Of a stretch of 64,000 nt of DNA, positions 1 to 64,000 are shown in pieces. Source of the DNA: Buxus sempervirens (taxonomy: Eukaryota > Streptophyta > Magnoliopsida > Buxales > Buxaceae); assembly GCA_947561395.2 (NCBI GenBank), contig OX387189.1, forward strand, positions 19,592,329-19,656,328. The letters are read 5' to 3'. The notes below the pieces were generated by a model. The model searched no databases. It was not told the origin of the DNA and worked only from the letters and a program-made list of their open reading frames with translations. Every line of letters starts with the position of its first letter. Position 1 is the stretch's first letter. The position numbers were made by a program, and so were the translations under genes.

Positions 1-451
1 AACAGCAATTAGACCAGCTACTTTGTATGGTATAAAATATAGGGCAACAAAGAAACAACACGTTCAAAATATGAGTGTTACTGAGATGAGGATGCCAAGA
101 TGGACATGTGGCAAAATTAGAAAAAATAAAGTAAGAAATGAATATATTCTGAAGAGGTTAGGAATAGCATGTATTAGGGATAAAATTGAGGAAATTAAGT
201 CAAGGTAGTTCAGACATGTAAAGCGAAGACCTCAAGATGCACCTGCAAGAAGGTGTGTGGGATGCATATGAAGAACCTAAGAGATCAAGAGGAAGACCTA
301 AAAAGTCATGGATGGAGTTAATAAGACATGACTTAGATAAATATAAATTAATTGAAGATATAATATTTGATAGAACGAGGTGGAGAGACAAGATTTGTGT
401 TGGCAACCCTACTTCAATGGGAACTAACTTGTGTTATGATGATGATGATAA
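1..451 (+). pseudogene. LINE (RTE-like) 3' end remnant
   Basis: This is the C-terminal end of a plant non-LTR retrotransposon polyprotein, downstream of the reverse transcriptase. Read directly: a block with MSVTEMRMPRW and CGKIRKNKVRNEYI (about 23-200), then FRHVKRRPQDAPARR (209-250), then SRGRPKKSWMELIRHDL and a DRTRWRDKI block (about 285-400). These follow the order usual in plant LINE tails. The copy is dead: the expected Trp before FRHVKRRP is a TAG at 206-208, and a frame change follows at about 250-280. A short (ATG)n run at 436-451 looks like the microsatellite tail typical of RTE 3' ends. The RTE assignment is from memory of the family; the LINE assignment is secure. Confidence 0.8.
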
Positions 452-2589
452 ATTTAAGAATTACATTTATGTAATATATAAATCTGTATTCTTGTACCAA
501 CCTTGGAGGAGGTAGAAGATTGGGATTGGCTTCCATTAATTCTCCACTTGGGAATTACAAAAGATGAGGGTGGAGTTCATAATTAAGTTTCTCTCGTTTT
601 AGCTTTAAAATCAATTCTAGGGATGGGATGGAGAATTCTAAATCCAATTTTCTCTTTTCACAAAATTTAAAAATTGAAATTTCTCAACCCCAGTTTCAAT
701 TTCAGCTCCAATCATCAGCTTAATTCCTTGTATCAAACATAGCATAAGGGGGAAAAGGACATCTTGATATGAAGTAAAAGTCAATTTTTGGAGAAATTTT
801 AAGAAAACAAGGGAATTTTTCACTTAGAACTTTATATGTATATAAAGAGACCACATCATGTAAAGATTAAGAAATATTCCAAAAGCAACTATGTTTGACC
901 AATTAAGAATGAGGAAAAAGAAATACATGGACTAGGATATTTACATTAATAGTTAAAATTATACCCTACAATACATTTAGTACCAAATATTGTAGCTAAT
1001 CAGGTATCAGGAGAAAGAAAAAAAAAGACAACATATTAGAATAAAAATTCACTTATTACCACTTCAAGCAATTGGCTAGCACAAAGTTATCATCCCATTA
1101 TGACTGAGATGCTGATAGTTTAAACTCATGATGCTTTATATACTCAAATGAAGTTCATTAACTGTCACTCATTATTGCAGATATGTATGTATCAATGGTG
1201 GTTGCTTTATCCCAATTTTGTCAATCCTTTCATATCTTAGATACAGGTAATACTGAAGTGAAATCAACAAATGTACAAAAACCATCTCATATAAATTAAC
1301 TTGAATTAGTTGTAGAAGAAGTCACTGTGATGGATAGTTTTAAAGGAACAGAAAGGTGAACATACCTTGACTCTTCCCAATGTAGGTCAAAATTTGCAAG
1401 TAGTGAACAGAAATAACAAGTTAAAATAAGCATATTTTTTACAACACTTAGTAACCATGATTTTTTTACAACATTTCCATCCTTATCTCATTCTGTTTCC
1501 ATTCTTTTGTGGACTAGCCCAATACATTATTTTCGCCATGATCCACTTGACTTCTTGAGCTTGGAGTAAGGTATTACACAAAAACAGAGAGGTTGGTGCT
1601 CAAATCCAATGTACCCATGAAAGGAAGAAAACATGTTTATTTCCATCACAAGAGGCACAATAATGAAAAGTTTTGAAACAATCTAAAAAAAAACTGAAAG
1701 TGTGAAAAAGCAATTGAACTATCCAAGACTCATGCTTTAATACCAATTTTATAAAATTAGACAATTAAAAAAGAAAAAAATCAAAAGAAGCACATAAAAA
1801 AAATTTCATTGATCAAAAAATGAGTCACTATGGCCACCCAAATTTTAACAAGCACTAACAACCAACCAATATTTTTACCATTTTCTTGGAAACTTTGATG
1901 CATATCTTAGTCAACATCATTCTAATCATTATGAAGAAAGTTAGGAACTGTAAATAAATGAAATAGAGAAACTACCCCTTGATTGAATTGAACAATAGTG
2001 GGGAATGAAGGGTTGATGACGCCAATTGAAGCGTGCAACTGCATTCTTCATGAGCTAAGATCTCAAAAAAAATATAGGTTCATTACTTGATCTCAGAGAT
2101 CTTCTTCTGCCACTTGCGTTTCCTTAAAATTTTGATTGAATTCACATCAGTAACTGCCCAAAGAAATTCATAAGAGAATTTACGAGAGCAGTTTAAGTTG
2201 CAAACCAATTAGAAGTATATGATATTAGACAACAAACACTACGCAGCAATTTAAATGAGAAAAAAAGATTATATATATATATATATATATATAGATATGA
2301 GCATAACAGAAAAGAAGATGAGATGTCTAAAAGTTAGATGCATTAAGAGTTAAAAAAAATCTAAGTGTTAGAAAGGTATGAATAGATTGAAAAATATATG
2401 CAGAGAAAATTTTCAAATATTATTAATGGTAAAGGTATGAAAAGCTTTGTTTCAATTACAATTATATTCATAGGAGTAGAAAAAATGGCATTCCAATCTA
2501 AATGTGGAAGTGCATGAAAAAGATTGATCTAATGTGGTTGACCAAATTATTTTAGGAAATTTTGGGGATTAGAAAAAATGATGTGAATG
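452..2589. other. AT-rich stretch without recognisable gene
   Basis: I see no supported coding region, RNA gene or element boundary here. The short open frames are AT-rich and show no domain. The only clear structure is the TA microsatellite at 2270-2293. It may be old transposon sequence, since it lies between two LINE remnants. Confidence 0.5.
2270..2293. repeat. (TA)n microsatellite
   Basis: An uninterrupted run of TA dinucleotides, about 12 units, ends at a TAG. It is a simple repeat only. Confidence 0.95.
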
Positions 2590-3140
2590 AGTGATGGAGC
2601 AAAGGCCAAAAATAGACCAAGCGTTAGAAATCAATTTGGCTTTGTGCCAGGGAGTCTACCATTGAGGCAATCACATTATTTAAACAATTAATGGGGAAGT
2701 TTTAGAGAAAAAAGAGAGACCTTCATATAGTTTTCATTGACCTAAAAAAGGCATATTACAGAGTCCTAAGAGAATTGATCTGGTAAATTAAAAGAAAACA
2801 AAGAGTACCAACAGGGTACATTGAAGTTATTAAAGTTATATAAGAGAACTCTAACTAAGGTGAGAGCAATGGCTAGCAAGACGAATGATTTCCCAACAAT
2901 GATACGTTTACACCAAGGGTCAGCAACAAGCCCCCATCTTTTGCTTTAGTTATGGGTGAATTAATCGTAATATCCCAAGAAAAAGGTGCCTGGGTGTATA
3001 TTATTCGCATGTTATGCAATTTTGGTGGACAAAACTAGAGAGGAAATAAATGAGAAACTGAATTTATGGAGTGATGCTTTAGAACCAAAAGATTCTAAAA
3101 AAAGACGAACTAAGAACAAGAATATGGAATGAGAAGTTAC
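2590..3140 (+). pseudogene. LINE reverse transcriptase remnant
   Basis: A decayed reverse transcriptase of a plant LINE. In frame-hopping translation I read NQFGFVPGS (about 2625), then HIVFIDLKKAYYRV (about 2725-2765), which is the RT block with the first catalytic Asp (family form FIDLEKAYDRV). After these come KVRAMASKTNDFP (about 2855-2895), LHQGSATSP (about 2910-2935) and LWSDALEPKDSKKRRTKNKNME (about 3063-3128). The F-x-DD block is damaged: the stretch at about 3005-3035 reads as ATLCNFGGQ-like frames rather than FADDIVL. Several stops and shifts are present. With the 4925-5330 tail it could be one LINE copy split by a later insertion; the polarity and order agree. Confidence 0.8.
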
Positions 3141-3359
3141 TGAAATGAGTTGAAGGGTATCTTGAGGGGATTGAATCGATTTTGAGAGAAGCTGTGTGGG
3201 AAATTTCAGAGAACGTACAAGTGTTCAATGGAAAAACCGCCAGATAACCAGAGTGTTCTTCAATATCATGTTGGCATTCATGAGAGTTCGAATCCAAGTC
3301 AGATTCTCGAGCATGGGCTTCAAGCCATGAAGAGGAAACACATCTCAGTACAAGCTCCT

Positions 3360-3880
3360 GTGCTTGTTGACAATGTGCTCCCACGCACGTTCGTAATTTC
3401 TCAAGACATTTGGAGAATAACCGAAGCATAGATGCTGCTACATAAGCACCTGCCTTTACTAGGTCTTTCATCTCTTTATTCACATGGGCCCTTGTTGCAA
3501 CATCATAAACAAGAAATGTGTATGATACATGGTTCACCCCTGACGCCGTCGGTCCCAACCAGTCACCGGAGTTGCTATGCCATGAAAAGAATGCATCCCA
3601 CAGACCTCAAGGACAATGGCCCACAGAGGTAAGCCACTGCCATGTGCGTCTTAAGGTCTTGATGATGAGCAGATGAAGATGATTTATATAACTAGAGTCT
3701 CCTTCTAGTAGAACAACTTCAAGAGCTACATAAGCTTCGGCTTCTGCTGCTGATGTCAGGCCCAACTCAACAGAAAATCAACCCAAAATTTTCCTAATCT
3801 CATCAAGACCTAGACCCTGCTGCATCTCTTCCAGTAGTCCACCAAGAAGCACCATCAAAAATTGACATTAACAAACCTTG
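3360..3880 (-). pseudogene. Unrecognised minus-strand coding remnant
   Basis: Read on the minus strand, this stretch looks protein-coding rather than random. One piece (about 3870-3690) gives LLEEMQQGLGLDEIRKILG, a TGA where a Trp might be expected, then FSVELGLTSAAEAEAYVALE. A second piece in another frame (about 3630-3540) gives PLWAIVLEVCGMHSF. A third (about 3540-3360) gives YTFLVYDVATRAHVNKEMK then DLVKAGAYVAASMLRLF and a Cys-rich helix. The composition suggests a helical soluble protein, with frames changed by indels. I do not recognise the family and will not name it. It could be a captured host gene fragment. Confidence 0.35.
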
Positions 3881-4252
3881 TAGATGGAACTGACCACTGT
3901 ATTTACAGCTTAGCAATGGTTGTCTCCATTCTATGACTCTGGCCTTTGATAACTAAGATATATATTTGCACATAGCTTCCATCGTCAATTGCTTGCCTTA
4001 AAAAATGGCAAATATCAGAGTTTAGATTTTTTTGATTGTGCAATTTGTTTAAGGAAATCGAAATAGTTTGTAATTAGCCTAGCATTGTGTGTTATTCTGC
4101 CCATAGCTTTGACCCACACCGCACTATAAAAGAGCCAACAACAACTAGTGTGCAACTGACTCTTCCTACTGGTTACACAACAAAGAGTATCAACTCTTAA
4201 GTGGTCACCCACCTTTAACCCATATAAGAACAAAAAGGAAAACGGATTCCCT

Positions 4253-4323
4253 TTATTACAAAAGCAAGCAACAGATCATAGAACATAATTCTGTCTATTA
4301 CAAAAGCGAGCAACAGATCATAA
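4253..4323. repeat. Tandem duplication, period about 43 bp
   Basis: Two adjacent copies of a segment with TATTACAAAAGC followed by AGCAACAGATCATA, differing at one or two positions. It is a small local duplication. Confidence 0.8.
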
Positions 4324-4924
4324 ACAAAGGAAAGAAGTGTTCTAAAGGCAAAACATGTTGGAGCGACATAGCCCTCGATCGGCAACAGCAAAACTCCTCT
4401 TTTTATGTTTCATCTTCATCGTCATCGTCACCGACGAGGTTTCCCGAAATATCTCAGCCAAAGATTTGGGAGAAGTTGCCAAAATGGGTTGAAAGGAATC
4501 TGGAGGTGTTTGGATTGATTTTGAGAGGTGGGAGGGATGAGTCGGACAAGTGTTAGTGTCTGATTTTTTCGAAGAATAGGTGTGTTTATTAGAGAATCGA
4601 TTGCTTTTAGAAGCTTGCTGTTGAAGGCAGACCAGTTTTCTGATTTGCTGAGAAAATCTGGTTGGAGTTGTTAAGACGGCAAAGAAAACTTGACACTTCA
4701 AAAGAATAAGGAAACCCATTAACTCGTGGTTAAATGGAGATTGTTTTGGTCATTTTGAAAAAATTCTTAATTCCATCCACTGCTTAGTTGACAAGTAGGG
4801 GTGCTTATCATAGTTTTCCGAAAACTAAAGGGTAGTAAGCGATCAATTTTAAACCACAGGGGGTGTCCGTGCCCATTAACCAAACCTCGAGGGGTCTAGC
4901 TGTAAATTTCTCAAACAAAAATTT

Positions 4925-5330
4925 ATAGGCGTGTTATGATGTATGGACTAAAATATTAACCACCAAAAAAGTAGCATAAGCATAGGATGATTATTGCCGA
5001 GATAGGATGTGTGGGAAGACAATGAAAAATGAGATAAGAAAGAAGCATATTCAAATGTGGCAAGGTGTTGTACAAATAAATCATAAGATAAAAGATGGTA
5101 AATTAAGATGGTATTAATATGTAAAGCAAAGACCTAGCAAGGCAAGGCAGCCATGAGAATCGTATAAGAGGGTTATCATTGAAAGATCTAAGAGGGTAAA
5201 AAAAATATAAATTGAATTAGTTAGAGGACTCATATCATTACATGTATAATCTAAATTTAAATATTGTTTTTAACATATTGGGATGGAGTACGTTGCCAAC
5301 CCAACTAGTTGGGATAAGCCACCTGGTTGT
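4925..5330 (+). pseudogene. LINE 3' end remnant, second copy
   Basis: The same LINE tail as at position 1, more decayed. A YGLKY-like block at about 4938 is followed by a frame with AEIGCVG, then CGKTMKNEIRKKHI (about 5010-5050), KLRWY with VKQRPSKARQP (about 5100-5155), ERSKRVKKI (about 5180-5205) and VANPTSWDK (about 5292-5318). There are multiple stops and shifts. It matches the order of the first tail, so the two derive from the same LINE family. Confidence 0.7.
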
Positions 5331-5368
5331 AATTGGTTGGTTATTTGATTAATTGATCTATGAGTATT

Positions 5369-5388
5369 TGTGTGTGTGTGTGTGTGTG
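5369..5388. repeat. (TG)n microsatellite
   Basis: About ten TG units followed by a GA-rich tract to 5422. A closely similar TG plus GA tract occurs at about 9183-9245, on the other side of the LTR at 5423-9086. Confidence 0.95.
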
Positions 5389-5422
5389 AGAGAGAAAGAG
5401 AGTTAGAGTTAGAAAAAGAAAG

Positions 5423-8400
5423 TGTAACGCCCCGAAACCGAGTTGCGTAGTAAAACCGTAACTCGTTTCCCAAGGGTTACTTTCATACATAGGATCGCTA
5501 TATCAGAGTGAAGGAAAAACATGAATATAAAATAAATATAATCAGAGTCAACTAAAATCCCCAACTCACCTGAACCAAGCATATACCCGCCAGTAACGTC
5601 CTTTCCAAGATCTGAAACCAAAAATAAAACAAAACGGGTGAGATACGAATATCTCAACAAGCAGCACATGCATGCTTAAATAAATTTATTTAATTTCTAA
5701 AACATGCACGATTAAAAATATAACTCGACGATTAACCACGGATAATCCGAATAATCCAACTAATCCGGCAAAACAATATCAAACCACATAGTATAGTAGG
5801 ACTCGTGAAATTTGTCTATTTGTGTGGCTAAGCACTAGTGTTCCAAACAATCCAGTCGAAATACTGCAACAGCTCGAACAAAACCAATTCATCGCCCTCA
5901 TGGCAAAAAATTCTCAAGTGACCTCACCCTCATGGTGGAAAGGGAGTTGCTGCAGCACTTCCCTCATGAAAGGCCTCTCCATCATGGAGGAAATGCATAA
6001 AGGAACCCTAGACTTAAATCCAAACAAAATGTACAAATTCCATTTTCTAACTAGACTGTGGATCCACATTAAGTCTCGCCCTTAATACTTTGACAAAACT
6101 ATCAATCAAAGTGCAAGTTTACATAAAACAATGCTTAAAGTAAATGAACACATTTTATAGTTAACAATATCAAATTCAATTTCAAATAATCACTAAGCCA
6201 TCCAACAGTAAAAAGTTACAGCTCATGTTACATACAGTGGAAATACTTTACACTTAAAACAAAATGATAACCAATGAACTTTTTAAGAAACCACAACCAA
6301 GTAATATTCAGGTCAAAGCAAAAACCAGCTAAATTCATTGATATTAAAATCAGTTCCAGAATTTCTCTGATACTCAACTCTCTATTAGATTCAACAAAAT
6401 TTCAGATTTGCTACTCCCTTTACTAATTAACTCTAATACTAATTACTTCCTTTTTTTTATTGTTAAAATTAATTCCCAAAAGTTACTAACAACTCTTGAA
6501 CCTCAATTGATACTTGATTAACTCAAGTGAAGAAATAAATCATGCTTGACACAATGATAAACTCAAAGAGACCACATGCTGTAGAAAATCAGGTCATGCA
6601 TTTGCTATCATGCTTTATAACAAATCTCTCAATCCATTTTATCAATTTATGCACCATAATTTCTAGTAACACTTGAAAATTTCATGACCCTGAATTAACT
6701 TAATTGAATAGAATTAGAAGACTTAAAACTCAAATTATACTCATAGAATTAATCTGCCACACATGATATGAAACAAAGAGAATGCTAAACCTGGCCATTT
6801 GCGGCACTTATTTGCATCTGAATTTTATCCACATCTGAACTACTTTCTTTCTTCTAAAACACATCTAACACCTTTCCATTCATTCAAATAATACATCTGA
6901 ACTTTCTCGAATTTAATCTAATCAAGATTAATGAGACTCATAGATCTAATGCCCAAATCAGAAATAGAAACAGCAACTCTAAATACTTCATTAGAGACCA
7001 AGCCATATGAAAATCTGATTTAGTTTGAACTACTCATGGACTGATCTAGTGTATATCTTCCATTTCATTTCCAGCATTTTACTAATCATCTAAACAACCT
7101 ATAAACCCATGTTTGTATTTAATTTAGGTAAGAAACCTTCTACCAAACCATTAGACGCCCATTACCATCCCAACAGAATTTTCAATAAGTTCATTCGTGA
7201 CAAACATTCCAACCTCATCAATTTAATTCAATCAAATAGAAAATCTGAGATGCTACTTGCAGCCTTGCAATAGGACTGAACTAAATTACTCCAACTAAAT
7301 AGATCAGACGCCCAATATACATTTTTCTCACTCAACTAAACTTATAACTTGGTGTAGTTACAAAAACTTTAGAACTGAATTAAATTTCTCCAGCTAAATA
7401 CTTCTAACAAGATAAGAAACATCATAACAACACAAAACCATTTCGGATTTAATCTAATTAGACTAAAGTTAAATCATAATTCAGTCGCCCATTCATGTAC
7501 AGAAAAACAGCATTTCGTCTAGCTCTTTAAATGATCACAAACTCACACTAAAACCATGATTTTAGAAGGTGCTACTTGCATTTAGATTGAACTTATTTGC
7601 AAAGGCTTAAGGAGCTACAACTCTAATTAGGTTCAAAAACTGGATTAGCCGCATATTTCATTTCAATTTGTGCTGCAGAAATTTGCTACATGTCTTGGTA
7701 TTTTGTCTCCCAACAACACTTTGAATCCATATTAATAATCTGATTTTTCATATAAATCTAATCACCCTAAGTGTTACTTTAACCTTAAATAAACTCATTT
7801 GATCAGATTTAAGAAGTTACAATTTTAGATAAACCCACTTACAAAACAGCCGCACTTACGTTTAATTTTGAACTGGGCGCTGACCTCACCAGGTCAGCAG
7901 CCCTCAGCGCCAGGTCAGCCCACCCTCAAGAATTATACCAGCGCTGAGCTCAGCAGCCCTGGGCCTCACTCAGTGCCAAGCACACTTCTGGAATAACTTG
8001 CGGCTAATCAAATGTTTAATGGCTGAAACCCTTTCACTCTCCTAAATCACTTCTAACCTATTGAAAAACCATCTCAACAACACCTTTACACCATCTTGAA
8101 TTTAATCTAATCAGTCTAAGTTTAAAACACAGGTCAACCGCTTAGGAGAAACTGAATGGAGACTATTTTTTTTTTGCTCAACACAGAAATATAACTTGAT
8201 CAAAATAATCTTCAACAAAATTCGGTAAAATCATGGATGCTACTTGCCTTTTGTTTGCTGAAATCCAACTCCACAGAAAACCAATGCTATTCAGAAATTT
8301 TTCCAGCGTCTAACAATCCTCCGACGAACAGAAATTTTCTGCAGAAAATTTCCAGGACTAAACCTCTTTAAATCTGAGCTAATTCTCCACAAATACTTGA

Positions 8401-9086
8401 TGAACATGAATTAAACTAACCTAAATCTAACCTGGAAATTTGCTTACCTGATCTGGACGAGACTTTTGATCAACTGGATCAAACGCCCCCTTCCTCATTG
8501 AACAGAGATTAACTTCACCACTCTTCCTTTAGATCCAATGTTTCAATTTAGCTTCAGATCAGATTTCTTATCTTTGAACCCAGATCTTTGCTGCTCCAAC
8601 TCTCCGCGACCAAAAGAAAGCCCAATCGCGCATTGAGCAAATTTATAATGTGCTCTAAGACTCATCTCCCACCTTCATGATCTGCTGCAGCGCCATTCTA
8701 CCAAATCCCCACACTACACCATATTGACCCTCGATTCACTGATTTGCCACTCGGCTATAGACAATCACCTAATTCCATATATTAGAATTTACCTCCTATT
8801 AGTTACTTAAATATTACAACTCTAATATAAGAATTATTTACCTCTAATTCCCATAAGCCGACTTTTCTGAAATTCCCAAATTGCCCTTGCGACACTCCAC
8901 CCTAAACCAATAAATTAAAATATAATTAATGTTTCTTATCTTTATAATTAGAATTTCCACCCGGATTCACCCGAGAATTCCGGGTTTGACCGCTTATTCT
9001 CCTTTTTCGGAACTTTCCATCAATTAAATAAATTACTAAGCCTTAAAATCCAATTTTTAATATTATTAAAATTTTGGGGTTTTACA
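5423..9086 (-). mobile_element. Solo LTR, family 2 (LTR 1)
   Basis: On the plus strand it begins TGTAACGCCCCGAAA and ends GGGGTTTTACA, so the LTR reads 5' to 3' on the minus strand (TGTAAAACCCC to GGGGCGTTACA). Flanks are GAAAG on the left and AAAAG on the right, a 5-bp TSD with one change. Length is 3664 bp. It has no gag, protease, RT or integrase and no primer-binding site, so it is a solo LTR. A tandem motif region lies near 5880-5960 (repeated CCCTCATG/CATCATGG blocks), and a GC-rich cluster with GGTCAGC/GCGCTGA palindromic parts lies at 7875-7980. The Tekay-type assignment rests on remembered LTR ends only. Confidence 0.8.
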
Positions 9087-9250
9087 AAAAGAGAAAGAGA
9101 GAGAGAGCATGCATGAAGTAACAAACCTGGTTAAACCATTAGGACTCACGTGAGATTGTTTTTCATTATCTATGTTCATGTGCGTGTGTGTGTGTGTGTG
9201 TGTGTGAGAAAGAGAGAGAGTTAGAGTTAGAGAAAGAAAGAGAAAGGAAG
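9087..9250. repeat. GA-rich and (TG)n tract, duplicated
   Basis: GA-rich DNA, a (TG)n run (about 9183-9207) and GAGTTAGAGTTAGA motifs repeat what stands left of the LTR at 5340-5422. The phrase GGGAGATTGTTTTTCATTA recurs at about 9304 and, with one change, at about 9150. This points to an old local duplication of about 150 bp, into one copy of which the LTR inserted. Confidence 0.7.
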
Positions 9251-9668
9251 AGTTGCATGAATTCCTCTAAATGTGCCTATGTAAAATCATCCATCAGACC
9301 CACGGGAGATTGTTTTTCATTACACAGGTTCCTTTTTCCTATCTCAATTCATGCTCTTTTCAGCTTGACCAGTAGGACACCACAAAATGTGCCAAATTCA
9401 AATTCCAATATCCATGTTCATGCAACAATGCCATGGTATATTTTCATTAATTCCTACTGAAATTGTTCCTTTGAAAGACTTAGTTAGATTCAATTTAAGT
9501 AAAACTTGTTATGACTTATAAACATAATGTATACAATTTTTCATTTAATAATTAACTGACAAATATAAATAACGTGAAGCATCAGCACTTATAAATTAAT
9601 ATATACTATGTCATCAAGAAAAACAAAATTATATCTGCCATGAATTCTAATATGCTAACATGAAATAG

Positions 9669-9833
9669 GAAATTCCAAAGGCATTGGATCACCAAAGGTG
9701 GTCTCCTGAGCACAACAGACCAACTCCCATGCAGCAATTTCCTATATGGTACATGCCTGAGAAATATAAGGGTTGGCAAGGTGAAGCAGTCAATAACAAT
9801 GCAGCACATGCTAATATGCATTCTCTATTTTAA
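9669..9833 (+). pseudogene. Possible exon remnant, unrecognised
   Basis: An open 54-codon frame with coding-like composition lies between TAG (9666) and TAA (9831). It begins EIPKALDHQRWSPEHNRP and continues with QQFPIWYMPEKYKGWQGE, then an Asn/Ala-rich end. Aromatic and charged residues are mixed as in real protein, unlike the AT-rich frames around it. I do not recognise it. No clear splice sites or neighbouring exons were found, so it may be chance or a captured fragment. Confidence 0.25.
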
Positions 9834-11083
9834 ACCATCAACCATCTGACATATTTGTCTTTTCTGTGTTTCTTGACAGTTTAACATTGAAATTAGTATC
9901 CAAATCTTTACATCTTAACCTGTATATACTGTTGAATTCGAACTCCTCCTTGCATTTCCCTAGCATATTATCTTGAAAAACCCCACTAAAAATAACATTG
10001 CTGTTATTGTCACACGTCTCTCTATACTTGCACATCAGAAAAGGAATCAAAACTAGCATAAGAAAATAGTTCCTGGAGTCCCTTCTAATAAACCAAGTTT
10101 AACGACTCAAAATGTATGTAGATGGTATTATTGAATCAGTCGGCCAATAATCAGTCCATCCCAAGATACATAGAACTCTAAATAAAAAACACAAAAATTA
10201 CGATATACTAACGCAAATAATTAACATTCCAATGCATAATAAATCACGTCAAGCAAATACTTCAAAACAAATAATTACTACACAGTCGAAATGATTCAAT
10301 ACCCTAAACAAAGTAACTCGTCTGAGGAAGACAACAAATCCAAGAATTCTTCACCGATTGAATTACAAGATTTAACAAGCATTTTGTGCTCAAAAATCAA
10401 ATAGATAAAGGAACAATTCATTGCATGAGAAAACATAGCCAAACCTAAAATGATGATTGAATAAGCAATAATGAACCGGAAATTGAACTACATAAATGGT
10501 TGAAACTCAATTCAAAGGCAAATCAGAAACTAAATCACAAGGACGCTCCCAAAACTATACTCAAAAACAAAATAAAACCAAGCAAAGACGAGATAAGCAA
10601 GAACATACAGGAAATTTTAAGTAAAACAAAAGATAAAATGCAAAGGAAACAGCCATTGCAAATGCACATTACATATAGATAAAGAAAGACGAAATAAACG
10701 ATGATACTGCCTCACGAACCATGGAAAACATTACATATACATACTGATGGTTTATGTTCCGAAATTCAGAATCAGATACGGAAGTGATTTCAAAAAAGCG
10801 GCAGACACAAGCCTTGAACCCGAAGAAAAGAAATGGAGAGACCGAGCAGCGAACACGTATCTTTTACTGCAGTCCGGTTCGACCGCATTTCGTGCTAGAA
10901 GCCGATGGTTCCAAAAATGGTTTCCTCTCCCGCGTTTCATGGATGGTTCCATGAAAAGCACGGACAGCATGCCCATGTCAATAGCGGGCCCACGCCCCAA
11001 ATCATAATGCGTTTCATGGATGATGATACCAACGGCGGGATTACATTTTGGGGTTGGCGCCCTTTCGACACCGACATGCGTCA
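9834..11083. other. No recognised gene
   Basis: I see AT-rich DNA and open frames of up to 113 codons (about 10752-11093, minus strand) without any family signature. A perfect 9-bp inverted repeat (TTTCATGGA and TCCATGAAA, 4-nt spacer) lies at 10935-10956. I cannot support a gene here. Confidence 0.4.
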
Positions 11084-11600
11084 AGGGGTGCACCTTTGGT
11101 TGAGTAAAACCAAGAACTAATTTGAATTTTATTATTGTGGATTTGGTTTTGGCTCCAAAAATTACAAATTGGATTAGTTTTGTTCCATTTTAAATTGAAG
11201 GCTCGGTTAAATCGAAACGAAACCCAACTTATATACATCAAGTTTTAAACTGAACCGAACCAAATATATTTATATATGTATTAGCAATTTATTTACATAT
11301 CAATATTATAAGTTTGTAATATATAATATATGTCATATGCATAGTAATGAACTAATGACTAATTGTAAATGATAGCTACGATTTATTATTTAGGTATTTG
11401 TTGACTAAAAGTAATAACAATAGGTGTGGCCTAAACAATACCAAACCAAACCGAATGTGCAATTTGAGTTGGGTTGGTTTAGGTTTTGGTGTTTGGGTTG
11501 GGATAATCGGTTCTCAATTCAGGTTGGTTCGGGTTTGGGTTGGCAGTTATAGACCTTGAAACCTGAAAGTCTGTAACAAACCGAATCATGTTGCACCCCT
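11084..11600. mobile_element. hAT-like MITE (non-autonomous)
   Basis: The ends are inverted: AGGGGTGCAC at 11084 and TTGCACCCCT at 11591-11600, nine of ten bases complementary. Inside, near both ends, are many copies of the subterminal words AACCGAAC/CCAAACCGAA and GGTTCGG/GGTTGG. Short AGGGGTG ends plus such subterminal repeats are typical of small plant hAT derivatives. No clear 8-bp TSD remains. Directly after it, AGGGGTGTCAATGGGT (from 11604) looks like the start of another such element whose other end I cannot fix. Confidence 0.45.
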
Positions 11601-13358
11601 AATTAGGGGTGTCAATGGGTCAGGTTTAGGTAGTCCCAGAACAAAACCCTATTGTGTGAGATGGTTCTGAGTATTATCAGTTCCAAGTCTGGGAATGTGA
11701 TCAATTGTCCCAGAACTGAATCCACATACACTCAGTTTTTTGCAGGTACCAGTTGAATACACGATTTCAAACAATAAAAGAGAAACAAAAATGAAAAATA
11801 AAAAAATAAGCTTCTTATATGAAAAAAATAATGTCAAAACACATGCATTCTACAATATATAATATTTATAATGTTGATGTGCAATCTAAAATTCATCTAT
11901 ACTTGTCTCATAGAACTCCTCTATGCTTGGAAGAAAGCTTCTACAATCATTATCTCCAAGGAATGGTAGCTAAAACAACAATACAACTTTTCTAATGACT
12001 TTAAAAGAACACAAACAATCAAAAGTGGATTAGTTAAACTCTTGTGTCATTTTTTAATCTTCTAAGAAAAAGAAACAAAGAAAAATTTAAAAGTTCAAAT
12101 TTAAATAATTTAATTAGATTAGGTAAGTTTTTAAATTCTTCTTTTATTATCTATTGAAAATCTAATTAGCAATTATTAAGTATAAATTAAAATAATGCTT
12201 ATTCCCAAGGCTTCCTTATTATTAAAAGTTGATTACCTAACTAGTTATATATCGGGTATTTATTGGGTACTCGATGGGCATACCTGCATAGACCCAATTA
12301 TTAACAGTCCTACTTTTTGTGTGCATATTTTTTTGGATCCTTTTTTCAGTTCATTGATTAGTTATAACCTTTTGCAATCATTTTTCAAACTGTGTATCTA
12401 CTTGCCACATAGCCCTCCAAAGCAAAATATTTTTATTTTTATTCATTTTCCACTTGACAAGTCCAGTTACCACATTACTCAAATGAGTTGAATCCCAACT
12501 TACAATGCCTATCCAACTTCGTAACTATAGGTCGTATAGGCCACTAAAGGCAACACAACGAAACAACACTTCTTATGTGCCAATTAGGGTACAATAACAG
12601 AGATAAACTAGTTGTTTTACCTATGCTAAGCACAAAAACATATACATTTAATTATGTTATTTCTAAATAATTTAAAATAACCACTAAAATGAGTAAATAT
12701 AATAGTTTGACGTTTTGTTACTATGTTGAAGCACACCAGTAATTTATTTATAGTCCAAGATTTTAATGACAACAATACCTTATGTCATTTAACCTTTTAT
12801 GGGTAGAATTCAATATTTTACTGGCCTTTTTTTGGCTGTCAGTCCTTTTTTTTTTTAGTGAAAATTATACAATTTTCATCCATCGTGCATTTGACGTAAT
12901 TGTTCTCCTTATGTGGATAAGCTTCCATTACCTAGTTTTAGGGATGGCAACCAAAACACTAAGCTTCCATTACCTAGTTTTAGTAACTATTATTATAATT
13001 CTGAGACATATCACTGGCAATCTGAACTAAGAACACAAAGATCCTTTCCATGAAGAGACACCGGCAACTGCAAATTCAGAAATTTTTTTTGGAAAATAGA
13101 GAAGTATATCTTTGATTATTAATTTAGTTAAAGATAGTTATGGGTTTCTAGGACTCTGAAAAGATAAGGATTAATAATACAATTTTAAAAGCTTTTAAAC
13201 AATTTTTTCCTTAAAGGAAACAACAACCCATGTCTTTGGGCTTTGTTTGTGTTTCTTTAAAAAACAAAATTTATTAGATAATGTGGCTAATTCAGAGGAC
13301 CTTCTATCAAACGAATAGAATAGATTAGTTATGTCATTCTTCTACATAACATAGTTAA
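11601..13358. other. AT-rich, probable degraded small elements
   Basis: No gene is visible. The AGGGGTGTCAATGGGT word at 11604 and phrases such as GGGTACTCGATGGGCATACC near 12266 resemble the ends of small plant DNA elements. A 24-bp phrase (TAAGCTTCCATTACC then TAGTTTTAG) occurs twice, at about 12917 and 12959. Confidence 0.35.
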
Positions 13359-14684
13359 TGTGCGCACCTCGGGCGTGTTGAAGAAGCGTGTTACATGTTT
13401 AATGGAGTCGCCACCACCTGAAATGGTGCAGGTAGACACTTTGTTGACTTTTAGTCTGAACCAGTGATTCTGGAAAAGTGACCCGATTACAACCCAGGGA
13501 AGTCCTTGAACACCCTGGGTTGCCCCACCGAAATGGGTTCCCTTAAATCAGTTGGATCGTATTTGGGCTAATTTACTATTATTTAATTTTTTTATCTTTT
13601 ATCTTTTATATATATATATATATATTTTTTTTATGATCACATGTGTACAAATATTGGAGGAATGAAGGTTGCTATACTACATCTTATACAAAATATAATA
13701 CATATAAAAAATTCCAAAATAAAGAAATTCAAATCAAATATTCTCACATGTAGCAATGTACTTTGTTACTTAAATATATATATATACATATATATATATA
13801 TATTTATTTATCTTTTTTTAATTTTATTATTATTATTATTTATTTTATCTTTCTCATATATACAAGGGATTAGAGGAATTAACATGTTACATTATACATG
13901 AAACAAAATAAGAAGGTTTATCAAGATATTCTAGTGAAACAAAAAAAATTCAATATGAGTAAACCTACGGCCAACTAAAAATACAATCCTTAGCCACATC
14001 ACCTAATCTTTTATTGTTCTTTCATTGTTTTCTTTTATTTTTTCCTTTTTTTTATGATAATTTATTTACACAAAGCATGTTAAAAAAAACTCAATTATAT
14101 TTGGCCATTGAAATTTACACTTTGTTTTTTTCCATTTTTTATTCTTATTTCTAAGGGTTTGGATAAGAGAAGAAGTGTTATAAGAAATTAATAGGAGTTA
14201 CAAATGTTTAAGCCTATGATTAAGAAGTTAAAAAAATTAAATATGTTAATTAAGCCTATTATCTAAAGAATTAAGAAAAGGAAAAAAAATCTGGTTAGTA
14301 AAGTATATTAATTAAGCATATTATCTAAAGAATTAAGAATAAAAAATCTGGTTAGTATGTGTTTTAGTATGTGTTTTAATCATTCAAGAAAAACAAAACA
14401 AATAAAGGCCTAGGGGTTGTTTTTAAAAAAAAAGTTTTAAAGAAAGGGTAAAAAAGGAAATAGAATAATTTCTGTTTAAATCCTCTAACCTTTCAGAATA
14501 ACAAATTAATCACAAAAGTTCATCAAAATTTCAAAATTCCACACCCAAAACCATTCATTCAACAGAATTTTTTGCTTGGCTTCCCTATCTTCTAGTTTCT
14601 TCCTTTTATTTCACTACAACTCCTTTGAAATCCTTTCTAATTCTCAAACACAAAAGAAGAAAAGAAAACAAACTTTAAGAACAG

Positions 14685-15040
14685 CCGCATGTGGCTATTG
14701 GACAGCCACCTGTGGCTGTTCCATTTCATGAATCAGGCTCAGCCATTTCGGCTGAGCCAATCCCCATCAATCCTTTCAATTCCTCTCCTTCTCTGAAGTA
14801 TTTTTCTAACCTTTAAACAACAAAATAAGAACAGCCACTGGTGACTGTTTAAAAGCCACCTGTGGCTGTTTTTTTTTTTAATTTTTTAAAACCATGCTCA
14901 GCCGAACTCTCAATCAAAAGATATGATTATCAATTTCCTCCAATATCTTTCTATTTCATCTTAACTCTCAAACAAAAGAGGAAAATAGATTCAATAACAG
15001 CCGCTGGTGACTGTCCAACAGCCACCTGCGGCTGTTGTTT
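14685..15040. promoter_or_regulatory. Hairpin cluster 2 of LTR A
   Basis: Repeated short inverted repeats with arms CAGCCAC and GTGGCTG, spaced by CT, occur near 14703-14720, 14848-14870 and 15018-15036. Relatives such as CAGCCGCATGTGGCT and GCTCAGCC/GGCTGAGC are also present. They lie downstream of the TATA box in the LTR sense. The same architecture with other arm sequences is found in every other complete family-1 LTR here. Confidence 0.6.
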
Positions 15041-16122
15041 TTTTTTTTATAAAACTAGGTTCAGCTAAGGTTAACGACCACTTGGATTACCATTTTAATA
15101 AACACTTTAACTTGTGAGGAAATATAAGCATGCTTTGGATTATCTATTAGTGTCCTATTACCTATTAGTATTCCCAAATGAGTTGGTAGCAAAACATTTT
15201 CTACTATTTTCTATTATCTTTGAAAATGGAAGATAGCATTAGTGTTCTCAAAGAGAGCATGCCTGTAATCTTTTAGACACAACCCATTTGTTTCATGACT
15301 CAACAAAACACTTTTTGTCATCTTCTTATTATTATTTTTTTGTTTCATTTAAAAGAAAAATCACAGGCATGCTCCGCCCATAACAGTAACATGCATTCAG
15401 ACTCTGTTCGAACCTCTTTAATTTGCATATCAGTGATATAACATTATTTGACAATTTGACTGAACATGTTTCTTCAATTTGACAATTTGACATGCAGCCA
15501 AAAAAACACACTTGGCCATAACATAAGGGTGACATATCATTTTTTTTATTGGACAATTGAGCAACACTAAGAAGAAGAAAAAAATTTGGCCATAACATAA
15601 CAGTGACATGCATGCTTTATATTATCATACTTTCCTTTGACAATTTAACAATATTTAACATAAAATATTTGATTAAAAAATCAATAAACAAGTTAGAAGA
15701 AAATGGAAGCTGGTACGGGATCGATTTGCTAGAAGTCGGTGAGCTCAACTCTGGACAAACTCCTTCCACCTCTTTTCCTCACTTCCCTCTTTGCTTTTTT
15801 TTTAAAGAACTATCTTCTTTAGATCCTCCTCCCCTTTTGCTCCCAACTTCAAGCCTTTTTATAGAGGATTCCCACCCCTTCAACTTCTTAACCCCTAACA
15901 TTTCCTCTTCCTCTCCTAAACCTTTCATTTCCTTAACTTCTCCTCTTCCTCTCTTAAACAACTAACCCCCTAACTTCTCCTCTTCCTCTCTTAAACCCAT
16001 AACTCTTCATCTTCCTCTCTTAAACACCTTCATTCACTTAGGTTTGATCAAAGTCTATTTTGTCCCACATTTTTATTAGGCTTATATTTTTTTGAAGCTT
16101 TGTCTCAATATCTCAAGAGAAT

Positions 16123-16150
16123 ATGAGTTGGACCAATTCGTCCAACTCAT
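16123..16150. promoter_or_regulatory. Perfect 10-bp hairpin upstream of TATA, LTR A
   Basis: Arms ATGAGTTGGA (16123-16132) and TCCAACTCAT (16141-16150) with an 8-nt spacer. In the LTR sense (minus) it lies about 260 bp upstream of the TATA box. A second imperfect inverted repeat (GGTAGCCAC and GTGGCTGCC) is at about 16318-16349. Confidence 0.6.
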
Positions 16151-16864
16151 TTCTCTTTGTTTATTTTTATTATTATTATTATTATTATCTTTTAATCTTA
16201 AACTTTTATTAACTTTGTTATTAAATTTTTTATTTATTTGCATAACAAACCCCATTAGGAAACTTACTTATTTACTAAAACAACCCCACAAAATTTTAAT
16301 TTATCATTTGTTACATGGTAGCCACCATGGCGTACACGTGGCTGCCATGTGGTATCCAATTTTAGTTTTGTAAAAATCCCCAAACTACCCTTTACTTCTT
16401 TTATCCATAACTTACTTGTTTGAGATCTGATTTGAGCATGGTTTGATGCATCGGAATCGTCTCAAAATTCTCTTTATTATGAACTTGTTATTTAAAAAAG
16501 ACAGGTCCACTATAAAAACCTCGATTTATGTATCCACATATATGCCAGTTTAAGATATGCTTTTTGGACAATTTTATAGTGCAAAAATGGGGTGCTGACA
16601 GTTAAATTAATCATAATAGCCAGCTAATAATATTTTTCTAGAGCAAAATACAATAAGTGATATAATATTCCTAATAACTATAGATTTTAATACATTATAT
16701 GACATAATATTACTGGTAACGAGATAGCTATACAATTGCAACCAATCCAGGGAATCGCAGTCTATATTACATATATACACATATGATTTTATGAAAAACA
16801 ACCAATCACATTCACCAACAATGTGTGCCGTATGGAATTTGTGAAACGAAAAAAGAAAAAAAAA

Positions 16865-19705
16865 CATAACGCCTCGAACTCGGGTCAATGCAAAACCGGC
16901 ATTCAACCCGAATCCAAAGTGCTACTGTAATGCTCAAATCCGGTTTAACAATCAAACCCAGAGTGTTACTTTTGAATTGGGTCTCAGAACTAACAAAAAT
17001 TTATGCGGAATTAAAACTTTTATTTCAATTAGAGTACGGTTTTGCAGCATATGATAAGTATTTCCATTAATACAAAATTTTCTTTATTTACAATAACATT
17101 ATCTATAATCTGGAATAATCCTAAAACAAGATTACAATTCTACCCATGTGCATACTACCTCAATCTTGATGATCTCTCCATCCATACCTGAAAAATAGGT
17201 GAAAACAGGAGTGAAATTTCCATCTCAACAAGTAGCAAGGTGCATGCAATTAAATAGTCTAATTTAAGAAATAGTCATGAGGTATTTCGAAAAACAAGGC
17301 AAAGGAAATTTAATCCAATTCATGTAAATATTCTCAAATAATCAATAAGATATAAACAAATAGCACATGTGACATCACAAGACTCATAGAGCAAGATAAA
17401 TCTTTGAACAGACACTCTCCATTGCTATGCCACCACGCGTCTTATGGGCAGAGCTACTATGACCCTCAAACCCGTATATCACTGAGACAAGAGGCGTAGT
17501 CCTCGACTTATTGTGCATGAAACTTAAAAAGTTTGGCATGAACCACCAGTATGCAGCACCTATATCAATACATGGAGATGACCGCTTATCCACATATACA
17601 TGACTCACCAGGGAGGCTCGAAATGACCCTACAGACATGCAAACCCCCTAATGCAAACTAACTTGCAAAGGAAGTGCGAGCGCAGATGGGAGTGATCAAC
17701 CCAAAATAAATACCCCTCCACTATCTAGTTTAACCTATGGATTCATATACAGCTATGCTCACTAGACACCAATCACACAATGAAACAATTTATTCTGATT
17801 ATGATTGATTACCAATATATACATAATATCCGTAAACCATGTTCTCAAATCAATTACCATAACTCAATTTCAAGTGATGTTCTTGTATCAATCACATTAA
17901 CCCTAAATCAAATTCCGTTTGAGAAAACACCGTCAAAACCACGAATAAATCTCCAAACCAGATTCCATAAATAGTAACCACCCAAAACAAGATTACTAAA
18001 GTTTTAGACTTGTTATAGTTCACAATCATAAGCACTAGTGAGTTTCCTAAGCCTTGACGAAAACATCTCTAATTAAATTACCTATTTGTGTTCCACTTCT
18101 ATATTTAAAACCTAATTATAATATTCTGTATTTTCTGGTATCTTTCACTTTTAGCAATTCACACAGACCCAAATTGATTCTTAAGAGTTGGTTCAAATTC
18201 CCAAATCGACGTTTAACATGATCTAATCCATTAATTCCAAAATCTTGACCTTTAATTCACCCACTTGCAATCATTATTCCAAATTATTCATTTTAATACC
18301 AAATTAAATTCCGTTAGTTCCTATGCCTAATTTAACTCTCATACATATGCTACAATAATTAAATTACTGGAAAAATTATTAAACATTAATTTTATACTCA
18401 AAATCCCAAATTCTGAAATTTCTATTTGGATCGCTCAGCATGGTCGCCCAGGCAACCTGCTGGGCGCCCATGTAAATCCGGTAGATTCCCAGATTTTCAT
18501 ATTTTCGGTTTTTGGGGTTATTTTCTTGGTTTCTAATTGTTCTAAATTTATTTCTTATGAACCTAAATCACACCTACAACACCCTAGACATATCTATATC
18601 AATTAATTACAATTCCTTGGTCATATACAAAGATCAAACCTATATTTTGAACACTTTTATATCTTTCTTCCAAGAACATGAAAACCAACCAAATCCATGA
18701 AATAGATTTTCGTCTAACCAAATCAATCAAGAGTAAATCACAAACACAGAAATTATGCATTTCCTCTAGTTTTCAAGTGATTGCTACTTGCCTTATTATG
18801 CAAAAATCCATCTTTTCTTGAATCTCGCATTGAATCTGATTTTTTGTTCTTTATTACACCAACCTAGGGTTCTTTAAACAAAATCTCCACCATTCAGATT
18901 GTAGTCCTACCAGTCGTGAACAAAACCTCCAAATTTGAGGTCGATCCAACGGTTGGATTTCTCCCGATCTAAGTTTGATGGCCGCTGGTCGAAGGTTTTA
19001 GCAACAACCCTTCTTCCAAAATCTTTGATCTTCTTCCCTTCCTCTTTTCCTATTTTGTTCCGCACGAATTTTCCCTCTTTTCTCTCCTTTCCTCTCTATT
19101 TAGTTTGATTAGAAGAAACCCTAGACTAGCTTTAATGACTTACTTAAATAGACTAACACTAAAGCAGTCCTATTAGGATTAGAAAACCTTCTAATTAATT
19201 CCTACTTTCTCTCATCCTTCTAATTCTCTTTAAGTGTTTTCCCTATTAGGTCCCTTACTAAATAAACTCCTTCCTTGGACCAATTTTTGTCCATATTATC
19301 TTTCTAATTCCAAATATTACCTAAACACCCAATTAAGTCACTTCCCCTCTAAATTAAGTCCATTAATTAAGTATAATTACCCAATTGCCCATTTTCCATT
19401 CTTTTATGCTATAATTATTACTGTTTAACTTCAAACTTAACCTAATAAGTTTTTAAACTTCTATTTTCCAATTCTTTTACTTATTTGATAATTTAGTTCA
19501 TCAATTGCCCATTTGGAAATTACTAAATACCCTTTTCTTCTTCTAAATTGATTTCCTTTGAAAATTATCTTTTCTTTACGAATTATTATTTATTTGAATT
19601 ATCAATTCTCTAAATTTTTATTCTTTTATTTCCACTATACTCAAACCCTTATTTTCTTTTATCTATTTATGCATTTATTATTATCCAAAAATTCGGGGTT
19701 TTACA
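16865..19705 (-). mobile_element. Solo LTR, family 2 (LTR 2)
   Basis: The plus strand begins CATAACGCCTCGAA, which is the family TGTAACGCCCCGAA with terminal transitions, and ends CGGGGTTTTACA. Flanks are AAAAA on both sides, a possible TSD inside A-rich DNA. Length is 2841 bp, minus strand, with no internal genes. It contains the family phrase CATCTCAACAAGTAGCA (17220-17236) and a GC-rich cluster with GGTCGCCCAGG and CTGGGCGCCC parts at 18440-18470. Confidence 0.75.
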
Positions 19706-19710
19706 AAAAA

Positions 19711-19930
19711 ACAGGGTGAAGAGAGATAGACGAAGAGGGGAGGACAAAGGGGGGGGGGAGAAAGTATGAATACCGATTGTTCTTCACGAACAACTTCTGC
19801 TGTGTGGAATCTGCAAAAACTGAAAAAAAAAGGGTGAAGAGAGATAGACGAATAAGGGAGGGAGAAAGTATTGTTGTAGGCGTACCTGAACTTCAGATGC
19901 CGTCTGTTCTTCACACGATAACTCATCTCA
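19711..19930. repeat. Tandem duplication, about 120 bp
   Basis: Two adjacent copies each run from GGGTGAAGAGAGATAGACGAA through a GA-rich part and GAGAAAGTAT to GTTCTTCAC. A third, partial copy (GTATGGAATTTGTGAAAC then A-rich) lies across LTR 2 at about 16830-16864. LTR 2 therefore inserted in or beside this duplicated tract. Confidence 0.7.
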
Positions 19931-20541
19931 ATCGACAGATCTTGAAGGAAAAGAAAAAACAATAAAGAGAATGAGAAAGAGGGAGAGAGGAAGAAAGGGA
20001 GGAAGAACGGAGGAGGGAGAGGGGAAGAGGAGGCGCTTGGATCCTTTGTGGAGCAAATCCTCTATGAAGCAAACGCGTTCTCTGTGCAACGTAATCCAAC
20101 GGACCAAATTAAGTCAAGGCTATTATAGTAATTTCGACCACAACACTTAAAAAACTATTAAAACTTCTCCTCGTCTCAATGAAAACGCGTGAAACATTTT
20201 ATTTTATATAACTTATAATCTCCTCGACGTCCGAACTTTCGCACTTTACTGTGTTTACTCAGACTTGGCGGGGAAGGTTAAGGAAGGCAACTTCCACTTC
20301 CAAGTGTTGAGGAAGGAACCACCACTCCACCATTATTCGTTTCTATTTAAGACTCCAACAACCAATCCTAACCAGGTACATAAACATATTTTTGGCTTTT
20401 TCCATTAATGTCCCTTCTTTGAACCCCGTGGACCTAGTGAAACCTTAAATAAATACAGTCCTGAATAAAACAAATTATAGTTGGGCGTATTTTTGAGGAG
20501 TATGCCGCCACACATCCATAGGGTATCATGTGGTATCCTCA
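19931..20541. other. No recognised gene before the gap
   Basis: Mixed-composition DNA with a GA-rich start. I see no coding region. The last 20 bases before the gap read toward a GGTATC-type word, so the GGTACC array may begin inside the gap. Confidence 0.4.
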
Positions 20542-20741
20542 NNNNNNNNNNNNNNNNNNNNNNNNNNNNNNNNNNNNNNNNNNNNNNNNNNNNNNNNNNN
20601 NNNNNNNNNNNNNNNNNNNNNNNNNNNNNNNNNNNNNNNNNNNNNNNNNNNNNNNNNNNNNNNNNNNNNNNNNNNNNNNNNNNNNNNNNNNNNNNNNNNN
20701 NNNNNNNNNNNNNNNNNNNNNNNNNNNNNNNNNNNNNNNNN
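20542..20741. other. Assembly gap, 200 N
   Basis: Exactly 200 unknown bases, a scaffolding placeholder whose true size is unknown. It abuts the GGTACC array and a run of 35 cytosines, so difficult repeats are the likely cause. Confidence 0.98.
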
Positions 20742-20777
20742 TAAGGTACACCCTAGGGACAACCCATAGGCACCTCA

Positions 20778-20814
<37 letters not shown>

Positions 20815-20944
20815 ACAAAAAAAAATAAGCCTTGGGTAACCCCATAATTAACACTTAGTTATCCCCACAAAAAGGCTTGTCAAATAAGAATTAGGTACCT
20901 CCAAAACTAACAATTAGGCACCCCCAAAATATCCCTTAGGTACC
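20742..20944 (+). repeat. GGTACC-core tandem array, left part
   Basis: Degenerate units of roughly 20 bp with the theme CCCCAAATAAGCCTTAGGTACC, C-rich on the plus strand. The array contains a run of 35 C at 20780-20814, which may be real or a polymerase/assembly artefact. LTR B interrupts the array at 20945 and it resumes at 23847. Confidence 0.75.
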
Positions 20945-21732
20945 TGTGCGCACGTCCCTCGAGGCACCGCATTTCTAGTTGGGGTATCGAAGTTGCCATT
21001 GCCTGATGGGGTGCAGGCAGACACCTGGGTACTTATTCAGGTATATTTGAATGGTCTATGTCTTTTTAGAGATCCTAGTTAAGGTCTCAGTTATGTCCGG
21101 GGAAGTATGAAGGACACCCCAGCCCACCCCGTCAATTGACAGGTCCCCCCGGGTCTCCCTGGTTCGAGTCAACTTAGTCTCACCCCTTATCCTATGCCAG
21201 CATACATATTTTTGGTCTGGGTGGGAACCACCAGAATGATGCAGGTCCCCCTTTATTTTTGTTAATTTTATCTTTTTATCCAAGATGAGGTGGGTCTGGT
21301 ATGAGCCCCGTTGAAAGGCCCATTGGTAACCATGTTAGGCTTCGGTTAAGCCCAATTCCTATTTAGGGTTATGTTGGATAACCCTTTCTGGATTAGGTTA
21401 TTTAGTTTAAAAGTTTGATTAAATGTACAAGATTTAATGGGTTCAGATTTTTAAAGTCTACTAGGCTTGGACTTGGCTCAGGATATTATCCATGTTGCCA
21501 TGTGAGGCCCATTTATTGAAACGGGCCCTGGTTTGGGCAGGTCGGATGTGGGCCCCCGTTGGAAGGCCCACAATGTCTTGGTGGGCCCAAATGGCCCAAG
21601 TCACAAAATTAGATTTTGGACTGATTCAAAGCCTATTTGGTTTAGATTAAGTAATAATGGGTTGGATCGGGTCAGGTCTTAGACCAAAGAGACGGGTTTT
21701 AAATGATTTACTGGGCTCAACCACACATATCC

Positions 21733-21835
21733 TGCGGTTACGTCGTAACCGCACACTTGGTGCGGTCCGGGCCTGACCACACATTCTATGCAGTCAAGCC
21801 CGAACCGCTTTGAGTATGCGGTTCAACTCGAATCC
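21733..21835. promoter_or_regulatory. Hairpin cluster 2 of LTR B
   Basis: The first hairpin is perfect, with arms TGCGGTTAC (21733-21741) and GTAACCGCA (21745-21753) and a 3-nt loop. Related half-sites follow (GTGCGGTCCGG, GAACCGC, TGCGGTTC). It corresponds in position to cluster 2 of the other family-1 LTRs. Confidence 0.6.
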
Positions 21836-23208
21836 CAAAAAATTGCTAAAATCTCATTAGGGGTTGGTTCGTTAGCTCCCCAAGGATGTTTGTAATTTAC
21901 TGTGAGCTCCGGATTAAACTCATAGTGATGTGTATGCTTCTTTTTTTTGGGTTAAATGATCCCTTCTTTTGAGGCTTTTCAAAATGGGGTGGATCTTTGC
22001 TTTTACATGACCAATAGAACTTTGAACAAGGGCCTTAAATGCCCTTGTTTGGTATCAAAGTGATCCTTCTTAAAGGTATCAAATGCAAAACCAAAGAGAC
22101 TTGATTCTCACTTCATCAAACAACTCACCCCATATATACATGCTTGGTTATTATAAAGAATATATGCAATAGATGAAAACTAAAAAAAAATGCATGAGAA
22201 TAACTTTGCAAATCCAGAAATAATCCAAGAAATAAATATATATTTTGGGAAACCAAGTTGAAAATCCCCTAACAACTCAAAAAGGTAGACTCGTAAGGGC
22301 AAGGAGATGTGAAATCTTTTATTGACACCTGGAAGTGAGTAAAGTAAATCAAAATTTACATGTGATATTTATCCTTAAAACAAAAATCTGTTGATAAGAA
22401 GTAAAAAAAACCTACTATATATGTGTGTGGAAAGGTGTTCCTGCATATGCATGATTATGAGTGGAACCTAACAATTATATAGCAATAATCACATATTAGG
22501 TGAAAGGAAAGAGGGAAAAGGAAATTTTTGGGATACGTTGGATGGTAAAGAGGGACATCCCCCCTCTTTTTAAATAAACAATGAATCTCCATAAGAAGTT
22601 TAGAGATAGCATATGACCTCCTCTTTTCTTTATTATTTAAGAACCCTCTCCTTTCTTCTTTATGTATGGAGATCCCCCTCCTTAGCAAGGGGATCTCATA
22701 GCATACACAAAAGACATGAAAATGGTTAGAAAAATATAACAAATAGAAAACTTAATATGACACAAAAGGAAACAAACTCAAAGGATTCGCATCTTGTTAT
22801 ATATTGAATGAAAAAAAAATTACAAGTCTTTAACTTGATGATACCTTTTATACGAGTATGTGAAGACCCTCCGATGGACGTGGACAGCACTTCGGAACCT
22901 CTTCTTGGTTCAAGAGATAGCGTTTCCTTGTAGGTGAGAACAAGAAAAGGGAAGAAGATGAGAGTTAGGAGGGCATTTTGGGTGTTGAATGGGGCTTGGG
23001 TTTAGCAAGGGAATGGTATGGGGAGCTTTTCGTAGTAGAGGGGCAAAGGGGCGTCTAGGATGAGAAGGAAATGGAGGAGGAGTGGGAGAGAATGCTCCTT
23101 GGAATGGGGGGAAGGGGAACCCCCTATTTATAGTGAAAAAAGTGACCAAATTTTAATTTTTAATTTATCCTTTTCACTTGTTACTAAATAAAACATTGAG
23201 TGACACGT

Positions 23209-23261
23209 GGGTTGTTTTTCAACCCAACTCATTTCAACGCATTCTCCATGTGGGAGAATGC
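23209..23261. promoter_or_regulatory. Hairpins upstream of TATA, LTR B
   Basis: Arms GCATTCTCC (23239-23247) and GGAGAATGC (23253-23261) with loop ATGTG are perfect. A smaller one, GGGTTG and CAACCC with loop TTTTT, is at 23209-23225. In the LTR sense they lie about 80-130 bp upstream of the TATA box. Confidence 0.6.
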
Positions 23262-23846
23262 ATTGTAACCTTCTCCCTTTTTCAATTTTATTTTTATTTA
23301 TTTTAATTGTTTTGATTTTTATGTTTTATTATTATTTAATTCATTGATTTTTCTTTTGTTTAGACGCACATGTGCTTTTGGTTTTTTTATTTTATTTTTC
23401 ATTTAATTTAAATGCCTTAATTAGATATTTTATAAAAATATTATTATTTAATTCAAGATTTTTTCCTTTTATTGCTCTTTCTTTATTCTTTGCCACGTGG
23501 GCAGATTTCACCAGAACTTTGACTACTTATAACTCTTTTATTGCGTTGGAATAGTATCGAGATGCTCTTTCTGCTAGGATAAAATTGGACAGTTGATCTG
23601 GGGTTTAGCAAAAAGTCGAATTCTACTCCCCTCCGGTTTGACCGGTCTATAACTTCTTCATTCGGACTCCGATTTGAGCGAACTTAGTGGCGTTAGAATC
23701 ATATCGGAATCCTCTATCCATTAGTAATAAGCATGGTGGCCAATTTGCACTAGATAAAAAGTCAACTTTTGACCCCTCCGGGTTTGACTTTTCAATTAGG
23801 GTTTTCATTTTCGGCATTTTTGGTACGCAAAAATGAGTTGCTGACA

Positions 23847-24062
23847 ATACCCCCCATAAACAGCCGTCAAATAAGCCATAAACCACCCCCAAACAAGCCT
23901 TAGGTACCCACCGAATACACCTAAGGTACACCCCAAAACAACCTTTAGGTACCCCCAAAGAACCCCCAATTAAGCCTTAGGTATCCCCAATTAATCCTTA
24001 GGTACCCCCCAAATAAGCCATAGGTACCCCCAAAATAAGTCGTAGGTAACCCCAAATCGCAT
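23847..24062 (+). repeat. GGTACC-core tandem array, continued
   Basis: The same C-rich, roughly 20-bp units as at 20742-20944. Examples are AAGCCTTAGGTACC, CCTTTAGGTACCCCC and AAGCCATAGGTACCCCC. Sparse further copies of the core occur at about 24428 and 24451, up to the FAR1 gene. Confidence 0.85.
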
Positions 24063-24205
24063 GGTGCCGATTAATCCTGGGATCTAATCCTAATGAAACA
24101 GAGACTTCATGTTCTCAGGAAAGTGAATCGCTTGGCGCCGATTGATCCTAGGTTCTAATCCTGATGAAACAGAGATTTCATGTTCTCTGGAAAGTTAATC
24201 TCGAG
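24063..24205. repeat. Tandem duplication, about 72 bp
   Basis: Two copies, each with GATCCTAGGTTCTAATCC-like start, then GATGAAACAGAGA and TTCATGTTCTC. They differ at about one base in ten. Sparse GGTACC cores and CGATTAATC words follow to 24640, with no gene. Confidence 0.8.
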
Positions 24206-24649
24206 ACCTAATCTCAACTTCGCAATTAGTCGTGGGTCCTAATCTTGGAAAATAATCCTCTTAGAATTCTAATCGCAGACCTCACGATTAATCTGTGGGC
24301 TAATCGCCCAAACATGTTTGGTATTTTTTTTACTTTATCTTTGCCAGTATATTATATCTTATTTTTAACCCAAACCTATGGGGATGAACAAGGTCCAAAA
24401 ACTTATGTACGCCCTTTGTACCCTTAGGGTACCTTAAAAATAATTTGTAGGTACCATGTGACTAAGATACTTAAAAAATTGTTCCCATGTAATCAAGTTT
24501 TGTAATAACCCCTCAAAATACAGCAACTTGGCACATGCTTCAAGAGAATGGTTATGATGTATGGTTACCCTATGATTTTCATGGGTACTATATATTATTA
24601 GGAGTATGAAATTCTAAGTAAAATATATGTTTTTTTCTTATAGGGACAA

Positions 24650-27394
24650 ATGGATCAAGTCATTTCTACGAGTGGAAGTGAGAATTTAAGTGGAGATGAG
24701 GTCAGTGATGATATAGCGGATATAAATACCATGCCTAGAGTTGCAAGAGAGCTGAGATTTGATGGCGACGAATGCCATACTCAAAATTTGAGGCCATATG
24801 TAGGAACGGAGTTCACATCTATTGAAGAAGCATATAAATTTTACAATGCTTATGCAACACACAAGGGGCTTCAGTATTCGAAAGAGTTGGGCATGTAAAA
24901 GTCAGAAAGATGGGGAAAGAGTTGTCTAAGAGGTTTTGTTGCTATAAAGAAGGAAAGAAGGGAATAGACAAATGAGATAAGATGTGAAGAACCCTAGAAA
25001 GGAAACACTTACGAGTTGTTTGGCACACATGAGAGTGAAAGCTAAAGGACATGGCATGTATTTTGTAGTGAGCTTTGGGGAAGAGCATAATCACGAGGTT
25101 GTTACCCCAAGTAAGGCTCACATGCTACCTTCACAGAGGAAAGTTACTGAGGCTCAATTAGCAGAAAGCAATGGCATATGACCAAAGCAAGCTCTTGAGT
25201 TCATGGGTAGAGAAGCCGACGGAAGATAGAATTTGGGCTTCCTAACTATAGACCATAAGAACTAGATGCATGACAAACGGAGAAGAATGAAAGTAGGAGA
25301 CGGATCAAGCTTATTAATTTATTTTGAAGGACAACTGAAGGAGGATCTTTCTTTTATGTTGTACAAGTTGATGATAACAATGAAATAACAAATTTCTTCT
25401 AGGCTGATCGGAAGATGCAAGAAGACTACAATAATTTTGGAGATGTCGTTTGCTTAGATACCACTTATAAGACAAACGAAGCTCAAAGGCCATTTGCACC
25501 GTTAATTGGGAGTCAACCATCACAAGCGTATGGTACTATTCGGAGTTGCATTGCTTTATAATGAGACAAAGGCATCCTTTGTGTGGTTGTTCGAAACATT
25601 TATAAAGGCAATGAATGGGAAAATGCCAATTACCATCTTGACATACTAAGATGCAGCTATGTCAGTTGTTTTGCCGAACACCTATCATCGTTTATGTGTA
25701 CGGCATTTGCACCAAAATTCATTGAAGTGTCTTGACCATGTATTCCAAATGAGAACCTCCTTTTCATCTGATTTCAATCATTGTATGTATGATTACGAGG
25801 AAGAGGTTGACTTCTTCGAAGCGTGGATGCAATGATTCAAAAATACAATCTCCAAGACAATGAATGGTTGAAGGGCATATTTAACATAAAGGAGAAATGA
25901 ACCCTTGTATATGGAAGAACTACCTTTTTTGCTGACATGAGGAGCACCCAACTGAGTGAAAGCTTCAACAGCCGGTTAAAGAAATACACGAAGTACAATT
26001 TGGATGTCTCGTGTTTTTTTCAGCATTTTTCAAGGCTTTTAGATGATATTTGTTACAAGGAACAGGAAAACAATTATAATACGAGCCAACGTATTCCAAG
26101 AATGATGGCGGATATCATCATATTGAAGCATGCAAGGGAGGTATACACACCGAAACTGTTTGAGATGTTTCAATTAGAATATGCAAAAGCTCAGAATCTT
26201 GTTGTTAATGAGACTTCATAGATTGAGACATCGATAACGTATAAAGTTAGCTTATTTGATAATCCCTCGAGAGCATGTTGCCCACATTTAACACGACGGA
26301 TGATATATTGAAATGCAGTTGCAAGAAGTTTGAATTTGTTGGGATTTTGTGTAACCATGCCTTCAAAGTACTTGACGTGCGAAATATTAAGAGGATCCCA
26401 AGTCAATATATATTAAAGAGTTGAACAAAGGATGCAAAGGGTTGTAGCACAAGTTATAGTCGTTTGTCAAATGAGGAAGTGGCAAAGGGTCTCTATGGTT
26501 AAACGGTACAGAGAGCTTTGCCATAATGCCATTAAATTATCATCAATTGCCGCCGAATCTGTTGAGGTATATGAATGCGCTGCACAAGGGTTGGCCATTT
26601 TAATGACAAGTTGGAAATGTGCTAAAGAACAAGCCTAGCAACCCAAAGGATGGAAATGAACCAGCGAATTTATTTGAAAATATTGCGATTAATGTGGCTG
26701 GACTTAAAAGGAAGCCGGGTCGTTGTTGTAGTGGATGTCGACCAAACATTTTTCTGAAAGGGCTCCAAAGAGGAAGAGGAAACATGATGTACCACCTCAA
26801 ACAACAATTAAAATTCACTTTGAAACCCCACCACGAACACAATATGCAAGTCAAAGCTCTGGATGGAGTGAACCAATGGTAGTAATAATTACCTCATACT
26901 AATTGTGTATTTGTTTTATCATATTATGTTTATGGTTTTATGGATAATTTTCTGATTGTTTATGAATTATATCTATTCCGTAGGGCTCTCACCAGTTTCG
27001 AACAGATGGAGTGGCGACGGATATGCATGTTAGAACAAATCCTACAACTGAATTTGCAAATTGGTCTCCATTCCAACAACCTTGTACTTATATACAGCTA
27101 CTGCAGGTAATTTTCTAGAAGATCCAACTCTTCAATACTTTGTTTAAATGTCAGTGCTTTCCAATGATATTCCATAAATTGCAGGGATCATTCAGTTCAA
27201 ACATATTCCAAGAATCGAACTTAAGCAATACTCTTGGCCAGAATTAGTTTGCCTCCTATTCAAACTCTACTATAGGGAGATCTCCAGGAGTTTATTCAAA
27301 CTCTAATATAGGGAGATCTCCAGGAGTTTATAGTGGAGATGAAAGCTTATTTGGTCAAGAAGGAGATTTAGGCCATTTCCCTGACATTTTTTGA
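24650..27394 (+). pseudogene. FAR1/FRS-type MULE transposase, broken
   Basis: FAR1/FHY3 proteins descend from, and are still encoded by, Mutator-like transposons. Domains in order: acidic N-terminus from ATG 24650, directly after a splice-acceptor-like TTTCTTATAG; FAR1 DNA-binding domain (RPYVGTEFTSIEEAYKFYNA, about 24790-24850; RFCCYKEGKKG; EEHNHEVV at about 25080); MULE transposase domain (DVVCLDTTYKTN at about 25441, RLCVRHLHQNS at about 25690); SWIM zinc finger CSCKKFEFVGILCNHAFKV (about 26312-26370). Two small 3' introns seem present (about 26879-26982 and 27108-27183). It is dead: many frameshifts, and the usual TDQDAAM acidic block reads TY-stop-DAAM at about 25645, losing an Asp. Flanking GGTACC arrays suggest it is part of a transposon, not a host regulator. 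Confidence 0.85.
27258..27329 (+). repeat. 36-bp in-frame tandem duplication in FAR1 3' exon
   Basis: Two 36-bp copies with one clear change translate as YSNSTIGRSPGV and YSNSNIGRSPGV. The unit is 12 codons, so it preserves the frame and may date from when the gene was active. Confidence 0.8.
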
Positions 27395-27716
27395 TCCCTT
27401 TGTATATAGCTATGACAAAAAAGGGGTAGTGAATTGCGTATATTGAATGTAATGACAATATTAGTCCTGTAATTATATTGTTTTTGTAATGCAATGTAAG
27501 TGTTCATTTTTTGTAATTATACATGAATGTTTATGTACCAAATGCATACTTATGGTGGAATAAGAATGGCAATTTTGAGTTAATTATTTAGTTGCATTTG
27601 TTAATATTTTTAGAGCTTCTTGCTATTCACTTTTGCATATGTTTTTTTTTAAATTTTGCATGAGTAATTCATAAATAATGTTGTTCCTCTTGCAAGTTAC
27701 AGGTTTAATTTTAGTG
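27395..27716. other. FAR1 3' flank
   Basis: AT-rich 3' untranslated or spacer DNA between the FAR1 stop (27392-27394) and the next GGTACC array. Nothing else is recognised. Confidence 0.5.
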
Positions 27717-28030
27717 CTCCCAAAAAAGTCTTCGAAATAAGCCTTAGGTACACCCCCCAAATCAATATAAGATACCCCCATTAATAACACAGGTACATTT
27801 GAAAACAACCCTTAGGTACCCCCCATCAACCTAAGGAACCACCCAAAATACCTCCCAAAACCTCCAATTAAACTTGATGTACACCCCAACTGAAGACCTA
27901 AGGTACCCTCTCAAACAACAATAGGAACCCAGCCATATGGACCTGAGGTACCCCCAATTAAGCCGTAGGTACCCCTCATGCAAGCCTTTGGTACCCCATA
28001 AATAAGTCCAAGGTACCCTCTGTACAAATA
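27717..28030 (+). repeat. GGTACC-core tandem array
   Basis: C-rich degenerate units of about 20 bp (AAGCCTTAGGTACACCCCCC, CAACCCTTAGGTACCCCCC, AAGCCGTAGGTACCCC). The orientation is the same as the array left of the FAR1 gene. A CpG-rich segment follows at 28030-28110 (GCGCGACGTGCG, CGAGCG, ACGCGCGAACG). Inverted, it resembles the CpG-rich spacer at 32875-32910. Confidence 0.85.
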
Positions 28031-28234
28031 GCGCGACGTGCGTATGAGAGACATAAACTCCCGAGCGTTTTCAGTAAAAAAATAAGCTTCAGAGTTCAAC
28101 GCGCGAACGATGATTTTTATGCTGCAATTATGAATACTTTTATTATGTGAAATAAAAACATTCTATATATCTAAGTTTCGTTGAAGTAAATACATTGATA
28201 TTCAAAACATAGACCTACGTTTAAAATCAACACA

Positions 28235-29400
28235 CTACGGTGCAATCTCATCGTCATCAGACCCGGGAAGTGGTGGAAGGGATGGATTCTGCTGACTCGA
28301 GCAGGTGAAGAGATGAGTCACTATCTTCACAGCTTTCTTGACTAGCTTCTTCAGTCCACCAACTTCATGAGTGATAGAGTGCTGAAACATTCCAAACTCA
28401 TGTCATAGACTGCCAAGATCTTCACGAATCACTCCAACCTCTTGGTTAAGCCTATCAAAGGCAGTTGACGATGGTCCACGTCATGAATATGTCCTGAAAA
28501 TACTCCGTTGAGAAGTGGAAGGATCAGGATGTGATGACGAAGAAGGTCGTGTTGGCTCTGCTTCCTCTCTTTGTGGCTGCTGTTGGTGCTCCCATGATGC
28601 TCCAGATCTCCGATTCGCTCTACATTAGTGGTCTAAAGGTGCAAGTTGCATTTGATTTAGATTCACCTTCGAAAAAGGGTTTGAATGAATCACTGAATCA
28701 GGAGGTCCATGTAAACCAAACCTCATCCTAATCTTGATTATAAGATAGGCAAATGGAAGGGCTCTATGGCCAGATGAATGGACGACTTGACATATATGTC
28801 TGCAAATGAAGGTGGGCAGACAAAGGCGCGTCTAACCAACGAGACGTTAGAGAAGGAAGACCATGGCCTTGGTCAGCTCGAACTTATTACCGCACCTAGG
28901 ATAGACATTGAATGTGAAGATGAGATGGAGTATTCTATACTTAGAGAAGAGCTGATTAGCTGGAAGCACTGTCTTTTTCCTTGGTGCATCAATCCCACAC
29001 AGAGAATGAGTGGCCTCGGCAAGTTCCTGTTGCATTGATGGATTCAGGAAGCGGACCTTTGATCTAGGTATGCCCATTACCTCACTTATCAAGTTAGGTG
29101 TGACAGTATAGGTAGAGCCTGCCACTTCGATCTCAAATGCAGGCTCATGAAAAGGAGGGGTGGACAAGTTATGTGATCCGGCATAAAGTTGAGCAACGGT
29201 CGAGGAGTTGGTAGCATCCCCCCAATTTAGAATGCTGGACCAACCAGCAGCTTCGAGAATGGGACCAATATGATATGGTTCTATACATGATCTAATGACT
29301 GGTTTTTTAATGATCAAGGGTCGTTGCCGAATCTCCTTGGCTTGAGAAGGTCCAGAAGATGAATTATCAGGAGAATAAGGCTCCCTATGGATGAGTCAGT
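28235..29400 (-). pseudogene. PF20167-like plant transposon protein, broken
   Basis: This resembles the putative plant transposon protein domain (PF20167, from memory). The N-terminal domain lies at 29390-28847: RQRPLIIKKPVIRSC, then ILEAAGWSSILNWGD, then a TVTPNLISEVMGIPRSKVRF block and the FELTKAMVF helix. After a frame change comes LPFAYLIIKIRMRFG (about 28760), a Gln/Pro/Ser-rich linker, a heptad-like helix (FDRLNQEVGVIREDLGSL, then HSITHEVGGLKKLVKKAVK) and an acidic tail ending GSDDDEIAP with TAG at 28235-28237. Stops in the linker and helix break it. Domain order equals that of the plus-strand gene at 30398, but the two are strongly diverged. Its function in transposition is unknown. 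Confidence 0.7.
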
Positions 29401-29477
29401 ATCTTTAATATTATATGATTAATTATCAACCTAACCTATTAATTTGCATGTAATGTCCGAACTTCAAAGCTATGCTT

Positions 29478-29590
29478 TCTTTTGGGGGTACTTTTGGTTG
29501 AATTTGTGGGTACTTTGGCCTTATTTTTGGGTACCTAAGGCAAACATGGGAGGTACCTACGCCTTCTTTTGGGGGTACCTTAAGCTTATT
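29478..29590 (-). repeat. GGTACC-core array, inverted orientation
   Basis: G-rich on the plus strand (TTTGGGGGTACTTTTGG, TTTTTGGGTACCTAAGGC, TTTTGGGGGTACCTTAAGC), so it is inverted relative to 27717-28030 and to 32510-32834. It could be the left terminal repeat of an element whose right terminal repeat is 32510-32834, enclosing the gene at 30398. Confidence 0.8.
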
Positions 29591-29699
29591 TATTATAATA
29601 TATATTGATAATACAGCAGTACATATTAATATATCAAATATAACCATTATGTAATATGTGGAATATATAATATTAAGTATGATATATAAATATATTACG

Positions 29700-29700
<1 letters not shown>

Positions 29701-29745
<45 letters not shown>
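29701..29745. repeat. (TA)n(TG)n microsatellite
   Basis: About eight TA units are followed directly by about fourteen TG units. It is a simple repeat in the leader side of the next gene. CpG-rich words (GAGCGTGCGTGTGTCCGCG) follow at about 29791. Confidence 0.95.
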
Positions 29746-29748
<3 letters not shown>

Positions 29749-29961
29749 ATATAAAAACATAAATTATAATATAGAAATAAGTAAATATAGGAGCGTGCGT
29801 GTGTCCGCGTATAGCTTTCAAATTAAAAAATAGCGCGTCATTTATTGCATGCGTTAAAATACCCTAGTACTTCATCTTCTTTTCGCGACAGCTTCTTAGA
29901 GAGGATCCACCTGTTAATTCTCTTCGAAACGTTGTCGAAATCAGTGCTTTGAGGTTTGAAG

Positions 29962-30397
29962 GTGAGATTTATGGTTTATGAACAATATTGCATTGATTTC
30001 GAATGTTACAGTTAGGGTATTAATTTGTTCATTTAGGGCTTCTGATTTATGTATTTAATCGATTGTTTTAAAGGGGAACATTTGGTTTTGTCTTGCTCAG
30101 AATGGTTTCTATTTTCGATTAAAAGCTATATATGTATTCAGATTTTTTCCCGTGCCTTTGACAAGTACAAATCCCTATTGTTGTCTTCCAAACACTTTTA
30201 TGACGTCTGTAATTTTTTCTCGCGTCTTGGAATTTTATTTTTGCACTTAGGGAGTGCTTTTTTTTCGTATTTTCTTCATACATTCTATTTTAATTGCATT
30301 CCATTGCAATCATCTTTTCTGTGTCTAACCTAATCTTTCGCTCTGTGTTTTTTTGTACTTCTTATTTTTTTCTTCATTTCTTCTTCTGAACTCTTAG
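29962..30397 (+). other. Likely 5'UTR intron of the 30398 gene
   Basis: A donor-like AAG|GTGAGATTT at 29961/29962 and an acceptor-like AACTCTTAG directly before the ATG at 30398 bound a T-rich stretch. A leader intron ending just before the start codon is common in plant genes. Inferred from sequence only. Confidence 0.45.
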
Positions 30398-32160
30398 ATG
30401 GCCCCTAAGACCAAAGCTTCGTCTTCTAAACCTAAGACATCCTCTAGGAAGTCCAATAAGAAACCTAGGACTTATTCATTTGATAATTCAATCTTCATCA
30501 ATCCTGAACCTAAGAAGAAGTACCAGAATAACATCATCCACAGACCAATTTTGCTTGAAAGAGAAGTTATTCTAGACAAATTCCTTGAGTCTATTCATGG
30601 AGCATTTACTGGTAAAGGTTGGGATAACCTTTTCACCAACATTCAGCTCCCATCCGCATAGCTAATATTTGAGTTCTATTCAAACATTCACAACATTGTA
30701 GAGGATCCTATTTATTTCGATACCTCTTTTAGAAGGCAGCCCATCCATGTAGACTGTGATACCATTGATCATGCTATAAGTATTCCCAGAGTTGAAAATC
30801 CTGACTTTCCCTTATTTTGATGAAGATGAACAAGCTAAGCTCAATGAAGTAGTTGATTTCTTACTGACCACTAGGAGGGAAGGGGACTATTAGGGCAAAG
30901 CTCTAGATTCCTTTCATTTTACATTTGACACATCCTTCATATACAAAATCCAATGCTCTAACATTGCACCGGTTTCTCATAGATCCACTGTTCCTGTAAT
31001 GAAAGCATTCTTGCTTTTTGCATTGGTCAAGAGGCATTCAATTGATGTTGCTAGCATCATGATAAGCTTTATAATTGACTCTTTTCTTGATGCCAGACAT
31101 ACTTAGGGACTTCCTTTGGGGTGTGCCATTGCAAAGATAGTCAATATGCATGAAATTGACTTCCCAGATCATGAGTTAATGCATCCCAATCCTCCTATCA
31201 ATACAGCTTCATATAATAAATCCAAGGGACAGTTCAAGAAGAATCATCCTCATCCTCCACCCCCTCCTCCTGTTCCAGAGGTTCTTGCTCCTGCTCCTCC
31301 ATCTCCTCCCCCTGCTCTTGAAGGTCCTCCCCCCAATGTTCCTCCACCCCTCCCCCTATTCTATAGGTCCCTGCTCCTGCTCCTCCATCTCCTCCCCTGC
31401 TCCTGAAGATCCTCCCCCCGATGTTTCTACAGGACATGATCATGATCTTCCTCTCTCAGACTCTAGTCCACATGATCATGATGTCGAACCTGATATTCCA
31501 TCCACTTCGGCGCCTGCTCCTGCTGCTGCTCCTTCAGTTACATCCACTTCTTCCCCATTTCCTCATTACCTCACATCACTCCTTTCACAGGTAATGGGCA
31601 TGCAAAATGAGTTGATGAGGCAAACCAAGCTACTTCATGAGAACCAAGACATGATGCAGCAGCAGATTAAACAATTGTATGATGTTTAGATTGCAGACAA
31701 TCATGCAACTGATCGTAACGTTGCTGAGCTGAAACATCTTCTTAAGAAAGTAGAAGGTAAAACCCACTCTACATCCTTCAATGTAAGAGAAGTGATTGGG
31801 AAGAAGTTTACAGAATTGGACACCAAGTTGAATTGGCTGAAGACAACTGTATGGAAGGCTGATGATACACTCAAAGTAGTGCATGATAATCTGAACAAGA
31901 TGAACAAGATCTTTTTGGAGATGCAACAAGACTACAGCCGGGCCATGAAGCACTTTGAATTGAAAAATCAGGAGCTTCATAAGCTGAATAGGGACGGCGG
32001 AGAACAGAGGATAGTTGATCAAGCAGCTTCTGAAGGTGTCGTTGGAGAGTATATTCCTCCAAGTGATGCTGAGTACATTTGTGATGAATATTTGATGCTT
32101 CAATCTCTTGAGCTTGCACGCTATGTTCTTGCTTCAGGGGGCCCTGCCCCAGAGTCTTAA
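30398..32160 (+). pseudogene. PF20167-like transposon protein with coiled coil, broken
   Basis: Start ATG 30398 follows an acceptor-like AG. Domains: a Lys/Ser-rich basic start (MAPKTKASSSKPKTSSRKS); the PF20167-like domain (about 30540-31200; RPILLEREVILDKFLESIHG, FEFYSNIHNIVEDPIYFD, KAFLLFALVKRHSIDVASIM); a Pro-rich and His/Asp-rich linker (about 31245-31560); a long coiled coil (about 31570-32020; HENQDMMQQQIKQLYD, NVAELKHLLKKVEGK, LDTKLNWLKTTV); and a tail ending at TAA 32158-32160. It is dead through single-base frame changes near 30810 and 31290-31400 and four in-frame stops (30659, about 30889, 31105, 31687). All four are TAG where Gln fits. The flanking inverted GGTACC arrays suggest it is cargo or a component of a DNA transposon. 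Confidence 0.75.
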
Positions 32161-32479
32161 CGTCCTTTCATGTCATTTGCCTCTTTCTCAAAAAGAGGGG
32201 GATAGTGGATAAGTATACATAGGTTGTAGTATATCACAGTCAAATGATCATTATTTTTTTATTTTTTATTTTATGTGCCCTGTAAAACATCCTGATAATT
32301 GCATGCAATGCAAATTTTCTTTGGACTTTTTTTCCCAACTCATATTCTTTATTGTGCCAAAGTGGACTTGGTTAGGTCTAGCATGTCATAATGCGTGAAC
32401 TGCCTAAATTCCAGGCCAACGTGTTGGTTGTATAAGCTTAGGCTAATGAAATTCTGAAAATAAGCTTAAGGTATTATTG
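32161..32479. other. 3' flank of the 30398 gene
   Basis: Probable 3' untranslated DNA (AAAAAGAGGGGGATAGTGG directly after the stop, then T-rich). No further gene. Confidence 0.5.
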
Positions 32480-33358
32480 CAAATATTTAAAATGAACAAC
32501 GAAGGGCGTGTGAAAAAGGGGAATGCAAAACAAGTAAGTATACATTAGGTATTCCCCCCAAAACAATACCAAGGTGCCCTTCCAAATAAGCCTAAGGTAC
32601 CCCCCCAAAGTAAGCCCAATGTACGCCCTACTAAGAGTTGGGTACCCCAAATAAGCCCAAGGTACCCGCAAATGAGTCTAAGGTACATCACAAAATAAGC
32701 CAAAGGTACCTCCCCATACAAGCCTTAAGGTACCCACAAATATGCCCCCAAATAAGGGAAGGGTACCCCAAGTAACACTAGGTACCCCCAGAAAAGTTTT
32801 AGGTACCCCCCTACGTAAGCCCAAGGTACCCCCAACTACAAATTAGTAATGTACAAAATGCCCGAACGTATCCCGCAAACGCTCGCGCGTCATGTGTCTT
32901 TCATATTGAGATATAGAAAGACTTTTGAGTTGAATCGTTTGAGCGTTGAAGATTAATGTCCGCGCATTTCATTCATTATGAATTTTTACTTGGGGGTACC
33001 TTTGGCTTACTTAGGGGGTACCTTAACCTTATTTGGAGGGTACCTATGTCTTACTTGGGGGTACCCTTCCCTTATTTGAGGTTATACTTGTGGGTACCTT
33101 AAGGCTTATATGGGGGCTACCTTTGGCTTATTTTGTGATGTACCTTAGGCTTATTTGGGGGGTGCCTTTGGCTTATTTTGGCGGTACCCAACTCTTACTA
33201 GGGGATACCTAAGCTTATTTGGGGGGGTACATTGGACTGATTTGGGGGGTACCTTAGGCTTCTTTGGAAGGGTACCTTGGTATTGTTTTGGGGGGAATAC
33301 CTAATGTATACTGACTTGTTTTGCATTCCCCTTCGACACACAAAATTTAAATATTTGG
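32480..33358. repeat. Long inverted repeat (foldback) of GGTACC units
   Basis: The left arm (about 32480-32834) and right arm (about 32990-33358) are reverse complements over about 350 bp, roughly 85-90 percent by eye. Both start on the outside with AAATATTTAAA, then GGGAATGCAAAACAAGT, then TATACATTAGGTATTCC, and then a matching series of AAGGTACCCC units. The left arm lacks about one unit. The spacer of about 155 bp is CpG-rich (CCGAACG, ACGCTCGCGCG, GAGCGTTG, GTCCGCGC). It can be read as one foldback transposon, or as the right terminal repeat of the 30398 element abutting the left terminal repeat of the Ulp1 element. Long terminal repeats with internal tandem units are known from foldback-type MULEs. 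Confidence 0.8.
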
Positions 33359-33664
33359 TGTAATTTCCAAACTATGAAATTGGCGAATCTATGGCAGAAC
33401 TTAAGCAATAAAAGTAATAAAGCTTTTATTAAATGGATATAATGTCCTATGTACACAATACTTGACAAAAACCTGTTCATGAAACATTATAAACAAAACA
33501 CATACCCATAATAAGAGCAAAATTTCATGAATGCTTAATTCAAATACTGCATTCATTACAGGAACATCTTTGTTCTAAAATAAATGCATACATATTCCAG
33601 AAAAATAAAAAATTTAAGTTTAGGCAGGTATATTATAAAAATGTTAATACATCCAAGTCTCCCC
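33359..33664 (-). other. 3' flank of the Ulp1 gene
   Basis: AT-rich DNA after the minus-strand stop codon at 33665-33667, likely 3' untranslated. Nothing else is recognised. Confidence 0.4.
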
Positions 33665-33727
33665 CTAAATAGAAATCTTGTTTACAATAGAATCCTTCAG
33701 CTCGTTTTCATCATTGAGGATCATCTT
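33665..33727 (-). pseudogene. Ulp1 gene, last exon, distal half
   Basis: Reads MILNDENELKDSIVNKISI then TAG (33665-33667). It continues the 36102-36062 piece (DIPNFRIRIVAE) once LTR 3 and one TSD copy are removed. The C-terminal segment after the Cys motif is helical, as usual in C48 proteases. Confidence 0.75.
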
Positions 33728-36061
33728 TGTAATACCCGGAAAATTTTCAGAAATTTTAAATTAAATAATAATCAGTATTTTATTGTGGATTTTATTGATG
33801 GTTTGTAATTAAATATATAGGTGATCACATTGATGAAGGAGATCAAGAATTTGATGCAAATCTAACCGTTGGATCATGAAATAAAGGGGTAAGTATTAAA
33901 TTAAGGCTATATTTTATTGGGTAGAAGTATAGGAGTTGATGGAGGGGAGATACATGGGATCATAAGGATCAAAAATAGGGTTTTATACGACTAATCGTAT
34001 ACCTACTCTTTGTATTCTCTTGCGGCTGAAAGAAGAAGAAGAGAAGAACCGAGAGAGAAGAAGGAGATGGAGGAGCTTTGCTATTCTCAAAGAGTTCTGC
34101 ATCCCAAGAAGAGTCTTGTGTTGCTGAAGAGGGAGAGATCAGAACCTACACTAAGAAGAAAGAGGAGGTTGAAGGAGTTCTTGGAGCTAACAGAGGTAGG
34201 TAGCACACCATTTAGTCGATATTGAGTTTGATGGTGGTTTGATCGTTCTGTATGATTTGAAAGTATTGAATATATGTTTTTGAAGTTATTAGAGATGATT
34301 TTGATGTATAGAATGTGTTTGTTACATAAAAACTTGCTTCGGAAGTTGGATTTAGCCGCAGTTTTGTCTAGCGTTGACACGATCGCCTGGGCGATCAGGT
34401 CGAGTGCTTGCCTGTGTAATTTAGAAAGTTAGTCGCCCAACCGATCGCCTGAGCGACCAGGGTTGAACGACCATTGGAAAGAGTTATTTTTAGATAGGAC
34501 GCCCATCAGATAGCCTGAGAGCCTTCGATGAGCGACCATATTAATTTTCGGAGTTATTTAATATAAGATGGCCCAACCAGGTCACCTAAGCGACGGGGTC
34601 GAGCGACCATTATAGAAACCTGATTTTTCTGAATTTGAAGAGTTATTTCAATACCAAATGACTTTAAATGATGTTGAATACCTGAACCAACAGATATTGA
34701 ATGATTACAATTGTTCTCAATGATCTTATACATTAAAAACAATTTATGAGTGATTCAGGGTTGTTTGAAACAAAAGGTTGTCTTACTTTGGAAATAAAAG
34801 AATTTTTGGGCTTTTTCAAAATTTGATTTGAAAATTCTTACTCAGTAAAATATATTTTAAAGTAGCTTGATTTCTGAAACTTTAGAAGAACTTCAGACTA
34901 GAAATATTTTGTAGAGTTATCTTTGGAAAGAGTTTAAGCTTCGGAAAACCCTATATGCCACTAGGCACTATTACTAACTATATTGTTTTGAGTTAGTTGT
35001 TATTGTTGGTATCTAGCGGGCATAACTACATATGGATCCATATGGTTAAACTAAAGAGTGAAGAGGTTTTTCTTTGGTTGGATACTCCTAGTTTGCGCTT
35101 GAATTTCATTTGCAAGTTAGTTTGCATTAGGGGGGTCTTCATGTCTGTAGGGTCTCATTTCATGTTTATGTTACTGGTGAGTACCTTGTATGCGAGGATA
35201 AGCTGCCATCTCCATGTATTGATTCAAGGGCTGCATGCTGGTGGTACGTGTCGAACTCCGTGAGTTCCGTGTGCAATAAGTCGATGTCGAGGCCTTTTAT
35301 TGTTAGATTGAGATTCGGGTTTGAGGATTTATTAGCTTGACTTATAAGTTGCATGATGGTATAGTAAATGGAGAGTTTCTTGTTAAAGACCTTCTTGTCT
35401 TCATGAGTCCTACAAAGACATATGATGGATTGGTTTTGGTTTTACCTATTACACTTTTGTGTTGAACTTCATGTTAATGGGAAAGATTACATCTTCTGAA
35501 ATGTTGTTGATTACTATTTTATTCATTGAGATTGTATCCTGTTTATTTGGTTACTTTATCGAGCATGAAAGTATGACTATTTTTATGTATAACTATTTAT
35601 TCATGCATGTTGTTATCTACTGGAATATTCGTATCTCATTCGTGTTTTGTTTTGTTTTGTTTTTACGCTGATACACGAGAAAGGGACTTGGGGTTTGATA
35701 CTCAAGGCGAGATTGCAGATTTTCTCCCAGAGGATTATTACTATCCTGAGTAGTATAGTTTTGAGGTTGATACAGATGTTAGATACATTTGATTTCTTAT
35801 TTGTTATTTTATGGATTGGATGATTATGAGAGTGAGAGTGATAGAACCTGTTTACCAGATTTGATTTATTTTGATGAGATGGTTTGGATGATATTTTATC
35901 CACGCTTATTCGGTTTTTATAGATAATAAACTTCCGCACTCTGATATTAATTGTTGATTGAATTATATTTATTGGTCTGGTAATTTTATGTTTTGGGCCA
36001 GTAGCAATTCGGATTCGGGTTCGGTGCTTGTTATGCATTGACCCGGGTTTAGGGCGTTAAA
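33728..36061 (+). mobile_element. Solo LTR, family 2 (LTR 3), in an Ulp1 exon
   Basis: It begins TGTAATACCCGGAAAA and ends GGGTTTAGGGCGTTAAA, where family ends read GTTACA. Flanks are ATCTT (33723-33727) and ATCTC (36062-36066), a TSD with one change. Length is 2334 bp, with no internal genes. A GC-rich palindromic cluster at 34378-34610 contains GATCGCC and GGCGATC separated by TG, plus repeated GAGCGACCA words. Insertion split the last exon of the Ulp1 gene. Confidence 0.8.
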
Positions 36062-36102
36062 ATCTCTGCAACAATCCTTATTCTGAAGTTTGGAATATCA
36101 CT
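36062..36102 (-). pseudogene. Ulp1 gene, last exon, proximal half
   Basis: Begins after an acceptor TTTTGAATAG and reads SDIPNFRIRIVAE before LTR 3 interrupts it. Confidence 0.7.
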
Positions 36103-36190
36103 CTATTCAAAAATAACAAAACTATATTAATACTGTGTTCATTCGTAGGTTTTGAAAACACAACTAAATAAAGTAGAAGTTGTAATGTAC

Positions 36191-36263
36191 CTGCATCAAT
36201 TCAGTGCAAAGTTTTCCTCTCCTGTAATCGGCGAACTTCATGGCGAAAACTCCACAGTCATTG
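36191..36263 (-). pseudogene. Ulp1 gene, catalytic cysteine exon
   Basis: Between acceptor TTTTGTAG and donor GTACAT it reads NDCGVFAMKFADYRRGK and CTELMQ. NDCGVF is the hallmark C48 motif with the nucleophile Cys at 36254-36256. The exon is intact in frame. LTR K sits in the intron just upstream of it, 36 bp away. Confidence 0.85.
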
Positions 36264-36559
36264 CTACAAAAGATGCGTTTACAAGTTAATACTATAAATG
36301 TAAAACCCCGACCTGGATTATATCTTAATTATTTAGTTTAATTTTCTAAAGTAGGATTATTAGACTAATTAAGTACTTGTGTTATGAAGATAAGGTAGAT
36401 GTGGATTATACTTGAGGATTTAGGGAAATCAAATTGAACCTTATGAAGGTTATTAAGGTAAGCTTAGTTAATGTTATTTCTCAATTTCAATTGTCTAAGA
36501 CACTCTCCAATTAGTTTTAGTGAATTGGAAATCAAATTCTGAAAAATTAGAGTTAAGTG

Positions 36560-37365
36560 TACCTAAAGTACCCCATAAGAATACTGAAAGTAACTCATAA
36601 GTATACCCCAAGGTACCTCTCAAATGTACCTAAAGTACCTTCAAAGTATACCCAAGGTACCCCAAAGTATACCCCAGGTACCCTTCCGAATAACACTAGA
36701 GTACACCCATGTATCACTCAAGGTACCACCCAAGTACACCCATGTATCACTTTAGGGACCACCCAAGCATACCCAAAGTACACCCAAGGTACCACCCAAG
36801 TACACCTATGCATTACCCAAGGTACCACCGAAGTACTACCTAAAGTACCCCAAGTGTTACCCAAAGTATCCCCTTGATTTACCTAAGGTACCCCCATGTG
36901 TTTGCCTAAGGTACCACTTTGTTTTACCTAAGGTACCCCACTGTTTTACTTAAAGTAGCCCTTGTTTTACCTAAAATACCCCATTGATTTACCTAAGGTA
37001 CCCTTATGTGTTTGCCTAAGGTACCCCTTTGTTTTATTTAAGGTACCCCACTGTTTTACTTAAAGTACCCCATTGTTTTACCTAAAGTACCCCCTTGATT
37101 CACCTAAGGTACCCCTTTGTTTTACCTAAGGTACTCCACTGTTTTACTTAAAGTACCTCCTTGTTTTACCTAAGGTACACCCCCTCATATAAGTAAGGTA
37201 CCCCTCTTGTGCTAATTAAGGTACACCCCCAAGTTTACCTAAAGTATACCCCCTTAAGTAACTAAGGCAAACCCCCTTAAAACACGAAGGTATCCCTCAA
37301 ATAACACTAAGGTACCCCCACTTAACACTAAAGTACCCCCTGGTATACCTTAGGTACATCCTAGG
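36560..37365 (+). repeat. GGTACC-core minisatellite inside LTR K
   Basis: About 35 degenerate units with core TAAGGTACCCC or TAAAGTACCCC, C-rich on plus. From about 36872 to 37190 a higher-order repeat appears. A block of about 110 bp made of five sub-units (TTGATTTACC-, GTGTTTGCC-, TTTGTTTTACC-, ACTGTTTTACTT- and TTGTTTTACC- types) recurs in the same order. It lies in the U3 part, upstream of the TATA box at 37421. Confidence 0.85.
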
Positions 37366-38904
37366 AAAAAGTTGAATAAAAGCTTTGTTTATGGGCAGAT
37401 TTGAAAGACCAAAAGTTGGGTATATAAAAGGATGCCCTAACTAAAATATCTAGTGTTTTTGAGAACTCTTCCTTGTTTTGGACATATAGAACAAGGAGAA
37501 GAGTGGGAGTTTGCTTGAAAGCTTCAAGAAGAAGGAGAAGAAGAGGAGAGTTTGAAGAGAAGTTGTGCTTCTCCATTAAATAGGTAAGTAGCAAATTCTT
37601 CAAAACAAAATGTATTACAAAAATTCGTATTCTCTCTCTAGAGTTTGATTTACTTGAAGAAATGATCTTGTATGTTGGTTTTGCTTCTAAAATTCGTAGG
37701 GTTTTGGTTGTAAAACAATCTTGTTTAGTTTTTTACTGATTTGCTATGGATTTCCAACTTGTATTGATAATATTTCAGATTAAGGTTTGAGTTTGACATT
37801 TTGAATGAAGTTTCATGTGTTGGATTTGTGTTCATGAGGATTTGACATGGATTCCTGTTTTGGAAAGTATTTTTGAGTAAGTTGGGATGTTTTATGATCA
37901 TCACATTTGATGTTGGAAAGGTTGGAAATGATTTATATAAGTTTTGTATTGAAAATAGCCAAAATATTTCAAAAACCCAACCTGGCGATTAATCCTGAAA
38001 ATGGGCAATTAATCCTAAGCCACAACCCCAAAATCAGTCTTTGTTATCCTAATCACGAATCAGGATTAGTCTCAGTGACTAATTACGAGCTTGGGCACGT
38101 GAACGTCCATTTCGATTTGGTTGAGCGCCCGAACGTTGGCTTTGCTTTTAACCCGGACGTGCGAACGTCCATCTTGAACACCCGAACGTCAAGGCTAATC
38201 GCCCCTGGGCGATTAATCCAAGAGCTAATCGTGGGTGTCGTTTTTGACAGTTCTTTACCATTTTCTTCCCCAGCCCTTTCCCAAATAACCTAAGCCTCCT
38301 ACATAGCACCCTTATTATGTGAAAGACATTTTAAGTAAATGTCCTGTGTATTTATGTCTCTATTTACTTAAGTCTTTACATGTAAATAAGGTTTTACCCC
38401 CCATTTGGAACCATTAAAAATACTTTTAAGGCCCAATTCCAACCAATGAAAAGTCAATTTTCCAATTCATGCCTAAATTTCCAGTTTGACACGATTTTCA
38501 CCAAAAACCACTTTTTGAGTTTGATACCTGAATGAGTGATTTAGAAGCCCATAAAATTCCAGAACATTTGTCTACCCTTCATTAGACTACAACCAGAAAT
38601 TGAGCCCGAAACTCCTCGTAGATTTGTTTAGAAAAATCATATACCCCAAAAGTCAATGTTTTTAACCAGACTTGGAATATTTTTGAGGTCCAAAACTTTT
38701 TGTCTCAAAATCTATTGATTTTTGGTATGGTGATTTATTTGGGATTCCTAAGATCATCCTACTCACCAAAAATGTGTTTTAAGGATTTTATGACATTTGT
38801 CTTGGTTGAATTATGATTTATGAAAGCGCGATTGAAAAACTCTTATATGATTTGACAAGGCTCATGGCCTATGGTTTTATTGGTGGTGGATGAAGAATTC
38901 CACT

Positions 38905-39115
38905 TGGCATATGTTATGAATAGGCAGTGTAGAGGTTACTCCGCTTGGCCTTGATTCATCGGGCAGCGTAGAGGCACTCCGCTTGGCCTTGATTCATCAG
39001 GTAGAGCAGAGGTTATTCCGCTTGGCCTTGATTCATCAGGTAGTGTAGAGGTTACTCTGCTTGGCCTTGATTCATCGAGTAGTGTAGAGGTACTCCGCTT
39101 GGCCTTGGTTTGAAC
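38905..39115 (+). repeat. 38-39 bp tandem repeat in LTR K
   Basis: Five or so units of the theme CCTTGATTCATCGGGCAG then CGTAGAGGTTACTCCGCTTGG. The series is continued at 44865-44967, past the nested LTR C. Confidence 0.85.
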
Positions 39116-39870
39116 ATTGGTTTTACTCACTGATTTGAATGGTTTGTGTAGACACCTGATTTTTGCACCCCTAAAATGAAGAGAATAAAAAGTCAAACCT
39201 TGAGGGGGTCAAAAAGTTGACTTTTTGATCAGGTATAAATTAACCACCAAACTTTATACCATTGGAAAGAGGACTTCGATACGATTCTAACGCAACTGAG
39301 TTTGCTCAAATCGAAGTTCGGATAAAGAAGTTATGGGCTGGTCAAATATGGAAATAGAAGAAATCGGCTTTTTGCAAAACTCCAAATTAGCTGCTCAATT
39401 GGACATTAGCAGAAAGAGCACATCGACACGACTCCAACGCAACTGAGTTTGCTAGAATCGGAGTCCCGGATAAGGAGATATGAGCAAAATTGGCTCCGGG
39501 ATGCGACTTTGCACTTTTGTTAAAAAGCCCAAATTTGCTACCAAACTCTAGCTCAATAGATAGAAGATTTCAATCTGATTCTAACACCACTAAGTTTGCT
39601 GAAATCGGATATCAAATGAGAAAGTTATGAGCAGTCAAAAATCTCGGAAAATCTGCACATGTGGCAAGATTGAAGAAAGGACAATAAAAATCTAAGAATA
39701 AAATAATAATATTGTGTAAATATCTAACAATTAAATTAAATCAAAAATAAAATGGAAAATAGAAAACACATATGCGTTTTTTGACCAAAAAAAATCTTAA
39801 GAATAAAATAATAATAAAACCTAAAGAATCTAAAAATTAAAATAAATAAAAATAAAACAAAAAATAACAA

Positions 39871-40018
39871 CCACACATGGAAGGTGTGGATAAGGGTGAT
39901 GTTTTGGAAGGATAAGAATGAGAGAATTAAATTTTAGTTACCTTGTTTATGAAATTAAAATTTAGACACAAAATGTAACTAAAATTTATTTTTGGTTCAT
40001 TTTTTTAACTATAAAAGG
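39871..40018 (+). promoter_or_regulatory. TATA box and upstream hairpin, LTR C
   Basis: Arms CCACAC (39871-39876) and GTGTGG (39884-39889) with a 7-nt spacer lie about 120 bp upstream of TATA (40009-40018). It is the shortest hairpin of the set, and alone would not stand out. Confidence 0.45.
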
Positions 40019-41854
40019 GGGGCCACCCCCATTCCAAACACAACACACCCCTCCCTTCTCCCCCTTTTGCTCTCTCCCACTTCACTCACCCTCTCCATTC
40101 TCTCTTCCTCCTTGATCTCCACTCAAGAGAGGCTGGCCCCCTTAAGCCCTCTTCCTCTCCTTCCTTGACTTTCCCACGTCCAACCCCTGCCCAAACTCTG
40201 TCCCACTCAAAACCAAAACCCAAAATACCCTTGGATTGCACCATTCCCCTTCACATTTCATCCCTTTCAATTCAAGAGTGAGGAATCCCTTTTCATTCCG
40301 TTCTTGGAAATTCACCGGAGTGCGGAAGCGCTGCTGAAATTCTCGGAGAATCACGACATCACCAAATCAAAGAAGTAATAGTGTGGTAACTCTTCCAGCA
40401 ACTTCTTCTTCAACATATATGTGAATTTTCTTATTTAAACAACTTTGAACTCCTCTTATTCAACTACCTTGCTACTAACTCGTTTGCTTCACTTTTGTCG
40501 GAGTCCTCCCGTACAAATGAATGTCTCTTTATGAAAAAGGAAGAGAGTGGATCAGTAAAACAAGCAAAAGAAAGAGAATATGAGAACTAACATATTTGAT
40601 TGATTTCATTTGCTACTGCAAGAGGGATTTGACCTCTTTAAAATCTCTAATGTAACCCTATCTTATTCCCTCTTTCCTTTCTCTTGTTGCACAACTGGAA
40701 AGTGACTTAACCCAATGAAGAAGAATGGAATCTTATTCCATATCAAAGCATCGGACAAAAGGAGGATTTGAAGGCAATTGGGGGTGTGCGTACCTAATTT
40801 CGGTCGCACGACGAGGCGCATGCAAAATGATGCGTGCCTCGGGTTTGTTTGGAGTCGCCACTGCCTGATGGGGTGCAGGCAGACACCTGGGTGCCTATTT
40901 TTGTCTATTTAGGCTTGGTCTGCGGCTTGAGATTCTAAGCAAGTTCTCTGTTACGGTCCGGGGAAGTTCGTAGACACCCTGGTCCGCCCCGTCAAAAGAC
41001 GGGTCCCATAGGATTCCTTGGTTTGAGTCAACTTTGGTCTCTCACTCACCCGATTCCTATTCCAGCATTTAATTTGGTTGAGTCTGGCGGGACCGCCAAA
41101 GTGGTGTGGGTGCCTTTACTTGATTTTATCTTTCTTAGCTTAAAGTGATGTGAGTCGGATTAGGCAGGCCCCGTTGGAAGGCCTGCGGATCCCTTGGTGG
41201 GCTTGGTTAAGCCCACGTATCCCCTGGTGGGCCTCAGTCTAGCCTGGGAAGCCTTTTGGGCTTGGTTCAAATGAATTGATTTTATTTAATGGTTCGAGTT
41301 TGATTAAATTTGATTTGCATGCAAAAAATGAGTTTGGATTGCTTTGTGGGCCCGTGAGTGGGCTGTAACAGTGGGTTGTCAAGTGATTTTAGATTATCTT
41401 GGTTAACTGTGCCAAAATGGGCCAGGCCTTGGGCTTGGGGCCCTTTACTTGGGCTTGGGCTTGAAAACCCAAGGCTTCCTGAGTTAGGGTTTGGAAACCC
41501 TAAGTTGGTTCGATTTAATGGGTTTTAGCGGGCCCGATCGGCCCTACCCGCAGTCTCGACCAAACCAAGCCTAGATCTAAACATACATGCTGCCCCAGTT
41601 GGGCTTTGGTGGGCCTCCAATGGTGTGGCCCACTCATTCGGTTAAATTTATCTTGATTTATCAAAAAAAGTTTGTCGGGCTTGGTGGGCCCCATTGGAAG
41701 GCCCACCGGGAATCAATTTGGACCGGGTCGGTCCATGGCTCATCTTGGGTTTCCGGGTGACCCAGAAACCCTTCTGGTTCATCTGGATTGATCAAACAAA
41801 CCAAAAAATTAGCACAATATCACAAAATTAGCAAAAATGCAGTCTAGTAGTGTA

Positions 41855-41956
41855 GCCGGCCTGAGATGCCAGTTACACATAAGGGTCAGTGTATCCGGCA
41901 TCTTTAGCCAGCTACGAATAAGGCTCTGTTGATCCGACCTGAGTTGCCGGATCAAC
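41855..41956. promoter_or_regulatory. Hairpin cluster 2 of LTR D
   Basis: The clearest hairpin has arms GTTGATCCGAC (41928-41938) and GCCGGATCAAC (41946-41956), one mismatch, with loop CTGAGTT of 7 nt. Weaker related ones (TAGCCGGC, TATCCGGC and TAGCCAGCTA half-sites) precede it. Confidence 0.6.
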
Positions 41957-43241
41957 ATACAGAAGCCTTTTTTGGATTTTTCAAAGGGGGTTGGGTTTTT
42001 AGGCCCCTTGGGGTGTTCCAGGGATTGTGTGGGCTCCTGTGTGAGCCCACGTTGGTCCAGGTGAGAGCCACTTGGCTCTCTTCTTGATGTTTTGAAAATT
42101 AAAGGGAGGAGATGGTGGCTGGGGCTTGCCTCCTCCTCTTTTCTGGACCCACTTGATGCACAAACAAGGACTCAAGTGTCCCTGACTTGGGTTCCTTTTT
42201 CTTCTAAAAGATCCACCATTATCCTACATAAAATAGTAAGCGAAGTGGAGCATCCACAAACATGCTTCAAGTAAACAAAAACCCAATCCAGCCCCATGGA
42301 ACATGTGCAAAAAGGGGGGACTGACTTTTCATGGCCAAAACAGCAACTAAACATGAGTTATAACCCTAAGTGAACATATGCAAAAGTAAAGAAAAACAAG
42401 CAAGCTTAAAGCTATGATCCTATCCAAATGAGTAAAGGAACATATATCACCCATCCCTCCTATTATAACCATATGCACCCAACTCACACATCTAACTAAA
42501 AAGTGTCTAAAGAAGGGAATAGGGGGGATTAAATTGGGATACAATAGATGATCATGCTAAGGGGAACATGCTCCCCCACAAATAATTAAAACAAAACTCA
42601 AAATAGCAACTTAATGGGGCTAAAAATGAGATGGGCTCTCTCTTACCCTTATAGACCTCCACATTACCAAAAAAAGAGAAGAAAAGGCATGCAAATGGAC
42701 ATCTATACCAGACTTATGCTAGGGAAAAGACAATATTAGAAAACTTTTTAGAAAAATCTCATTATAATATATATGCAACACAACATGATGGGGAGTCTCA
42801 CCTTGAGGTTGGAATCCTCTTTGAGGGTGTGCTTGAGTTACTTTGTGACACCACAGTCCTGGGGCAGCACCTCCTCCTCTCCAAATGATCTCCAAGATCT
42901 CCTTCTTCTCACTTGAATGTGGTGGAGAATGGTGGTGGAGGGCTTAGGAAGCCATGAAAAGAGCTTGGGAGAGAAGAACAATGGGCTAACAAAAATGTGC
43001 TCTCCCCCTAATGCATCCCACCTCCTCCCCTTTTATAGGAGAGGTTGCTTAAGGGTTAAGAAAGACCAATTTTTAAATATTTTTATCAAAAGTGACCTTT
43101 TTATTGTTATTTCTTACTTGTGACTTATTACTTTTTACTTAATGGTTAAGAAAGACTCTTTTGTTAATATTTTTTACTTAGGGGTTAAGAAAGACTCTTT
43201 TTGTTAATATTTTTGTTTACTTAAGGGTTAAGAAAGGGGAC

Positions 43242-43270
43242 GTCCACGTGGCGCAGTTTGCCACGTGGAC
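43242..43270. promoter_or_regulatory. 11-bp hairpin with G-boxes upstream of TATA, LTR D
   Basis: Arms GTCCACGTGGC (43242-43252) and GCCACGTGGAC (43260-43270) are perfect with loop GCAGTTT. Each arm holds CACGTG, the G-box bound by plant bHLH and bZIP factors. It lies about 205 bp upstream of the TATA box in the LTR sense. Confidence 0.65.
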
Positions 43271-43904
43271 AGTTTATTTTTGACCAAGGATTGCCCATAA
43301 CTCTCTCATTTGAGCTCCGATTCTGGCAAACTCAGTTGCGTTGGAACCGGGTCGACATCCTCTATCCACTGAGCTAGAGTTTAGCAACAAATTCGAGTTT
43401 TTTAGCAGAAGCGCCGAGTCGCGTCCCGGAGCCAATTTTGCTCATATTTCCTTATCCGGGACTCCGATTCCAGCAAACTCAGTTGCGTTAGAATCGTGTT
43501 GAGATGCTCTTTCTGCTGGTATCAAATGGGGTAGCTGATATGGGGTTTAGCAGAAAGTCAATTTTTGCTTTTCTCAGATTTGACCAGTCCATAACTTCTT
43601 CATTTGGACTTCGATTTGAGCAAACTTAGTTTCATTAGAATCGTATCGGAATCCTCTTTCCAATGGTGAGAAGTATGGTGACTGATTTGCACCAGATAAA
43701 AAAGTCAACTTTTTGACTTTCTCAAGTTTGACTTTTCAATTAAAATTTCATTTTCTGCATTTTGGGAGGTGCAAAAATGAGGTGCTTACAGGGGGCATTT
43801 ACACTACTATAGAAATGTTGCAAACCTCAATGGATGTCGCTGGACCTCCCAAGAAGATAACCAGAATGATCCCCGGTGAAATCGACTCAAAAATAGCAAA
43901 TTCG

Positions 43905-44010
43905 GACGAAAACCGCATACTCAGTGCAGTCTGGCCATGACCGCACTTGATATGCGGTCTGGTTCGAACCGCAGTACATATGCGGTTCAGGTCAAATTGC
44001 ATAGTAAGTG
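43905..44010. promoter_or_regulatory. Hairpin cluster 2 of LTR C
   Basis: Two perfect hairpins: GACCGCA (43939-43945) with TGCGGTC (43953-43959), loop 7; and GAACCGCA (43966-43973) with TGCGGTTC (43981-43988), loop 7. Half-sites AACCGCA and GTGCGGTC lie on either side. Confidence 0.65.
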
Positions 44011-44864
44011 CGGTCACATTTAAAAATAGCTAAAAAATTGATTTTTTTGGGCCCGGTTGGACCAGATCCGACCCAAACCAGCCTAACCTGACCTAATAAG
44101 TTATTTGAGTTATCTTTAGCTTTTTTATGGACTGTGGGGCCTAGATGGGCCCACCAAGACCCCCTGGGCCCACCTAAGTGGCCCACCATTGACTGGCCCA
44201 CACCAGACCCACTTTCAACAAATGGGCCCAAGGCCATGGGCATATTGGCTATCGGGCCTAATCTAAGCCCACCAAGCCCTTTACATATTTAATTAGTAAA
44301 TAATATAAACCAAAAGGGTTACCCAATAACCCTGCTGGGCTCAAGTCCAACCTTGGCAATCCACGGGTCTTCCAATGGAACGCGTATCTGACACACCTAA
44401 CCTAAATAAAAGATAAAAATAAAATAAAAGGGACCCACACCTCTAGAGGGCCCCACCAGACCAAAAAGTGGCATGCTGGTCTAGGAAAGGTGAAACTGAC
44501 TCAAAAACCAGGGAGACTCGAGGGACCTGTCAAACCGACGGGGTGGGCCGGGGTGTCTTCGGACTTCCCCTAACGTAACCGAGGACTTATCTAGATCTCT
44601 AATAAGCCGCAGACTAGACTTAGACCTGGATAGGCAATCCTTGTGTCTGCTTGCACTTCTCAGGCAGTGGCGACTTCGAAAGTCCCGAGGCACGCACGAA
44701 CTCCATGTGCTCCCCGTGTGCAATCTAGATTTTTTAGGTGCGCACAGTTTGGTGTGAGTTGTGAATCGTCTAATTAGACGTTGTTCTTAGTGTGGATCCA
44801 CAGTGAGTCTAGTTCATGTGTTGGTGGTGGCTTGTTAGCCTTAATGTCCTTGTCCATCTATTGT

Positions 44865-44967
44865 GATTCATTGGGCAGTGTAGAGGTTACTCCACTTGGC
44901 CTTGATTCATCGGGCAGTGTAGAGACACTCTGCTTGACCTTGATTCATCAGGTAGTGTAGAGGTACT
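44865..44967 (+). repeat. 38-39 bp tandem repeat in LTR K, continued
   Basis: Further units of the 38905-39115 repeat, ending at GAGGTACT where LTR E inserted. Confidence 0.85.
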
Positions 44968-45567
44968 TGTAGACACCTGATTTTTGCACCCCCGAAATGA
45001 AGAAAAGGAAAAGTCAAACCTTGAGGGGGTCAAAAAATTGACTTTTTGATTCAAGTGAATTTGGCCATCAAACTTCATCTCATTGAAAAGAGCATTTCGA
45101 CACGACTTCAACGCAACTAAGTTTGCTGGAATCGGAGTCTAGATGGGAAAGTTATGAGTTGGTCAAACTTTTGGGGAGCGAAAAGTTGACTTTTTGGTCG
45201 ACCCCAATTCAGCTGTCCAAAGTAATCCCAATGGATAGGTGGTTTCGAGCTGATTCCAACGATACTAATTTTGCTGAAATCGGACACCAGATGAAGAAGT
45301 TATGGGCAGTTGAAGTTTCAAGAAAATTGTCTGTTTGGCAGAATAGCAGCAAAAAAGCAAAATGAATTAACAAAATCAATAAAAGACATTTAATAAAACA
45401 TATCTTAATATTTTAAACATTTAAATAAAAAGTGTCTTAGTATTTTAATAATATAATCATAAAGAATCTTTGATTTTTTAATAAAATATTAAGAAAATCG
45501 GATAAAAATCTTTAATTAAATCAAATTGAATAAAAGATTTCAGATCTGGCATTTAAAAAACGTGCTT

Positions 45568-45716
45568 AACCGCACTTGAAGTACGGTTTAGTCTGAACCA
45601 TGCTTCAAATATGGTTTTGATTTTCTAGAAGGTGGACGCGTGTCTTGTACGGCGACAGCTGGCAGATTTGCGCAGATTTGCACGTGTTGAATGCCAACCG
45701 CACTTAAAGTGCGGTT
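45568..45716. promoter_or_regulatory. Hairpins upstream of TATA, LTR E
   Basis: AACCGCACTT (45696-45705) and AAGTGCGGTT (45707-45716) form a perfect 10-bp palindrome around one base. AACCGCAC (45568-45575) and GTACGGTT (4581-88 of the same hundred, i.e. 45581-45588) match at seven of eight. The distance to TATA is about 180-320 bp. Confidence 0.65.
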
Positions 45717-46493
45717 TTTGATTTTTTAGTGCAAGCTGGCCCCCCTTGTCCCCTGCATGTTCCCTCTCCTTCCCTTCGACGTTTTACACGTCCACACCTT
45801 GTCGAAGTCCATCTAGCCCAGAGAAATACCCATTTTACCCCTAAAGTGCTGCTTCAGCTCTCCCTTCCCATCCTTTTCATTCTTTTTAACATATAAATCA
45901 GCGAACCCCTTTTCAACTCAATTCAAGAAATCCACCGTAGTGCCGAAGCGCTGCCGAACTCATTCGGAAGGGCAATAACACACCAAAACAAGCAATTGAT
46001 CATACTGTAAGTATTTCTATAGTTTTATATTTAACAAAAGTGAATTATAGTTATGTTAACATGTTTCAAATTCTCCCTTTCCATGCTTTATTTTACCATA
46101 TTGTTTCTAATCCGTTTGTTACATGTTGAATGTCGCGAGAATAAGGGCGGCAATTTTCGTAAAAAGGAGAAGAGTACCTTTAAGTTAAAATGGACACTTT
46201 AATTAAGCTAATTTAACTAACCCCTTTTATTTGTTACCAAAGATTGGTTCATCCCTTTTGAAGATCTATTACACCCCTGTAATTTTCCCTTTTTCCTTTC
46301 TTGAGAATGGCTGCAAGTGACTACAAAAGAGATAGGTTTTTGTGAAGAATGGAAAGACAAAGAAAAGTGGCTTTCCAAGCCAAATGGAACAAATGGAGCA
46401 ACAGGAACTCCTACAGAAGTTGCCGGAATCCCCAGGAGACTAATCAAACTGATTCAGAGCGAAATCGGAACAAAACTGCAAGTTCGGGAGACA

Positions 46494-46550
46494 ACCGCAT
46501 CTACAGAGCGGTTTGGGCAGAACCGTACAATAAGTGCGGTCAAATTAAGA
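46494..46550. promoter_or_regulatory. Hairpin cluster 2 of LTR E
   Basis: Half-sites AACCGCA, GAGCGGTT, AACCGTAC and GTGCGGTC are arranged in alternating orientation, using the same AACCGC/GCGGTT arm as cluster 1 of this LTR. Confidence 0.5.
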
Positions 46551-47279
46551 AATTGGTTTAAAATTTGATTTTTCGGACCGGATGGACTTGACCCGACCCG
46601 AACCGGCTTGAACGAATCTTTTAGATGTCTTGGGCTATTTTAAGCCCATTTGTGGACTGTGGACCTAAATAGATCCATCAAGGCACCTTGGGCCCACTTG
46701 TGGGGCCCACCTTTGACTGGCCCAAACCAGGCCCGTTTTCAACAAACGGGCCCAAGGCCATTTGACCCTTGGCTAATGGGCCAAGTCCAAGCCCAATAAG
46801 CCCTTAATATTCCTAAATAATTTAACAAATAATCAAAAAAGGGTTACCCAATACCCCTACTGGGCCCCAAGCCCAACCTTGGCAACCCATGGGTCTTCCA
46901 ACGAGACTCGTACCCGACCCAGTTCATCTAATAAAAAGATAAAATAAAATAAAAAGGGGCCCAAACCATCAGAGGGTCCCGCCAGACCAAACAAAGTGGC
47001 ATGCTGGTCTAGGAAGGGTGAAATTGACTCAAAAACCAGGGAGACCCGAGGGACCCGTTAAACCGACGGGGCGGGCCGGGGTGTCTTCGGACTTCCCTGG
47101 ACGTAATCGAGGACTTAGCTAGAACTCTGAAAAGCTGTAGACTAGACTTAGACCCGGATAGGGCAATCACCGTGTCTGCCTGCACCTCTCAGGCAGTGGC
47201 GACTCCGAAAGTCCCGAGGCACGCACTCCCACGTGCGCCCCGTGTGCGATCTAGTCCAGATTTAGGTGCGCATAGTACT

Positions 47280-49140
47280 CTAATTGGCCTTGATCCTTGG
47301 TTTGGTTGTTTTTGGACAGTGATCATTAAGCTAATTTAGAGACACGCTAACCCACAAGTCCTAACAAGACATGCTTGATGTGATCGCAAAAGTGTTGCTC
47401 CCAAGTGTAGGAGTGTCAATTTGAAATACTTGGGTGAGCCCCAAGGTCGATTTCCACAGGGACAAGATGATTAGAAGTAAACTAGAAATGATAAGTGCTG
47501 GAGAAAAAAAAAACAAAATTAACAAAGAGAAATGAATAAATCCAAACATAAACAATCTAATTAAAAAAATACTGGCTATACTACACGAGTAAGATAAATT
47601 GAGGAGAAAACCCAGATCAGGTCACTTATATACATGAAGAAAATTGAAGATGCTAAACTGAATTTTTTTAAACACCCTAAATGGTATTATCTTAGTAACC
47701 TAAAGATGGTTACAATACTCCCAAATCTAATTATCTAAGTAAATCTGAATTACTAAGAAAGAAATCACTTAACAAACTTGGGAGAAACAGAGGTTAAATT
47801 CAAGAGTAAATTTAAGCTAAAAATGAAATAATTCTAAGGTCAAATTAATCAAACACCTGAGCTACAGGTTTTTCTCAATCATGGGCTGTACTCCTCTTCC
47901 ATCTTAGATCCTCTCTTCTACAAATACCAACTCAGTCATGAGATTGGCATTCGGGTGATATCAATGCAAATTTAAACCTAAACCATCTAAGATACCTTAT
48001 GGGAATCAAATCAGATTTGGATAGTGCATCTAATTAGGAAAACCCAATTTATAATTCAAGCATCCATTGTGCTTGATGTCAACAATGGATCATCAATTAA
48101 ATTGAAGAAATCCTATCTTTCTAATAGGAACTGATTTGAAACATAAAAGGATTAAACATGTAAACCAGCATGAAGATCAATGAAGGTAAAGAATACAGCT
48201 CATTTTAGAGCTCCACCTGTGCTCAGGTTCACGTTCACTCACACATAGAGAAGACCATCCATTCGGCCATCATTGACCCCATTAAAATCAGCAATAGAGG
48301 AGAAAAGAAAATTATTACAAGTAGTGTTTAACGACAGAAATAAGGAATAGAGAAACAACTCTAAAAGAAATAATTCTATCCAACATTGCTCAATCAACCA
48401 ATCATGCAATAAAAAAAGAAAACAAAACTAAAATCAATCAATTCAGAATTCATAAGAATGACTGAGAGAAGTCGAGATTGCAGAGGAATAGAGTTTTCTT
48501 CAATGAAAGGAACCAATAAAGAGAACTAAAAAAAACTCCCTGGTTTGTCTCCAATAACCTTTGATCTTAGGTAATGGAAATCACATTGGAAGCAGTCAAT
48601 GCAGCATCTCAACACCGATTGAAAGAACAGAAAAAAAAAATGAAAACTACAGAAGTCAAAACACAACGATCTCCTCCTCTGTTCCAGCTGCCATGCTTAA
48701 GCTGAATACCTCTCCCTTGAACGACCCCTAGCTCTTAAATCCCCTCCAATCCTCATCCTCTAGCTACTCAATGCCCCATTCGTCCATGGCCAATGGTTTC
48801 TGACATTCTGTTCTCCAAATCAGCATGGTCATTAGCCACATCAGCACCAAAGCATTGCTCCTTCAATGTTCTAACTCCCTATTTTACCCCCTGTTAACAA
48901 AACAAAACCAATTAATAGTTGAGGGTAAGAAAGTAAATTGTGACATTTTAAACAAAGAAATCAGATGCATTGCTAACAAAATATTAAGCACAACCAATGC
49001 ATAAATAAGCCTACTAATCCCAAGATAATTTCAATTTAATGTTTAGGCTTTTTTTGTGTATCCCATTGCATAATTAAGCACTTTTATGGGAATTTTCTCT
49101 ATTTTTCACTTCATCAGAAGTGCTTAATTATGCATTTCTA
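47280..49140. mobile_element. Unassigned insertion inside LTR K
   Basis: This stretch has no counterpart in the other family-2 LTRs and separates the 38-39 bp repeats from the LTR 3' part. It starts with phrases such as GTTGCTCCCAAGTGTAGG and GGTCGATTTCCACAGGGAC, which I recall as recurrent in plant repeats without being able to assign them. A perfect 17-bp hairpin lies near its right end. No coding region was found and the borders are approximate. Confidence 0.35.
49067..49134. repeat. Perfect 17-bp inverted repeat
   Basis: Arms TGCATAATTAAGCACTT (49067-49083) and AAGTGCTTAATTATGCA (49118-49134) with a 34-nt spacer. It may mark the terminus of the unassigned insertion. Confidence 0.85.
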
Positions 49141-50089
49141 GCACTTTATCAATGCTTGCAGCATTTGATTGTATTTATTGATTTTGATTTCATGTGGTAT
49201 CTGTTTAAGATATTTGACTTGGAATTACATTTGTATCCGATTGAATTGTTCTGGTTTACATTTGGTACTTTATCTTTGAGTATGTTATCATGATGTTATA
49301 AAATTGCATAAACTGTTCTTATACATGCATGTTTGCTGCTTATTAGGACTTTAAGTCTCATGCGTGTTTTGTTTTATCGGATTTGTTTTCAGATCCACTT
49401 GGTGAGCCACATACCGGGGCAGATATTGAGGGTGAGCTTGAGTATAGGCCAGAGGACTACTTCTACCTATAGTAGGATTCTCTATATGATGTAGTATATT
49501 GAATTCTGGGGAGTTGTAAATGGGATGTAAATATTCTTTTTGGACTTATACTTTTGGGAGATATATTTTGTATATGTTTGTACATTTGGGAAAGAACTTG
49601 TGAACATTTAGTTGCCTTAGTTGTATTTTGTTCACACAAATATCATATCTTTTGGAGTTGTTACACAGATGATCTTTTGTTATATGGAAAATTTTTATTC
49701 CATGCTTCTTTAGCTTATGCACTCTGATGATTACATTGTAATTGCCCAGGTTAATTGTGTTTATTAGGTTCTATTGGGCCCATAAGTAGGTCTCGGGGAC
49801 GGGTCGGTGCCGTGATAGGGCATTCCCGGATCTGGGGCGCTACAATAAATATCATATATTAATAAGGATGGAAAAGAAACTATAGGTGGAAAACGTATGG
49901 GTTGTCTTGCACAAGAAGCTTATCAGGTTTGATCCTTGGAAATTGGCTTACCAAAACTTTATTGTTCGAATTCCATGACAATATAATCTCAACTGCTTGT
50001 AGTTGAAATATAAAAATCGATACTTAATAACAACATTAGTGACACAAGAAATTATTACGCCAATCACTTACCACTCCATTGAGATATGG

Positions 50090-50172
50090 AGTCTTTCTCC
50101 ACTTGGGGCATTGAGTTCAAGATAAACACTTCCCGCGTCATCTTCACACAGGTACCAATGACCACCCCCCAA
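50090..50172 (-). pseudogene. Ulp1 gene, catalytic histidine exon
   Basis: Reads GGGHWYLC, then, after a shift equal to loss of one GT pair, VKMTREVFILNSMPQVEKD before a donor GTAAGT. HWYL holds the C48 His (50158-50160); the Asp position reads Asn in ILNSMP. Upstream exons at about 50340-50240 (QPTMNRALPKLGEQFDGEYL), about 50510-50430 and about 50690-50590 belong to the same domain and contain stops. Confidence 0.75.
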
Positions 50173-50779
50173 TATGGGGAAAAATAATTGCATACAAAGA
50201 TATTTATCAGCCCTACCCTATTAAAAGATCCCAATAATAATGGTAACTTAAGATTACCATTTGGGCGTTGGCCATATTCAGTAGGTACTCCCCATCAAAT
50301 TGCTCCCCAAGTTTAGGTAGTGCTCGGTTCATTGTTGGCTGGGAAAAAGCCTGTAAAGTTATAATATAAGTTAAACAAGTGTATTATTGACCTTGTCAAA
50401 TGTTTTTTAAGAATGTCGTAGTAATTACCGCAATATCCGATTTGAAGAAGAAACGGGTGCCTCCAACCCACTTCTGACATTAATTGAGCACCCGCATGTA
50501 GGTGTCCATGACCTACATAGAAAAAAATAAACTCTAAAAATCCAAATATTTATGTGATATGAGAAGATACCCAACTTGTTAGACTCCTACCCAGTTGGAT
50601 ATTCATTCGTTTGGTTGCATACACCTCAACTCCATGCGAAGAACGAAGGTGTCAATGAACTTCACCAAAACTTTCCTACATATATATTCCACAAAGAAAC
50701 GGTCAAACCATATGCAAAAATTTACAAAGAAACAAAACAACCAACATATTTATGCGAAATTAAGTACTCTTCATTGAGG

Positions 50780-52035
50780 CCCTTATAGAATTCATTTTCG
50801 TAAATGCCACGTTCAACAACCAACGAATGTCTAGTTGAAGATTCCTCCACTGGTTGGATTTCCTACAAGTGAATCAATAATTTCAAAAAATTAATATATG
50901 TCTATCAACCTAATGTTAACCGAAAAACAAAAAACAATTCCGTTAGAAAAATCAGGAGTATACATACATACCAATGGGCTGATGGTCTCTTTTGCAATGT
51001 TCAGATCTGGCACAATTGCCTCTGTAGGTTGAACATGGCCAGATGGTTCCTGAAATATGTTTGATATAAGTCACAGGATCTTTACATTGATGATTTTGTT
51101 GTTTAATCTACTATAGTAAAGTTCTATATGAAAGGTTGACATGCAATTATATAGTACTTATATTTTGCATTGGCCTCTTGGTATTGACTGATTGCATTCT
51201 CTTTAAGGTCCTCCTCTTCTCTTTCTCCACAGTGAAGGTTGTGTAAGGAGTCCTTGTTGTCTTGCTCCGCAGTTTCTTACGTTTCAATATCGGTGCTTCA
51301 ACAGGTTGAAATGGAATGACTGACCTTTCATATTCTCCCGAAGTCGAATCCGGGATACATTCAGCCATCTTCCATCACCGACACTGTGCAAGGGCCCTCT
51401 GGTGGAGAAGCAACGTTGGCTGGAACTTCAAATGGTTCCTGTGGATACTGAGGTGGAGTGTAGGTTCGGTAGCCACGTGTATATCCAAGAAGCTCCAAGA
51501 CCATCTCTTTTAATTCTGCTCCCCCTCCTTGAAGATTGCTTATCATCGACTTCAATTCCTCCCCCTAAACCAATCAAGCAAGAAACATTTGCATTTCTAT
51601 AAGATCTGGAACTTATGATGAATAATTAAAAAAAACTAATTCCATTACCTCCTCCTGCAGGGCCTTAAATTTTGGGGATTCAACTATCTCACGCTGAAGG
51701 GCAGCAACCACCTTCGTTAGCTTCTTCTTCACTGCCCTCAATTCATCCCCCTGAAACGATCAAGCAAGTAAAATTTATGTTGATGTAGGTATAATGAATA
51801 ATGAGTACCCCCTCTGGGAAAAAAATACAATATAATATAATATACCTTCTTTTCCTTTGATTTATCAGATTCTGGAACATGTTCATATTCAATATGTTTT
51901 GGAACATTCATGTCCTTTTCCTTCTCTTCTTTCTCTTTCTAGTGCATCACCATCACTCCACATGATGATGCGAAGAGCTTCTACAGCAGCGTGTATCGCG
52001 GCCCCATCCAAGCATAAATGCTCATAATAGAAAAT
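50780..52035 (-). pseudogene. Ulp1 gene, middle hinge exons
   Basis: Several exons with GT-AG borders: 52035-51846 (YYEHLCLDGAAIHAAVEALR, then a charged Lys/Glu stretch after a shift), 51750-51649 (GDELRAVKKKLTKVVAALQR, a heptad helix), 51564-about 51160 (GEELKSMISNLQGGG, a Pro-rich part and a basic LKRKKLRSKTTRTP stretch), 51049-50972 (EPSGHVQPTEAIVPDLNIAK) and about 50864-50780. A basic patch and helices between the N-terminal domain and the protease are typical for these genes. Confidence 0.7.
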
Positions 52036-52113
52036 CTGCAATTGAGTAAACATTTCTTGTATTAAAATTTACGCATATCAAATAAATGAAATCTGTGTAT
52101 AACAATAAATTAC

Positions 52114-52394
52114 CTTTAAAAAAAGCAAACAACCACCAACATATTGTTGGTGCTTCTCCTTGTATCGACGGATCGAGGCAACGAGCCAAACGAGAACCAA
52201 CTTTGACCAATTGAGATTGGGGAGTTTCTCCGTATCTATTAGAAGATTTAAGAACTTTGGACTTGCCTCCAGTTTAGCTTGAGGGCATAAAAATGAGCCC
52301 AATGAGAAAAATACAAAAAGCCTCTTGAAATCTTCTTCCCCCATCTCCTTCTCTTTCAGTCTTCTCTCCATCTGTTCTAAATGTATCTTACCAT
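52114..52394 (-). pseudogene. PMD-like domain, distal half
   Basis: Open frame reading KIHLEQMERRLKEKEMGEED, then FKRLFVFFSLGSFLCPQAKL, LNWSKLVLVWLV and HQQYVGGCLLFLK before a donor GTAATT. The pattern FxRxFxxFxxxxxLxPxxxxxxS and the YVGGCLLFL helix are usual in plant Ulp1-transposon N-termini. It joins the 55700-56034 piece in frame when LTR F is removed. Confidence 0.8.
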
Positions 52395-53006
52395 TGTAAG
52401 CACCTCATTTTTGCGCCCCCGGAAGTGCCGGAATTGCGAAACCCTAGCAGAAAAGTCAAACCCTTAGGGGACAAAAGTTGACTTTTTAATCAAGTGATAA
52501 TTGGCTACCTCAATGGATAGAGAATCCCGACACGGTTCCAACGCAACTGAGTTTGCAGGAATCGGAGCTCGAATGAAGGATTTGCAGGCCGGTTAAACTT
52601 GAAGGGGAGTCGAAAGTTGACTTTCTACTAAACCCAGAATCAACTGCTAAATCCTATCCCAAAGGATAGAGGCCTTCGACACGGTTCTAATGCAACTGAG
52701 TTTGCCCAAATCGGAGTCCGGATGAGGAAGATATGAGCAGTTGAAGTTCTAGGGCAGCAGAAACCGGAAAACTGCACACGTGGCAAAAGGCTGCACACGT
52801 GGCGAGAGGCGCAAGAAAATATCTCGGGGGGCAATCTGTGAATATCCAAACATGCAAAATATCTCAGGGACTAAATCAAAAATTCGCAGGGACCAAATCT
52901 GTGAATATCCAAGTGTATCGGAGCAATCTGCGAATATCCAGGGGGCAAATCCGTAAATATCCGATTTGTATCCGTCCGTATATGTCAGATACACACTTCT
53001 TTCTTC

Positions 53007-53220
53007 ATATCCGACATATATTGCCGGATATAAAAGATTTGCCCACGAGATTCGCGCAGATTCGCAGACAGATACGTGCAGAAAATTAAAATTTTGAAAT
53101 AATTGTGTTTGTATGTCGGATACAAAGGAAGTGCAGTGTATCCGACATAATATGCCGGATACAAAGGAAGTGTAGTGTATCCGACATTAAATGCCGGATA
53201 CAAAAATTTTTCTATAAAAG
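53007..53220 (+). promoter_or_regulatory. TATA box and three upstream hairpins, LTR F
   Basis: Hairpins: ATATCCGAC/GCCGGATAT (53007-53031), TGTATCCGAC/GCCGGATACA (53137-53163) and TGTATCCGAC/GCCGGATACA (53176-53202). Each has one mismatch in the arms and a 7-nt loop (ATATATT, ATAATAT, ATTAAAT). The last ends 10 bp before TATA (53213-53220). The loops differ while the arms are kept. Confidence 0.75.
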
Positions 53221-54509
53221 GGCAACAGCAGCCCCATTTGGGGGGTTGGCTTTTCTTTTCTGTTTTCCCCCTCTTCTGCCCCTTTTCACCTGCTCCGAAA
53301 TTCCTTCCTCTTGCCCCCCTTTGGCTCCCCAAACCCTTCAAACACCACCTTCAAACACCACCTCAAGTGCTGTTCCGGTCTAAGAGGAGGTTAAGGAACA
53401 TCCTAAACCCCTTTTCAAGCCCAAAGGTGAGCTTCTTCCTGGCATTTATTTCACATATGTCAATTTTGGATGATTTGAGACATGCTCATAAGAAGTGATA
53501 TTTCTGTTATGTGTGATTGCATAGTTTCTTTTTTTCTTTCCCTCTCCTTTCTTATCACTTTAATAGTGGATACTCCCATGAGGTTGTTCGAATGAAAGAG
53601 GGAGTAAGGGCATAGTTTACAGTACCATAAGGTTGCTGTTTATATCACTGCCATCTTCTTTCCATTTGATAGGGGAACATGTCCCCCTAAAATTTTTTCT
53701 AATGTACCCCTTTATGTAACCCCCCACTTTCCTTTCTTTGGCTCTTTAAGTTGAAGTGCATGGATGAAGTTAGTATGATCTTGCTGTAAGTTACAACTGA
53801 TGTATGTTAAATTAGGCCTTTATTTTTGTATGCATATATCTTAGTTGCCGTCTTGTGCATGCCGGAATACACCCTCATTTGAAATGTGTCTTTCCTCATC
53901 TTTAGGAACATACAAATGTCTTACTTGTCTTGCTGTTTTCATATGCCTTGTCATGACTTATTATCCTCTTCTAACCACTTTTCTTACCAACATGAAATTA
54001 TCCCATTTAGCTTTATAAAAGTTCCATGATTGTATCCATGTTTCCTCCCATTAGAATAATATCCACATGCTTTGCATTTTCCATTGTTCAAATGTATTCT
54101 TACATGCATGAGAGTATTCTTACATGCATGAGTCTGTAAGTGCGATAGATCCCTGCATATGCATTTTTGATATTGGTTTGGTTCCTTAAAGTTGGTGCTT
54201 CGGATCCTTTTGTTGGGTAGTCTTCTTGTGCATATAGTGGAATGTTTATTCGTTAAATTGAAAAAGGCCAAAACAGGGACACATGGACCTTGTTTAGCCA
54301 TCAAATATGGTTCAAGTTGGAGGCAGTCACCCATCCCTTCTTCCCTTCTCTTTGTTGTGAAGCCTTCAAAAAGACCAAAAATGAGGGTTTTCCCCCCTCT
54401 TCTCTGACTACTGTGGGCCCACATAGGGGCCCACCCAACCCTGGAACATCCTAGAAGACCCAGAAACCCAAGCCCATTGGCAAAATCTGAAAATACCATT
54501 TGTTTAGTT

Positions 54510-54626
54510 GGTCCGACAACTCAGGTCGGATCAACATGGCCTTCTTTGTATCCGACCATCATGGTCGGATACAAGTAGCTTTGTTTGTAGCCGACAACTA
54601 AGGTCGGCTACCAACTAAGGTCGGCT
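54510..54626. promoter_or_regulatory. Hairpin cluster 2 of LTR F
   Basis: TCCGAC/GTCGGA (54512-54530, loop AACTCAG), TTGTATCCGACCA/TGGTCGGATACAA (54546-54574) and GTAGCCGAC/GTCGGCTAC (54587-54611, loop AACTAAG), followed by a partial duplicate. The arms are perfect. Confidence 0.75.
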
Positions 54627-55693
54627 ACACTGTTGAAATGCCTGTTTCCATATTTCATAGTCTTGTGCAATTTTTAAGCTTTATTTGATCAATCTGGATG
54701 AACCAGAAGGGTTTCCGGGTCAACCAGAGACCCAAGATGGGCCACGGACCGACTCGGTCAAATTTGATTTCCAGTGGGCCTTCCAACGGGGCCCACCAAG
54801 CCTGACAAACTTACTTTTGCTAAGTCAAGATAATCTAATTGAATGAGTGGGCCACACCATTGGAGGCCTACCAAAGCCCAACTTGGGAAGCATGATGCTT
54901 AGATTTAGGCATGGTTTGGCCGAGACCACGGGTAGGGCCTATCGGGCCCACTAAGCCCATTGAACCCAACAAAGATTAGGGCACCCAAGCCCTAACTCAG
55001 GAAGTCTTGGGCTTTCAAGCCCAAGCCCAGGCAAAGGGCCCCAAGCCCAAAGCTTGGCCCATTTTGGCACAGTTAATCAAGATAACTCAAAATACTCGGC
55101 AACCAATGGTGTGGCTCGCTCAGGGGCCCACAAAGCAATCCTGGCCCACTTTGCATGAAAATCACTGAATTTCCAACTTGAACATCAAATAAAATCAAAT
55201 TCACTTGAACCAAAGCCCAAAGGGCCTCTCAGGCTAGACTGAGGCCCACCAAGGGACACGTGGGCTTAGCCAAGCCCACCAAGGCATCCGCAGGCCTTCC
55301 AACGGGGCCTGCCCTATCAGACTCAGATCACTCTAAGCTAAGAAGATAAAATCAAGTAAAGGGACCCACACCACTTTGGCGGTCCCGCCAGACTCAATCA
55401 AATGTGCATGCTGGAATAGGAACCGGGTGAGAAACCAAATTGACTCAAACCAGGATGGGACCCGTCATCCGACGGGGTGGACTGGGGTGTCTACGGACTT
55501 CCCCAGACTGCAACCGTGACCTTACTTAGAATCTCAAGCCGCAGACCATTAGATTAAGCAAACTTAGGCACCCAAGTGTCTGCCTGCACCCCATCAGGCA
55601 GTGGCGACTCTAATTTCCCATTTTACCCATCCGGAGGCACCCGCACGATTCGCGTGCGGCCCGCCGTGTGCGATTTCCCATGCGCACAACCAT

Positions 55694-56034
55694 CTTTATC
55701 ACAATACATTCTCCTTAATTCTGTGAGGTCTCTTTCCACATCTTCGATTTCTATGTTCTCTTTTGGCAGAGGGCAACCCCAATATCTCCTCAACATCAAG
55801 AAGTGATATATTAAACCTCCTTCCACTTACTACAAGGCAACATTCATAAGGATTAAATGAAGCCAATAAGGATACAATGTCGCCCTTATAACAGTGTTTA
55901 ATCTTCATATCAAGAAGGCTTCCAAACCCAATTGCCCTAACAGCTAACGTCTGGAAATCGTTCAACCCTTCGATAATTTTGTGCAATCGTTGAGGCGTAC
56001 ATCTGTTGCAAACTTCTTTCCCACTTGTTGCCAT
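55694..56034 (-). pseudogene. PMD-like domain, proximal half with start codon
   Basis: From ATG 56032-56034 it reads MATSGKEVCNRCTPQRLHKI, LNDFQTLAVRAIGFGSLLDM, NPYECCLVVSGRRFNISLLD and VEEILGLP. After a frame change near 55790 it reads KENIEIEDVERDLTELRRMY to the LTR F border. The core LxxFQxxAVRxIGFGSLLxM and DVxxILGLP pattern is usual for N-termini of plant Ulp1 transposon proteins (plant mobile domain or DUF1985-like; the exact Pfam name is uncertain). Confidence 0.8.
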
Positions 56035-56129
56035 TTATCTACAAATAAATAGACAAATTGATAAAAAACTTTGCAATGTGAGTGTTTAAATGTGCCATCT
56101 ATAAAATCAAAATGTAATTAGAAATACTC

Positions 56130-56195
56130 CTTAGGTACCCCACAAATAAGCCTTTTGTACCCCGCAAATAAGCATTGGGTACCCACAAATAGGCC
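56130..56195 (+). repeat. GGTACC-core array, right side of the Ulp1 gene
   Basis: Units CCTTAGGTACCCCACAAATA, AGCCTTTTGTACCCCGCAAA and AAGCATTGGGTACCCACAAA, C-rich on plus, so inverted relative to the array left of the gene (32990-33310). LTR G interrupts it. Confidence 0.85.
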
Positions 56196-57237
56196 TGTGC
56201 GCGCGTGGGAAACGCGGCACGGGGTAATTCGGAGTCGCCACCGCCTGATGGGGTGCAGGCGGACACCTGGGTGCCTAACCTTGTCTATTTAGGGCTTTTG
56301 GTCTGCGGCTTTGAGATTCTAAGTTTGGTTCTCGGTTGCGGTCTGGGGAAGTCCGTAGACACCCCAGTCCACCCCGTCGGATGACGGGTCCCGTGGGTTC
56401 CCTGGTTTGAGTCAGCTCACTATTTGGCCTTCACCCGATTCCTAATCCAGCATGCGATTTTAGATTAAGTCTTTGTCGGGAACACCTGAGTTGGTGTGGG
56501 TCCCTTTAGTTGATTTTATCTTTGCTTACTTGAATTGTTTGAGTCTGATTGGGTGGGCCCCGTTGGAAGGCCCACGGTGTCCTTGGTGGGCTTGGGTAAG
56601 CCCGTGTACCCTTGGTGGGCCTCTGTCTAGCCCTAGGAGGCCCTGCGGGCTTTGGATAATGAATTGATTTTACTTAGGTTTGGATTAAGTGTTTTCTTAT
56701 GCAAAAGGTGGGCTGGATTGGTTTGTGGGCCCCTTAGGTGGGCCCACGTGGTGGCCAAGTAAGTTTAGTTTATCTTATTTAATTTTGCCAAAGCGGGCTG
56801 GTCACTGGGCTTGGGGCCCGTGATCCAGACTTTGGGCTTGAAAGCCCAGTGCTTCGAAGTTTAGGGCTTGCACCCTAACTCTGTTCGGTGAGCGGGCTTT
56901 GGCAGGCCCGACAGGCCCTAGCCCTTGGTCTCGGCCAAACCAGGCAGTTCATGCACTTATTTCACATAGCAAGGTTTGGGTGGGCCGCATTGAGTTTGGC
57001 CCAACCGGTTCAATTAATTCATTTTACTTTAACTCGTTTAATTGCATGCTTTCGGGTTCATTGGGCTTTGTGGGCCCCGTTGGAAGGCCCACGGGTGTGC
57101 CAAGTTGGACCGGCGGTCCAAGTCCCAACTTGGGTTTCCGGGTGGCCCGGAAACCCTATCGGTTTATCTGGTTTGATTCAAAGTACTCCCAAATTCGGCA
57201 AGACATCAAGAGAACACAAAAAAAGCACATTTCTGTG

Positions 57238-57385
57238 TGTATCCGGCAACTCAGGCCGGATACACTTGGTCTGCAGGTGATCCGGCCAGAGTAGCCGGAT
57301 ACTCAAGGGCCATGGGTTATCCGGCCTGAGTGACCGGACACACCCAGGCCCCAGGTGATCCGGCCTAAGTTGCCGGATCACACTG
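57238..57385. promoter_or_regulatory. Hairpin cluster 2 of LTR G
   Basis: TGTATCCGGC (57238-57247) and GCCGGATACA (57255-57264) with loop AACTCAG are perfect and identical to the first hairpin of cluster 1. Others with GATCCGGCC/AGCCGGAT, ATCCGGCC/ACCGGA and GTGATCCGGC/GCCGGATCAC follow to 57385. Confidence 0.75.
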
Positions 57386-58439
57386 AAATGGCCATTTTTG
57401 AGTCCTGCCACTGGGGATTGATTCTAGGGGGTTCCTAGGGGCTTTTGAGGTTTCGTGGGTCCCTGGGTGGGCCCACGTATGTTCAGGTTTGGGAGAAGCC
57501 ACATTTGGCTTCTCCTTCTCGGATTTTTCAGCACACATCAATGGGGAAGGAGGGGGTGATGGAGCATACTCGCATGCATACAAAATTTTAACTAAATAGT
57601 AGGAGGATTAGGGGAGGCAGACATCCACACATAAATCACAGCCATTTCGTGGGCTTGTCATGCTTCGCATCTCTCATGGCAGCAAAATCAAGGAGGAAGG
57701 ATACTAAGTAATCATGCACAGCAAAGAGAATAATAAATAAAAAAACAAGGAAAAGAGAGAATCACACATATTACCCACGAATTCTAGCAAGACTAAGAAC
57801 CAAATGCCTCATGCCTAACCCATGAAAGCTTAAAGAAGGGAAGGAAAAAGGGGATTTTTATGGGGTACATTAGATTAAAAATGGGAGAAATACTCTCCTC
57901 TCCTTAAAGCTTCCTAACAATGGACTAAACCGCCATGCATGAGCACCGAAAGGGTGCAAAAACTGAGCTCTCCTGACTCCCAAGGAGAGCTCACGTGAAC
58001 TTCTTATTGATGATGGCTTCGTGCCATGAAAAAGAAACCCAAAAGCATGCATACAACACATGAAAACCAGCCCATGCAGAACAAGGAAGATAAGAAGAAG
58101 AAAATACCGCCAAAAATCCAGATTTAATATATGATAAACACAAGACAGTGAGGAGCCTTACCTTAGGTTTTAAAACCTCTTTGGGGGTGTGTCGGCACTT
58201 CCTTTTGGCTTGGATATTTTGCTGGAACTCCTCCTCTCGTCAGTAACAGCAGCAGCTCCTCCTTGTTTTAACAAGTAAGTGGAAAGGGAGAGGAAGGCAA
58301 AGGCTTTTGGGTAGCTTTTGGGGTGAAATGGTGAGGTTATGAAGGGCAAAGGAGGCAAAGTTCTCGTGGGAAAAAGTGGGAGGGGGAAGCTCAAAGCAGC
58401 AAAGGAACAGCCAACCCCGGAAATGAGCTGCTGGTTTGC

Positions 58440-58566
58440 TATTTATAGAGAACTTAATGTATCCGGCAACTCAGGCCGGATACAGTAAGGCTTCCCCTTA
58501 TCCGGCCCTCATGGCCGGATACACTAAGGCTCCTTTGTATCCGGTCTTCAAGTCCGGATACAAAAC
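58440..58566 (-). promoter_or_regulatory. TATA box and three upstream hairpins, LTR G
   Basis: TGTATCCGGC/GCCGGATACA (58458-58484, loop AACTCAG), TATCCGGC/GCCGGATA (58499-58521, loop CCTCATG) and TGTATCCGG/CCGGATACA (about 58537-58563). They start about 10 bp upstream of TATA (58440-58449, minus sense), at the same spacing as in LTR F. Confidence 0.75.
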
Positions 58567-59254
58567 ACAATCATTTGAAAATTAAATGCTGCCGCGAATT
58601 TGTCGGGCGATCGGCGCGAATCTCGCGCGAAAATCTTCTTGTATCCGGTCCTTGAGTCCGGTCATGAAGGGGAGCCAGTGTATCCGGTTTATTTGACCGG
58701 ATACAAATCGGAAAATTACGGATTTGCCCTTCGACTTGACCGATTCGACCGATTTGACACTTTTGGATATCTACGGATCGCCCGTACGAATTTTTGATAT
58801 TTAAGATTTAGTCCCTGAGATATTTTGCTGCGTTGGCTGTCACGTGTGCAGTTCCTGCGCCACGTGTGCAGTTTCTGGCTTTGCTGCTCGGAAGCTTCGA
58901 CAGATCATATCTCCTTTATCCGAACTCCGATTTGAGCAAATTCAATTGCATTAAACTCGTATTGGAGCCCTCTATTTAATGACATAGGGCTAAACACTTG
59001 GCACGGGGTTCGAGGAAAAGTCAAATTTTGGCCTTTCCTTAAGTTTGACCGCCCGCAGAACCTTCATCTGGACTCCGATTCCTGCAAACCCAGTTGCGTT
59101 GGACTCGTGTCGGGATTCTCTATCCATTGAGCTAAAGCAAGGTGGCCAAATTTTATTTGATTAAAAGGTCAACTTTTCACTCTTCAGGATTAGACTTTTT
59201 AGCCGGGTTTTGCATTTCTGGTTTTTCTGGGAGCGCAAAAATGAGGTGCTTACA

Positions 59255-59302
59255 AGGCCCTTAAAATTTGTTTACCTACACCCCCAAATTGGCTTACCTA
59301 CA
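59255..59302 (+). repeat. GGTACC-type array, continued
   Basis: Resumes after LTR G with weak units (GTTTACCTACACCCCCAAAT, GGCTTACCTACA) and is cut again by LTR J. The rest should lie beyond the window. Confidence 0.6.
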
Positions 59303-62022
59303 TGTAAAACCCCGAATTAAATATGAATATTTGGAATGTTAATGAATTTATCGAAATAATTGGAGATTTAATGTAGAGCATATGATTTGGGGTATTTTTA
59401 TTCATCCGGAATTTATAATTGATTAAGAATGATAAGGAGAATAAATTTGGAAATTTTAGAAGAAATATAATGGGTAGATATGAAATTCTCAAGAAAAGGG
59501 TACTTTGGTCAATTCCTACTAATTATTGGTAAATAATTAAATAGTTTAATTAAATTATTATTATTATTAGACTTGAGAAATTACGTTAGACTGAAGTTGG
59601 GTTGATTTAAGTATAAATAGTGAAATTTATAACTGAACAAGTGAGGAAAAGGGCGTATTAGTAATTATAGTTGATTATGAGCTTTAAGTTGAGGAAAAGA
59701 GGAGTTTTCGGGTGTTTTGGTAATATTTAAAAATAGGGGAAATAATTAGCACAAAAATTAGGAAAGATAGAAGTTTCTCTTATTTAGAATTAAGAGGGAA
59801 GAGTTAGAAAGAGGAGTTGTGAAAGAATAGGAAAGCTTTTAAGTGAGATTAGGAAACCTAGTGGGATTAGTTAGAAAGTTTCCTAAACCTTTTAAGACTT
59901 CTATTTTGGGTGAGCCTATAAAAGGGAGGCGTTAGGAAGGAATTAGGGGTTCTTCTAATCAAATTATATAGAGGAAAAAGAGGAGAAAAGAGGGCTCTTA
60001 CGTTTGGGGAATATAAAGAGAGAAGGAGTTGCAGAGAAGTCCGACTAGTAAACTTCGAATGACGATCTACATAGATCTAGTCGTTGGATCGGCCTCAAAT
60101 TTGAAGGTTTTATTCACAACTGGTGGAACTTCAATCTGAACGGTGGAGATGGTGTTCTGAGGCTTCTAGAGGGTGCGATTAGTAATAGAATTTCGGTGAT
60201 AACTTGAAGTTAAGGATTTTGCGTTTTTAGGCAAGTAGTAACACCCCGTTTTGTTTAATCGTTGCATGATTTTAAGTTTAAACGTTTGGGTTTGATCTAG
60301 AATTAATATATAATGATTTGAGATACTAAACCATATATTTTAGAAAGTAGATTTCGTGGGTATGAATGATCTTAGGTTGGGTTTATGAAATCTGTTAAGT
60401 ATGCTTACAAGTGTTGATTTCTAAGGTTTTGATTTACATCGGTATTTTGATTTGTTTAGAATGATTTAATAGGATTTATAGATGATATTAGATGTGTTAG
60501 AAGTGGTTTGAATTGTTGGAATCATGTTTTAAAGAATTAAAAAAGAAGAATTACAAAAATCGGATTTTTAGAATTTGCCACAATTGGGCGAGCGCTTACA
60601 CGATCCCCTGGGCGATCTGGACGAGCATCTCGCCTGTGTTTTTTTAGAAATATTTTCATAGGTCGCCCAACCAGATCGCCTGAGCGATGGGGTTGAGCGA
60701 CTGTTAAAGAATTGTTTTTGAATAGGTCGCCCAACAAAGTTGCCTGGGCGATGGGTTGAGCGACTATTAAAGAACTTGTTTTTGAAGGTCGCTTAGGGGG
60801 ATTGCCTAGTGTAAGCACCTTATTTTTGCACCTCCCTGAAGTGTCGGAAATGAAAACCCTAAAAGACAAGTCAAAACCCTGGGAGTAGAAATTGAATTTC
60901 TGATCAAGCTTGAATCGACTGTCATACTTCATCTCAATGGGTGGGAAATTCTGACACGGTTCCTATACAACTGAGTTTGCCAGAACTGGAGTCCAGACAA
61001 AGAAGTTATGAGCCGGTCAAACCCTTGGAAGCAAAAATTGACTTTCTGCCCAAACCCAGATTAACTGCCATACCTTATCCCGGCGGATAGGAATTTCAGA
61101 CACGGTTCCAACGCAACCGAATTTGCCAGAATCAGTGTCCAGATAAAGGAGTTATGGGTAGAATCAAATCCTAGGGAGCAGTTTTGACTTTCTGCTCGAA
61201 AGCTGAATTGGTTGCCGTACCCTATCTCAATGGATAGAAAATCCCAACACGATTCCGATACAACTGAGTTTGCCAGAATCGGGGTCCTGATGAAGAGGTT
61301 ATGAGTAGATCAAGTGTAATGACCCAGAACCAGGTATGCTTCTCCGAGGCACTCACCTGTCCCTGGTCGTCACGGGTTGGTCTTTCAACCTAGTTGAAAT
61401 ACAGATAATTTAAAATTTTCCTAATGTGAGTGGAAGTGATAGAACAGTTGATGCTTGTGTGTATCAAAGTGTGTATATATAAAATAAATAGCACAAGTCT
61501 CGTGGGCTTCAAAGTTAAATACGAAGACTACTATGGTTATTACAAAAGATAGGAATCTAGTCACTCCTTTCAGTTAGAAGGTTTACAATCCAAAAAGGTA
61601 CAACTAACATGTACAAGAAAAGTAAAGTCCTATGTGGTTCAGTAGAAATCCTCCTCTCTATATACTGGTGCCTTGTCCTTTCCTCTGTCTCCAATCCGGT
61701 CCTTCACACCGGACGTCAACGGCTTTGAAAACAAAACGATAAAACAACTTATGAGACGAATGTCTCAATAAGCAAGACATGCATGATCGATAAAACACAG
61801 TTCATGCTAATATCATTCAGTATAAACCATGACACGCGGGTAGTTGCAATACTAGTTAAATCAATAACAATTTAGTATAATACAATTGGTGTAGTTCGGT
61901 GCTTACGTGAACAATTCAAACAATTATAAGCAATCACACGACAGTTCTTATCACTTTATTATCTAGGTGGTTTATTATATATTGCACATGACCCTATCTA
62001 ATTCCACTGATTTCTCACGGTG

Positions 62023-62110
62023 GGCTAGGCATCCAACGCCGATTACCCTTGACGTATGGGCATCCATGCCGATTCCCCATAGCAATGGGCATCGGCCACC
62101 GATGTTGCTT
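62023..62110. repeat. Tandem GGGCATC-GCCGATT motif
   Basis: Three to four units of about 25 bp with GGCATCCAACGCCGATTACC, GGGCATCCATGCCGATTCCC and GGGCATCGGCCACCGATG. It stands at about the place where other family-2 LTRs carry their own, different tandem repeat. Confidence 0.6.
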
Positions 62111-62175
62111 GGTGCCAGGATGATACAAATAGAACAATGTAACTTGGTCATGGCACTATACATACACACACCCAC

Positions 62176-64000
62176 TGTGCGCATGGTTGCACGGCATGGG
62201 CGTGCCTTCTAAAGGGTAATTCGGGAAGGTTGGAGTTGCCACTGCCGGATGTGGTGTAGGCATACACCCGGGTGCCTAGGTTTTTCTATTTAGGCGGTTT
62301 GCGGCTTGAGATTCTAAGCAAGGTCTCGGTTACTGTTCGGGGAAGTCCGTAGACACCCTGGTCCGCTCCGTCGAATGACGGGTCCTATGGGTTTCCTGGT
62401 TTTGAGTCAACTTTGGTCTATCTCACCCGATTCCTAATCCAGCATGCAAATTTGGTTAAGTCTGGTGGGACCACCTGAGTGGTGTGGGTTCCTTTATTTG
62501 ATTTTATCTTGATTAATTAGGTGATCTGAGTCTGATTGGGTGGGCCCCGTTGGAAAGCCCACAGATTCTTTGATGGGCTAAGTCCAGCCCACATGCCTCT
62601 TGTTAGGCCTCGGTCTAAGCCTAGGAGGCCCTTTAGGCTTTGGTTCAATGAATTGGTTTTACTTAGGATTCAAGTTTAAAATTAAGTTGATTTTCATGCA
62701 AAGTGGGTCTGGATTGACTTTGTGGGCCCCTGGATGGGCCATACAATGGGAACCAAGTGATTTGAATTATCTTGGTTGACCTGTGCCAAAATGGGCTAGG
62801 CACAGGCTTGGGGCCCGTTACCTAGGAAATTAGGGTTTTGACCCTTCAAATACGGTTAATGGGCTTGGTGGGCCCGGTAGGCCCTGGCCCGCAGTCTCGA
62901 CCAAACCACACCTAGTCTAAGCCTGCATGCTTCATTTTGGGCTTTTAGCGGGCCTTGAATGGTGCGGCCCACTCAATTAGCTTATTTCTCTTATATACAT
63001 TCAAGGGAATCTGTCGGGCTTGGTGGGCCCTGTTGGAAAGCCCACTGTGTATCAAATTAGATCGAGTGGTCCGAGTCCCATTTTGGGTTTTCGGGTGACC
63101 CGGAAACCCTATTGGTTCATTTGGTTCAATTAGGAGAGTAAGAATATTGCACAAGACCAAAAAAACAAGAAAATGAAATTTCTGCAATGTAGCCGACCTG
63201 AGTTGTCGGCTACACACTCAAGCATATGTAGCCGGTCTGTGATGTCGGCTACACATATTAAACAGTGTAGCCGACCTCCATGGTTGGCTACAAACAAGAC
63301 TTTGCTGATCTGACCTGAGTTGTCGGATCAACTCACAGCATGTATTTTTAGGGCTTTTCAAAAGGGGGCTAGCTTTTGGGGCTCCCCAACTCACGTGATG
63401 GCAAACTAATGAAACACATAAAGTCCCTCTAAACAACAAACAAGATACATGCCTTAAGCCATGGTGAGTATGTGCATGTGCATATGCATGAACATATGTT
63501 ATATGAGTAAAATAATAACTAAGGAGGATGGGGAAATGGGAAGCGTGGTGTGAGGTTTCTTATGCATGCATATGTATGCTTCATGGAACTTATAATATGC
63601 TGCAATCAAGCTCAAAGACATGCCGAAAAGACCTGATATCATGAATGTAAAAGAAACCAACAAAAGAAAGGATGAAGGGGCTTATACAAGGGGTACATGA
63701 GAATTGAAAGAAAGGGAACAAACTGCCCCATTGAGTGAAAACCAGTAGCAAGATAATAATCTAAAAACCATTAAGAACATGTGTAAGGTGACCCTCTTCC
63801 TCCCATGAAGCCGACCACATATCTTCCCCTTTACCATGGGATTTTCTTTATGCAAAATGGAGAAGAAAAAGTAGAGAAGAGAAACATTAACATGCTAAGA
63901 AAAGAAGAGAATAAGATGCTAAAAAGGGAGTGCACTCCAACATGCTTAGAACATGCTCATTCCAACTTATGATGTACAAAATACCAATGAAAGCTTTACC
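62176..64000 (-). mobile_element. LTR family 1 (LTR I), incomplete at window end
   Basis: The plus strand begins TGTGCGCATGG with left flank CCCAC. It contains the GTCGAATGACGGGTCC block (62368-62383) and the GGTGGGCCCGGTAGGCCC region, as in LTRs B, D and G. The end with the inverted TGTAAGCACC is beyond 64000. Confidence 0.8.
63188..63330. promoter_or_regulatory. Hairpin cluster 2 of LTR I
   Basis: TGTAGCCGAC (63188-63197) and GTCGGCTACA (63205-63214) with loop CTGAGTT are perfect. TGTAGCCGG/TCGGCTACA, TGTAGCCGAC/TTGGCTACA and TGATCTGAC/GTCGGATCA follow, each with a spacer near 7 nt. Confidence 0.75.

What the first reader, a model, noticed from the sequence alone, without database searches (positions are those of the whole stretch)
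53007..58566. Co-varying hairpin clusters upstream of the TATA box in family-1 LTRs
Every complete family-1 LTR has short inverted repeats 10-320 bp upstream of its TATA box. The arm sequence differs by copy yet stays self-complementary: TGTATCCGAC/GCCGGATACA in F, TGTATCCGGC/GCCGGATACA in G, GTCCACGTGGC/GCCACGTGGAC in D, AACCGCACTT/AAGTGCGGTT in E, GCATTCTCC/GGAGAATGC in B, ATGAGTTGGA/TCCAACTCAT in A, and weakly CCACAC/GTGTGG in C. The spacer is most often 7 nt. Shared flanks with changed but paired arms mean the pairing, not the sequence, is kept. They could be dimeric protein-binding sites that shift to evade silencing or recruit new factors, or RNA/DNA structures. Palindromic repeat clusters are known in LTRs of some other plant retrotransposons (Sireviruses), but not, to my knowledge, with swapped arms.
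Basis: seen in the sequence. Interest (0 to 1): 0.85.

Follow-up and report, generated by a model that had tools for sequence, protein, structure and literature searches.

The report
Paired-site arrays in plant retrotransposon LTRs
A very abundant plant retrotransposon carries, near its promoter and again farther downstream, arrays of mirror-image DNA sites whose spacing is strictly fixed while their wording has switched repeatedly and in step, as expected if they are docking sites for a protein whose target preference keeps changing.

Summary
Both are built of mirror-image half-sites with rigid geometry: CCG-N11-CGG dyads with a 7-nt spacer, repeated every 39 bp (arms such as TGTATCCGGC) or 28 bp (AACCGCA, GCCCGTA). 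One degenerate dyad pattern has 35,415 sites in the host genome (control 77). Another has 5,826 with spacers of 1-20 nt but 44 with 8-30. Half-site type needs 19 changes on a tree of 47 LTRs. UC and DC types match in 17 of the 19 LTRs typed in both; both exceptions look like artefacts. Concerted turnover is supported. The claim that pairing itself is kept is not: beyond array-wide likeness, partner arms agree only slightly better than non-partners (coupling index 0.03-0.04, against 0.39 in arrays with an old compensatory difference at DC module 1). Linkers diverge about 63% but keep their length. Best reading: arrays for a dimeric DNA-binding protein of shifting specificity, akin to Sirevirus repeat motifs and VANC targets. 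No binding was tested.

The parts
52395..55688 (+). Solo LTR F (3294 bp), target-site duplication ACCAT/ACCAT
52967..53032 (+). F upstream array, modules 1-2 (10-7-10, 39-bp step)
53098..53202 (+). F upstream array, modules 3-5 (module 3 lacks its left arm), ending just upstream of the TATA box at about 53212
54508..54629 (+). F downstream array: modules 1-3 at a 39-bp period plus one extra right half-site
56196..59254 (-). Solo LTR G, target-site duplication GGCCT/GGCCT
58458..58705 (-). G upstream array, 5 modules in two blocks, 39-bp steps within each block
57238..57381 (-). G downstream array, 4 modules at an exact 39-bp period
40785..43790 (-). Solo LTR B (reader D), inserted in LTR C, target-site duplication CCCCC
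41851..41955 (-). B downstream array, 3 modules
43125..43270 (-). B upstream region: 39-bp tandem repeat of unrelated sequence (43125-43236) and an inverted pair of CACGTGGC boxes (43242-43270)
62176..64000 (-). Partial LTR I (3' part only; runs off the window)
63188..63331 (-). I downstream array, 4 modules, mostly TGTAGCCGAC arms
20945..23846 (-). Solo LTR A (reader B), target-site duplication GGTAT/GGTAC
21719..21823 (-). A downstream array, AACCGCA-type arms, 7-7-7-7, 28-bp period, 4 modules
39147..44746 (+). Solo LTR C, interrupted by LTR B, target-site duplication GTTTG
43911..44015 (+). C downstream array, 28-bp period, 4 modules
44968..47274 (+). Solo LTR E, target-site duplication GTACT
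45568..45716 (+). E upstream modules with AACCGCA-type arms (45568-45616 at a 28-bp step; 45696-45716)
46493..46541 (+). E downstream array, 2 modules (weak: not above shuffles)
13359..16600 (-). Solo LTR J (reader A), target-site duplication TTAAC; divergent relative
14680..15036 (-). J downstream cluster: three 41-bp pairs of 20-bp near-palindromes (AACAGCCRC-2 nt-GYGGCTGTT type)

Best explanation
Each LTR carries two cis-regulatory arrays of mirror-image half-sites, one just upstream of the TATA box and one in the part downstream of it. The half-sites sit at fixed distances: CCG-N11-CGG within a dyad, with dyads every 39 or 28 bp. A dimeric or oligomeric sequence-specific DNA-binding protein reads them, either encoded by an autonomous relative of the element or by the host. 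It activates the promoter or keeps the LTR free of silencing. In different LTR lineages the preferred half-site has changed repeatedly. When it changes, the half-sites of both arrays of that LTR lineage follow, while linkers and spacers drift freely in sequence but not in length. Shown: the arrays, the fixed geometry, the array-wide and UC-DC concordant half-site type, the repeated switching, and the weak partner-specific coupling.
For: Geometry: 18 of 19 left-to-right half-site spacings of 0-24 nt in the window LTRs are exactly 7. Sites of TGTATCCGGCN{1,20}GCCGGATACA number 5,826, and the 50 places listed all have spacer 7; N{8,30} gives 44. CCG-N11-CGG occurs 147 times against 12.1 expected in 41 LTRs chosen without regard to arms. 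In the window it occurs 29 times inside LTRs (1.82 expected; other gaps of 3-30 nt at most 8) and once outside (0.40 expected; other gaps at most 3). Constraint on half-sites and spacing: homologous linkers differ at 62.5% and spacers at 41%, but arms at 22-26% and CCG cores at 10%, with linker length fixed. Units within an array show the same (linkers 65%, arms 21-24%), so recent unit duplication does not explain most of the like arms, F upstream modules 4 and 5 being a clear exception. Gap events per 100 aligned bases are 0.69 against 2.14 (G-I) and 0 against 3.07 (A-C) in array and flank, at similar or higher substitution (0.465 against 0.335; 0.352 against 0.374). Concerted switching. Array-wide rather than partner-wise likeness.
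Against: No binding, expression or methylation data. No DNA-binding gene was tied to the family: a search for Transposase_28 (PF04195) found nothing, but its control genomes were silent too, so it says nothing. Linkers flanking a module are more complementary than shuffled ones (86 of 276 against 67.3, p 0.003; 28 of 84 against 19.7, p 0.024), and 6 of 12 arrays fold better than arm-preserving shuffles at 0.02 or below (7 of 12 at 0.04). A protein-site model predicts neither. The downstream array lies in the presumed transcribed leader, an unusual place for activator sites. In C versus E the array is not poorer in gaps (2.04 against 1.28 per 100), though that is one gap of exactly two units. 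UC-DC concordance within the 39-bp lineage is slight (6.67 against 6.43, p 0.027).
Confidence: 0.5

Rival explanations
1. The arrays are RNA (or extruded DNA) hairpins. In the genomic RNA, the downstream array in the 5' leader and the upstream array in the 3' U3 fold, and serve packaging, translation or small-RNA production; pairing is what is selected.
For: The 9 stretches folded had z-scores from -1.3 to -11.4, 8 of 9 with 0 of 200 shuffles as stable. Extra complementarity of spacers and linkers. L_i-R_(i+2) identity is 0.929 in 16 comparisons of the 28-bp group, above the local 0.83. Compensatory changes at DC module 1. In maize, small RNAs map to Sirevirus palindromes (PMC10760457 passages).
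Against: Partner-specific coupling is nearly absent outside module 1. Hairpins do not need 12- or 7-nt linkers of fixed length, yet these are fixed. No Rfam family reached its cut-off in the window.
Confidence: 0.2
2. No present function: the like arms come from mutation, i.e. template switching between inverted repeats, which homogenises arms and inverts spacers, plus modular recombination among co-packaged RNAs that spreads array types.
For: Spacer inversion at a homologous module: G DC module 4 CTGAGTT against I AACTCAG. Identical 27-mers in the two G arrays with different linkers. In the 39-bp group neighbouring spacers are more alike inverted (0.617) than direct (0.468). Template switching does this in yeast (PMC8604942 passages) and can maintain hairpins (PMC8794818 abstract). 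U3 modules turn over in Tnt1 (PMC1838419 abstract).
Against: It does not by itself predict fixed spacing with freely drifting linkers, fewer indels than in flanks, or the same 7-nt spacer in groups with different arms. Within LTRs, CCG-N11-CGG exceeds every other CCG-to-CGG gap of 0-30 nt (147 against at most 44).
Confidence: 0.2
3. The half-sites are ordinary host stress-factor sites (G-box, DRE or GCC-like, consensus recalled) gained in tandem, as in U3 enhancers of other plant elements; switching tracks different host factors.
For: CACGTGGC boxes sit in the upstream region of several copies. Sirevirus repeat motifs mainly recovered stress-related sites in PLACE (PMC2829016 section 9).
Against: I recall no plant factor that reads 10-7-10 mirrored sites every 39 bp (no search was made). 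The same type tends to sit in two arrays about 1 kb or more apart.
Confidence: 0.1

Closest known systems
Sirevirus repeated motifs (RM boxes), Ty1/copia; PMC2829016 (passages and section 9 seen)
   Same: Palindromic boxes, mostly with a CGG-CCG core, many copies per LTR, clustered upstream of the TATA box, sequence differing from element to element, and in ENV-bearing elements a second cluster before ENV. The Citrus box AATCCGGCTWRCCGGATT is close to the arms here.
   Different: Here the second array is inside the LTR, downstream of the TATA box. Dyads have a fixed 7-nt spacer and a fixed 39- or 28-bp period. Types switch repeatedly within one family of one genome. The one complete element examined lacks the Sirevirus AT/TG attachment site.
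VANC-target motif arrays of VANDAL DNA transposons in Arabidopsis; PMC5735166 passages, PMC10398659 abstract
   Same: Dense arrays of a short motif in non-coding parts of a transposon; motif types differ between related elements and change together; proposed co-evolution with a binding protein.
   Different: DNA transposon; motifs in one orientation and formed by tandem repeats; the protein is known and binding was shown. Here sites alternate in orientation, linkers are mostly not shared between units, and no protein is known.
Retand (Ty3/gypsy) elements; PMC11963269 passages
   Same: Large internal region with tandem repeats, and antisense ORFs for a putative DNA-binding TRP28 protein, a possible kind of partner protein; tandem repeats were seen inside the one element sampled here.
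   Different: Retand LTRs there are 315-1,194 bp, while the complete LTRs here are about 2.3-3.3 kb; TRP28 was not found, inconclusively.
Tnt1 U3 modules; PMC1838419 abstract
   Same: Regulatory U3 region diversifies while another part of the element is held.
   Different: That abstract describes no mirrored arrays with fixed geometry.

Membership tests
Sirevirus RM boxes | Palindromic repeated boxes with CGG-CCG core | tested here: met
Sirevirus RM boxes | Cluster shortly upstream of the LTR TATA box | tested here: met
   clear for F and G; E has no TATA match; J, A and B marginal; C not
Sirevirus RM boxes | Element is a Ty1/copia Sirevirus with AT/TG attachment site after the polypurine tract | tested here: not met
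   one complete element only...AAAGAGGGGCAGC then TGTAAGCACC (L085); superfamily itself not settled by a domain match
Sirevirus RM boxes | Further boxes before an ENV gene | not tested
   internal DNA was read only in four short pieces of one element
VANC target arrays | Short motif in dense arrays in non-coding DNA, type shared within an element | tested here: met
VANC target arrays | Motifs arrayed in the same orientation within tandem repeats | tested here: not met
   half-sites alternate in orientation; linkers mostly not shared between units
VANC target arrays | VANC-type protein binds and demethylates | not testable with these tools
   no binding or methylation data
Structured RNA element | Partner-specific compensatory change in stems | tested here: inconclusive
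   present at DC module 1, almost absent elsewhere
Retand lineage | LTR of 315-1,194 bp | tested here: not met
   complete window LTRs are about 2.3-3.3 kb
Retand lineage | Antisense ORF with TRP28 domain (PF04195) | tested here: inconclusive
   0 matches, but the control genomes were also silent

The most novel reading that the evidence does not exclude
A retrotransposon recognition code: a family-encoded dimeric DNA-binding protein of fast-evolving specificity recognises the LTR half-sites of its own sublineage in both arrays. Each specificity change rewrites the half-sites of both, so sublineages in one genome become mutually insulated for activation or anti-silencing. One degenerate pattern of the 28-bp type alone has 35,415 sites, so these would be among the commonest protein sites in the genome.
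Probability: 0.22. Interest if true: 0.85.

Novelty: new variant of a known kind. Interest (0 to 1): 0.62.

Why it matters
Palindromic clusters in plant LTRs have been known since the Sirevirus work, yet what reads them and why their sequence differs between elements is, as far as I know, open. Here one genome holds tens of thousands of modules in several sequence types with one fixed dyad geometry and repeated, concerted switches. That makes the question testable: the geometry predicts a dimer, the types predict distinct specificities, and natural LTR copies with switched types supply matched probes. If a protein is found, this would be a retrotransposon counterpart of VANC-motif co-evolution. 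If none is found, it would be a striking case of template-switch-driven homogenisation.

Tried and rejected
Arm swap at one homologous place upstream of TATA in all copies: rejected, because B's hairpin is at the G-box pair and J, A and C have single unrelated hairpins without array structure. Pure tandem duplication of 39-bp units: rejected as the sole cause, because linkers differ about 65% between units of one array. CpG decay as the cause of the position-9 change: judged unlikely, because the CpG next to it is kept in most arms. Partner covariation in the 28-bp group: not significant (p 0.19; p 0.37). Relatives outside the host genome: pattern scans of viral contigs gave 0, 0 and 1 contig and of bacterial genomes 7 contigs; a BLAST found nothing beyond module-sized or shorter matches, taken as chance. 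Rfam and tRNA scans of the window gave nothing, and Pfam on six window ORFs nothing above a cut-off. The gag-like pieces of a complete element had no Pfam hit above a cut-off (best E 0.056, HTH_32), and one of them no homologue at E 0.001. The DC windows were chosen after seeing the modules, so their p-values are biased; even so E's DC was not above shuffles there. A first UC-DC test with looser bounds gave p 0.41 within the 39-bp lineage. Genome count of matched TGTAGCCGRC modules: not completed.
Full report
What is there. The window is DNA of a 676.5-Mb genome (247 contigs; window = G000:C11:19592329-19656328), judging by size and transposons a plant (inference; no name was given). Seven complete and two partial copies of one LTR family were found: starts TGTARRCACCTBATTTTTGC or close to it, ends ...GTGCGCACA or close to it. 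All seven complete copies are solo LTRs with 5-bp target-site duplications. LTR B is nested in LTR C. The exact 3' motif GGGGTGTCTNCGGACTTCCC occurs 6,839 times in the genome (control 0), so the family is very large. Four same-orientation neighbours, which I take for LTR pairs of complete elements, differ by 1.1-1.3% (three pairs) and 7.2% (one) over about 2.2 kb. One such element has TGGCGACTCTGCTGGGGACC three bases after its LTR, which I recall as the primer-binding type of Tat/Ogre Ty3/gypsy elements; no search confirmed this (none of the 8 papers listed holds the string). Its internal pieces hold gag-like frames (likeness recalled) without a Pfam match above cut-off, and tandem repeats.

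The arrays. Each of the eight copies that reach that far also has a second cluster, DC, roughly 0.8-1.3 kb downstream of TATA where a TATA match exists; in E it is only two modules and not above shuffles. In copies B, F, G and I the modules are 10-nt arm, 7-nt spacer, 10-nt arm, 12-nt linker: steps of exactly 39 bp within each block. In A, C and E they are 7-7-7-7: 28 bp. In both groups CCG and CGG are 11 nt apart. J has 20-bp near-palindromes in 41-bp pairs. Of 19 left-to-right spacings of 0-24 nt between half-sites picked by sequence alone, 18 are 7.

Genome-wide geometry. TGTATCCGGCN{1,20}GCCGGATACA has 5,826 sites and N{8,30} has 44; the 50 places listed for the first all have spacer 7. 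RMCCGYA-N7-TRCGGKY has 35,415 sites, control 77. Six more, all with the CTTCGG form of the motif, came from a smaller request. After dropping 5 with the same 100-bp key (46 to 41; a few near-copies such as L059 and L061 remain), CCG-N11-CGG occurs 147 times against 12.1 expected; the next highest gap has 44. Twenty F-like LTRs, 7 of which overlap the loci, show modules mostly on 39-bp steps. New arm types appeared: GCCCGTA, GACCGTA, GGCGCTCAC, and a 13-nt GCTCGCGCCGAGC dyad with a 7-nt spacer.

Is the pairing kept? At DC module 1, aligned in seven LTRs with a mostly shared ACTCA spacer, pairs change on both sides (T-A to A-T; G-C or A-T to C-G): covariation score 0.448 against 0.198 (0 of 500 shuffles), and 55 paired against 41.3 under permutation. 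The stricter counts are weaker: pairs changed on both sides 37 of 500 as high, further pair types 25 of 500. For 23 modules of the 39-bp group (two positions without a left arm dropped), arms match 196 of 230 against 180.9 when partners are shuffled within arrays (p 0.003) and 184.4 among homologous modules (p 0.0008); the pair-counting tool gives 0.316 against 0.150 (0 of 500), but 49 and 46 of 500 for the two stricter counts. In the larger set (110 arrays, 279 modules, chosen on one arm) the coupling is 0.11 overall, 0.39 in arrays with a module-1 type, 0.03 in those without (fraction 0.008), and 0.038 after dropping such modules (0.0003). In the 28-bp group there is none (395 against 393.4; also p 0.19). 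Among 50 listed genome modules, 26 have like arms against 14.6 for random half-sites (42 distinct: 19 against 11.0), which mixes lineages. So likeness is mainly array-wide, not partner-wise. Mismatched modules exist: 767 at position 5, many of the listed ones alike in spacer and so probably copies of one module.

What else is constrained. Homologous linkers differ at 135 of 216 positions, spacers 52 of 126, arms 46 and 40 of 180, CCG cores 11 of 108 (the comparisons are not independent). Linker length stays 12. Units of one array differ by 65% in linkers but 21-24% in arms; F upstream modules 4 and 5 are recent duplicates. Gap events are rarer in arrays than flanks in 8 of 9 pairs, and several of those in arrays are whole or part units; C-E goes the other way. 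Against a pure protein-site reading, neighbouring linkers are more complementary than shuffled ones (86 of 276 against 67.3; 28 of 84 against 19.7), and 6 of 12 arrays fold better than arm-preserving shuffles at 0.02 or below. A spacer inversion at a homologous module (G against I, F and B, DC module 4) is a known mark of template switching (PMC8604942 passages).

Concerted switching. On a tree of 47 LTRs built from the 3' part (41 sampled plus 6 window copies; A lacked the motif and J was not put in), the DC half-site type needs 19 changes; the least possible is 5, the shuffled mean 28.9, 0 of 200 as low. Sister rows with good support differ in type, for example L066 and L081, and L037 and window E. 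Of 19 LTRs typed in both arrays, 17 have the same type in UC and DC; the 17 include the near-copies L059 and L061, and 28 of 47 rows could not be typed in both. Of the two others, L079 is a typing artefact (GTCCGCA counted as the other group), and L062 has an LTR start on the opposite strand between the two, so its upstream dyads probably belong to another, inverted LTR. By identity, same-LTR UC-DC half-sites score 6.61 against 5.24 of 9 (17 LTRs, 0 of 20,000), within the N lineage p 0.0026 (8), within T p 0.027 (9). A first version with looser bounds gave p 0.41 within T and 0.003 within N; the later bounds leave out DNA beyond the LTR. Shared descent and recombination of UC-DC blocks could add to this.

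Interpretation. Fixed spacing with free linkers, array-wide rather than partner-wise likeness, and joint switching in two separate arrays point to a trans factor reading half-sites in dimers. RNA folding and template switching remain live rivals and may act as well.

Novelty. In searches of open-licence papers I saw no title or abstract start that reports such arrays in a Ty3/gypsy LTR or UC-DC concordance; subscription papers are mostly not held, and the 2016 Sirevirus palindrome paper was not held and is known to me only through PMC10760457 passages and recall. I file it as a new variant of the Sirevirus-type palindromic LTR arrays, not as a member of that family.

Noticed in passing
window 54774-54796, 55290-55312 (F) and homologues: Hairpin with loop TTCCAACGG and paired but changed arms (GTGGGCC/GGCCCAC and GCAGGCC/GGCCTGC) downstream of the DC array; a permutation over 44 loop-like matches gave 140 paired against 91.
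   Followed up: partly
window 55597-55609 (F) and other LTR 3' parts; L083:24-43: TGGCGACTC motif about 80 bp inside the LTR 3' end resembles the sequence found right after the LTR of a complete element; the LTR boundary may have shifted.
   Followed up: no
window 52767-52806, 43242-43270: CACGTGGC (G-box/ABRE-like, recalled) pairs in the upstream part of several LTRs, direct in F and inverted in B.
   Followed up: no
L059, L060, L061 (motifs at C1:8867224, 8928251, 8989278): Three almost identical LTR stretches exactly 61,027 bp apart: a large tandem duplication or an assembly repeat.
   Followed up: no
window 32508-33341: An imperfect palindrome of about 834 bp (self-complementary at 79%).
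   Followed up: no
window 38922-39107 and 44864-44964: 38-39-bp tandem repeat just upstream of both LTR C and LTR E.
   Followed up: no
window 43125-43236; J upstream of TATA: Copies lacking the usual upstream dyads have other short-period tandem repeats there (39 bp in B; about 37-38 bp, purine-rich, in J, read by eye).
   Followed up: partly
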